Origin: a virus
Virus record (IMG/VR): IMGVR_UViG_3300001589_000054
Span: 1-37,257 of that record
Direction: 5' to 3' (one strand)
Length of the DNA stretch: 37,257 nucleotides
The notes under the pieces were generated by a model. That model did not search any database and was not told where the DNA came from. It saw only the letters and a list, made by a program, of their open reading frames with translations. The position numbers were made by a program, and so were the translations under genes. This document shows, one piece after another, positions 1-37,257 of this stretch (its first letter is position 1; the number at the start of each line of letters is the position of its first letter).

Positions 1-1136
1 GCAATTCTAAGCCGCACTGATTGACCTGTAGTTGCATTTATGACAGTTTGCCCTTGGAAACTCCCTCGCATATAGTAGTCATTGAGTCCTGTTAAATCAT
101 AATGTGAAAAATAAGAATAATTTGAAACTCTACTATCTATTCTTGTCCTGCCTAATATTGTGGTGGCATCAGTGTCAGTAGCGGCAGTGATATTTCCAGC
201 GGTGCCTACTTTGAACTTTGAAGCACCTCCTATTCGAAAGTCTAAGAATAAATCTGATGTACCAGGCGCAGCAGTTTCGGTGATATTAGCTTTTAGGACT
301 GTATAATCTCCCGATGTCGCTTTGTTGACCGTCATGGATAGATCAAGTGCTACCTCATCACCCGTAGCTTGATCCAATACTATAGCGGTGTCTGGTGTGA
401 TCTGCGTGTCAGCGTCTGCGGAGAAGGCACCTCCAGTACCAGTACCAGTACGCCAATCAGTATTACCTACTGCGGTATCTATAACCGCAACTAACTCACC
501 ATCTGTGTCTATCGTCTTTACAAAATCAACTAACTCCTGAAGGGTATCATAATTGACATCATCGCTTGAGAGTGTTGATAATATAGCTGCCTCTACGGCA
601 TCCACATAAGCTTTGATACTCTGCTGCGTAGCTGCTTTGGAATCACTGTCAGATGTCATTGCATCTTCATCAAGTAGATCAGGGTCGTTAAATACCTCGT
701 AAGCATATAGGATAGTATTCTTTCTTTCTAGCTTAATAATAAACCGATCACCAATGAGTCCAGATAGGGTGATATTTACTGCGTTGTTTTGATGTTTAGT
801 AAGACTTGTTTCGTCAGAAGTGAAAGCAACGGTGACATCTGATGCCGTGGTTTTGGTTACTCTCAATGTGTAGATACCTAAATTGATGGTATTGCTAAGA
901 TTTATAATAATATTGGCATTGACATCTGCAAAGCGATTAACCTCATCATAATAGAATACATCCCAAGATGTGGGATTGGTACCTATAGACCCATATGAGA
1001 AGTTACAATGCTTTACACTATTACTCAGACTTTTCCGTAATATATTGTCTGCAGCTCCTGTGATACCACCTATTCCATTGGTTGTTATTACGCTGTCTAC
1101 GGTCGCTTGATAGGTGGTTCTATTTAGATTGGCCAT
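1..1136 (-). CDS. Tail fibre / distal tail protein, C-terminus cut by window edge
   Basis: The minus-strand frame is open from an ATG at 1136 to the window edge, giving 378 codons. Around residues 165-180 the protein reads SDSKAATQQSIKAYVDAV, a short motif that recurs in phage tail-fibre proteins just before the fibre shaft. The rest is rich in Thr, Asp, Ala and Gly with beta-type spacing, typical of fibre repeats. It is the last gene seen in the tail operon, 5 bp after the tail-hub gene. It probably forms part of the host-contacting fibre. The C-terminal receptor-binding part is not in the window, so receptor type cannot be inferred. Confidence 0.75.
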   Translation of the reverse strand, partial: MANLNRTTYQATVDSVITTNGIGGITGAADNILRKSLSNSVKHCNFSYGSIGTNPTSWDVFYYDEVNRFADVNANIIINLSNTINLGIYTLRVTKTTASDVTVAFTSDETSLTKHQNNAVNITLSGLIGDRFIIKLERKNTILYAYEVFNDPDLLDEDAMTSDSDSKAATQQSIKAYVDAVEAAILSTLSSDDVNYDTLQELVDFVKTIDTDGELVAVIDTAVGNTDWRTGTGTGGAFSADADTQITPDTAIVLDQATGDEVALDLSMTVNKATSGDYTVLKANITETAAPGTSDLFLDFRIGGASKFKVGTAGNITAATDTDATTILGRTRIDSRVSNYSYFSHYDLTGLNDYYMRGSFQGQTVINATTGQSVRLRI

Positions 1137-1141
1137 GTTAT

Positions 1142-4027
1142 TTAATTAAATATTGTTGCGAAGTCTCCTCCGTAATCCGCGTTGTAATCTCCACTGTAAT
1201 TTCCTCCAGCTCCTCCTCCATCAGTCAGGGTTGCTTTGGAATCCATTAATGACACCTGAAAAGTCAACTCCTTATCATTGATTTGTAAGCCATTGATATA
1301 GTATATAGTGTCGCTATCTTGTGTCTCGACCAAGCAGTCCAGCGGGGTGATGTCCATATGAGCTCCGCCACGGTTCAGAGTCGTGAGAGTACCCGTTATT
1401 TTATTGCTAGGCGTACTGTGTTGACGCGTGAGCACTTTAGCAAGGATTTGCTGGATTGTTTGAGATTCGGCCACGCCATCACGTGTCCAGTTTTGGGTGT
1501 TAGACCCATCGGATAACTTGAAAAAGGAATTATATATGTACTTACCACTGCTTATATATGTTTGCGGCAAATCAGAGGCGGCTATTTCAAATTTATTGTC
1601 GTTGATGAACTTATCATTAATAGGTACTTTTATGAGTTGTTCTTCAGCAGTTTCTTGCCCATTAGGCAAGACATTCACTACAATATTGTCGATATAAAAA
1701 TACCTATTGGTTTGGGCCGTAAGTAGGTCGAATCCTGTGCCCGTTCTGTCGAATGCATCTATTTTCACCGTTTCATCCAACTTCCACACTTTGGTATTTG
1801 TGGTGCCATTGTAATCATCTGGTCTTACTATACCAGGGAGTGATTCTGCATCTGTTGATTCTTTTAATGTGAAGAAATACAAATAAAATATATCCTCTAA
1901 GTTTGCATACACTGAGTATTTGGCATCGAGCGGAACGCCTACGGTAGCAAATGCTCTAAAGACAGCTTCTCCATCTTGTAGAACTTGCAAACCAGCTACG
2001 TTGGAATATTCTCCAAAATCTGGGTTTTTCGCTTGATAGTCATATACCCTAACGTCTAATGTGGTATCTACTACCACGTTCGTGATTGGGAAATCTGCCT
2101 CGATGCTTACTTCCTGATATCCATTCTTTGGCGATGGGTAAAAGCGACAGACACTATCTGTAGTAGTCCAGCTCCCGTCTTCCAATAGATAATTAGTTCC
2201 TACTTTTATCCTCGCTCGGATGATCATGTAAGGGAATGCCTTACTAATACTGTCCACCGCTACGTCTAAAGAAAATTTAAATCTATCTCCACTTGTGTAT
2301 TGTATGTTTTTGGAGATAGCGTTCAAATAAGCGACTTTGATGTTGTTACTCCATTGGACGTTATTGAATCTGTAGGCGTTAGTCTTTCCTTCTCCGTTCT
2401 GCGTGACTTGGCCAGTGATGGTACTATTTCCCAGTACCAAAGTCCAAAATAATGGCGTGTTGGACTGAGATAATTCAAAGGAATAGTTTTCCAATAAAGA
2501 GAGTCTGAGTCCGAGGGTGTTGGTGACTAAGACCTCACGTGCTGGCGGTAGAATTTCGTAGGTGGCATTCTCCCCTGACCATACCGCCCTAGCGGTAGTA
2601 ACCGAAGAAAGTTCTAATGACTTTTGAGGGCTATAGGTGCTGTTGCTGACATAAACCCCATCCTTATCGAAAGTTCTGTAATCAAAATTATCGAGGCATT
2701 CTTCTTGTCTGATCACCCACCATGCTCCTCCCCATTGTAATAGTTTTGCGCCAAAAGGTTTAAGAATCTTGGTTTCTAAAACCTCATGATAGCTCATTAG
2801 CTCGTCATCATCATAAAATGTTTCTTGATCAATATATGTCTGAGCCAGTGGGTCGTCTGTCGCTGCGGTATTGTGTGAGTTCTCATAAATATTGATGGCG
2901 ACATTGATGGGTAATTCCAAGTCGGTGGTTTCGAGGGCTTTGGCGACCACATCGATGAGTTTCATATCACTGAACACTATTTGCCCATCAGCATACTTAT
3001 TGTCAGTTAGTTTTGCCAGTCCATCGACAAAGGTTAAAGACAAGTCCACTACATAGGTATAAGAGGTGCTGAATACTTCTGGCACTAAAAACCCGCGCCA
3101 CAGCTCGACATATCCTGCACCCGTGTCTTTGCTCCAGACCCCCAGGTATTCTCTGGAGTTGGTGGTATACAATTCTCTATAGCCAAACTTGGTAAGTTCT
3201 GGAATGGTAACAGTGACATATGAAGGGCGGATTCCTGAAAATGGATCAAACTGATCGACCTCATTTGAAACATACCTAACAGGCACGCTAGAGGAAGTGA
3301 TCTCTGAGGAAGCACCCGCATAGCTGATTTTTTTGACATCGAAGCGGACATTATTGCCATTAAGGTCTTGATAGCCAATTCTATACAGTAATCCATAGTC
3401 ATCTATCCCTATAGTGTTCACTACTACGGTGATATTTTGTTTACATTGATTAGAATCTACCGCATACACGGTATAGGTACTGCCTATGAGACCAGAGAAT
3501 ATAGGGCTGGTTTGTCCTGCCCCGTAGTCAAAGTCCGCGAGGCCATATTGTATGCTTAATGAGCTTGTAGCGGTGATGGTGATTTGACCATCTGCTGCGC
3601 CTGGGATACTTTCATTGACAACTGATGTATTTGATATAAGTAGGTCGCAAGAGAACCCTGCGCAAGAAAAATGGGCTGGTTCTAGTCGGGCAGTTGCGAA
3701 TGGGTGACTAATAAACCGCTGTAGCATGAAGTGTTTTAAATCAGCTCCTACACATACTGAATAAGTGGCATCGGCTTGCAGTAGTCCGTTCTGAAATATC
3801 TGTGCAGGTTCTGACGTGAAGTCTACATTTCCTTGTAAAACAGTTGGAAAGGGGAAAGCAGAAGAAATTTTTATTGTGTTATCCGCCAAGTCCCTAACTA
3901 CTAACGCCCCAGTAACGTCATTGTAATAACTGGCAAACTGACCACCGACATCTAACCATGTTTTGCTAGGGTCACCCTGGGTCTTATCGGTGAGCATTGT
4001 GATCTTGAAAAGTAAGTTCTCTGCCAT
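1142..4027 (-). CDS. Large tail tip / hub protein with SprB-like repeat
   Basis: A 961-residue protein directly downstream of the tape measure gene, overlapping it by one base (TAATG). That position is normally taken by the distal tail or baseplate hub protein that closes the tail tube. Residues about 130-203 look like a SprB-type repeat: an ISNTSVVN start, ADGQITITATSS, IFSGLIGSTYTVYAVD and a terminal NQCKQN. Such repeats are known from large gliding adhesins of Bacteroidota. The remaining sequence is beta-rich, and the end is Gly/Asp/Tyr rich (SGDYNADYGGDF). I infer a virion tail-tip protein with an adhesin-like module; its enzymatic activity, if any, is not visible. Confidence 0.75.
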   Translation of the reverse strand: MAENLLFKITMLTDKTQGDPSKTWLDVGGQFASYYNDVTGALVVRDLADNTIKISSAFPFPTVLQGNVDFTSEPAQIFQNGLLQADATYSVCVGADLKHFMLQRFISHPFATARLEPAHFSCAGFSCDLLISNTSVVNESIPGAADGQITITATSSLSIQYGLADFDYGAGQTSPIFSGLIGSTYTVYAVDSNQCKQNITVVVNTIGIDDYGLLYRIGYQDLNGNNVRFDVKKISYAGASSEITSSSVPVRYVSNEVDQFDPFSGIRPSYVTVTIPELTKFGYRELYTTNSREYLGVWSKDTGAGYVELWRGFLVPEVFSTSYTYVVDLSLTFVDGLAKLTDNKYADGQIVFSDMKLIDVVAKALETTDLELPINVAINIYENSHNTAATDDPLAQTYIDQETFYDDDELMSYHEVLETKILKPFGAKLLQWGGAWWVIRQEECLDNFDYRTFDKDGVYVSNSTYSPQKSLELSSVTTARAVWSGENATYEILPPAREVLVTNTLGLRLSLLENYSFELSQSNTPLFWTLVLGNSTITGQVTQNGEGKTNAYRFNNVQWSNNIKVAYLNAISKNIQYTSGDRFKFSLDVAVDSISKAFPYMIIRARIKVGTNYLLEDGSWTTTDSVCRFYPSPKNGYQEVSIEADFPITNVVVDTTLDVRVYDYQAKNPDFGEYSNVAGLQVLQDGEAVFRAFATVGVPLDAKYSVYANLEDIFYLYFFTLKESTDAESLPGIVRPDDYNGTTNTKVWKLDETVKIDAFDRTGTGFDLLTAQTNRYFYIDNIVVNVLPNGQETAEEQLIKVPINDKFINDNKFEIAASDLPQTYISSGKYIYNSFFKLSDGSNTQNWTRDGVAESQTIQQILAKVLTRQHSTPSNKITGTLTTLNRGGAHMDITPLDCLVETQDSDTIYYINGLQINDKELTFQVSLMDSKATLTDGGGAGGNYSGDYNADYGGDFATIFN

Positions 4028-6141
4028 TATCCTCTGATGCCTAAATCTCTATTGGCTTTTTCCTGCACAAATACGATGTCTTGCCCTCTAATGCGACCCA
4101 CGATGTTGACGGTCTGCGGTTCGCGGTTGTTTTCAAATCCTAATCCCACGTTCCCGAAGGCAGCTTGGCCTCCTCCACTGCCTGCTGCGGAGGCACCGCC
4201 TCCATCTACTCCTCCCATAGCTCCTGATGCAAATCCTCCTATAGCCCCGCCTAATAAACTCAATGCCGCGCCTGCTGCGATCAATCCTGCACCTGATGTA
4301 AATGGATTAGACAACGCTAACTCCGCGACCAACATGGCGACACCACTCGCAATCATAGATGTCCCTAATTGAGACATCAGCGATGCAAATGTTTTCAATA
4401 TCGCCTGCCCTGCTGACTCCAATGGATCTGTTCCAGATGCGATAGCTGCACCTATCGCTTGAAATCCATCTCCTAATGCATTCGATACGCCATATATGAC
4501 CATCTGGACATTCTCATTCCATCCCGTCATGTCATCGAGCAATCCTTGTTGCTCACCTTGCATCAATAGGCGTTCGTTTGATAATGCCTCTCTGACACTC
4601 TCTAGACCTGTGAGTTGGGAAGTATCGATCGCTACTGGTGTGACTAGAGGTGCTGATATCTCTTGGCGGGCGATGGCATCGGGTATGGGTATGTTTGTCG
4701 CGGCTGACAATCCGATTGCATTCAACTCCTCAAGCTTGATTTTAAGACTTGCTATTTCGGCATTATATCCAGCAAGTTGAGAGATATTAAAAGCGGCCTT
4801 TGCGTTTTCTTGAGCTTCTTTGAGTTGGTTGCTCACCTCCTCGATGAGTCCTATAGGTATTTCTACGGCATCAGCAAAGCCCCTCAGTGATGGACCGCTT
4901 CCTAAAAACGGTTCATCGAGTTCTTTGAGCGATACCAGTCTTTTTTCTGCTAGCTGTAGCGTGTTGTTTATTTTTTCTACTTGCTTATCGTAGGTAGCTA
5001 AATCTATGACACCATCTTTAAATTTTTGATTAGTCTGGTCTAATTGAAAAAGCAACTTTTGGACCCTATCTGTAAGTTCTTCTGCTCCTAACGTACCCAC
5101 ATCAAAAAATCCACCTTTGACATCCCCACCGACCATTGCGGTGATAAGTTGGATAGTTCCCCTAAAAATGTCATTGAGTGCGCTGCCTTTTTGGATTACT
5201 CCATCGATGGCACTGGTCATTAACTTGAGATCAGTATTGAGATTGTCTTCCATGATACCAACCATGTTGTCTAGCTCGGTATTGAGATCAGCGTAAGAAT
5301 CAGCAAGGCTATTTACCTTGTCTTCGTTATTGGATAGGATGATCGCGGAGGCCGCAGATCTTACGCCAAACAGTGCTACCGCTGTGCTGACTTTGTCGGT
5401 AGAGCTGCGAATCTTCGCCATCGCCTCCTCTAGCGTGAGTCCTTTATTGGCTAGCTCTATAAATATTTTTCTTAGGTCTGTACCCGCTTTGGAGGCATCT
5501 ATATTTCGGTCTACCAGCGTACCTAATGCCGCGGAGGTAAACTCTAGTGATCTGCCCGTTGTTTGGGCTATCGCCCCGACATTGGCCATACCCGCGCCAA
5601 ACTTTTCTAAATTAAGTGAAGTGGTGGAGAATGCTTCTGCCATCACGTTGGCTACGCGCTCGGACTCAGTCGTTTCCAGGTTGAACGACTTGAGCGTACC
5701 GGCCATGATCGCGGCAGATGGTGCGAGTTCTTCACCTGCTGCGGTGGCTAATTTTCTAACAGCTTCGGTGGTATTGATGATCTGCCGCGCTGAGAACCCA
5801 AGTCGCGCCAGCGTTTCGCTCATTCCAGCGATCTGCGTGGCGGTGAATTTGGACTTAGCCCCAAGATCGAGGGCATTTTGGGTAAGTTCTTGTACCTGTT
5901 TGGAGGAGGCGCGAGATACCGCAGCGACCTTGTCCATCTGCTCCTCGAAGTCGGCTATCTTGCCGATCATAGAGCCAATGCCTCGAAGAACTACCGCACC
6001 ACCAAAGGCGAGGCCAAGTGATCCCGCTACCGTGCCTATCGTTCTTTTAAATGAATTCAGCCCACTTGTGGCTTTTCTCAAATTAGAATTAAGTGAGGAG
6101 GTATCTCCTATCAGTCGTACTATTAAATCAGTCTTTGCCAA
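4027..6141 (-). CDS. Phage tail tape measure protein (TP901-like)
   Basis: A 704-residue protein that sets tail length and occupies the tube lumen before ejection. Residues about 65-270 match the conserved core of TP901-type tape measures: FEEQMDKVAAVSRASS, ATQIAGMSETLARLGF, LATAAGEELAPSAAIMAG, then TTGRSLEFTSAALGTL. A hydrophobic Ala/Gly/Leu-rich stretch lies near residues 590-650, as usual in this family. It is short for a tape measure, implying a tail on the order of 100 nm if the usual length relation holds. The start overlaps the end of the frameshifted chaperone by 14 bases, and the tail-hub gene follows with a TAATG overlap. Confidence 0.93.
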   Translation of the reverse strand: MAKTDLIVRLIGDTSSLNSNLRKATSGLNSFKRTIGTVAGSLGLAFGGAVVLRGIGSMIGKIADFEEQMDKVAAVSRASSKQVQELTQNALDLGAKSKFTATQIAGMSETLARLGFSARQIINTTEAVRKLATAAGEELAPSAAIMAGTLKSFNLETTESERVANVMAEAFSTTSLNLEKFGAGMANVGAIAQTTGRSLEFTSAALGTLVDRNIDASKAGTDLRKIFIELANKGLTLEEAMAKIRSSTDKVSTAVALFGVRSAASAIILSNNEDKVNSLADSYADLNTELDNMVGIMEDNLNTDLKLMTSAIDGVIQKGSALNDIFRGTIQLITAMVGGDVKGGFFDVGTLGAEELTDRVQKLLFQLDQTNQKFKDGVIDLATYDKQVEKINNTLQLAEKRLVSLKELDEPFLGSGPSLRGFADAVEIPIGLIEEVSNQLKEAQENAKAAFNISQLAGYNAEIASLKIKLEELNAIGLSAATNIPIPDAIARQEISAPLVTPVAIDTSQLTGLESVREALSNERLLMQGEQQGLLDDMTGWNENVQMVIYGVSNALGDGFQAIGAAIASGTDPLESAGQAILKTFASLMSQLGTSMIASGVAMLVAELALSNPFTSGAGLIAAGAALSLLGGAIGGFASGAMGGVDGGGASAAGSGGGQAAFGNVGLGFENNREPQTVNIVGRIRGQDIVFVQEKANRDLGIRG

Positions 6142-6469
6142 CTCTCTCCACGGTTACAAATTTCAACTTCTTCTTATCTCCCTTCGGCACTTTGTCAACA
6201 TCCATCTCAAATAGATCGGTAGCTCTTTTGATTGGGTTTACTTTTTTACCACCCCAATTCATCTGTTGAATCATGAAAGCAGTGTAGCGGTGCATCTGCC
6301 ACTGCTGCTGCATCAGCTTGTCCTGCCCCCTCCAGGCGTTATAATAATCACCTAGTGAGAAGTAATTATAGTCTTGGGGTCTCCATCCCAATTGGCCGAA
6401 GGCTATTTGATCGACCTCATCCCAATCTATCTCACCATCACTTGGTTGATCATCACCTTCGGCCTTTAC
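6128..6469 (-). CDS. Tail assembly chaperone, frameshift (T-like) extension
   Basis: This frame has no good start of its own; it stays open back to the slippery site in the upstream chaperone gene. Reading it from the -1 shift gives 113 residues beginning VKAEGDDQPSDGEIDWDEVD and continuing IAFGQLGWRPQDYNYFSL. The tryptophan- and Tyr-rich part is typical of the T half of lambda G/GT-type chaperones. The fusion product would be about 204 residues. It precedes and slightly overlaps the tape measure gene, the standard location. Role by homology of position: the fusion binds tape measure and tail tube protein during assembly. Confidence 0.85.
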   Translation of the reverse strand, partial: VKAEGDDQPSDGEIDWDEVDQIAFGQLGWRPQDYNYFSLGDYYNAWRGQDKLMQQQWQMHRYTAFMIQQMNWGGKKVNPIKRATDLFEMDVDKVPKGDKKKLKFVTVERVGKD

Positions 6470-6741
6470 TTTTTTGGGTCTTCATCTTCCTTTACATCGA
6501 GCATCTTTTCACAAAGCTCTGTGATGTCATAGTTGTCTAGCACTTTGATGTCTAGATCAAATTCTATTTCGTTGACAGCTGCTCCTCCCTCTAATCCGAG
6601 ATATAGGAGATATTGCAATTGCTCTACATCTGAGCTGTCAGCTTTAGAAACATTTATTTTAAACTTCTCTTTGAATTTCTTACAAGCTGATATTGTCAGC
6701 TTATAAGGGTATTCTTTCTCGTTTATGATGGTTGATTTCAT
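6466..6741 (-). CDS. Tail assembly chaperone, short (G-like) product
   Basis: A 91-residue protein between the major tail protein and the tape measure, ending in a highly charged tail (VKEDEDPKK). Position, size and the overlapping downstream frame identify it as the short tail assembly chaperone of the lambda G type. Most ribosomes should stop at the TAA at 6466-6468; a minority should shift at the heptamer just upstream and produce the long form. The sequence itself has no motif that identifies the family alone. Confidence 0.8.
   Translation of the reverse strand: MKSTIINEKEYPYKLTISACKKFKEKFKINVSKADSSDVEQLQYLLYLGLEGGAAVNEIEFDLDIKVLDNYDITELCEKMLDVKEDEDPKK
6469..6475 (-). promoter_or_regulatory. 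Programmed -1 frameshift site A AAA AAG
   Basis: On the minus strand the zero-frame codons CCA AAA AAG TAA contain A AAA AAG, the classic bacterial -1 slippery heptamer, immediately before the stop. Shifting back one base converts GTAA into GTA AAG GCC and keeps the frame open to 6128. This matches the G to GT arrangement of many siphophages. Confidence 0.88.
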
Positions 6742-6755
6742 GGAATTATTTTTTA

Positions 6756-7166
6756 TTATACTACAGCCGCTTTCGTCACCGCTCCTGTTCCTTGCAATGA
6801 CAATGAAAAAGTGGTGTTGTCGTTGTCTGCTGCTGCGCTATCAAGCTGTGTGATAATCGCACTTTGTGAAAATTGAATATCTCCTGACTCTGCTGTGGTA
6901 TATATTATCGCTACTGGCGTGCCTGTATCATAAGCGATGTATAATTCATCTAATCCGTAAGTCGCGTCTAAAGCAACAAGTCCTTCGGCTGTGAATGCTG
7001 ATGTTTTTACTGTTCCTAAAAATTCCCTCCATCCTGCACTATCCTTGGTGGTGGTGTCTCTCGTTTCCATCGTAAACGATGCCGAAGTAGTGGTCAAGCC
7101 GTTGATGGCTGTACCTGCTACTGTTATTTTCCAAAGTGTTCCACTTAATTTTCCTAATGATGCCAT
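6756..7166 (-). CDS. Major tail tube protein
   Basis: A 136-residue protein beginning MASLGKLSGTLWKITVAGTA, with ASFTMETRDTTTKDSAGWRE near residues 28-47 and a Thr/Ala-rich beta pattern to the end. This resembles the TP901-1 type major tail proteins that polymerise as hexameric rings into the tail tube. It lies directly before the chaperones and after the tail-completion genes, the conserved position. It overlaps the upstream small gene by one base (TAATG). Confidence 0.85.
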   Translation of the reverse strand: MASLGKLSGTLWKITVAGTAINGLTTTSASFTMETRDTTTKDSAGWREFLGTVKTSAFTAEGLVALDATYGLDELYIAYDTGTPVAIIYTTAESGDIQFSQSAIITQLDSAAADNDNTTFSLSLQGTGAVTKAAVV

Positions 7167-7363
7167 TACTTGTCTTTTTTAGTTTTGTTTTTTTCCTCCT
7201 TCACTATCTCCTCCACTGTGTTGGGGACATTGTCCACCCGCACGGCAAAACCTTTGTCTATGAGCATGTTGCCATAGTCGTAGTCCATGATCGCATCCTG
7301 TGTATTGGCTTTGTACTTTTTGCCATTCTTGCTAGGCGCGTCTTTTATAAATTTTAATATCAT
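7166..7363 (-). CDS. Small neck/tail-region protein, unknown function
   Basis: A 65-residue protein with a lysine-rich C-terminus (KEEKNKTKKDK), between the tail-completion gene (4-bp ATGA overlap) and the major tail protein (TAATG overlap). The segment NMLIDKGFAVRVDN resembles a short motif seen in small structural proteins of this operon type, including the gene at 9117-9338. It is clearly translated given the tight overlaps. No function can be assigned; a minor structural or assembly role is inferred from position. Confidence 0.65.
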   Translation of the reverse strand: MILKFIKDAPSKNGKKYKANTQDAIMDYDYGNMLIDKGFAVRVDNVPNTVEEIVKEEKNKTKKDK

Positions 7364-7746
7364 CTTATTACCCTCACTTTATATTGTTGCTCTATGGTGT
7401 ATACCCGCTTATTGTTGATTTGTGCCTTGTTTGGAATCTCACTCAAGAAGTCTATCTGTTGGATAACTACGCCTTGGTTGGTGCCTGTATATCTATCGAG
7501 AGCTGCGCGGCTAAATCCCGCTAACAGCAAGCACTCTACGAGTGTCTGCGCATAGTTTGTTACCCTGGTAAATTCTTCATCAAGTGTGCTCACTCCATCC
7601 TTAGTTCCGTTGGGTTCTACATCAGTTACGTCCACGGTGATCGCTGGTAAATTCGTACCCTGTTGGCGTTCTATTGGGAATACCCGATCACTCACCACTC
7701 CTGCCACACTGACATCATTTTCCAATATGTTGATCACACCAATCAT
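7360..7746 (-). CDS. Tail completion protein (DUF3168-like)
   Basis: A 128-residue protein with an N-terminal helix followed by VVSDRVFPIERQQGTNLPAI and VDVTDVEPNGTKDGVSTLDE, then RVTNYAQTLVECLLLAG. This order is typical of the DUF3168 / SPP1 gp17-like tail completion family that joins the tail tube to the neck. Its neighbours fit: a gp10-like protein upstream with ATGA overlap and tail genes downstream. Confidence 0.75.
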   Translation of the reverse strand: MIGVINILENDVSVAGVVSDRVFPIERQQGTNLPAITVDVTDVEPNGTKDGVSTLDEEFTRVTNYAQTLVECLLLAGFSRAALDRYTGTNQGVVIQQIDFLSEIPNKAQINNKRVYTIEQQYKVRVIR

Positions 7747-8201
7747 AGCAGTTTATTGATTTCTCTTTCTAAAAACCTTTCTACTCTTTTTGATAATAGA
7801 GCAGAAGCTTCTTTTCCCCTTTTTTCCGTAGCCTTTAGTATCCAGTTTTTGAAAGTCTTTTTCAACGGCTTTACTTTCCTGTTGTAAACCAATACAGCGG
7901 CTTTAGCAGGGTTCGTAAAAAATCTACTCTCTGACTTATGAGCGAACTTGACATAGCCCCCTAAGCCACCAAGGACATTATTTGAGAAGTTTCTATATTT
8001 GACAGACCTCATTAGTTCTTCATCACTGTCTGCAAACATTTCATTGTCAACTAGTTCTCTCACTTCTTTAACTATAGGATTGCCTGCTGCTCTTGCTGCT
8101 GTCCTCCATAATTTTCTATCTTTAGCCTTTGTAGGCAGCTTTTTAATCATATTTAATAGCTTTTTCTCCCCTATTAATTGTATGGTTGCTCCCTTTGCCA
8201 T
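7743..8201 (-). CDS. HK97 gp10-like neck/tail protein
   Basis: A 152-residue basic protein. LWRTAARAAGNPIVKEVREL near residues 30-49 and the later FAHKSESRFFTNPAKAAVLV match the pattern of HK97 gp10-type proteins, in which a helical segment precedes a short beta domain. The family sits between head-closure and tail-completion genes, as here. It overlaps the upstream adaptor by one base (TAATG) and the next gene by four (ATGA). Exact role within the neck is known only for relatives. Confidence 0.75.
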   Translation of the reverse strand: MAKGATIQLIGEKKLLNMIKKLPTKAKDRKLWRTAARAAGNPIVKEVRELVDNEMFADSDEELMRSVKYRNFSNNVLGGLGGYVKFAHKSESRFFTNPAKAAVLVYNRKVKPLKKTFKNWILKATEKRGKEASALLSKRVERFLEREINKLL

Positions 8202-8551
8202 TATGCTTTTAATTCTCCTTGAAACATGATATATCCCTCTCTGCGCTGCTTCTCTACCAGTCCGACATAATAGTAGTCTGTCGTGCCTGACTCATATACC
8301 CGATAGGTGCCGTCCATTGCGCTTAGTGCGTTGGAGTAGCGGATCAGGTAGCTTTCCTTATTGGTACCCACTTCTTGGGCGGCTTCAAATCCCTCACGTC
8401 CTCCTTTGAGGATGCGCTTTGCACCTACTGTTGCGACCGTACTCCATGCATCTATCGACTCACTAGTCACTGCATCCCTTGTAGGGGCGTTGCTTTGGAT
8501 GACTAAGCGGATGTCGAGTTCGCCTGGGCGGAGTATTTTATTTTGCAACAT
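8201..8551 (-). CDS. Head-closure / head-tail joining protein
   Basis: A 116-residue protein opening with GELDIRLVIQSNAPTRDAVT and containing WSTVATVGAKRILKGGREGF, followed by a RYSNALSAMDGTYRVYESG segment. The pattern of a strand, a W-x-x-V-A motif and an I-R-Y-strand is that of phage head-tail joining (SPP1 gp16-like) proteins, which form the ring that seals the portal. It starts inside the upstream connector gene (14-bp overlap). Confidence 0.8.
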   Translation of the reverse strand: MLQNKILRPGELDIRLVIQSNAPTRDAVTSESIDAWSTVATVGAKRILKGGREGFEAAQEVGTNKESYLIRYSNALSAMDGTYRVYESGTTDYYYVGLVEKQRREGYIMFQGELKA

Positions 8552-9116
8552 GGTAAATCTTGTTTTTCCTAAATAAGAACTGCGAGCTCTGTGGCATCAT
8601 GTTTACCTGACTTCCCACTACTACATCTTGTCGGTTTTCAAAAAGATGAGTCAGCAACATTAGCATGCCAGACTTGTCCGTGCTTGGGATATCCGCTACC
8701 TCAGTATATCCAGCGACATAGGTCACTTCTATGGCATCGATACGGTCATACACCTCTGGCCACGAGTTGACGGCCTCTACTTTGGCTATTTTAGAAACTA
8801 TATCTACTCTATAGTTTGCATTAGACCATGTCTGCTGAACATTGTCCACATCATAGTATTTCAGCGTAGTTACTGACTGGACTGGGCCATAAATCAGCTC
8901 TATGTTGCTTGTTGGAAAATCATCCAATTGTGCCACTATAGTTTGTGTAAAAAAAGATCGGGCGGACTCATGTTCACCCATTTCGCGGGCAGTTTTGATC
9001 AACATGTTGATAAGATTGTCCTTATCATTATGGTTAATCTCCAAATGGTCTTTCGCTTCATTAAGTGTGATGGGCTCCGTAACAGGTGCGACCGTTCTTT
9101 TATATGAAATAGCCAA
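8538..9116 (-). CDS. Head-tail connector protein (gp6-like)
   Basis: A 192-residue protein. TEPITLNEAKDHLEINHNDK near residues 13-32 and LIKTAREMGEHESARSFFTQ mark the helical gp6-like connector fold (phiE125 gp8 / HK97 gp6 type), which binds below the portal as the first adaptor ring. It follows the capsid and decoration genes and precedes the joining protein. ATG at 9116 is directly adjacent to the stop of the upstream small gene. Confidence 0.82.
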   Translation of the reverse strand: MAISYKRTVAPVTEPITLNEAKDHLEINHNDKDNLINMLIKTAREMGEHESARSFFTQTIVAQLDDFPTSNIELIYGPVQSVTTLKYYDVDNVQQTWSNANYRVDIVSKIAKVEAVNSWPEVYDRIDAIEVTYVAGYTEVADIPSTDKSGMLMLLTHLFENRQDVVVGSQVNMMPQSSQFLFRKNKIYHVAK

Positions 9117-9338
9117 TTATTTCCCCTTTCCTTTTCGTTTCTCAGCTTTAGGATTCATAGCTGCTGTTTCTACATGCTTTCCTGACACTTCGATTTCCCT
9201 TTTTTCAGAAAATTCAGCGATAGAGTTGTTAAACTCCCCTTGAGGAGCTTCGATAATTTGGTCTTTGTCGAAATGGTAGGCTATGCCAGACTTAAGCCCG
9301 GTATAGCTTCCAAACAACTTCATTTTATAAAAGGCCAT
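9117..9338 (-). CDS. Small Lys-rich structural-region protein, unknown
   Basis: A 73-residue protein starting MAFYKMKLFGSYTGLKSGIA and ending in a very basic tail (KAEKRKGKGK). It sits between the decoration-like gene (one-base overlap) and the connector gene (no gap), so it is cotranslated with the head genes. It resembles in layout the 65-residue protein at 7166-7363: short beta domain followed by a lysine tail. Function unknown. Confidence 0.6.
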   Translation of the reverse strand: MAFYKMKLFGSYTGLKSGIAYHFDKDQIIEAPQGEFNNSIAEFSEKREIEVSGKHVETAAMNPKAEKRKGKGK

Positions 9339-9745
9339 TAGTTAGGATTAGATGGTAAATCCTTTGGAAATCCTTTCAATACATAGGCTCCGACTACTGC
9401 AGACCCTGTGCCACTGTCGGTGATTACTACACCTATTTGATCCTTGTTGCCTTTGTATCCCACGAAAATTTGCGTGTTAGCATCAGCGACTACTAAAGCC
9501 CTGCTTTGAGAAGTACCTGTACCGTCCAAATCTGACTCAGATATGTTTGCCCAAGCACCCGATCCATCACGCTCTTGATAAGTCACCACCAAGTCATCTG
9601 CGGTATGTGCTCCAACATCCACTACGAATGATGCGCCCTGGAAACCACTTACTATAGTTCCCACAATTGTTTGAGTCGATGTAACTGCTGCTTTTGCATG
9701 CAGTACCGCAAACCCTACTTTTGATTTTAAATCTATTGCTCCCAT
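9338..9745 (-). CDS. Probable head decoration / capsid-associated protein
   Basis: A 135-residue Ala/Gly/Thr/Val-rich protein with the regular beta pattern GASFVVDVGAHTADDLVVTY followed by QIFVGYKGNKDQIGVVITD. It is 25 bp downstream of the major capsid gene, where decoration proteins are usually encoded. The small size, lack of charge clusters and beta-sandwich look fit a capsid-surface protein. This is inferred from position and composition; it could also be a head-tail adaptor. Confidence 0.5.
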   Translation of the reverse strand: MGAIDLKSKVGFAVLHAKAAVTSTQTIVGTIVSGFQGASFVVDVGAHTADDLVVTYQERDGSGAWANISESDLDGTGTSQSRALVVADANTQIFVGYKGNKDQIGVVITDSGTGSAVVGAYVLKGFPKDLPSNPN

Positions 9746-9770
9746 TTTTTATTTGTCTTTTAATTAGTGA

Positions 9771-11138
9771 TTAAGATGCTGCTGTTCTCAACACAGAGAA
9801 TGCTCCTTGTGCTGTACCAGCTGTCGATCTTGTGTTGTTGTCCATTTTTACGTCAAAAATTGATGTCCATCGCAATGCCTGCGCATCGGTAGTAGCTAAG
9901 TTCACGCTATCGCCATTTTCATTTGTGATCGTAGCTTCTTTGAGTTGTTCTGCGCGCAAATCTCTGCCGTTGGCATAAGCGATGTGCGAAGGATTCACAA
10001 ACGCGCAGACTGATTTAGTGACTCCATCTGCAATAGGGAAGGCTTCACTCAATGAAATTGGATAGCCGAATAAAGTTCCTACTGGAGCCATCTCGCTAGG
10101 CTTTCCATAGATATACGCCCCTTGTGAGTCCTTCAACTTCTGTAAAGTCAAGATCATGTTAGGATGCATCAGGTAACGACCTCCTGCTCTGGCACCCGGT
10201 GTTACATTTGCTATTGGTAATTGGAAATCGTCAGCGTCCAATGTTGCAAAAGAAATATTGCCTGATGGCGCGGTAGCTGTCCTTACATAATTGACTGTGC
10301 CCGTAAGGCCTTCGAGTCCTTTTATGTTGTTGTATGCCGATGTGCCGTCTCCATTGATGAAGGCATCGTCCTTGGTATAAGCCAAGGCCTCTGCGATTTT
10401 CTTCATAATGATAGGCATCAATCGAGCACCAACTGACTCATCTACTTCGTTGGTCCAGTCGATGATTGCCCCCCACTTCAAAGCTTTTAAAGCAATGCCA
10501 CCTAAATTGAATCCCGATCCTGAGATGGCACTACCTTGATTTACTGCTGAAAATGAAGGTCTGCCCAACACATTCGGAACTATTAAGTCGCTTTGCCCGA
10601 TATTGCCAAAATTAAAGGCGTGTTGAGGGATAAACCCGTATTCCTGCTCAATATCCCAAATGTCAGAGGCTATCGTACTTGGTACTAAAATCCCGCCTTT
10701 AGCGTCAGTTAGCGTGCCAAAGCTTCTTTTTTCGAGATGTCCACCATCGATAAGAGAATTTCTAGCTTCTTTTGCTCTGTCATAATCCCCAGTAACTACA
10801 CTTTGGATTAATGAAAATGTCTTCGCGTTTCTTGCTTCCTTTGTTTTGAGGTTGTCCCCAGTAACTTTGGTTTCTTTATTTCTTTTTTCCGCTGCTTCTA
10901 TTTCCTCTTTTTTGGAAAACTCCTCTTTTGCTCTTTCCTCTTTACGTTTTTCTTCCTTTTCAAGAAGTTTGCGCTCTTCTACTAATTCATCAATTTCACC
11001 ACTGATTTTCGCGACTTCCGTCTTCTCCTCATCCTTCCACGCTCTTGATTCTTTATCGCAAGCATCAGAAATTTCATCGAGCCTTTTGTTGTGATTCTCA
11101 ATAAGCTCTCGTACTTCTTTAAGTCTGTTCATTGTCAT
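9771..11138 (-). CDS. HK97-fold major capsid protein with scaffold domain
   Basis: A 455-residue protein. Residues 1-96 are a strongly charged coiled coil (Glu/Lys/Arg), the delta/scaffolding domain that HK97-type capsid proteins use in place of a separate scaffold. The capsid domain then opens with TDAKGGILVPSTIASDIWDI and includes QSDLIVPNVLGRPSF, WTNEVDESVGARL and AFINGDGTSAYNNIKGLEG, typical of the HK97 fold. The gene overlaps the prohead protease by four bases (ATGA). The protease would be expected to remove the coiled coil near residues 100-135; the exact site is not visible. Confidence 0.93.
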   Translation of the reverse strand: MTMNRLKEVRELIENHNKRLDEISDACDKESRAWKDEEKTEVAKISGEIDELVEERKLLEKEEKRKEERAKEEFSKKEEIEAAEKRNKETKVTGDNLKTKEARNAKTFSLIQSVVTGDYDRAKEARNSLIDGGHLEKRSFGTLTDAKGGILVPSTIASDIWDIEQEYGFIPQHAFNFGNIGQSDLIVPNVLGRPSFSAVNQGSAISGSGFNLGGIALKALKWGAIIDWTNEVDESVGARLMPIIMKKIAEALAYTKDDAFINGDGTSAYNNIKGLEGLTGTVNYVRTATAPSGNISFATLDADDFQLPIANVTPGARAGGRYLMHPNMILTLQKLKDSQGAYIYGKPSEMAPVGTLFGYPISLSEAFPIADGVTKSVCAFVNPSHIAYANGRDLRAEQLKEATITNENGDSVNLATTDAQALRWTSIFDVKMDNNTRSTAGTAQGAFSVLRTAAS

Positions 11139-11785
11139 AATTTTATTTTATTTTTGATCCTTATTATTTGTATTTGTCTTTGGTAATTTTCTATTTCATC
11201 GCTTTTTTCAGCCTGCTCTGAATGTTTTTCTTTGGTCAGTGCCTTCTTACTTCGAGCCGCTACAGTGGTATCTATATATGCTGGAAATGTGACTGGTGAC
11301 ACGTCATAGAGGCGATCAATCTTAATGATCGTTCTTAGATCTTTTTCGCGGCCATTTTCTTTAGTGGCAAAGTCCCATTTCTCTTCAGAAATCGTAAAAG
11401 CGAATGAGCTGTGTTGAATTACTTCATTTCTGATATTTTCAGTAAGATCACTGCCTATAGATGTTTTTGGAGGAGGATAATCATACGCTAAATGCCCTTC
11501 TTTATTGGTTGTCAATTTCAATTTTGCAGGGTCTTTAGCCGTTGTTCTCGCTAATGGTAAATTTGCATCATGATTAAACAATGCTACCGTATCGCCATTT
11601 AAAACATCATCAAAAGCACCTATAGCAATTATTTCCTCAAACCAGCCTAAGTCGGTAACTTTTTCAGTAACAGCGGCTATTCCCTGAATATGATCCTCGC
11701 TATCATTTCCTGAACGAACTTCCATTAGTGGGTCTATGTACCTTCTCTCACCTCCTGGAATGTCTTTTATATAATCCTTTTTCAT
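11135..11785 (-). CDS. HK97-type prohead protease
   Basis: A 216-residue protein of the HK97 prohead protease (peptidase U35-like) family. Conserved parts are IQGIAAVTEK, WFEEIIAIGAFDDVL, ALFNHDANLPLAR with the predicted catalytic His at about residue 72, and VIQHSSFAFTI with the catalytic Ser near residue 127. It should degrade the capsid scaffold domain inside the prohead. It sits between portal and capsid genes with 4-base overlaps on both sides. The C-terminal 40 residues are charged and may be self-cleaved. Confidence 0.9.
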   Translation of the reverse strand: MKKDYIKDIPGGERRYIDPLMEVRSGNDSEDHIQGIAAVTEKVTDLGWFEEIIAIGAFDDVLNGDTVALFNHDANLPLARTTAKDPAKLKLTTNKEGHLAYDYPPPKTSIGSDLTENIRNEVIQHSSFAFTISEEKWDFATKENGREKDLRTIIKIDRLYDVSPVTFPAYIDTTVAARSKKALTKEKHSEQAEKSDEIENYQRQIQIIRIKNKIKL

Positions 11786-13113
11786 TCGTTGCTATTCATT
11801 ATTTCCGTCTTTTCGATAGACTCCTTTAGGAAGCTTAAATCAAATCCCATTTGTCTCAGGGTGTTGGACTCAGAGTCTGTTGCCTTGTTTTTATAAAAGG
11901 CTTTCAACTTATCTAGGGGCATATATGCCCCCTGAATGACCACTATCTTCCCCTGATCACCTTCTAGTGGGGGCATGTCTTCCATTTCTCTTATCTCATC
12001 AGCATTAGAAAGTCCTAGCGTTCGCAAGAGCCTGTACCACTCTCCTTGCTCCTTCAAGCTCCCGCGCAGCATCTCTTTGATGTTGTGATTGGTGTAAAGA
12101 GGCGTCTCGGTTTGTCTGTTTGATTCTGGAAATAGCTTGTAGTCACATTCCTGCTGAATTACCTTATTGATTGGCGTCAGTGTGTATTTTAGGTAAACAT
12201 TGTCTTGCTGTTCGGGACCTTTGAATGCAGAGTCTTGGTATTTCTGTATCATCGTAGGCGGCATCCTGTATATTCCCATGATACGTTCATCATTGAGATT
12301 GGCAGCTCCTAACATCTGTACCACATCGGGATTGAGCGTAAATGGCTGGTACTTAGCTCCTCCGCTTAGAACTGGAGTCCCTCCTAATTCATCCTTTTGG
12401 GTCATTGATTTCCACATCTCCATTGCCTGCTTGCCTTGCTCTGGAGTCAAGCCCTCTTGAAAGCTCAATAATCCTTCTGGCTTTGATCCAAGTACTTTGG
12501 CTTGGTATTTATTCATCTTGATCCGATAACCGAAGGTGTTGGCATTCCAAATAATGGGACTTACGCCCACTATGCCGTCAAAAGAATACAGCTTGAAATG
12601 AAGCATGTCCTCTTGTTTAATGATGAATCCTTCGTATTTGTAGAATATATCGCCCTCGATCACCAGGCAGTCTACTTTGTCCGGGTGAAGGATAATAAAT
12701 TGCTCTGGCTCACTGCGTTTACGCTTTATTAAGGCGTAGCCGTTGCCGTAGGAAAGCATATTGAAAATGATATTGTACCAGAAGTTGATTGCAGAGGTGT
12801 AGGGATTTGGTCGTACCCCAATTAAGTAATTGACCATATTATGGACAACCAAACGACCTTTATCGGTTTTTTGCTTTACCCTGAACTTTAATTTTGAAAC
12901 GTCTTGAGATATGGCATTTACGCAAGAGAATAGCGTATCAATGCTTGCGGCTTTTTCTACAGACACACCTTCTCCAGATTCGGAGGTATGTACTCCAAAA
13001 AATGCCTTGAAAGCATCAAATGAGTGTCCTACGGCTGATATTCCTCGCTTATAACTAGGGTTATAAACAACAGTTGACCATACTTTTTGTAGAAATGCCG
13101 CTTTTTCTGCCAT
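11782..13113 (-). CDS. Portal protein (HK97 family)
   Basis: A 443-residue portal protein that forms the dodecameric DNA gate at one capsid vertex. Recognisable parts are the N-terminal INAISQDVSKLKFRV-type helix, LIGVRPNPYTSAINFWYNII, LSYGNGYALIKRKR with the following ILHPDKVDCLV, and the later MGIYRMPPTMIQ. Gene order (terminase, portal, protease, capsid) is canonical. A 70-bp gap with a perfect hairpin separates it from the preceding small gene. Confidence 0.92.
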   Translation of the reverse strand: MAEKAAFLQKVWSTVVYNPSYKRGISAVGHSFDAFKAFFGVHTSESGEGVSVEKAASIDTLFSCVNAISQDVSKLKFRVKQKTDKGRLVVHNMVNYLIGVRPNPYTSAINFWYNIIFNMLSYGNGYALIKRKRSEPEQFIILHPDKVDCLVIEGDIFYKYEGFIIKQEDMLHFKLYSFDGIVGVSPIIWNANTFGYRIKMNKYQAKVLGSKPEGLLSFQEGLTPEQGKQAMEMWKSMTQKDELGGTPVLSGGAKYQPFTLNPDVVQMLGAANLNDERIMGIYRMPPTMIQKYQDSAFKGPEQQDNVYLKYTLTPINKVIQQECDYKLFPESNRQTETPLYTNHNIKEMLRGSLKEQGEWYRLLRTLGLSNADEIREMEDMPPLEGDQGKIVVIQGAYMPLDKLKAFYKNKATDSESNTLRQMGFDLSFLKESIEKTEIMNSNE

Positions 13114-13161
13114 ACTTGCGCTTGTATGACATAAATATACATATGGGAATTATTCTCAATG

Positions 13162-13176
13162 TGGGACATTGTCCCA
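13162..13176. repeat. Perfect hairpin before portal gene
   Basis: TGGGACATTGTCCCA is a 6-bp perfect stem with a 3-base loop in the gap between the 67-residue gene and the portal gene. No U-tract follows on the minus strand, so it is not a convincing intrinsic terminator. It could be a protein-binding palindrome or an RNA processing signal. Confidence 0.5.
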
Positions 13177-13183
13177 ATTGTGG

Positions 13184-13387
13184 TTATTTATTTATTTTCC
13201 TTTGGCGGGCTTTTCGGAAGGAATCGTAGCCGCTGTATCTAGTTGCACCAGTTAAGTATTTGTGCAGATCTTCGGTAATGCGGTATGCTTCTATATAGGA
13301 CCTATCCTGTGTCATATTCATCTCATACTGTTTGTTAAATTCAGCAAATGTCATCTGCCAACCACTCTTTAGTTTCAATTCTTCCAT
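13184..13387 (-). CDS. Small conserved-looking protein between TerL and portal
   Basis: A 67-residue basic protein (SGWQMTFAEFNKQYEMNMTQ ... DSFRKARQRKINK) that starts inside the last 13 bp of the large terminase gene, so it is translationally coupled. No known motif is recognised. Position between terminase and portal suggests an accessory packaging or head role, but this is only inference. Confidence 0.6.
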   Translation of the reverse strand: MEELKLKSGWQMTFAEFNKQYEMNMTQDRSYIEAYRITEDLHKYLTGATRYSGYDSFRKARQRKINK

Positions 13388-15036
13388 AATGCCACATAAA
13401 AATTATCGTCTTCTACTGGCATCGTAAAAGGCAGTAGTCCGTTAATGAGTGCATCGATGCCGTCAATCTTACCAAGTGCACTTTCTTTTTCTATTTTGCA
13501 AAGTCCCGACCTGTACTCCTTTAGGACTGAGTTGCCGATCATCCACCTTAGTACAGGGTTACCTCCGTGTCTCATTTTTCCTTCCATAATTAGTTCATAA
13601 AGCAAAGTCGTTGGCTGAGTAAGTTTGGTGGGTGTCTGTGGCAATTCTAAAGTCTCAAGGCCAGAGGCATTGAGTTGGTTGATGATTGAGATACAGTAGG
13701 CACCATCAGCGATGCAGTTATTAATCGTGAACTCTGCGCGCTTCTCTAGGATAAAGGCGGCTACTTCATCATGGTCTGTTACGTTGCCTGGAGTAGTGAA
13801 TACTAGTCCTTGATCGATCCAGTCGAGTAAATTTGAGTTTTCATTTTTGGCTTTATCTGATACCGTGTCCTCCGGTATCCAGAAGTATGGTATCACATTA
13901 TAAAAACCGTCATCGCTTTTGCCAATCAATACATACGCAGACCAGTCACGCTTCACGGCTATATCTAAGCCAGAGTAGTAAGTGGTGCATGGTTGCGGAT
14001 CTGCTTTGCTTTTTTGCCACAAGTGATCTTGAATCCATACCGTACTAGCGTTGGTCCATGTGTTGAGGTTTTTAGTTTTAAAGTCTACCTCTTTGCTGGC
14101 TCCCTCGTTTTTGGCTTCTGTGAATCTTTCATCTAGGTAGTGAGGAAATACACTTACCCCATAATTTGGATTGGACTTGCGCCACAGCTGGCTATCCTCC
14201 CAATTGTCGTTAATGTCTAATTCATAGATAATTGAAAGCTGACTATCATCGGTCTTTTTGCCAGCAAGTATATCTACTGATACCCTTCTGAGTTGTGAGT
14301 AACAAGGCCCTTCTTTTTTGAATCCAGCAGTTGTGATCACAATGAGTAGTGGATTTTCGCGCGCGCCTTGTCCTGATCTCATTACGTTGAGCAGTCCAGG
14401 AGTGTCGGCTTCATGGTACTCATCAATAATTCCAAGCGAAGGATTAAAGCCATCTTTGGTCTTTAGATCTCTGGACATGGCCTCTATTCGACCATTCTTT
14501 TGCGGATATGAGATAGCTGTACATTTATCTTTATATCGATATACTTTGATACTGCTGTCGTCCAAATAAGGGATAAAGTTGGGACTAATCTCTAAGATGT
14601 TGGCCGCGCAGGTGGTGCATATTTTAGCCTGATCTTCGTTATTGGCACCTATCAGTATCTGTGGACTTTGCTCTGAGTCAGCAAATAAATGAAATAGCGA
14701 AATACCTGCGCTAAATGTGGTCTTTGAGTTTTTTCTTGCGACTTGTATATAAGCCTTAGTTATCAATCGTCTGCCATCCCTTTTTAGACCGAAAATCTGC
14801 TGAAGTATAAATTTCTGCCAGTCTTCTAATATAAATGGTTTACCTCTCCATTTTCCCTCCCAGTGTTTGAGATTCTTTTCAAACCATGTGACTACTCTTT
14901 CGGCCTCTACGATGTCGTAAAATACATCTTCTCGATCTAGTAAATCCAAGAAGCGTTGTGCTGCTTGATAAATGAATTGTCCTACTACTTTCTTCCCCTC
15001 TAGTACACCTTTAGCGTACTCTTCCGCTGCTGTCAT
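13375..15036 (-). CDS. terL: Terminase large subunit (TerL)
   Basis: A 553-residue ATPase/nuclease that cuts and packages phage DNA. The ATPase domain shows a Walker A-like QVARKNSKTT at residues 98-107 and Walker B LGIIDEYHEA at 201-210, followed by the coupling motif VITTAGF. The RNase H-like nuclease domain begins YYSGLDIAVKRDWSA at about 353-367 with its first Asp, with later acidic positions at IADGAY and KIDGIDALINGL. Length and motifs fit the HK97-like Terminase_1 family. Unusually, the small subunit is not next to it but about 4.7 kb upstream, behind the cassette array. Confidence 0.95.
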   Translation of the reverse strand: MTAAEEYAKGVLEGKKVVGQFIYQAAQRFLDLLDREDVFYDIVEAERVVTWFEKNLKHWEGKWRGKPFILEDWQKFILQQIFGLKRDGRRLITKAYIQVARKNSKTTFSAGISLFHLFADSEQSPQILIGANNEDQAKICTTCAANILEISPNFIPYLDDSSIKVYRYKDKCTAISYPQKNGRIEAMSRDLKTKDGFNPSLGIIDEYHEADTPGLLNVMRSGQGARENPLLIVITTAGFKKEGPCYSQLRRVSVDILAGKKTDDSQLSIIYELDINDNWEDSQLWRKSNPNYGVSVFPHYLDERFTEAKNEGASKEVDFKTKNLNTWTNASTVWIQDHLWQKSKADPQPCTTYYSGLDIAVKRDWSAYVLIGKSDDGFYNVIPYFWIPEDTVSDKAKNENSNLLDWIDQGLVFTTPGNVTDHDEVAAFILEKRAEFTINNCIADGAYCISIINQLNASGLETLELPQTPTKLTQPTTLLYELIMEGKMRHGGNPVLRWMIGNSVLKEYRSGLCKIEKESALGKIDGIDALINGLLPFTMPVEDDNFYVALWKN

Positions 15037-15045
15037 TATGTGTTG

Positions 15046-15105
15046 TTAAGTCTCCAGGTGTGGTAGTTTAAACCCTTTTAGTTTCCATTTAATCGTTATT
15101 TGCAT
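15046..15105 (-). pseudogene. Truncated second copy of the 20881-21147 gene
   Basis: The ATG at 15105 and the next 11 codons (MQITIKWKLKGF) are identical to the start of the NUMOD4-like gene at 20881-21147, including the upstream leader. After codon 12 the sequence diverges and stops after 19 codons. It lies directly upstream of terL. It is best read as a remnant left by duplication or recombination. Confidence 0.8.
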
Positions 15106-15126
15106 ACCTTTATGGAGTATAGCGAT
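15069..15126. repeat. 58-bp perfect direct repeat, copy A
   Basis: These 58 bases are identical and in the same orientation to 21111-21168. The repeat holds the leader and first codons of a NUMOD4-like gene. Both copies are followed on the plus strand by GTTAG two bases later, i.e. both start at a CTAAC box on the minus strand. The two copies bracket about 6 kb holding the HNH gene, terS and the cassette array. Confidence 0.95.
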
Positions 15127-15129
15127 ACG

Positions 15130-15519
15130 TTAGGCAACATTGAGCACGTCCCACAAATCAGAAGAGGTCTTTAACTCAAAATCTTTACCCTGTATTTTAA
15201 CACAGCCTTTAGAGTACTTTAATCCAAAATCAAGCTCCCACATATAATACTCAATCCAACTATCTTTATGGGTGTCATTCATTGCTATTTGTAGCACTTT
15301 TACTAGTTGATTTTGTAACCAATGATTTGCATAATTTGAAATGTAGTCATTAGGTAAAATCACTCTAAAGGCTTCACTACATTTAGAATCGTGCCTATGT
15401 TGTTTCTCAATTTCGTTTATCGCTTCAATAAATAATTCTCTTGAAAAAACAACTTTGCCTAACAATGTATATAATTCAGGCTTACTTTCTGATTCTTTGT
15501 TGTCTATTTGATTATTCAT
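15130..15519 (-). CDS. 129-residue cassette protein, unknown function
   Basis: A 129-residue protein. The part from VFSRELFIEAINEIEKQHRH through EAFRVILPNDYISNYANHWL to SWIEYYMWELDFGLKYSKG looks like an intact small globular family seen in phage accessory regions, but I know no function. The first 23 residues (KESESKPELYTLLGKV) resemble the N-terminus of the unrelated methyltransferase next to it (KNTSESNGLYPLLGTV), and the leaders match too. That N-terminus is encoded by an attC-like site, so the original gene probably began near residue 24. The stop codon lies inside GCCTAACG, another attC-type box. Confidence 0.75.
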   Translation of the reverse strand: MNNQIDNKESESKPELYTLLGKVVFSRELFIEAINEIEKQHRHDSKCSEAFRVILPNDYISNYANHWLQNQLVKVLQIAMNDTHKDSWIEYYMWELDFGLKYSKGCVKIQGKDFELKTSSDLWDVLNVA

Positions 15520-15585
15520 AATTTTGTTTTTATCTATTAATATTTGGCATAATTCACGCCCGAAATCATATACTAACCGTTAGGT
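15457..15585 (-). repeat. attC-like site (129 bp) with start codon in its loop
   Basis: Minus strand: outer boxes CCTAAC and GTTAGG are complementary; an unpaired spacer follows; then GTATATGATTTCGGGC (plus 15558-15573) pairs with GCCTGAATTATATAC (plus 15467-15481) over 15 bp with two G-T pairs and one extrahelical T. The about 75-nt loop contains the leader TAGATAAAAACAAAATTATG and the first codons of the 129-residue gene. Box, spacer, stem with extrahelical base and variable loop are the defining parts of integron attC sites. Confidence 0.7.
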
Positions 15586-15598
15586 ACAATGCTAGTGC

Positions 15599-16384
15599 TT
15601 ACCATAAACGTAGTTGCTTTTTAAAGTTGGTAAAACGCTTTTCTTGTTTTAAATAATATTCTTCGTCAATTTCAAAACCAGTAAAGTCGCAATTTGCTAA
15701 ATCAGCTTCAATCCTAATCGAACCACCGCCAATGTGAGTATCTAATAACTTCATTCCTTCAAAACCGTAATCAGCAATTAATTTTTTATAAAGAAGTCTT
15801 GGCTTATGGCAGGGATGAATACGTTTCTCATTTAGTTTTTTATTTCCTTGTTGTGTCATTGGTTCACTTAAACTTTTAGCTTGGCACATCCCTGCCCACA
15901 ATAAAGGCAACTCAATCTCTTCATCAATCATAGAGCAATAAGCAAGTTCATACTTCTTGAAACTCATTCCTTCAGCAACGCCTTTATTCCACTTTATTCT
16001 TCCATTGCCTAATCCATTCCAATTCACATATTCTACACCAAAAATTATTTGCTGTTTACTCACTCTTTGTAATTCATCAAAGTATTCTTGAGGCGGTGTT
16101 TCTTTATCCCATTCCTTTTGGGTATATGGCTTTTTGTTTTTATTGCCATTTAGTCTAGTTCCATTTTTCTGCTTAACTGTTGTTTTTGTTTCTTTTAAAT
16201 AAGCCATATTCCCAACGTCAATTCCATAAGGTATATCGCAAATTGCTAAATCAAAATAATTGTCATAAAAGCGTTTTAATCCTATCATACAGTCCTCGTT
16301 ATAAACCAAAGAACGCACAGTGCCTAACAATGGGTATAATCCATTGCTTTCACTTGTATTTTTGGATGCTATATGCTTACTCAT
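15599..16384 (-). CDS. DNA methyltransferase (N4/N6 amino-type)
   Basis: A 261-residue amino-methyltransferase. Motif IV is DIPYG at residues 50-54 (a variant of DPPY), and the AdoMet-binding motif I is LLDTHIGGGS at about 213-222, after HPCHKP at 190-195, so the order is catalytic motif first (beta-like arrangement). The core begins at VYNEDCMIGLKRF, residue 27; the first 26 residues are an extra N-terminus encoded by the attC-like site 16322-16450. It probably modifies phage or host DNA, perhaps against restriction; no partner endonuclease is adjacent. Recognition sequence unknown. Confidence 0.85.
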   Translation of the reverse strand: MSKHIASKNTSESNGLYPLLGTVRSLVYNEDCMIGLKRFYDNYFDLAICDIPYGIDVGNMAYLKETKTTVKQKNGTRLNGNKNKKPYTQKEWDKETPPQEYFDELQRVSKQQIIFGVEYVNWNGLGNGRIKWNKGVAEGMSFKKYELAYCSMIDEEIELPLLWAGMCQAKSLSEPMTQQGNKKLNEKRIHPCHKPRLLYKKLIADYGFEGMKLLDTHIGGGSIRIEADLANCDFTGFEIDEEYYLKQEKRFTNFKKQLRLW

Positions 16385-16450
16385 AATTTTGTTTTTATCT
16401 ATTAATTTGGTTGCTTAATAACGCAACGTATCATACCCTAACCGTTGTAA
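16322..16450 (-). repeat. attC-like site (129 bp) with methyltransferase start in loop
   Basis: Minus strand: left box TTACAAC (plus 16444-16450) and right box GTTAGGC (plus 16322-16328). Inside, GGGTATGAT-A-CGTTGC pairs with GCAATG-G-ATTATACCC over 15 bp with one mismatch and G-T pairs. The loop carries the same 26-bp leader plus ATG as the site at 15457-15585 (plus 16381-16406 equals 15516-15541), and the two sites are exactly the same length. The methyltransferase start codon lies in the loop. Confidence 0.65.
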
Positions 16451-16459
16451 AACATAAAA

Positions 16460-16633
16460 TTAAAAACGCTTATCATTTCTAATCATAACGGCAACATACG
16501 TTTCTACCAACACCCTAAGCTCTTGGGTACATGTGTCCAAGTCTGGAATTTTATCTCCATCTAATTTGCCGTTATTTATTTCCTTAGCAATGTGGTCGAT
16601 TAATTTCTCTAATTCAAGTTGTGTCCTTTCCAT
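16460..16633 (-). CDS. 57-residue cassette ORF
   Basis: A small acidic helical protein (MERTQLELEKLIDHIAKEIN to MIRNDKRF) between two attC-like sites, on the same strand as its neighbours. Start ATG at 16633 follows the A-rich leader AAAATTAAAAAC. No homology is recognised; codon use and amphipathic pattern look genuine. Confidence 0.55.
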   Translation of the reverse strand: MERTQLELEKLIDHIAKEINNGKLDGDKIPDLDTCTQELRVLVETYVAVMIRNDKRF

Positions 16634-16653
16634 GTTTTTAATTTTACGATTTT

Positions 16654-16974
16654 ACAACACTGCATAAACGTAATGCTTAGTGAGGTGCTATAAATAAAGT
16701 TTAGTGTTTTAAATACCATAATTAAAAATCACTTTCATAAAAATAATCGTCATTATGTTTGTATGTGTTTTTAACTATGTTACCGTTTTCAAAAGTTACG
16801 GTTATCGTCCGCTTGGTTTTGTTCGTAACCATTCCGTTACCGTTTTTACCACTTTCTACTTTTTCGCCTATTTTAACATCTTGTATCGTTCTCATATTTT
16901 TAATTATTAGTTTATTGTTTAATTCAAATTTTGTGCTTTCAAAGTCGCACTACGTTTATGCTTTACGTTAGCAA
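16654..16974 (-). repeat. Split attC-like site surrounding a small ORF
   Basis: GCATAAACGTAATGC at 16662-16676 (plus) is the inverted complement of GCACTACGTTTATGC at 16947-16961 with one difference that still allows G-T pairing. Outer boxes are ACAAC next to the first and GTTAGC next to the second. The 270 bp between the arms hold the whole 57-residue ORF 16722-16895. Either the ORF sits in an enlarged attC loop, or these are halves of two related sites. Confidence 0.4.
16722..16895 (-). CDS. 57-residue cassette ORF, beta-type small protein
   Basis: MRTIQDVKIGEKVESGKNGN followed by GMVTNKTKRTITVTFENGNI and KHNDDYFYESDF: a compact, likely beta-barrel (SH3- or KOW-like) sequence by pattern, but no family is recognised. 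It lies inside the split inverted repeat 16654-16974. Confidence 0.55.
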   Translation of the reverse strand: MRTIQDVKIGEKVESGKNGNGMVTNKTKRTITVTFENGNIVKNTYKHNDDYFYESDF

Positions 16975-17310
16975 TTAGATTGCATTTGGCAGTTCTTGCC
17001 AATAGTCAGGCATTGCACCTCCGTACCACTTAGGCTCATCTGTATTACAATCTCTAGTGCGCCAGCAAATGAATTGGCTTTCTGAATCTTGGTGCAAACA
17101 AAGCACTCTCTTTTCATCGTCTGGAAGCTGATCCAAGCAAGCAATCCACTTGCTAACACACGGTATCGCAGATTTTTGAGACTTAGAGTGTGCCTCGTTT
17201 GACATTTCATTCATTATCTCCACCATTCTACCGTAGGTTATTTTCTCGGTAATTACTTGCTTTATGAGATAGTGAATGTCTGCTACTTTAAATACTTTTA
17301 TCATAATCAT
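16975..17310 (-). CDS. DUF551-like cassette protein
   Basis: A protein of 111 residues if it starts at ATG 17310 (an upstream TTG is less likely; ATG at 17304 is an alternative). The C-terminal half reads WIACLDQLPDDEKRVLCLHQ and ends PKWYGGAMPDYWQELPN, matching the layout of DUF551-type domains: W-x-x-x-x-x-x-LP near the start and W-x-x-LP at the end. Such proteins are common in phage accessory regions and have no known function. A second short relative is encoded at 32234-32452. Its stop is followed by GCTAACG, the left half of an attC-like box. Confidence 0.7.
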   Translation of the reverse strand: MIMIKVFKVADIHYLIKQVITEKITYGRMVEIMNEMSNEAHSKSQKSAIPCVSKWIACLDQLPDDEKRVLCLHQDSESQFICWRTRDCNTDEPKWYGGAMPDYWQELPNAI

Positions 17311-17352
17311 TTGTCGTTTTAATCGTCTCAAAAACCCTCGATACCTACATCG

Positions 17353-17580
17353 TTACCCACAATTAGCCAACACACGCTTTATGTAGTTGTCAAATACTTC
17401 ATACGCTTCTCGCATTTCTTTTATGTCGTAGGAGAATTGAACCTGTCTTGCGTATTTAAACGCTTCTTTCATTTCAGCCATATATTTAGACGTGACTATT
17501 GTTTTACCTTCTTTCGGTTTTGGTATAGAATCCAGCCCAGATATTACGCTATTCAGTATTTGCTCTTTATTTAATGCCAT
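17353..17580 (-). CDS. Helical cassette protein, unknown
   Basis: 75 residues from ATG at 17580 (MALNKEQILNSVISGLDSIP); the frame is open further upstream but that part is the attC-like site, so this start is preferred. Predicted mostly helical with EMKEAFKYARQVQFSYDIKE. The stop codon forms part of GGGTAACG. No function recognised. Confidence 0.6.
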   Translation of the reverse strand: MALNKEQILNSVISGLDSIPKPKEGKTIVTSKYMAEMKEAFKYARQVQFSYDIKEMREAYEVFDNYIKRVLANCG

Positions 17581-17592
17581 CGCTTTATAAAA

Positions 17593-17690
17593 GTGGCTAA
17601 CACAAAATATAGTGAATAGCCGATTAAACATTTGTTTTTCATAGCTAAGTTTTAGGTGTCGGCTACTCACCATATTCAAACCGTTGTAGC
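17593..17690 (-). repeat. attC-like site, 18-bp stem
   Basis: Minus strand AATATGGTGAGTAGCCGA pairs with TCGGCTATTCACTATATT (plus 17659-17676 with 17606-17623): all 18 positions pair, two as G-T. The loop is 35 nt. Outer boxes are GCTACAACGG on the left and TGTTAGCC on the right. This is the size and architecture of an integron attC site, placed between two small ORFs. Confidence 0.75.
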
Positions 17691-17704
17691 ACATACGCTC
17701 ACTA
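17686..17704. repeat. 19-bp repeat shared with 33231-33249
   Basis: GTAGCACATACGCTCACTA is identical at both places. On the minus strand each copy covers the stop codon of a small gene (TAG) and runs into an attC-type AACG box. It links the 17-kb array with the accessory block at 32-33 kb. Confidence 0.85.
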
Positions 17705-17839
17705 ATAAGTCAAGTAACTGCGGAAGTATTGCAATCCTTTTCCGTAACCCCAATACCATCTATGGCTTATTGTGTACATTCCGAGACATCCATGTTCTAC
17801 GTAAGCCCATTTTTGCTGTCTGTTGAACCTAATTTTCAT
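17702..17839 (-). CDS. 45-residue cassette ORF, aromatic-rich
   Basis: MKIRFNRQQKWAYVEHGCLG then MYTISHRWYWGYGKGLQYFR and SYLTY. Very rich in Tyr, Trp and Arg. It sits as a single gene between two clear attC-like sites (17593-17690 and 17853-17956), a cassette of about 260 bp. Function unknown. Confidence 0.55.
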   Translation of the reverse strand: MKIRFNRQQKWAYVEHGCLGMYTISHRWYWGYGKGLQYFRSYLTY

Positions 17840-17852
17840 ATCGTTCGCTTTA

Positions 17853-17956
17853 CGATGCTACAACACACAATAAGGCAAATGACCTTTGGATATGTAGCGG
17901 ATTAAAATGACCAATTTTAGGCAGGTCACATTGCTTTATTTACATCGTTGTATGCC
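17853..17956 (-). repeat. attC-like site with bulged stem
   Basis: Minus strand AATAAAGCAATGTGACCT (plus 17923-17940) pairs with AGGTCATTTGCCTTATT (plus 17869-17885) with one extra base and one G-T pair; loop 37 nt. Outer boxes TACAAC and GTTGTA are perfectly complementary (left CATACAACG, right GTGTTGTAGC). It separates two 45-residue ORFs. Confidence 0.75.
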
Positions 17957-17957
17957 A

Positions 17958-18095
17958 TTAAAGTAACCAACATTTTATGCCTTTTTCTTTCATCAACTCA
18001 ATAAAGTATTTAGCGTGTTTCTTTTGCCACCTTCCGTAAAATGTGCGAAATGTGAATCCGTAATCTTTATTTTCTACTTTTACAAGTGTTTGCAT
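17958..18095 (-). CDS. 45-residue cassette ORF
   Basis: MQTLVKVENKDYGFTFRTFY then GRWQKKHAKYFIELMKEKGI and KCWLL. It lies between the attC-like sites 17853-17956 and 18111-18169; its stop is two bases from the next site. Basic with aromatic residues; no family recognised. Confidence 0.55.
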   Translation of the reverse strand: MQTLVKVENKDYGFTFRTFYGRWQKKHAKYFIELMKEKGIKCWLL

Positions 18096-18110
18096 ATTCT
18101 AAAATTTAAC

Positions 18111-18169
18111 GGCATACAACACAAAATAAATTGAATTGAAACGCCAATTTATTAATAACGTTGTATTCA
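18111..18169 (-). repeat. Minimal attC-like site (about 57 nt)
   Basis: Outer boxes ATACAAC and GTTGTAT are perfectly complementary (7 bp). After an unpaired spacer, AATAAATTG pairs perfectly with CAATTTATT (plus 18145-18153 and 18125-18133), with an 11-nt loop. This is the shortest and cleanest of the sites and overlaps the TGA of the upstream gene. Confidence 0.75.
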
Positions 18170-18418
18170 ATTAACCTTAAAGTCCTTGCAATCCTCATTA
18201 TCGCACCCTTTACCAACATAATCGCCACAATCATTGCAATAGCGTTTTTGGTCGGCTAACTGTTCGCTTCGCAATACAACATCGGGCATAGAACAGTTTT
18301 TTACTTGCCTTGCGTATTCTTCCATCATGTCGACAATATATGTTGTGTCGAGGTCGGCTATGTATTGTTTGCCTATCCGTAACATTCTTGTTCTGATTAT
18401 CTCTTCTGCTATTTTCAT
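18167..18418 (-). CDS. Small Cys-rich cassette protein, possible zinc ribbon
   Basis: 83 residues. The C-terminus reads RYCNDCGDYVGKGCDNEDCK, i.e. CxxC and CxxxxC spacing that could bind one zinc. The N-terminal half is helical (EEIIRTRMLRIGKQYIADLD). Regulatory or nucleic-acid binding is possible; unproven. Confidence 0.6.
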   Translation of the reverse strand: MKIAEEIIRTRMLRIGKQYIADLDTTYIVDMMEEYARQVKNCSMPDVVLRSEQLADQKRYCNDCGDYVGKGCDNEDCKDFKVN

Positions 18419-18473
18419 ATAATTAAGTTTAGTGTTTCAATTCCGTAAAAAACCGATTCTATACTCGTATTCG

Positions 18474-18725
18474 TTAGCTACAATGCCTAACAAACATTCT
18501 AAACTTCTTCTTACTATCTGTAAATTCTACAAATCCATTTTCCATAAGTAGCATTTTCATTGTAAATTCTTTACCATTGCATTTTACACCTTCTATTGGT
18601 TCATCATCATCAAACTGAAAGTATAATGCTACCTGTTCATTTGGCACAATGACACTGCTACTAACATCGGCTATATTCAATGCCGAGCTTTCGCCTAAAT
18701 TTAAGTTTTTGTTTTCTTTATTCAT
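18474..18725 (-). CDS. Cassette protein, unknown
   Basis: 83 residues, acidic, with YFQFDDDEPIEGVKCNGKEF in the middle. The stop codon is the TAA of AGCTAACG, an attC-type left box. The N-terminus (LGESSALNIADVSSS) is composition-poor and overlaps sequence that may be an attC right half. No function recognised. Confidence 0.6.
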   Translation of the reverse strand: MNKENKNLNLGESSALNIADVSSSVIVPNEQVALYFQFDDDEPIEGVKCNGKEFTMKMLLMENGFVEFTDSKKKFRMFVRHCS

Positions 18726-18737
18726 TTTATCTGTTAT

Positions 18738-18839
18738 TTAAGTTAGTGTATTTATTACCCTTTTTAAAATGCTCACTACATTTTTGGGCGTATCTTGCTT
18801 TAGTTTTGCTTTAAACTTTAGCTCGGTATAGTATCCCAT
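18738..18839 (-). pseudogene. Probable 5' fragment of a MGYYT-type phage gene
   Basis: ATG at 18839 opens MGYYTELKFKAKLKQDTPKN and stops after 33 codons. The opening resembles phage accessory proteins that start this way and are usually well over 100 residues, so this looks like a truncated cassette gene. The family assignment rests on memory of the N-terminal pattern only. Confidence 0.45.
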
Positions 18840-18865
18840 ATCAAATTCTCGTTTTAAAACCGCCC

Positions 18866-18966
18866 AGTTGCTAGCAATGTGTATAGCAAATAAGCCAATC
18901 TAGTTTATATTTAATTTCAAAATTTATAGTGTGGCTTACATTGCCATACACGCATAACGTTACCAA
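18866..18966 (-). repeat. attC-like site with bulged 18-bp stem
   Basis: Minus strand TGTATGGCAATGTAAGCCA (plus 18932-18950) pairs with TGGCTTATTTGCTATACA (plus 18880-18897) with one extrahelical base and one G-T pair. The left box is TGGTAACG, six bases after the stop of the upstream gene; the right end is TTGCTAGCAAC. Confidence 0.65.
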
Positions 18967-18971
18967 CAATG

Positions 18972-19415
18972 CTACGTTCGGCCTCTAATGTAGCTAGTTA
19001 GCATATTCCGTTCGGCTGCCAAATTTGCACTTTGCCTTTCTGCTTTCTTTATAATTTTAATACCTCTTTTAGTTTCGTAAAGAAGTCCCCAATTATCTGG
19101 CACTTCTTCTTCTTTTATCAAGTTCTCAGGGCATAAATAAAATCGCAATTCGCCTACTCCATTAGTGCAAATTTGTCTAAATGGCTTTTTGAAGTCATGC
19201 AGGAAGTCTGACCGTTGAACTTTAACTTCAATCATAACTGAGCACCAACTACACCAACCAATTACATCGGGCATTTCTTTTTCTACTTGAGTAAAAAGTT
19301 CAACTGCTACGGTTTGGCAATTAGGTATTAGCACATTTTGCGAATGTTTATTAAGCCAATTACCTCCTCTCACGCATAGGTTCTTATGTGTAGATGTGTC
19401 TGGGGTTTCCCGCAC
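18972..19415 (-). CDS. PD-(D/E)XK nuclease-like protein (MmcB-like)
   Basis: 147 residues from a GTG start at 19415; a later GTG (GTG AGA GGA GGT) is an alternative. The core EKEMPDVIGWCSWCSVMIEV is followed by KVQRSDFLHDFKKPFR, giving the D...ExK pattern (PDVIGW, IEVKVQRSDF) of PD-(D/E)XK nucleases such as MmcB-like proteins. A phage DNA repair or self-defence nuclease is plausible; activity unproven. It is the first gene of the array after the terS-proximal pair. Confidence 0.65.
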   Translation of the reverse strand: MRETPDTSTHKNLCVRGGNWLNKHSQNVLIPNCQTVAVELFTQVEKEMPDVIGWCSWCSVMIEVKVQRSDFLHDFKKPFRQICTNGVGELRFYLCPENLIKEEEVPDNWGLLYETKRGIKIIKKAERQSANLAAERNMLTSYIRGRT

Positions 19416-19424
19416 AGTTGGTAA

Positions 19425-19676
19425 CTATTTTTGTATTTCCTTAGTTGCACCACAATTATTGCACCGCCTAACAGTTTCAACGTGGTTACCTCCCCATCTA
19501 TAACATTTGCTGACATCATTTAAATCAACATGCGTTTTTAACTTGTTGCTTACGAACTTGTCAAAGCTGTCGTTAAGGGCACTAAGTACTCGATCGCGAT
19601 AATAATCATCGTCAAACCATATTGATTCTGTAATACTTTTAAAGTCTTCTTTTGTAATATTCATTTCTATCATCAT
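19425..19676 (-). CDS. Small protein with C-terminal CxxC
   Basis: 83 residues (MMIEMNITKEDFKSITESIW). The end VETVRRCNNCGATKEIQK has one CxxC and an upstream Cys at SKCYRW, so zinc binding is possible. It starts 26 bp after the small terminase stop. Function unknown. Confidence 0.55.
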   Translation of the reverse strand: MMIEMNITKEDFKSITESIWFDDDYYRDRVLSALNDSFDKFVSNKLKTHVDLNDVSKCYRWGGNHVETVRRCNNCGATKEIQK

Positions 19677-19702
19677 TTAAGTCGTTCAAAAATCACATTT
19701 TG

Positions 19703-20068
19703 TTAACTTATGTTTGGTTTATTTTTCTTCTCCGAAAAGGCAGATATCTTCTCTCTATCAGCTGACGTCAACCCATACTTCGCACCTATACTATCTACAA
19801 TCTTATTGTACTTGTCCATAACTGTGACGTGACCTGTTACCTGAGTGTATCCATTTATAGTTTCTTGCACTCCATTTTTTTTCATTTTTGCGTTTTTGCC
19901 GCTAGGAAAATTTATCTCTTGAGAACTCCTTTGCACCATATCAATTGCATTTGCAAGATCGCTTAGTCTAAATGAATCAATATCAATTAGTCCTACTTTT
20001 TTCACATGTTTGATGAGTTGTTTAAATATGACAATCCCATCAGGAGTTAAAAACGGTTGTGGTTTCAT
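19703..20068 (-). CDS. terS: Terminase small subunit, P27-like
   Basis: 121 residues. DIDSFRLSDLANAIDMVQRS, then ETINGYTQVTGHVTVMDKYN and IGAKYGLTSADREKISAFSE: the order of a helical DNA-binding core, an N-G-x-x-Q-V/P stretch and the terminal GLTxADR(x)K motif is characteristic of P27-family small terminases. It overlaps the upstream gene by four bases (ATGA). It would recognise the packaging site and recruit TerL, which here lies about 4.7 kb downstream. Confidence 0.8.
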   Translation of the reverse strand: MKPQPFLTPDGIVIFKQLIKHVKKVGLIDIDSFRLSDLANAIDMVQRSSQEINFPSGKNAKMKKNGVQETINGYTQVTGHVTVMDKYNKIVDSIGAKYGLTSADREKISAFSEKKNKPNIS

Positions 20069-20256
20069 CGTTTGATTCCTTTCCTAAAATTATCTAGTAA
20101 TACTCTTTCATATTCTCGCAACACTAACATTGGTATTGCTTTAGTATCCATTTGTTTGCAGTAACTTTGACAGGTTTTAATTAACAAATTTGTAGCCTTC
20201 TCAATATTATCAATAAGGAGTTTCCGTGCTGCGAGTTCTTTCTTTGTTAGTTTCAT
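20065..20256 (-). CDS. 63-residue basic helical protein upstream of terS
   Basis: MKLTKKELAARKLLIDNIEK followed by TNLLIKTCQSYCKQ and LREYERVLLDNFRKGIKR. Highly basic and helical; overlaps terS by ATGA, so cotranslated. Possibly an accessory packaging protein; not recognised. Confidence 0.6.
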   Translation of the reverse strand: MKLTKKELAARKLLIDNIEKATNLLIKTCQSYCKQMDTKAIPMLVLREYERVLLDNFRKGIKR

Positions 20257-20423
20257 ATTTAGTTGTTTTATATTTTTAAAACCCCCCTTATGGTAATCAA
20301 TAGCGAGAGTTTTTTTTGAGTGTGAAGGTTAACATGCGTTTTATTAATATAGATGTGACCCACCCTCCCCTTTTGTAATTGAAAATAAAATAATAATAAA
20401 TAAGCCTCCTATGCATGTTTTAT
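20257..20423. other. Gap between HNH and terS, possible cos region
   Basis: 167 bp without a gene. It contains C-rich patches (AACCCCCCTTATGG and GACCCACCCTCCCC on the plus strand) in otherwise AT-rich DNA. In HK97-like phages the cohesive-end site lies near the HNH and small terminase genes, so this is the best candidate for cos, by position only. Confidence 0.3.
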
Positions 20424-20771
20424 TTATCTTTTGTATAATACATGAGTCTGAATAGTTAATTCCCATACTCGTCTAGTCTGGCAGTCACGCTCAATCAATG
20501 ATTTCTTTCGATGATGTAGACCACACATACTTACTAGATTAGTCATTGTTAATGATAAATCAGGCCATAAGCGTCTAGGTCTATGATGATCCACTACGCT
20601 AGCTTCTACTGTGTTACCTTCTTTCTTACACACCTCACATAGCGGTTCTTGTTGTATTTTCTTGTTACGAACCTTACGCCATAATCTACTATGAATAAAT
20701 GGGTCATTACCTGACCAACTCCGATTGGCTTGTTCTTTAGTCTGCGATCCGATGGTCTTAATTGTTGGCAT
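20424..20771 (-). CDS. HNH endonuclease (packaging-associated)
   Basis: 115 residues. HSRLWRKVRNKKIQQEPLCE, VCKKEGNTVEASVVDHHRPR and LVSMCGLHHRKKSLIERD show the HNH fold: the zinc CxxC and CxxH pairs and the catalytic DHHRPR segment. Phages with an HK97-like head often encode such an HNH protein next to the terminase, where it is needed for specific cutting of packaging substrate. It lies two genes upstream of terS, consistent with that role. Confidence 0.85.
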   Translation of the reverse strand: MPTIKTIGSQTKEQANRSWSGNDPFIHSRLWRKVRNKKIQQEPLCEVCKKEGNTVEASVVDHHRPRRLWPDLSLTMTNLVSMCGLHHRKKSLIERDCQTRRVWELTIQTHVLYKR

Positions 20772-20880
20772 TGTCTTTCTTTTTACTTTCCATATTAATA
20801 ATATCTACTATTCCTTAATTAAGCTTTTTGGTTAATTCTTAATTAGTGGCTATCGTTATTTAAGTTTTGACAATAGTTTA

Positions 20881-21147
20881 TTAAAAAGGTAATATTTTAA
20901 TAATTGATCTATCAGGCATTGATATTGGAGTGACCGACACTAGAATATTCCTCATCTGCTTTATACTCCAAGTTTCTTTAGCTCCATATCTATACAATGT
21001 AAATTGATTCCTGCTGTTTTTATTTATGAATCTATAATTTTTAAAATGCTGATGATTTGTTGTATAATTATTACGAATTACCCATCCTTTATTAGTCACA
21101 AAATAATTGCTAAACCCTTTTAGTTTCCATTTAATCGTTATTTGCAT
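20881..21147 (-). CDS. NUMOD4-like DNA-binding protein
   Basis: 88 residues. IKWKLKGFSNYFVTNKGWVI looks like the NUMOD4 motif (W-x-x-x-x-G-x-x-x-Y-x-V-x-N-x-G), usually found in front of HNH homing endonucleases; the following NQFTLYRYGAKETWSIKQMR fits the strand-helix after it. The catalytic HNH part is missing here, though a free-standing HNH gene follows. The start and leader are duplicated at 15046-15126. Confidence 0.55.
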   Translation of the reverse strand: MQITIKWKLKGFSNYFVTNKGWVIRNNYTTNHQHFKNYRFINKNSRNQFTLYRYGAKETWSIKQMRNILVSVTPISMPDRSIIKILPF

Positions 21148-21168
21148 ACCTTTATGGAGTATAGCGAT
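21111..21168. repeat. 58-bp perfect direct repeat, copy B
   Basis: Identical to 15069-15126. This copy contains the leader and first codons of the intact NUMOD4-like gene, so it is probably the original. Confidence 0.95.
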
Positions 21169-21228
21169 GTGTTAGCTGCAAGCACTATTTCACCGCTTTG
21201 TAGATACTTTAGTGCCATTAGCCCATAA

Positions 21229-21513
21229 TTAAATATTTTTTTGCTCACGCTCTTTTGCGCTAAGGCGCAATGGGGTTTGTTTATCATGCCATTGCATAGC
21301 TTTTTTACCAGCTATTGGTATTATCAATGGGTTTATTAAAGCCTCTCTCTCAGCGTAAATAGCTGCTTCATCAAAGCTATCAAAGTGTCTTGGTAGCTTT
21401 CCGTAATCATCAGTTAATATCTGCTGATACAGGTTGCTCGGAAATGAACCTATCCAGTCTGAAGGCTCATGCCAAGCATAAACAATTATCCATGCTTCTT
21501 TAGGTAGTTCCAT
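21229..21513 (-). CDS. Small protein, unknown
   Basis: 94 residues from ATG at 21513 (MELPKEAWIIVYAWHEPSDW); it overlaps the end of the previous gene by 14 bases. Trp-rich N-terminus and HFDSFDEAAIYAEREALINP in the middle. No family recognised. Confidence 0.6.
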   Translation of the reverse strand: MELPKEAWIIVYAWHEPSDWIGSFPSNLYQQILTDDYGKLPRHFDSFDEAAIYAEREALINPLIIPIAGKKAMQWHDKQTPLRLSAKEREQKNI

Positions 21514-21904
21514 AATGCTCAATTAAGTATGCTACAAATCCAGATATGTTCTCCCTGCCAAATAGTTTCTTTGACATCTCACGGGCTTTCTCTTGCTGTT
21601 CGGGACAAAGCGTTATTGTTACTTTTTTAGTCTTAGTTCCGTTGTAGAAATCAAGTTCGTGAAATCCATTAGGTTTACGTTTGCCATTCATTTCATTTGC
21701 ATACTTCTTAGCCTCTTTACCAGCATCAATGTGACTAGGCAACGAAAGACTAACACCCGATATAGGCAAATTTTCAGCCTTAGATTCTGCGTATAATTCC
21801 ATCATTTCAAACATATCTATTTCTTCATCCTCATAGAAGCCAAGATATACCTTACCGTTCCATTCGTTCTGAATTCTTTCCTTGATAAATTTCTCTACAT
21901 TCAT
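21500..21904 (-). CDS. Helical protein, possible RHH-like C-terminus
   Basis: 134 residues. ATG at 21904 is preceded by GAGGAAAAAT, a good ribosome site, and is preferred over the ATG four codons upstream. The C-terminus KVTITLCPEQQEKAREMSKK LFGRENISGFVAYLIEHYG has the strand-helix-helix layout of ribbon-helix-helix regulators. Regulatory function is inferred. Confidence 0.55.
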   Translation of the reverse strand: MNVEKFIKERIQNEWNGKVYLGFYEDEEIDMFEMMELYAESKAENLPISGVSLSLPSHIDAGKEAKKYANEMNGKRKPNGFHELDFYNGTKTKKVTITLCPEQQEKAREMSKKLFGRENISGFVAYLIEHYGTT

Positions 21905-21960
21905 ATTTTTCCTCATTTAAGTCGGCTAAAATCAGCCCATATCTTTATCATTGTGGAGAA

Positions 21961-22401
21961 TTAGTCAAGCTTAAATCTGTACTTGCTATTGATCCAGTTC
22001 TTAACCTTTGTATCTACTGGCAGTTGATGCACATAAGGCATTTGAGAATGAACAGTAAACCATTCTTCCCACTCCTTGGTTTTATCCATGTCCGGCTCAC
22101 TTGAGCATTGCATATCAAAACTGTCTACCATCCATTGACCATTATCATCTTCCTCCCATCCTTCAGCTACGTAAGTGAGCCTACATTTGCAGTATGGGCA
22201 AGCATTGTTGAAGACAAATTCCTTATGTGCATCAACAATCTCAAATGAACTCTCCACAACATCAGATAACCGCAATGGCTCTGATGCCATTTCATAAGCT
22301 AACTCACACATTTTGTTAAGAGCTTCTACAGTCTCAGGACTTACGTCTTTATCTACGTGAGCACTCCCATGTTTTAGAGGTATTCGTTTCATTTCTTTCA
22401 T
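21961..22401 (-). CDS. Cys-rich protein with zinc-ribbon-like CPYCKC
   Basis: 146 residues from ATG at 22401 (MKEMKRIPLKHGSAHVDKDV). FNNACPYCKCRLTYVAEGWE supplies a CxxCxC cluster, with a later Cys at DMQCSS. It lies downstream of the truncated gene near attP. Function unknown. Confidence 0.55.
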   Translation of the reverse strand: MKEMKRIPLKHGSAHVDKDVSPETVEALNKMCELAYEMASEPLRLSDVVESSFEIVDAHKEFVFNNACPYCKCRLTYVAEGWEEDDNGQWMVDSFDMQCSSEPDMDKTKEWEEWFTVHSQMPYVHQLPVDTKVKNWINSKYRFKLD

Positions 22402-22452
22402 GATTATTCTGCTTTTAGTTGTCGCCACTTCGGTTATCCACGCCCGTTAGCA

Positions 22453-22620
22453 TTAATACCAAAACCAAAGCTTTAGTTTTTTATCATAAAATGGTGTTGA
22501 ACCGCCAGCAGAATCTCTATATCTATTAGCAAAATTCGCCATTCTGTTCCAAGCTTTTTCATTCCAATCATCACCACACAATTCTCTAACTTCTGATTTT
22601 GTCGTGCCTCTAATAATAAA
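22453..22620 (-). pseudogene. 5'-truncated gene next to attP
   Basis: The frame IRGTTKSEVRELCGDDWNEK through NRMANFANRYRDSAGGSTPF to KLKLWFWY has good coding character but no start codon; a stop (22621-22623) lies right at its 5' end. The missing part would lie in the attP region. This looks like a gene cut by an integration/excision or module-exchange event. After its stop comes GCTAACGG, again an attC-type box. Confidence 0.6.
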
Positions 22621-22667
22621 TTAACTGGAGACACTGATAATACGTTTAGTCAAATCGGCACGGATAG

Positions 22668-22852
22668 ATTAACACCTTTACTTAACACCAAGTAAGAAAA
22701 TAAGGTGATACGATCAGTATTGCAGGTTTTCCTTGAGGGTTCGAACCCTTCCGAGTGCGCTATTTTCCCTGCTTTAATCAGTACAATCAGTATTTAAACT
22801 TACATTTTCCATACATTACTTAACACTTTAGCTTAACACCTTGCTTAACACC
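22668..22852. other. attP region with five integrase arm-type repeats
   Basis: TTAACACC-type repeats, read on the plus strand: ATTAACACC at 22668, CTTAACACC at 22681, CTTAACACT at 22819, GCTTAACACC at 22831 and 22843, two on one side and three on the other side of a tRNA-like core. The last two lie within the integrase coding end. A second repeat, ATCAGTATT, occurs at 22713 and 22786. Repeats flanking a core next to int are the layout of lambda-type attP sites. Confidence 0.75.
22735..22758 (+). other. attP core: tRNA 3'-end identity segment
   Basis: GAGGGTTCGAACCCTTC folds as a tRNA T-arm with loop TTCGAAC, followed by CGAGTGC as the 3' acceptor strand. A tRNA ending this way begins GCACTCG, as many Bacteroidota tRNA-Arg genes do. 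The phage therefore probably integrates into the 3' end of such a tRNA gene. There is no complete tRNA here. Confidence 0.65.
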
Positions 22853-24141
22853 TCTTCATCGATTTTAAACATTGATTGACCTAACAATTCTTTTGTAATT
22901 TCTTCTTGCTTCAAATAATGCTCTCTAATCATCGTAGCTCCAGAGTGTTTAATACCTATTGACTTATCACCTAACATTATAGTAAGTCTAGTGATATATG
23001 CTTTTCTAAGATGCTTGAATGTTATACCTTGTCTATTACCGGCTGCTTTCCAGAAGTGAGTAAAAGCCCTACTCATATGCAACTTGAGCAATTCCCTATT
23101 CACTACCTCGCTGGCAAATACAAAGCTTTCACTCCCCATATTTTTCATAAATCCTAGCTTCTCTAATAATTTGGCCAAATCCGTAGTGATTGGGGTTTTA
23201 CTGACATATTCCTTACTATTTTTGAGTCTATTTACTTTGTGATTTGGAATATTTATATAATTAGTATCTATATTTGACCACTTTAGAAGTACTATACCAT
23301 CTGCTCTCTCTCCTGTGAGTAACGCTGCATAGAATAACTCCTTCCAGTATGGTTTATAATGATTAAACTTGAGTATCCTCCTATCTTTTCCTTGCTTCTT
23401 CTCATCCCATCCGTTATTGTAAGAGATAACCTTGATGAGTTTTTCAAATTCAACCTCCTCAACTATATCTACTTTTTTAATAACTCTTTTCTTAACTATG
23501 GCATTGAATGGGTTATCAATCTCGTGACCAATTTTTTTGATAATATATTCGAAGAAGTGAGTCAATCCTTCTATATAATGATTATAAGTCTTTGGAGCAT
23601 AGTCTAGCAGTGTGCTATGAAAAAATCCTATATGTTCTTTATGTATCGCTCCTATAGCCAGTTTACTAATATTCACTTGGTTGTCTTTGAGGACTTTTAA
23701 GAAAGCTTTTATGTACCTCGTCTGTGCATCTATGTGACGCTTAGTCAATTTTTTCAATTCATAGTCCGCGCAGTCAATATCGTTTAGATAATCAATATAC
23801 ATAGCCGCACACTCAACAAGCAATATTGGTTTACTTTTCTGGGCAACTTCTGTAATTATATAATAGTTATTATCCTTTAGTTCTTGAATATACGCCTGAT
23901 GCAGATTCCATACTGCATTAAAATTCCTCTCTTTATAACTTCTTATACAGTCCGTTCTTTTAGTGATATTATTCCATATCCTAGATTGGAATACATGACT
24001 ATCTTTATAACTACAATTTTTAGCCAATACATTATTTCTATTGCAATTAGCCTCATTGTTAGTAACAGTCTTTTTACATCCTTTTCTCATACAATACACA
24101 TGGAGGCCGTGACCTTTGTATTTGTCTGGAACTTTAATCAT
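22828..24141 (-). CDS. int: Tyrosine-recombinase integrase
   Basis: 437 residues. Catalytic region: LLTGERADGIVLLKW with Arg279, TFKHLRKAYIT with Arg379 (the first position of the HxxR box is Lys376), IKHS with His399 and REHYL with Tyr409 as nucleophile. The N-terminus has a Cys-rich stretch (CMRKGC, ANCNRN, KNCSYK) that may be an arm-binding zinc-ribbon-like domain. It integrates the phage at the attP beside it. I see no integron-type (IntI) insert between the catalytic boxes, so it is not the cassette recombinase one would expect for attC sites. Confidence 0.9.
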   Translation of the reverse strand: MIKVPDKYKGHGLHVYCMRKGCKKTVTNNEANCNRNNVLAKNCSYKDSHVFQSRIWNNITKRTDCIRSYKERNFNAVWNLHQAYIQELKDNNYYIITEVAQKSKPILLVECAAMYIDYLNDIDCADYELKKLTKRHIDAQTRYIKAFLKVLKDNQVNISKLAIGAIHKEHIGFFHSTLLDYAPKTYNHYIEGLTHFFEYIIKKIGHEIDNPFNAIVKKRVIKKVDIVEEVEFEKLIKVISYNNGWDEKKQGKDRRILKFNHYKPYWKELFYAALLTGERADGIVLLKWSNIDTNYINIPNHKVNRLKNSKEYVSKTPITTDLAKLLEKLGFMKNMGSESFVFASEVVNRELLKLHMSRAFTHFWKAAGNRQGITFKHLRKAYITRLTIMLGDKSIGIKHSGATMIREHYLKQEEITKELLGQSMFKIDEEVLSKVLS

Positions 24142-24424
24142 CTTTTAGTATGTTTAAAAAATTTGTCGCTCCATCCGATTTAGGAATATATGCCTCTTCT
24201 TTCTCCTCTAAAGCTGGTCGGACTAATAGTCTAGCGAAAGCTTCTAACACATCTATTACACTAACATATTGATCCTTTCCCACGCAACCAATAGGTACAC
24301 CCATTCTTTGAAGCTTACCTATGCGAGTACGCCTATCTTTTGCTTTCAGCTTTAAAACCAATTCGGTACTATCTATGTGATAGATTGGAAATCCTTCTAT
24401 TGATATGGTTACTTCATTATTCAA
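24134..24424 (-). CDS. Possible excisionase / directionality factor
   Basis: 96 residues from a TTG start at 24424, two bases after the previous stop; the end overlaps int by 8 bp. RRTRIGKLQRMGVPIGCVGK then VSVIDVLEAFARLL has a helix-turn-wing pattern like small Xis or MerR-type proteins. Tight coupling to int supports a role in excision control, but this is inference. Confidence 0.5.
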   Translation of the reverse strand: MNNEVTISIEGFPIYHIDSTELVLKLKAKDRRTRIGKLQRMGVPIGCVGKDQYVSVIDVLEAFARLLVRPALEEKEEAYIPKSDGATNFLNILKDD

Positions 24425-24425
24425 T

Positions 24426-24641
24426 TTATTTGAAGCAAATTTTAATAATCTTTTTTCCTACTTGCTTAACTGCAAAATATTCATTGAAGTCAATAAACTT
24501 AGAACCCATACTCTTTATAGTGATATCCCGCCTCTGCTTAGAAGTAATCAGTCCACGGGATTTTGCAACCGTATAGTCGATCACCTCATTATATTGCTTA
24601 TGTACTAGTGGACATATTGCCAATTGTTCTATTGCTTCCAT
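24426..24641 (-). CDS. 71-residue protein, unknown
   Basis: MEAIEQLAICPLVHKQYNEV then KSRGLITSKQRRDITIKSMG. Basic, in the int operon, two bases from the next gene on each side. A DNA-binding role is possible; not recognised. Confidence 0.5.
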   Translation of the reverse strand: MEAIEQLAICPLVHKQYNEVIDYTVAKSRGLITSKQRRDITIKSMGSKFIDFNEYFAVKQVGKKIIKICFK

Positions 24642-24643
24642 AC

Positions 24644-24850
24644 CTAAATTGCTGTTTTTAACTTAGTAATCATTGTAGCCGAGGAGGTCATTACTTCATC
24701 GTAAATATCCGCCAAAGTCCTTTGTGTAAATGCCATCATCTTTTCATTATTATTAGTCTTATAGACCATCAACCAACCTTCATGCAAGTGCATCTTGATG
24801 ATCGTATCAGGGTCTATGTCTTTGATATCCCATATATTGCCTGCTTCCAT
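24644..24850 (-). CDS. 68-residue protein, unknown
   Basis: MEAGNIWDIKDIDPDTIIKM then HLHEGWLMVYKTNNNEKMMA. Begins with the same MEAxxI pattern as the next gene but otherwise differs. Cotranscribed with int by spacing. Function unknown. Confidence 0.5.
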   Translation of the reverse strand: MEAGNIWDIKDIDPDTIIKMHLHEGWLMVYKTNNNEKMMAFTQRTLADIYDEVMTSSATMITKLKTAI

Positions 24851-24853
24851 ATC

Positions 24854-25102
24854 TTAAAACAATTTCATTTGTGCCTCCTCTTTCTCTATCGTATATCCTT
24901 GCAGCCACGTGAGTGACTTATAAGTGTTATGTCCTGGTTTATTACATCTCACACCATCCTTGGTGACTTGGTGGTGTTCTCCACACACCTGACAAGTCCA
25001 CGTATCACCGATGCGCCACACTACTTCTTGGTTTTACGTGATATCATTTCTAGTAGGTTTCTTTAGCTCTATTTGAGCTTCTTTAAATTTTGATGGTTTC
25101 AT
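24854..25102 (-). pseudogene. Zinc-ribbon gene interrupted by in-frame TAA
   Basis: ATG at 25102 opens MKPSKFKEAQIELKKPTRND; codon 23 is TAA (25034-25036), after which the same frame runs on for 60 codons as NQEVVWRIGDTWTCQVCGEH with CxxC, a later CNKPGH and a stop at 24854. The continuity suggests one 82-residue protein with a recent nonsense mutation. Alternatively, the zinc part is translated separately from a GTG at codon 27. Confidence 0.65.
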
Positions 25103-25158
25103 ATTAATTAATTTTTGTCTTTTCCATTATCCGTTCGTTAATTAAAGTCTTTAGGTAT

Positions 25159-25287
25159 CTATTCAGCACACTTTATAGCAGCATCTCTGCTATTTTTTTG
25201 CACATCTATGAGATCATCATCTCTCATTCCCCAAGTCCTTCTAATGATATCCGTAAAGTATTCTATTAGAAGCTGTTTTTTAGTCAT
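25159..25287 (-). CDS. 42-residue small protein
   Basis: MTKKQLLIEYFTDIIRRTWG then MRDDDLIDVQKNSRDAAIKC AE. Good start context and codon use, 12 bp after the previous gene. Too short to assign. Confidence 0.5.
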   Translation of the reverse strand: MTKKQLLIEYFTDIIRRTWGMRDDDLIDVQKNSRDAAIKCAE

Positions 25288-25299
25288 AAAAATTGTTTA

Positions 25300-25503
25300 T
25301 TATTTGGGAAAGTCAAGACTCACCATTGTTTTCTTATATTCAATCAAAGCCGCATTAGCCATTCTAACATGCAGCGTAGTAGATTCTTTTGGTTCTGGAT
25401 CTGTAATTCCAGCACACGCTTCTTCAATTACTACTTCTTTGCTATCCAAATAATCAGACATAAGTTCAATAAGTTGTTGTTCGATGTTTTTGAATTTTTC
25501 CAT
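25300..25503 (-). CDS. 67-residue acidic protein, unknown
   Basis: MEKFKNIEQQLIELMSDYLD followed by SKEVVIEEACAGITDPEPKE. Acidic helical N-terminus. Located in the replication/recombination operon. Function unknown. Confidence 0.5.
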   Translation of the reverse strand: MEKFKNIEQQLIELMSDYLDSKEVVIEEACAGITDPEPKESTTLHVRMANAALIEYKKTMVSLDFPK

Positions 25504-25598
25504 AATATATTAGTTATTTAAAATTTTGCACTAAATACATTACATGCCACTTTTGGAATAATAACATTCACCATGTTATAATCTTATATCTCGTTAGA

Positions 25599-25952
25599 TC
25601 AAAAAGGCAAGTCATCACTACCTCCATTCACTGGCGAGTCTTTAATCTGATAGGTACTTACCTCCTCATATTTTGAAATCTTCCAAGCTTGCAGAGTATT
25701 GAAGTATTGAGTTCCTTTGTTAGGTGAATCCCATTTGCGGCCCCTAAGATTGATCATGACCTCTACCATCTCATTTTGCCTGTAGCCATCTAGTAAGCTG
25801 CATTTGTCTTGGATAAACTCTAATTTGTGATATTCTGGATATTGCGGATTGTCATTCGTCTCGACCACAAATTCCCTCTTCACAAATTTATCTGACACAT
25901 GTTGCTTTTCTGATTTCGACACCAGCCTTCCTATTATTTGTATTTGCTCCAT
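25599..25952 (-). CDS. Single-stranded DNA-binding-like protein (DUF3127-like)
   Basis: 117 residues from ATG at 25952. QIIGRLVSKSEKQHVSDKFV, KREFVVETNDNPQYPEYHKL and MVEVMINLRGRKW form an OB-fold pattern as in DUF3127 proteins of Bacteroidota, and the C-terminus GGSDDLPF matches the acidic SSB tail that recruits partner proteins. It likely coats ssDNA in phage replication. TGATG overlap with the upstream 54-residue gene. Confidence 0.8.
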   Translation of the reverse strand: MEQIQIIGRLVSKSEKQHVSDKFVKREFVVETNDNPQYPEYHKLEFIQDKCSLLDGYRQNEMVEVMINLRGRKWDSPNKGTQYFNTLQAWKISKYEEVSTYQIKDSPVNGGSDDLPF

Positions 25953-26116
25953 CACTTTAGTTTAGTTGTTTTATTTGTTGTTATTCTTGATTCTTGGCCG
26001 GATTGATAAATAGACTCAAGTACCCGTATCATATTCCTTGTGGCATCTACTGCGCTTTTGTTCTGGGTTTGTTTAAAAAGTTCCATTAGCTTGCCTTTAA
26101 AGTATTGATTGTTCAT
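25952..26116 (-). CDS. 54-residue helical protein
   Basis: MNNQYFKGKLMELFKQTQNK then SAVDATRNMIRVLESIYQSG. Overlaps the SSB-like gene (TGATG) and the upstream gene (ATGA), which supports translation. Function unknown. Confidence 0.6.
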   Translation of the reverse strand: MNNQYFKGKLMELFKQTQNKSAVDATRNMIRVLESIYQSGQESRITTNKTTKLK

Positions 26117-26289
26117 AATTCCTCGATGATTATTTTATGTTTTGCCATTAACTCTGCCGCCCGCTCCTTCATCTCTGGCGATGCGCTGCTTAGTATCCCG
26201 CGTAATTGTTCTACATGACTAAGGTATTTGTTGCTACTTCTAGTAGCTTCTATTTTGCTAACTACGATATTCCTTATTAGTTCTTCCAT
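26113..26289 (-). CDS. 58-residue helical protein
   Basis: MEELIRNIVVSKIEATRSSN then GILSSASPEMKERAAELMAK. ATGA overlap with the next gene supports reality. Function unknown. Confidence 0.6.
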   Translation of the reverse strand: MEELIRNIVVSKIEATRSSNKYLSHVEQLRGILSSASPEMKERAAELMAKHKIIIEEL

Positions 26290-26306
26290 GTTATATGTTA
26301 TATATT

Positions 26307-26717
26307 TTACCCATTAATGGCTTTTAGTTTATCTTTATAAATGCTAAGCTTTACCATAAGCGTCATGCGGTCTAATTTATGATGACCTTTATTTTTCTCT
26401 ACTGAAGCAATCAAGTCCAGCTGATCAACTGCATCGTTTCCGATCTTCTTTCGTAGATTATGCCCATAGGTGATCAAGTGATCACCTCCATAGAAGTTGC
26501 ACTGTATACATTCCCCATTTACATTATGTTCATTATATCGCAGACTTTGGTATTGACCTGCAGGATAATAGTGACCTGCATTCATCTGCGATATAGATTT
26601 CCTAACATTGCAGGAGATGCAAATGAAATACCCATCTTCACTATCACGAGATCTAATGAATTTATTAAAGACTTTCTGTACTTTAGCTTTAAGCTTTAAT
26701 ATGCTGTGATCCTTCAT
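26307..26717 (-). CDS. NinG / Rap-like recombination nuclease
   Basis: 136 residues. YFICISCNVRKSISQMNAGH, YYPAGQYQSLRYNEHNVNGE and CIQCNFYGGDHLITYGHNL are the hallmarks of lambda NinG (Rap): a CxxC/CxxC zinc knuckle around an HYYP...RY...N core. NinG is a structure-specific endonuclease for recombination intermediates. It lies between replication initiator and SSB-like genes, as expected. Confidence 0.9.
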   Translation of the reverse strand: MKDHSILKLKAKVQKVFNKFIRSRDSEDGYFICISCNVRKSISQMNAGHYYPAGQYQSLRYNEHNVNGECIQCNFYGGDHLITYGHNLRKKIGNDAVDQLDLIASVEKNKGHHKLDRMTLMVKLSIYKDKLKAING

Positions 26718-26842
26718 AATTCTGTATTTGTCATTTGCTTAGTTTAGTGGTGGCCAGTGGATAGCTAAATCGTTAGGATTGGGTTGTGCTGTTTTGATAT
26801 TTTCTTCTGTATTTATAATTCATTTATATTTTGAAAATCAAC

Positions 26843-27703
26843 TCAAGCATATTGCAATTGTTTGTTTTGTATCCAAGTCTTTACTGTTGATCCTTCGCAC
26901 TTTATTAATCTCCAGCCATGCTCACGCCATACGGCACATGCTTTCTGATACACTTTCGGATCTCTTGCGTGTTTAGCTATCCATGCTTCACTAGGTTCTG
27001 CTGGAATGCTTCCCTCAGACGAGGAGGTCTTGAGTTTTTCCCTCCAATCGCAGTCACACCACGCGCCTTCTTCAAAATTGTTTGCTGCCGTGCCGATAAA
27101 GCCGCGCCAGCCGTGGATTTTTTCATTATTTTCAGATTTGTATTCTTTATACGCATTAAACATCTCTTCCGTAATACAGGTTACATTCGCAAAATTTGAA
27201 ATATCAAAAAACGCCCTCGGATTATTCATTTCGTTTACTTTGAAAAAATCACAAAGCGACACAATCAACTGTTGTATGTTCTTATGTTTAATGTTAAATG
27301 TTAAATGTTTATCTATACTATCAATGCTTTGACGTGTGCTTTCACTTTGCTTTGACGTATGCTTTATCATTGCTTTGTCAAGTGCTTTGTCAAGTGCTTT
27401 GTCAAAATATGATAGGGCAATAATGTTCGCAGAGTATTGATTTTTACTTCTTTCTATCATCGTGACAAAGCCCCAATCAACTAAGTCTCTCAAAGTCTTT
27501 GAATAAGTATTGTACGACTTGATACCGAGTGCTTCCATTGCCATTGTAGTGGGTAGGCCAAATTTTAATTTCCATCCCATGCGATTGCAATGCTCAATGG
27601 AGAAGAAGTATAAAGCCGCATGAGCAGGTCTGATCTTATCAGGATTCTCAAAGGAGAAGTCCCAGAATTTTCGTGAGAGGTCATATCCATTCATATTCGC
27701 CAT
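26843..27703 (-). CDS. Phage replication initiator / replisome organiser
   Basis: 286 residues. The N-terminus (NGYDLSRKFWDFSFENPDKI, HAALYFFSIEHCNRMGWKLK, MEALGIKSYNTYSKTLRDLV) is a winged-helix domain typical of phage O-like or DnaD-type initiators of Bacteroidota phages. The C-terminal half includes RAFFDISNFANVTCITEEM and WRGFIGTAANNFEEG. The middle is encoded by a DNA repeat cluster that is the likely origin, as in lambda O. Start ATG at 27703; a second ATG lies three codons in. Confidence 0.78.
   Translation of the reverse strand: MANMNGYDLSRKFWDFSFENPDKIRPAHAALYFFSIEHCNRMGWKLKFGLPTTMAMEALGIKSYNTYSKTLRDLVDWGFVTMIERSKNQYSANIIALSYFDKALDKALDKAMIKHTSKQSESTRQSIDSIDKHLTFNIKHKNIQQLIVSLCDFFKVNEMNNPRAFFDISNFANVTCITEEMFNAYKEYKSENNEKIHGWRGFIGTAANNFEEGAWCDCDWREKLKTSSSEGSIPAEPSEAWIAKHARDPKVYQKACAVWREHGWRLIKCEGSTVKTWIQNKQLQYA
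27280..27404. other. Candidate replication origin inside initiator gene
   Basis: Seven TGCTTT-type iterons start at 27325, 27337, 27348, 27360, 27371, 27383 and 27395 (plus strand), spaced 11-12 bp, about one helical turn. Three read TGCTTTGTCA, two TGCTTTGACG. Next to them, 27282-27312 is AT-rich with the repeat GTTAAAT. The 11-bp steps move the repeats through different reading frames, so they are kept as DNA, not as protein repeats. Confidence 0.7.
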
Positions 27704-27730
27704 ACTATTGGTTGTTTGGTCTACAGACCA

Positions 27731-27979
27731 TTATCTTACTATTATAGGTTTGGTGAGCCCTAGACAACTGCACTTGTGGAGGTCTACTTTGCCCCTTGTA
27801 CAACTAGTCCATGCTTCTATTACTTCTTCTTTGCCACAAGTGCAGTTGTAGAGCTTTTCAGTCTTGCGCTGCGTGAGCGTGATTATATGACCTTTATGGC
27901 TAAAAAAGGCCATATCTCCATACATCCTATAGTCTGGGTCTAGCATTTTGATAATATCGGTAAGTTGTTGGTCAAGCAT
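27731..27979 (-). CDS. Cys-rich small protein
   Basis: 82 residues. KLYNCTCGKEEVIEAWTSCT and VDLHKCSCLGLTKPIIV supply CxC, a Cys and CxC, a possible zinc site. It overlaps the upstream repeat-protein gene by 8 bp. Function unknown. Confidence 0.6.
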   Translation of the reverse strand: MLDQQLTDIIKMLDPDYRMYGDMAFFSHKGHIITLTQRKTEKLYNCTCGKEEVIEAWTSCTRGKVDLHKCSCLGLTKPIIVR

Positions 27980-28811
27980 TGTTTTTAGATTCTTGTATTA
28001 ACACAGTTGAGGTGTTTATTATTACTTGGTTATTTTCAACGGAAATACAATTAAATAATATTTTTTTCATCCAAGAATAGTATGCTGACCTTGCTGACCT
28101 TGCTGACTCTGCTGCTGACTCTGCTGCTGACCATGCTGCTAACCATGCTGCTGACCTTGCTGACTCTGCTGCTGACTCTGCTGCTGACTCTGCTGCTGAC
28201 CATGCTGCTGACCATGCTGCTGACCTTGCTGACTCTGCTGCTGACCATGCTGCTGACCATGCTGCTGAACTTGCTGCTGACTCTGCTGCTGACTCTGCTG
28301 CTGACCATGCTGCTAACCATGCTGCTGACCTTGCTGACCTTACTGCCTCAATATCTATTTGATCATATGAAGTTTTTAAAATATTTGCGCATCGTACAAT
28401 AGCTTTATATTGATCAGAGTCTTTTTCAGTAAAAGTTATTTGCCCTCGATTTTCATCCATCAATAGTTTGTATTGAAATTCACTTTTTACCTTATTTAAG
28501 TCAACGCCAACAGGCAACACTTCAATAGCGTCATATGGAAATGATTTCCATTCGTCTGATGGAAGACCTTCGTATATTTTTTCAGTGACCGCAGCATACC
28601 AAAGTGGTAATCCATATTGTTGAGAGGCTTTTTGTAGTGTATTATCTTCTGATTGAGTCATGCAACCATAAAAGCATCCTCGCTGTTGACCATTTTTGGT
28701 AAAATCGTTGATAAGCCAATTGCCACGAATATAAGCATCCATTTCCTGATGTTTTTTTGTATATTTTAGCAAGCTAGCTTTCAATTTGGGTTCTGAACAA
28801 AATGTTTTCAT
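27972..28811 (-). CDS. Protein with Ala/Ser/Trp 4-residue repeats
   Basis: 279 residues. The N-terminal domain (residues 1-130) has RGCFYGCMTQSEDN, QYGLPLWYAAVTEKIYEGLP and YDAIEVLPVGVDL, a pattern I associate with phage and bacterial proteins of unknown function that often carry Ala-rich repeats. Residues about 158-243 repeat the unit S-A-A-W/E/R without gaps, predicting a long helix with a Trp/Glu/Arg stripe. The last 30 residues return to normal sequence. Possibly a rod-like or oligomerising segment. Function unknown. Confidence 0.7.
   Translation of the reverse strand: MKTFCSEPKLKASLLKYTKKHQEMDAYIRGNWLINDFTKNGQQRGCFYGCMTQSEDNTLQKASQQYGLPLWYAAVTEKIYEGLPSDEWKSFPYDAIEVLPVGVDLNKVKSEFQYKLLMDENRGQITFTEKDSDQYKAIVRCANILKTSYDQIDIEAVRSARSAAWLAAWSAAESAAESAASSAAWSAAWSAAESARSAAWSAAWSAAESAAESAAESARSAAWLAAWSAAESAAESARSARSAYYSWMKKILFNCISVENNQVIINTSTVLIQESKNNA
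28082..28346. repeat. 12-bp tandem repeat tract in coding DNA
   Basis: About 265 bp made of variants of GCTGCTGACTCT and GCTGCTGACCAT (plus strand). The tract encodes the SAAx repeats of the overlapping gene. Near-identical units suggest recent expansion or slippage; several other frames are open only because of the repeat. Confidence 0.9.
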
Positions 28812-28820
28812 AATGGTAGG

Positions 28821-28976
28821 TTATTTGTCTAACAATAATTTCTCTTTATACTCTATTAACATTCTAATAATCTTCAATTTTTGAAATCTATCAATAGGTA
28901 TCAATGGATTACGCTTGATAAACCGATTGACCAGTCGCAAGGCGAGTTCATAGGTATCTTCTTCGGTATTTATCAC
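28821..28976 (-). CDS. 51-residue helical protein, GTG start
   Basis: MINTEEDTYELALRLVNRFI then KRNPLIPIDRFQKLKIIRML. The GTG at 28976 overlaps the previous stop by four bases (GTGA), which decides the start. Function unknown. Confidence 0.6.
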   Translation of the reverse strand: MINTEEDTYELALRLVNRFIKRNPLIPIDRFQKLKIIRMLIEYKEKLLLDK

Positions 28977-29176
28977 AAATAGTATTCTTTAAAAGTCGAG
29001 CCATTAGCATTGATATACTGATCCTTTACATCCATATTACATAGGTGGCGTAAGTCCCATATCCGAGCAGATAGCCGCGAGCATCTAAACTTTGCATAAG
29101 CACCAATCTGCGTGATCTTTCCGCCTTTTTCTAAGAACTCCTTGATCTGGCGAGTTTGTGTTTGTTGTTTTTTCAT
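28973..29176 (-). CDS. HTH protein (HTH_39-like)
   Basis: 67 residues. TRQIKEFLEKGGKITQIGAY then KFRCSRLSARIWDLRHLCNM: this is the helix-turn-helix of the HTH_39 type (LE.GG.IT...A......RL.ARI.DLR), common in phage early regions. Likely a DNA-binding regulator or replication accessory factor. Confidence 0.75.
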   Translation of the reverse strand: MKKQQTQTRQIKEFLEKGGKITQIGAYAKFRCSRLSARIWDLRHLCNMDVKDQYINANGSTFKEYYL

Positions 29177-29388
29177 TTCTCAAAACTTTGTTTTAGTTTC
29201 ATTTTAGCATGATATTCATCTAGCTTAAATTCTAAATCCACTGCATCTGATATGTCAAATTTGCCTTCCTTATCAATAACTTGTTCATAAGTCTGGATCA
29301 CACGATCACAAAATTCTTTCTCAGTGGAGACTTTCTGTAACGCCAAAGCTATTTGCAGATAGCTTGCTTTCTTCTTTCTGGTCATCAT
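29173..29388 (-). CDS. Early-region protein, unknown
   Basis: 71 residues from ATG at 29388 (MMTRKKKASYLQIALALQKV), which begins 10 bp after the previous stop; the open frame upstream is not needed. Overlaps the HTH gene by four bases. Function unknown. Confidence 0.55.
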   Translation of the reverse strand: MMTRKKKASYLQIALALQKVSTEKEFCDRVIQTYEQVIDKEGKFDISDAVDLEFKLDEYHAKMKLKQSFEK

Positions 29389-29398
29389 ATCTGTTATG

Positions 29399-29623
29399 TT
29401 AAATAGTTTTGCATAAAATTGGTACAAGTACTTTCATCTCTTTAAGTGTAATTGGCCAATAGTGTAATTCTGGAATTATCAAGTCCAAAGAGATTAAATC
29501 ATCAGCTTTATAAGTAAATTCAACTTCCAAAATTCCTTGCTGAAACCTGCTAGTATGAAATTGATCATGTTCATATTTCTCGACCAGTTTAAAACCTAAA
29601 TTCTTTACTTCTTGCTCTGTCAT
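29399..29623 (-). CDS. Early-region protein, unknown
   Basis: 74 residues from ATG at 29623 (MTEQEVKNLGFKLVEKYEHD). QGILEVEFTYKADDLISLDL then IIPELHYWPITLKEMKVL. Alpha/beta pattern; no family recognised. Confidence 0.55.
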   Translation of the reverse strand: MTEQEVKNLGFKLVEKYEHDQFHTSRFQQGILEVEFTYKADDLISLDLIIPELHYWPITLKEMKVLVPILCKTI

Positions 29624-29651
29624 AATATCGTTTATTCTATTAATGTTTTGT

Positions 29652-29894
29652 TCATAGTGATATCTCATAACTATATGTTAGCAGGTGATCTCTATGTATG
29701 AGCGGCACCTGTTCTATATCTAGTAGTGTACCCTGGTACTTATTGAGCAAGTCTGCAAACTGTCTGGTTCGAGGGCTCTTCCAACTGCCCTTGAATCTGT
29801 AAATCCACTCCCTAACTGCACGATCTCTCACGCGCACTATCACAGACCTTCTATTATCTCTGTGAGCCTGGTATCTGTACTCTTCTGATGCCAT
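29652..29894 (-). CDS. Arg-rich early-region protein, unknown
   Basis: 80 residues (MASEEYRYQAHRDNRRSVIV then RVRDRAVREWIYRFKGSWKS). Strongly basic, so nucleic-acid binding is possible. Overlaps the previous gene by 55 bp in another frame, so its start may lie further in. Confidence 0.5.
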   Translation of the reverse strand: MASEEYRYQAHRDNRRSVIVRVRDRAVREWIYRFKGSWKSPRTRQFADLLNKYQGTLLDIEQVPLIHRDHLLTYSYEISL

Positions 29895-30055
29895 ACATTG
29901 CGGATCTTATCGAGTCCTTTGGCGGTGTTAAAAGAAGGGTCACTCTCCACTATCAACTGCACATAATTGCCACGCACATGACTCCCCATTTTCTCCTTCG
30001 CTTCCCGCACGCGCTTCTTCAATTTCTCCGTGACCCCCTGTTCTAATATTCCCAT
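29840..30055 (-). CDS. First leftward early gene, Cro-position protein
   Basis: 71 residues. VTEKLKKRVREAKEKMGSHV then RGNYVQLIVESDPSFNTAKG. It is the first gene of the leftward early operon, divergent from the repressor, the position of cro. Whether it is a Cro-like regulator cannot be told; the sequence is basic and helical at the N-terminus. Confidence 0.55.
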   Translation of the reverse strand: MGILEQGVTEKLKKRVREAKEKMGSHVRGNYVQLIVESDPSFNTAKGLDKIRNVWHQKSTDTRLTEIIEGL

Positions 30056-30083
30056 TTTTTACTACCTTTATTATTTACTAGTA

Positions 30084-30114
30084 CAAGTATACAAACAAAG
30101 TTCTATATTTCAAA
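30084..30114 (-). promoter_or_regulatory. Early leftward promoter
   Basis: Minus strand TTTG (30111-30114), 19 bp, TATACTTG (30084-30091): close to the Bacteroidota consensus TTTG / TAnnTTTG, one mismatch in the -7 box. It would drive the early operon from 30055 downward. Both 15-bp operator repeats overlap it. Confidence 0.65.
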
Positions 30115-30141
30115 CAAAGTTCTATCTATTTATAACTTTGT
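30092..30141. promoter_or_regulatory. Repressor operators, tandem and inverted copies
   Basis: CAAACAAAGTTCTAT occurs at 30092-30106 and 30111-30125, 19 bp apart, and an inverted relative ATAACTTTGT at 30132-30141. A fourth 13-bp match (AAACAAAGTTCTA) lies inside the repressor gene at 30304-30316. The layout between divergent genes suggests cooperative repressor binding. Confidence 0.65.
30133..30140 (+). promoter_or_regulatory. Repressor promoter -7 element
   Basis: TAACTTTG fits TAnnTTTG exactly, 17 bp before the repressor ATG. A TTTC 21 bp upstream is a weak -33 candidate. It overlaps the inverted operator half, implying autoregulation. Confidence 0.5.
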
Positions 30142-30157
30142 ATTTATGAAGTAATAC

Positions 30158-30670
30158 ATGAAAGCAAAATCAATTTATAGATTAGAAGAAATTATTAATC
30201 TTAAAAAACTGTCTGTCAGTGCTTTCGAGAGAAGTATTGGTGCGTCTAATAACTCGATTCAGATAGCTATTAAGAGAGGTGCAAGCGTTAAAGATGATAT
30301 ATTAAACAAAGTTCTAATTGCTTACCCTGATATTAACCCAAGTTGGCTACTAACTGGAGAAGGTGAAATGATTAAGTCTGATGCTCCATATAGATACCCA
30401 AAAGCCACTTCTACCAAGAATGAAGTCAATGAAGATGTCGCTAAGTACAATATCAAAAAGGAAGGGGAACGCGAAGCCATGCAAGGCAAGTTGGACTTCT
30501 TGCTTAATACCTTGCGCGCAGAAGGAGCTAAAGAAGCTATTATAGATAAACTGCAAAAGCTATTCACCGAAATGGCTTTAAAACTGCAAAAAAGCGGTGC
30601 GGAAGTGGTAGAACTTTATATCAAAAATACCAACCTTATAGAGTTGACTAAAGGTAAGCTGATCATTTAG
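30158..30670 (+). CDS. CI-like phage repressor (XRE-type HTH)
   Basis: 170 residues, plus strand, divergent from the early operon. YRLEEIINLKKLSVSAFERS then IGASNNSIQIAIKRGASV is the DNA-binding HTH domain; AYPDINPSWLLTGEGEMI is the short element that ends the HTH in Bacteroidota phage repressors. The rest is a charged helix (residues 95-155) with no LexA-type Ser/Lys protease, so induction is not by RecA self-cleavage. It should hold the lysogenic state through the operators upstream. Confidence 0.85.
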   Translation: MKAKSIYRLEEIINLKKLSVSAFERSIGASNNSIQIAIKRGASVKDDILNKVLIAYPDINPSWLLTGEGEMIKSDAPYRYPKATSTKNEVNEDVAKYNIKKEGEREAMQGKLDFLLNTLRAEGAKEAIIDKLQKLFTEMALKLQKSGAEVVELYIKNTNLIELTKGKLII

Positions 30671-30782
30671 CTATTACTCTCTGCCTTTTCAATCCTTCGA
30701 TGAGCAACATTCCTATATTTAGGTAATAACACGTCAATTAAGCTATAATATTTCTTCTAGTAATAGCCTCATTTTTATAATA

Positions 30783-30817
30783 ATTTGGTATTATTCTTGC
30801 GGTGATTGTGTAAATTT
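30783..30817 (+). promoter_or_regulatory. Weak promoter of the secreted-protein gene
   Basis: TTTG (30783-30786), 23 bp, TAAATTTA (30810-30817), 20 bp before the ATG at 30838. One mismatch in the -7 box and a long spacer. The remaining gap 30671-30837 shows nothing else. Confidence 0.35.
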
Positions 30818-30837
30818 ATCAAACAAACCCTAAAGTA

Positions 30838-31626
30838 ATGAAACATCTCATCATCTGTGGACTCCTGCTCTTAGGACCACTCGCACAGGCACAAGAAGTC
30901 TTTCTCAAACTCATCAACGGACAAGAGATTACCACTACCATCTCCGCCTCTAGCGACACACAGTTATTTACCAAAAATGGCACGTTCAAATATCAGGCGA
31001 TAGATAGTCTGGCATTCCTCCATGTCAAAGACAATCAACTGGCGCGGGTGGATAAAATACAAACTAAGATGAGTAGCATAAAGAAGACCATAACTACTAA
31101 AGGAGTAAGCTATCATAGGCCTAAGTGGAAAGTAGAGGATATGAAATTGCTCTGGTCTTATGTATACACCAAAGATAGTTTATCTAGCACCGAGATTATT
31201 TCGAGATTGCAGCATAAGTTTGATATCACTCCTGGTTTCACCATTGATAAAATAACAACCGCCATTGTCTATGGACAATTTGAGAAACAACGCATGGATG
31301 TAAAGAAGTTGGCAAAATCTGATTATGGTGCTGCTACTATAAATGGGATATACTCAGGCCAATATAAAATTCAAATAAAAAATGGTAGATACAAGGTAGA
31401 AGTATATGAAATTTCAATTTTTGGGAAAAGTACCGACCTTGGGTTTGTTATTTTATCTGGAGCAACTCAATATGGGACGTATCAATGGAATGATCTTGCA
31501 ATTAGAAAAAATGGAGATATTAGTAAGTCGTGGCAACAAAATCTTAATGGTGTTCAATCCAATTTTCTTGATTGGTTTGATATTAGCAATGAAATGACTG
31601 TGGAAGAGTTAGATAGCGACTTTTGA
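30838..31626 (+). CDS. Secreted lysogeny-region protein, unknown function
   Basis: 262 residues with a clear signal peptide (MKHLIICGLLLLGPLAQAQ, cleavage after AQA). It is on the plus strand with the repressor and therefore probably expressed from the prophage (a moron). Residues 95-150 (WKVEDMKLLWSYVYTKDSLS, then IISRLQHKF) are helical. The rest is beta-rich. Likely exported to periplasm or surface and may alter the lysogen, but no function is recognised. Confidence 0.65.
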   Translation: MKHLIICGLLLLGPLAQAQEVFLKLINGQEITTTISASSDTQLFTKNGTFKYQAIDSLAFLHVKDNQLARVDKIQTKMSSIKKTITTKGVSYHRPKWKVEDMKLLWSYVYTKDSLSSTEIISRLQHKFDITPGFTIDKITTAIVYGQFEKQRMDVKKLAKSDYGAATINGIYSGQYKIQIKNGRYKVEVYEISIFGKSTDLGFVILSGATQYGTYQWNDLAIRKNGDISKSWQQNLNGVQSNFLDWFDISNEMTVEELDSDF

Positions 31627-31636
31627 TTTAGACTTA

Positions 31637-31726
31637 ATGATTTTTGCTAAAATATTAGGATTAGTGATAATAGTGCTGCTAGGACTATGGTTGAAGGAAG
31701 TGTTATGGAAAGCAAGGATAAAGTAA
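31637..31726 (+). CDS. 29-residue single-span membrane peptide
   Basis: MIFAKILGLVIIVLLGLWLK then EVLWKARIK: one hydrophobic helix followed by a basic tail. It starts 10 bp after the secreted-protein gene. Too short for assignment; could be a small membrane effector or chance ORF. Confidence 0.4.
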   Translation: MIFAKILGLVIIVLLGLWLKEVLWKARIK

Positions 31727-31732
31727 AGTTCC

Positions 31733-31750
31733 AAAATTGATAGCAATTTT
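31733..31750 (+). terminator. AT-rich hairpin after the lysogeny genes
   Basis: AAAATTG-ATAG-CAATTTT is a perfect 7-bp stem with a 4-base loop just after the plus-strand genes and before the convergent minus-strand block. It is AT-only apart from one pair and lacks a long U-tract, so it is a weak terminator candidate. From here to 31806 nothing else is seen. Confidence 0.4.
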
Positions 31751-31806
31751 ATGTTCTTAAAAAACAACTTTAACTAATATTATTAGTAATGCTGTTTAGC
31801 GTAAAA

Positions 31807-31968
31807 TTATCTATCGCCAAGCTTATGGTTATTATCACCCACTACCTCCTCCACCTTGTTACGGTTCTTGAATATATAATAAAGTCCAGTAAACACTAAC
31901 ATAGTGATGATGCCAAGTATGATCTGCTTGCGTATTGCATCGCGATCCTTTCCTCTCCTTTCCTCATC
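31807..31968 (-). pseudogene. Membrane protein fragment without start
   Basis: The open frame DEERRGKDRDAIRKQIILGI then ITMLVFTGLYYIFKNRNKVE has one membrane helix but follows a stop directly and has no start. An ATG with a strong AGGA-rich leader lies nearby in another frame, so a one-base frameshift may have broken it. Confidence 0.4.
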
Positions 31969-31991
31969 TTACAATTTATTGTTAGGTACAA

Positions 31992-32231
31992 TTACCCAAA
32001 ATCTATTCTACCATCTGGGTGGTCATTCCAAAATTCTTTTAAATATCTTTCAGTGTATTCAAATACCTCACAGTTATTTTTTTCATCCTTAATAAACTTC
32101 ATAGTTTCGTCAAGGGATTTTAAAACAATTTCAGAGTCATATACTTTATATCTAAATAAATCATATATTCCACAATCTAATTGTTTTTATAATTTCTCTT
32201 GATTACTGTAAAACCACGTATGACATCCCAT
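31992..32231 (-). pseudogene. MGCHTWF-type phage gene with premature stop
   Basis: ATG at 32231 gives MGCHTWFYSNQEKL, then TAA (32187-32189), after which the same frame continues for 64 codons (KQLDCGIYDLFRYKVYDSEI to NDHPDGRIDFG). MGCHTWF is a start I associate with a family of small phage proteins. The intact frame on both sides of the stop argues for a nonsense mutation. The stop is followed by TTGTACCTAAC, an attC-type box. Confidence 0.6.
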
Positions 32232-32233
32232 AA

Positions 32234-32452
32234 TTAAAAGTACTTAGTTTTTGGTTCTTTTGGAAGTTCGCACCAATAAGTTACATCTTCCATAAAGTTT
32301 TCGCCAGATTCACTATAAAAGCCTTTTACGTCATCGTAGTATTCAGCTACTAACCATCTACTATTTTTTGGGAAACTTTCTGGAGCATAAACTAAGTAAC
32401 TCCCACATTCAACTTCGGGCAATTTGTCTTTTACATTAAATATTTCTGTCAT
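32234..32452 (-). CDS. Second DUF551-like protein
   Basis: 72 residues from ATG at 32452 (MTEIFNVKDKLPEVECGSYL); upstream codons belong to the attC-like site. VAEYYDDVKGFYSESGENFM and VTYWCELPKEPKTKYF match the DUF551 layout ending in a W-x-x-LP motif, as does the gene at 16975-17310. Function unknown. Confidence 0.65.
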   Translation of the reverse strand: MTEIFNVKDKLPEVECGSYLVYAPESFPKNSRWLVAEYYDDVKGFYSESGENFMEDVTYWCELPKEPKTKYF

Positions 32453-32471
32453 AATCCGTATTTTTAAAAGC

Positions 32472-32534
32472 GTACAACATTGCATAAAATGCACCCTTCG
32501 GGTCGCTACGCTGCATCTTATACTTAACGTTATC
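32472..32534 (-). repeat. attC-like site in the right accessory block
   Basis: Minus strand GATAACGTTAAGTATAAGATGC is mirrored by TGCATTTTATGCAATGTTGTACGC; arms are plus 32512-32523 and 32481-32493 with one mismatch. ACCCTTCGGGT (32493-32503) forms an inner hairpin. The left box AACG lies just after the stop of the upstream gene. Confidence 0.65.
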
Positions 32535-32540
32535 TTCTAG

Positions 32541-32738
32541 TTATTTCTCCCTACCCTCCGATACATATAGCGTACGGAATGGGCATCTATAAATCTTCCA
32601 TCCGTTTTTCTCAGTAGGTAGTTTTTTTTGCACTATCGTAGAGTAAGACCAACCGTGCATTTTACAAGCCTCCTTTACACTTCCCCATGCTTCTACTTGC
32701 TCACCATTTATAAGTACTATTATTGATTGTCTTTGCAT
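32541..32738 (-). CDS. Small DNA-binding-like protein
   Basis: 65 residues. SIIVLINGEQVEAWGSVKEA then CKMHGWSYSTIVQKKLPTEK NGWKIYRC resembles short helix-turn-helix proteins of Bacteroidota mobile elements in which a Trp-x-Tyr motif precedes a P...G-x-x-I-x-R end. The start overlaps the stop of the upstream gene by one base. Function inferred. Confidence 0.5.
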   Translation of the reverse strand: MQRQSIIVLINGEQVEAWGSVKEACKMHGWSYSTIVQKKLPTEKNGWKIYRCPFRTLYVSEGREK

Positions 32739-33076
32739 TATTTCTTGTATTGTTCAAATGTTAAATCTAATCTATTAAATACTACCTCTTTTGTTGCATC
32801 ATAATTAAAACAAATCTCACTAGATGCTCTTCTTTGACCTACTGAGTGGTCAGAAACTCGAATAGTAATGCTTTCCATAAAAAAATCTTCCATTGCGTCT
32901 ACTGTAGTATAAAAGCTATTTCCGAAAGAAGTTTTAGATATATTTCCGTGATAAAAATCAAAAGGAAAATTTCCATTATTAAAATAATCAGAAATAAAAC
33001 TTCTAATAATTTCAAAATATTCCGTGGTAATTGCTTTAGCATCTACTGTTTTTCCGTTGGCTAATTCTATTTTCAT
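32738..33076 (-). CDS. Accessory protein, unknown
   Basis: 112 residues from ATG at 33076 (MKIELANGKTVDAKAITTEY). YFNNGNFPFDFYHGNISKTS is aromatic-rich. A promoter candidate lies 26 bp upstream. No family recognised. Confidence 0.6.
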   Translation of the reverse strand: MKIELANGKTVDAKAITTEYFEIIRSFISDYFNNGNFPFDFYHGNISKTSFGNSFYTTVDAMEDFFMESITIRVSDHSVGQRRASSEICFNYDATKEVVFNRLDLTFEQYKK

Positions 33077-33101
33077 AATAATGTTTGTTTTAATTATTAA
33101 G

Positions 33102-33131
33102 TGAATATACAACTAATAATTACAATACAAA
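33102..33131 (-). promoter_or_regulatory. Promoter candidate for 33076 gene
   Basis: Minus strand TTTG (33128-33131), 18 bp, TATATTCA (33102-33109): matches TTTG / TAnnTTTG with two mismatches in the second box. Confidence 0.4.
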
Positions 33132-33230
33132 CTATAATATGTAATTATTTTTAAAATATTTACTTCTTTTCCCTCCCAAAGAAATAAACGAAAGATAACA
33201 TGGTCTATAATGCATGAAAGACAGTCGTTA

Positions 33231-33249
33231 GTAGCACATACGCTCACTA
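33231..33249. repeat. 19-bp repeat shared with 17686-17704
   Basis: GTAGCACATACGCTCACTA; on the minus strand it covers the stop of the 60-residue gene and leads into CTAACG. Between it and the promoter at 33102 lies an imperfect hairpin (GTCT...AGAC) but no gene. Confidence 0.85.
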
Positions 33250-33429
33250 TCTGTATTCAATAACCACTACATCCATTGTGTCGGCCTCTTCGGGAGAGTT
33301 TACATCCCATAGATTAGTCGGCTTTACTGCGTAGGCTTTCATATAGTCATATTCTTCACCCTGCTGAATCATTACTTCTTTCCTAGGGTCTTGCATTTCC
33401 AGTGCTTTAATTAAATCTTTTACTTTCAT
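33247..33429 (-). CDS. 60-residue accessory protein
   Basis: MKVKDLIKALEMQDPRKEVM then IQQGEEYDYMKAYAVKPTNL and DTMDVVVIEYR. The opening K-x-L-I-x-x-L-x-x-x-D-P-x-x-E-V is a common small phage protein pattern; function unknown. The stop lies in the 19-bp shared repeat. Confidence 0.6.
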   Translation of the reverse strand: MKVKDLIKALEMQDPRKEVMIQQGEEYDYMKAYAVKPTNLWDVNSPEEADTMDVVVIEYR

Positions 33430-33487
33430 TTCTGTTAGCTTTATAGCATCAGGTTAATAATCAAATTCTCGTTGGTCGGCTATCGCT

Positions 33488-33802
33488 TTACTCATTTTTG
33501 CTAAAATTTTTTAAGTTCAAAAAGTCCGTGTTTTTATTATCAATTTTTGAAATCATGTCGTCATGGTCAGGGTGCTTACTATCTCGATTAGCGGGATAGA
33601 AGTAACAGTCAAGTGCGGATATATACATTAGGAAGTTGTCAATAGTGTAATTACTACTACCTTCCTCAATAGCCTGAATAGCTTCAAATCTAATGCCGTG
33701 TGATTTGGTCATCTGGTAGGTGCTTATTCCTTTTTCTTCCCTTAGAGATTTTAGGTACTCGCCAATCTTTTGGCGAGCTACTTGTTTGATTTCTTTATTC
33801 AT
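33488..33802 (-). CDS. XRE-family HTH regulator
   Basis: 104 residues. IGEYLKSLREEKGISTYQMT, KSHGIRFEAIQAIEEGSSNY and TIDNFLMYISALDCYF form a standard Cro/CI-type helix-turn-helix. It starts with a TAATG overlap on the next regulator. Target unknown. Confidence 0.75.
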   Translation of the reverse strand: MNKEIKQVARQKIGEYLKSLREEKGISTYQMTKSHGIRFEAIQAIEEGSSNYTIDNFLMYISALDCYFYPANRDSKHPDHDDMISKIDNKNTDFLNLKNFSKNE

Positions 33803-34359
33803 TATTTGTTCTTTTTAGGCAATTCATATGACTCTCTCATTATATTCATCCAATGTGTTAATGTTTTAAAAGGTATTCCAAGGTCGTTTGCTAGTTTTTT
33901 TGCGGTAGTTGTAGGATAAGACTCTATTATATATTCTTTTATCTCTTTTGATAATCTGCTTTTTTGGGTTGTTTTTTTAGTCAAACCAAGAACTATCGCT
34001 TTGTTGTAAATACTACCCTTCTTTTTATTCAATAATTCTGCCATTTCTTGTCCGCTAATTTTCCCATATCTTTCTTTTAAAATGGCTATCTCATGATCAC
34101 TCCACCTTTCTGATATAATAATCTCACTTTTAGCAACAACATCGTGTATCTCATTTATCATCCTCTCCATTCTTGATAATCGTCTCGAAAAATCGCTTTT
34201 TTCTGATTTTTCAAATTTCAAATTCATCTTAGATGCCTGCCAATGAATAGCATTAATAGTTCTATTAAGTCGTTTAGATACTATTTCAACATCCTCTACT
34301 CCGTAGTATTTTTCTAATATATTGATATCAGAATCAGTCCATCTTTTATTTACAGCCAT
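33802..34359 (-). CDS. Myb/SANT-like multi-HTH DNA-binding protein
   Basis: 185 residues with three helix-turn-helix units: WTDSDINILEKYYGVEDVEI at 7-26, RWSDHEIAILKERYGKISGQ near 85-104 and SKEIKEYIIESYPTTTAKKL near 135-154. The Trp-Thr/Ser-Asp start followed by ILxxxYG is like GcrA/Myb-type modules in phage regulators. Between units 1 and 2 is a short coiled coil. Likely a late or accessory transcription factor. Confidence 0.65.
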   Translation of the reverse strand: MAVNKRWTDSDINILEKYYGVEDVEIVSKRLNRTINAIHWQASKMNLKFEKSEKSDFSRRLSRMERMINEIHDVVAKSEIIISERWSDHEIAILKERYGKISGQEMAELLNKKKGSIYNKAIVLGLTKKTTQKSRLSKEIKEYIIESYPTTTAKKLANDLGIPFKTLTHWMNIMRESYELPKKNK

Positions 34360-34394
34360 AATTAAAATGGTTTTTGAGTTTCGTTTTTTAAGCG

Positions 34395-34643
34395 TTAGAC
34401 TTTGTTTAAAGTGTAGTGGTCAATTTTCTTCCATTCAAAACATGGATAGACCTTCTTATTTTCAAAAATGGTTACCGTAATACTAACATTATTTCTTTTT
34501 GCCATATTGGTATAATGGGATATGACATTTGACGACTTATCAACATCATCACTTGTAATAGAGCAATAGCTTCCAACTCCTTTAAGTGGCTTTGAGTAAA
34601 AAAATTCAATTCTAAATTTATTTTTTGGGCTGCGTAGTTTCAT
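34395..34643 (-). CDS. Accessory protein, unknown
   Basis: 82 residues (MKLRSPKNKFRIEFFYSKPL then KGVGSYCSITSDDVDKSSNV). Stop codon is the TAA of GTCTAACG, an exact attC left-box pattern. No function recognised. Confidence 0.6.
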   Translation of the reverse strand: MKLRSPKNKFRIEFFYSKPLKGVGSYCSITSDDVDKSSNVISHYTNMAKRNNVSITVTIFENKKVYPCFEWKKIDHYTLNKV

Positions 34644-34651
34644 GACTTTTA

Positions 34652-34969
34652 TTATTTGGCGTTAGACATTTTTTGTACTTTTTCTTTTCCGAAATAAGCT
34701 ACTGCTTTGGCGTGGTTACTTTCAGAATAAGGTGCACTATAAGTAGTTGTAATTTCACAATCAAAAGTTCCCAATCTGCTTTGAGCTTCTTGAAGGTTAG
34801 CGAATAAATCCATTCTTTTTAATCCTTCGCTTATTGTGATTTTTCTGAAGTTGTTCATCAAATCAAGCATAAAGTCTTTCAAGCTTATGTTGTAAAATAC
34901 TTTGATTTTGCTGTTGTAGTAGCTTACTACTTCTTCTCTGTTGGCTTTTAAAAATTCTTGATTTTTCAT
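34652..34969 (-). CDS. First gene of accessory operon, unknown
   Basis: 105 residues (MKNQEFLKANREEVVSYYNS then KIKVFYNISLKDFMLDLMNN). Carries GTCTAACG in its last codons. It is driven by the perfect promoter at 34994-35024, leader about 20 bp. Function unknown. Confidence 0.6.
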   Translation of the reverse strand: MKNQEFLKANREEVVSYYNSKIKVFYNISLKDFMLDLMNNFRKITISEGLKRMDLFANLQEAQSRLGTFDCEITTTYSAPYSESNHAKAVAYFGKEKVQKMSNAK

Positions 34970-34993
34970 ATCTTTATATCTTATTGTTCTCTA

Positions 34994-35024
34994 CAAATAT
35001 ATATAGATAATCCGTAACTACAAA
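34994..35024 (-). promoter_or_regulatory. Perfect Bacteroidota promoter
   Basis: Minus strand TTTG (35021-35024), 19 bp, TATATTTG (34994-35001): exact match to TTTG / TAnnTTTG. It drives the leftward accessory block starting at 34969. This is the strongest evidence in the window for a Bacteroidota host. Confidence 0.8.
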
Positions 35025-35130
35025 AAAATGTAGATGTTTTTTAAAATATTATCAAAAAAGAAAAGAAAAAGGCATTACAGTTAGAATAGAGTTGTGCTTT
35101 TAAGTACGACAGCTTTTAACAAACGCTAAT

Positions 35131-35156
35131 AAAGCATACCTTATAGGACATGCTTT
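35131..35156. terminator. Hairpin downstream of the lysis genes
   Basis: AAAGCATACC-TTATAGG-ACATGCTTT type hairpin, 10 paired positions including two G-T, flanked by AATAA/TTATT. It lies between the end of the spanin gene and the next promoter, so it probably ends the lysis transcript. The U-tract is short. Confidence 0.45.
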
Positions 35157-35208
35157 AATAACTTATCGCTTCACAAAAAGAAGGGAATTGCAACGATAGC
35201 TGACTTGA

Positions 35209-35694
35209 TTATCTGATTAGTCTCATGACAATAAGCAGGACAATCAATATTGAAAAGACTGCTAGCAATACTTTATGCCACCATTTATTGATCCCAAGAT
35301 GTTGCAATAAAGTTTCTGAAATATAGATGCGCTCCTGAATGGTGATCGGCACCTCTTTGTAAATGGTATCTGCTTCACAAACTCCCTCCAGATAGATACT
35401 ATCATTCGTATGTAGGTACCTGATTGTCAGCTTATCTCTTTCAATAACGATAGTATCACCTACCTGATCAACGAAGGTAGTATCTACCCTTATTTTTGGG
35501 ACGAAAGTAGTATCTGCAATGTAGGTCGTGTCTATTTTAGGAATGTAACCCTTGGCGAGAGCTTTGTCATATTGTTTTTTAGATTTTCGTAAGTGCTGGT
35601 CTATCGAACAACCTACCATTGATAGCCCCATCATCATCAGAATCACTATAAACATGATAAATACTAACACCTTTTTAACTTTCCTAGCGTTCAT
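35209..35694 (-). CDS. Candidate one-piece spanin (u-spanin)
   Basis: 161 residues. The N-terminus is a lipoprotein signal: basic, hydrophobic, then LSMVGCS with Cys29 as the predicted lipid-modified residue. The C-terminus (KVLLAVFSILIVLLIVMRLI) is a membrane span. Outer-membrane lipid anchor plus inner-membrane C-terminal helix on one chain is the definition of a unimolecular spanin. The central part repeats D-T-T-x-V/I. It overlaps the holin-like gene and follows the hydrolase gene. Family not recognised by sequence. Confidence 0.6.
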   Translation of the reverse strand: MNARKVKKVLVFIMFIVILMMMGLSMVGCSIDQHLRKSKKQYDKALAKGYIPKIDTTYIADTTFVPKIRVDTTFVDQVGDTIVIERDKLTIRYLHTNDSIYLEGVCEADTIYKEVPITIQERIYISETLLQHLGINKWWHKVLLAVFSILIVLLIVMRLIR

Positions 35695-36041
35695 TATTCC
35701 ATTGGTATTTCATCATCTATACTTGGCAAGTCCATAGGCGATGGTGGCGACCATCTATCTAGGAAGTGGACAAATACCTGCACTCCTCCAGCCCAACTTA
35801 GTAGGGCGATGTATTCTGTCGTTCCGAAGTTGTCCGAATATCCTAATGCCTTCATGACCGTGACAAAAGCAATTAAATAAAAGAAAGGCAACCGGACCCA
35901 CTCACTATAACTTACTATGCCGTCTTTGTTGTCATCCATCGATATCCCTAGTACCCGCGCGACTACGCGTTTACTGCCAAATAGTAAAAATACTACTGCA
36001 CCTATCAGGTATTGCCACCATGCCACGTCCTTCCAACTCAT
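35694..36041 (-). CDS. Holin-like membrane protein with EF-hand loop
   Basis: 115 residues with two to three membrane segments (WWQYLIGAVVFLLF, LPFFYLIAFVTVMKALG, and YIALLSWAGGVQVFVHFL). Between the first two lies DDNKDGIVSYSE at residues 36-47, a complete EF-hand calcium loop (ligands at 1, 3, 5, Gly at 6, Glu at 12). Position next to the hydrolase and spanin genes suggests a holin or holin partner. Confidence 0.6.
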   Translation of the reverse strand: MSWKDVAWWQYLIGAVVFLLFGSKRVVARVLGISMDDNKDGIVSYSEWVRLPFFYLIAFVTVMKALGYSDNFGTTEYIALLSWAGGVQVFVHFLDRWSPPSPMDLPSIDDEIPME

Positions 36042-36241
36042 GAGCCGTTTCTTTTATCCTTCCACTTGCGATATTTTTCCAGAATGTCAAAGCCTACTTT
36101 GATAATAGTCAGCGTCACCAGGATAGCTCCTGCAATTAAGCTGTATTCCTTAATGACAGGATTAAGTTGTTCTATCCTGGATATTCCGAGCAGTGCCAGA
36201 CTGGTCATTTCAAGTTTATAATTCAATAGGGTATGCATCAT
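36038..36241 (-). CDS. Small holin-like membrane protein
   Basis: 67 residues with one clear span (YSLIAGAILVTLTIIKVGFD) and a basic C-terminus (EKYRKWKDKRNGS). Four-base overlaps with the hydrolase and the next membrane gene. Either of the two membrane proteins could be the pore former. Confidence 0.6.
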   Translation of the reverse strand: MMHTLLNYKLEMTSLALLGISRIEQLNPVIKEYSLIAGAILVTLTIIKVGFDILEKYRKWKDKRNGS

Positions 36242-36888
36242 GCTTTGTATTGTATTTCGTCTTCCTCAAAAAGTGTGTAAGTAAAGCTATTTTTCCACTT
36301 GAATCTATGTACTGCGAGCTTCACTATGCTCATCAGCTTATTAAAGCTCTTTGGATTTTGGATTACCTGGCATCCTGCGCTGTATCGTCCTATCCATTGG
36401 AGGACTTTCCACTTACTTGCGCGGTGCAAGTTGGTTTTGATTATCTTATCATCGATCAAGTGCTTAGACCTCAATAGTGGATCACGATATAGCTCAAAGT
36501 CAAGTTTAGTGTCTTTGTTGTAGTCCCTCACAAATGGAATAGGCTTCACCTGTTCTAATGCCTCATAGGGATATTTGCCGTTGCGGCCATGATATCCAAT
36601 CTTATACGCTCCACTAGTCTGTCCTGCAGCAACTATAGCTGTGCCGCGCTTGGTGAAGGGATTCAATAGCCAGTACTTACCCGGATCTGTAGTTGCTTTG
36701 AATAGGTACAGTCGCGGTACTCTATTTAGGTCATAGAAAGCCACGCCTATCAGGTCGTCAAACTGATCACTCTGGCTACTGCGTGACCTGATACCGAAGA
36801 TGTTTAGATTATACACTCCCTTCTCATAGAAGGTGTATCCCATCTTCTTATAGGAGTATCTTATTTCACTAAATGTTGGTTTTCTCAT
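36238..36888 (-). CDS. Lysis peptidoglycan hydrolase, YkuD-like
   Basis: 216 residues. FKATTDPGKYWLLNPFTKRG and AGQTSGAYKIGYHGRNG lead to KTNLHRASKW and IGRYSAGCQVIQNP, giving His155, Ser170 and Cys173 in an L,D-transpeptidase (YkuD)-like arrangement. Such proteins act as endolysins or are near-relatives of peptidoglycan hydrolases in many phages. It leads the lysis cluster. No signal peptide is seen, so a holin is needed for export. Confidence 0.7.
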   Translation of the reverse strand: MRKPTFSEIRYSYKKMGYTFYEKGVYNLNIFGIRSRSSQSDQFDDLIGVAFYDLNRVPRLYLFKATTDPGKYWLLNPFTKRGTAIVAAGQTSGAYKIGYHGRNGKYPYEALEQVKPIPFVRDYNKDTKLDFELYRDPLLRSKHLIDDKIIKTNLHRASKWKVLQWIGRYSAGCQVIQNPKSFNKLMSIVKLAVHRFKWKNSFTYTLFEEDEIQYKA

Positions 36889-36899
36889 TTTTTTTAATA

Positions 36900-37142
36900 T
36901 TATTTCTTTACATCTATTATTGCTATACAGTTATCCAAATCTATTCTTTGAACTTCGTGCTTATCGAAGGATTCTAATCCACTAGCAGTTAGCATTACTG
37001 ATTCAATTAATTGCGCCCTGTTGTGATCTGCTTTTTCATATTCCATTTTCAGCTTGGCTGATAATTCTGCCGCATTGGTGATGTATTCAGCGACTATTTT
37101 GCTAAATTTTACTTTTATTGGTGGTGTTTTTTCTTCTTTCAT
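36900..37142 (-). CDS. Small helical protein upstream of lysis genes
   Basis: 80 residues (MKEEKTPPIKVKFSKIVAEY then LSAKLKMEYEKADHNRAQLI). It lies between the fibre-end fragment and the hydrolase. Function unknown. Confidence 0.5.
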   Translation of the reverse strand: MKEEKTPPIKVKFSKIVAEYITNAAELSAKLKMEYEKADHNRAQLIESVMLTASGLESFDKHEVQRIDLDNCIAIIDVKK

Positions 37143-37156
37143 GATGGCAGTTTTTA

Positions 37157-37257
37157 TTATTTATATGCTGGTTTGACTGAGCCATCAGCTGCTAATGGCT
37201 CTATGGCTAGATTCTTAATAAATAAGGCATTCAATGCCGCTATCTTTAGGCTTTTTA
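37157..37257 (-). CDS. C-terminal end of a gene cut by the window edge
   Basis: Open frame from the window edge to TAA at 37157-37159: 32 residues including KSLKIAALNALFIKNLAIEP and LAADGSVKPAYK. The position before lysis genes fits the end of a tail-fibre or tail-associated protein, but too little is visible. Confidence 0.4.
   Translation of the reverse strand, partial: KSLKIAALNALFIKNLAIEPLAADGSVKPAYK

Follow-up and report, generated by a model that had tools for sequence, protein, structure and literature searches.

What occupies the space between the two terminase genes of this virus, and how could it have been put together? The window, i.e. the whole 37,257-nt stretch of viral DNA analysed here, carries 4.67 kb of short minus-strand ORFs between TerS and TerL. 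This gap (19702-15037, minus strand) is tiled end to end by nine attC-like hairpins, which together span 3.5 kb (Table 1). Between the phage DNA-packaging genes, the analysis confirmed a series of nine or more small gene cassettes of the swappable type. A sequence-only reading had proposed an attC cassette cluster without an integrase in the packaging operon, and this proposal is supported by the pairing rule of the core boxes, by cassette-bounded differences among phages, by a relative without the array and by similar arrays in Bacteroidota chromosomes. The gap is very probably an integron-type cassette row with attC-like recombination sites, on which a recombinase supplied by the host would act.

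Table 1. Features of the terS-terL region, listed from terS to TerL (sites are given with their 5' box / 3' box; R1, covariance model; training site, site used to build R1).
Feature	Position	Strand	Evidence or remark
Terminase small subunit	19703..20068	-	phrog_83 E 6.6e-7; upstream limit of array
3' core box GTTACCA	19419..19425	-	reverse complement TGGTAAC = 5' box of site at 18965
ORF, probable further cassette, 147 aa	18972..19415	-	phrog_631 4e-37, phrog_5429 4e-13; phage DNA-repair-like families
attC-like site 1, TGGTAAC / GCTAGCA	18869..18965	-	scan score 38; R1 60.5 bits (training site)
Cassette ORF, 83 aa, function unassigned	18474..18725	-	ORF list and profile search
attC-like site 2, AGCTAAC / GTTGTAT	18274..18479	-	scan score 38; ATG of ORF 18418-18167 in loop
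Cassette ORF, 83 aa, function unassigned	18167..18418	-	start within site 2 loop
attC-like site 3, ATACAAC / GTTGTAT	18114..18166	-	R1 24.1 bits, E 0.45 (weak); box match 4/4
Cassette ORF, 45 aa	17958..18095	-	ORF list
attC-like site 4, ATACAAC / GTTGTAG	17858..17953	-	scan score 27; R1 28.8 bits (training site)
Cassette ORF, 45 aa	17702..17839	-	ORF list
attC-like site 5, CTACAAC / GTTAGCC	17595..17689	-	scan score 41; R1 64.2 bits (training site)
Cassette ORF, 74 aa	17353..17577	-	start lies past 3' box
attC-like site 6, GGGTAAC / GTTAGCA	17151..17358	-	scan score 42; ATG of ORF 17310-16975 in loop
Cassette ORF, 111 aa	16975..17310	-	phrog_924 2e-6
attC-like site 7, TGCTAAC / GTTGTAA, 322 nt	16652..16973	-	scan score 35
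Cassette ORF, 57 aa	16460..16633	-	ORF list
attC-like site 8, TTACAAC / GTTAGGC	16322..16450	-	R1 96.8 bits (training site); start codon 16384 in loop
Cassette ORF, DNA methyltransferase (N6_N4_Mtase)	15599..16384	-	PF01555 9e-11
attC-like site 9, ACCTAAC / GTTAGGC	15457..15585	-	R1 105.9 bits (training site); start codon 15519 in loop
Cassette ORF 'family A', 129 aa	15130..15519	-	stop codon TAA within terminal core box
Terminal 5' core box GCCTAAC	15129..15135	-	array end
Terminase large subunit (TerL)	13375..15036	-	PF03354/PF20441; downstream limit of array

The hairpins were located by a scan for an AAC box, a spacer of 3-8 nt, a stem, a loop, a spacer of 1-5 nt and a G[TC]T box. It returned 8 sites with scores of 27-42 on the minus strand of the terS-terL region and 1 on the plus strand of the same region, compared with a mean of 0.25 (maximum 1) in 60 dinucleotide shuffles; the other 32.6 kb of the minus strand contained 2. 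Site 3 fell below the scan threshold and was counted on the basis of the covariance model and its boxes. The five sites named earlier (sites 1, 3, 4, 5 and 9) were all recovered, and four that had been missed (sites 2, 6, 7 and 8) were added. The 3' box described before as GTTxxx reads GTT[AG]NNN in most sites, while site 1 departs from it with GCTAGCA, the one exception to the ...AAC / GTT... outer boxes flanking an imperfect hairpin at the nine sites. The loop of site 7 contains an additional 57-aa ORF (16722-16895), and no good hairpin was found for the 3' core box nearest terS. An Rfam search of the window gave no match.

The sequence-only reading had also described complementary outer boxes within one hairpin, which proved mistaken, as the match that counts links a 3' box to the 5' box of the site that follows. 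An earlier version of the scan, requiring near-full pairing of the boxes within one hairpin, could not separate the real sequence from shuffles; this requirement was wrong because the boxes match between neighbouring sites. Along the window array, each 3' box and the 5' box that follows it agree as reverse complements, in total at 33 of the 36 variable bases (P = 2.5e-5; mean under permutation, 14.1), with six of the nine transitions matching at 4/4 positions and three at 3/4. Thus, the two core boxes bounding a cassette, the one in front and the inverse one that closes it, are complementary, as in integrons.

The stems themselves point in the same direction. Unpaired spacers measure 5-6 and 3-4 nt, and a conserved G-T pair occurs in 18 of 22 related sites. 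Across these 22 sites, a set partly selected by pairing, 88% of cells are paired, and two-sided stem changes number 53, against 20.8 in shuffled and 3-19 in slid versions. The covariance model R1 was trained solely on phage sites and took the place of the published attC model (IntegronFinder/HattCI). The window holds a CALIN, a cluster of two or more attC sites in a few kb of DNA that lacks IntI, with attC called by our own criteria and not by the official model. It does not contain a complete integron (IntI with the additional domain, together with attI), as there is no IntI in it.

Which enzyme could move such cassettes? A matching integrase is absent from the phage, and the earlier statement that no integron integrase is present held for the whole record, in which TIGR02249 had no match. 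A tyrosine recombinase encoded at 22828-24141 was considered as the enzyme of the array and rejected; it resembles an ordinary phage integrase (phrog_1) and has no NCBIfam match. A DNA pattern derived from the most frequent phage site matched none of ~85,000 genomes. R1, on the other hand, revealed long arrays with one ORF per site in Bacteroidota chromosomes, with sites in 41 of the 395 genomes searched from this phylum. In these arrays neighbouring boxes match fully in 46 of 61 cases, versus 5.6% expected.

Beside many chromosomal arrays lies a tyrosine recombinase (270-385 aa) without the additional domain of IntI, and such a recombinase is present in 30/41 genomes with arrays versus 81/354 others. 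The array-linked recombinases reach 188-211 bits, compared with the IntI cut-off of 265, and TIGR02249 matches them in two pieces; inspection by eye revealed no additional domain (ALxRKYPNAxxEWxWQxVFPQ region) in them, and IntI separates from them as its own clade. We found no report in the literature of recombinases without this domain heading arrays. In the window phage and the other phage records searched, a search run without a positive control did not find an array-linked recombinase.

It is possible, though unlikely, that canonical host IntI bearing the additional domain moves the sites and that the other Bacteroidota recombinases are bystanders; the gap would still be a cassette array. 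IntI exceeds the family cut-off in 105 of the 395 Bacteroidota genomes as drawn, and one attC of Polaribacter phage P12002L recombined with IntI1 in published work (PMC9892861). Nevertheless, at least 17 genomes have the recombinase lacking the additional domain close to an array, and three genomes carrying arrays on near-whole-genome contigs (G206, G234 and G142) gave no IntI match at 1e-50. Gain and loss of cassettes would proceed through a recombinase of the Bacteroidota host, either of the IntI-like type without the additional domain or a canonical IntI.

Related phages show where the cassettes begin and end. In L001, whose TerL is 66% identical, terS abuts terL and the array is absent; one such site lies at another place in its genome. 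The contigs L180-L183 share 85% identical DNA with the window only across 15128-15479, the family-A cassette, and in six phages the homology of this cassette stops at the core box, with different DNA beyond. L180/L182 and L181 are 99.9% identical over 5.0-5.4 kb and diverge from the base after GCCTAACG. Cassette-sized differences of the kind proposed were seen at junctions in related viral contigs, where they begin at the core box. About 55 nt following the terminal box of the window are duplicated at 21.1 kb.

Ordinary homologous or illegitimate recombination between similar hairpins, with the boxes as relics of an older integron, is a decidedly unlikely source of this pattern. Phage genomes are mosaic, the hairpins resemble one another, the phage has no integron integrase, and the duplication mentioned above also speaks for such exchange. 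However, both the L180/L182-L181 junction and the end of homology in six phages fall at the core box, and box complementarity would decay if site-specific exchange were not ongoing.

The cassette-row reading, in which the sites are recombined by a host enzyme, has to account for an unusual orientation. In all 35 phage cassettes the ORF runs along the hairpin strand that folds better, i.e. the typical cassette polarity, with the ORF opposite this strand, was found in 0/35, whereas 65 of 74 chromosomal cassette ORFs have it. At 8 of 9 sites in the window, it is the transcribed strand that folds better. Because of this difference in polarity, the phage pool may not use the chromosomal recombinases. 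P12002L has attC sites of the same family and polarity as the window; R1 missed them with default filters and found them with the filters off. Four ORFs of the window start inside a hairpin loop, and several loop start codons lie at a constant 56 nt from the 3' box, so that one leader peptide stands in front of unrelated proteins. In the methyltransferase ORF, a leader of ~20 aa is encoded by site 8, and residue 27 is where the main PHROG matches start.

It is highly improbable that the hairpins serve as RNA elements where genes meet (for translation coupling, processing or weak termination) and have no role in recombination, since the transcribed-strand fold and the fixed loop starts would suit such elements but neither the match of a 3' box to the next hairpin's 5' box nor chromosomal arrays of opposite polarity beside recombinases is predicted by them, and an RNA role can coexist with a recombination role.

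We considered whether the loop start codons are donated to the ORF of the next cassette and rejected this; in homologous hairpins the 5' box varies with the neighbour, while the 3' box and the following ORF are retained. Since the 3' box and ORF are kept together as the 5' box changes, a hairpin more probably goes with the ORF that follows it, and the cut site would be placed accordingly. Each attC-like hairpin would act as a single-strand recombination site, bounded by outer 7-nt boxes and unpaired spacers and with a stem that includes G-T pairs or a single extrahelical base. The stretch between successive core boxes would be a cassette, its two ends being complementary because they were joined in a free circle. 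The most likely layout in this phage group is hairpin, 3' box, ORF and ...TAA, so that the hairpin would precede the ORF to which it belongs. For several cassettes, the start codon and the region for ribosome binding would be supplied by the loop, and the first residues would be encoded by the 3' arm. We infer that the sites recombine, and also which strand would be cut, which enzyme would act and how the phage might benefit; the methyltransferase cassette suggests that this benefit would be anti-restriction. We consider the chances evenly balanced that Bacteroidota have an integron class of their own, with recombinases without the additional domain, and that phages maintain a separate pool, in which attC precedes the ORF, carries its start codon and makes N-termini swappable.

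Surveys have found few complete integrons in Bacteroidota (PMC9024848), and the additional domain is held necessary for IntI, as a 2001 paper by Messier and Roy (cited in PMC2426708) says in its title. If the array-linked recombinase acts on these sites, integrons exist without the supposedly necessary domain and are missed by searches keyed to IntI. Phage-borne attC clusters would also gain a source, as the same site family occurs in long Bacteroidota arrays beside a recombinase. For small accessory genes, e.g. an anti-restriction methyltransferase, this might be a route into a packaging operon, cassette by cassette.

Phage CALINs were already described by Qi et al. 2023 (PMC9892861), among them that of P12002L. 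The earlier suggestion was that none is described in a terminase operon, and the main text of that paper places none between terS and terL. As presented there, phage CALINs resemble the window in lacking an integrase and in carrying small ORFs and methyltransferase cassettes; the window differs by its terS-terL position, its temperate phage and its at least nine sites. The loop start codon, the box rule and the consistently inverted polarity are likewise not described for CALINs in the portion of that paper considered here. Site 5 is 82% identical to a site of Cellulophaga phage phi18:3. Vibrio-type sedentary chromosomal integrons share with the window same-strand, one-ORF cassettes and hairpins with complementary core boxes. 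However, they possess IntI, whereas the phage array lacks an integrase and carries its ORFs on the opposite strand with respect to the hairpin; the recombinases of the Bacteroidota arrays differ from Vibrio-type IntI in lacking the additional domain and scoring below the IntI cut-off. In the fused gene cassettes of class 1 integrons, as treated in the relevant part of PMC4670013, reading frames and translation signals also meet at cassette junctions. Those fusions involve partial or total loss of attC, whereas in the window an intact hairpin holds the start codon and the reading frame passes through it.

Nine successive attC-like hairpins lie on the minus strand between TerS and TerL, where the sequence-only reading had placed such sites. 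The final hairpin scan of this region found 8 sites with a score of at least 27, whereas 60 dinucleotide shuffles gave a mean of 0.25 sites and never more than one. The complementary outer boxes proposed in that reading were confirmed between hairpins but not within them. The 3' box of one site pairs with the 5' box of the next at 33/36 variable bases (4/4 in six cases, 3/4 in three), compared with a mean of 14.1 for boxes shuffled among sites, which reached 33 at P = 2.5e-5; inside single hairpins, no more than 17/36 bases match. Integron cassette exchange takes place at G^TT, and the matching of each 3' box to the next 5' box is the pattern predicted by such exchange.

Landmarks of the window
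Feature	Position	Remark
TerS	19703-20068	upstream limit of hairpin row
TerL	13375-15036	downstream limit of hairpin row
Phage integrase	22828-24141	

Aligned with one another, 22 sites of this and other phages show the boxes, the spacers and a stem in which a G-T pair is conserved. The stem base pairs covary in this alignment, part of whose sites were chosen by pairing, a bias toward this result. The 22 sites also served to build a covariance model, R1, whose scores for window sites are training scores wherever the site went into the model. Outside the terminase gap, another attC-like hairpin (22254-22452 (-), score 32, boxes TGCTAAC / GTTGTGG) lies near ORF 21961-22401 and is possibly part of a second small array. 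Behind the terminal core box, ~55 nt duplicate the start of gene 20881-21147 (~15080-15128 and 21110-21170 (-)), as if a truncated cassette copy closed the array.

Four window ORFs start in a hairpin loop (15519, 16384, 17310, 18418). At the first two, and in L033, L047, L048, L049 and L050, the ATG lies exactly 56 nt 5' of the 3' box, and the ORFs of these seven loci read through that box. Variants of a single leader (~M-x-KETETKPELYTLLG) precede different proteins, including the window methyltransferase; family models match the latter and the protein of family A (the last cassette ORF, 15130-15519 (-)) mainly from residue 26-27 onward. On inspection by eye, the proteins of L033 and L048 resemble ASCH and HNH proteins.

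As TerL, portal, capsid and repressor-like proteins and a phage integrase are encoded, the virus, an IMG/VR record of 37,257 bases, is most likely a tailed phage with the temperate lifestyle assumed earlier. It is related to phages of Bacteroidota: DNA of the array is also present in Cellulophaga and Flavobacterium phages, and one TerL relative is located in a Flammeovirgaceae MAG. A 279-aa ORF (27972-28811 (-)) contains a long run of SAAWSAAE/SARS repeats.

Cassette-sized differences between relatives, which the sequence-only reading had proposed to look for, start at the core box. The array is absent from L001 (TerL 66% identical), since terS ends where terL begins (7651-7998, 7995-9647); one site of this family lies elsewhere (4501-4625). 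Family-A relatives in L180-L183 match the window over 15128-15479 only, at 85% identity, and in six phages this homology ends at the core box, followed by different DNA. L180 and L182 are 99.9% identical to L181 across 5.0-5.4 kb; L181 leaves them at the base after GCCTAACG and then runs like L183, and as its contig ends 318 bases past the split, insertion and deletion are indistinguishable.

The phylum to which the Flammeovirgaceae MAG belongs (the GTDB phylum may take in groups beyond Bacteroidia) was sampled with 395 genomes, and R1 sites were detected in 41 of them. They are surrounded by arrays of hairpins, mostly ~131 nt each, usually with one ORF per interval. The box rule is fully kept in 46/61 neighbour pairs, versus 5.6% with random pairing; a match inside single hairpins occurs in only 11/91. 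In one genome, several hairpins (L145 6261-6391, L149 3271-3405 and 9786-9916, L104 7645-7775) share the terminal box GTTGAAC; behind such hairpins L145 and L149 carry an IS91-like transposase and a tyrosine recombinase, and the core box may serve as the target of this element. Near-identical short hairpins recur within single arrays of L113 (102 nt; 8356, 9613, 11069, 18594) and L234 (91 nt; 1820, 5444, 7235, 8641), mostly shortly 5' of an ordinary site, and are perhaps gene-less cassettes.

In chromosomal arrays, 65/74 ORFs are opposite to the better-folding hairpin strand, as in known integrons, whereas in phages all 35/35 are on it. The chromosomal contig L111 shows phage-type polarity (3/3) and may be a prophage. 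Qi et al. (PMC9892861) describe 17 phage CALINs (attC clusters without integrase) and report that 5/6 phage sites assayed recombine with IntI1. Among the phages of that study, P12002L, the source of their attC2, has sites of the window's family that share the strand of its ORFs. For the sites studied here we infer recombination, as well as the enzyme, the strand that would be cut and any gain to the phage.

A tyrosine recombinase of 354-380 aa heads arrays in three genomes (G206, G234, G142). A profile of four array-head proteins (threshold 1e-65) matched in 111/395 genomes, including 30/41 with R1 sites; comparison of positions from both searches placed an R1 site within ~15 kb of a recombinase gene in at least 17 genomes. 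None of 12 viral records and none of 3 phage genomes matched this profile, in a run without positive control. The array-linked recombinases come in two arrangements: a long form has the same direction as the cassettes, and a short one (272-306 aa) points away from them. Against TIGR02249, four scored 188-211 bits in two separate pieces, under the cut-off of 265, and no IntI additional-domain motif was seen in those tested. In the tree, IntI forms a single clade (support 100/99); the array-linked recombinases lie outside both this clade and Xer, without forming a clade of their own. IntI above cut-off is also carried by 105/395 genomes. A search of open-licence PMC papers yielded no description of integron arrays that have a recombinase lacking the additional domain at their head. 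Divergent beside the long recombinase, L144 (17365-17748), L146 (14949-15338; DUF2116-like, marginally below cut-off) and L147 (3769-4140) encode a small treble-clef-like protein, in the place of which L145 has an SSB-like gene.
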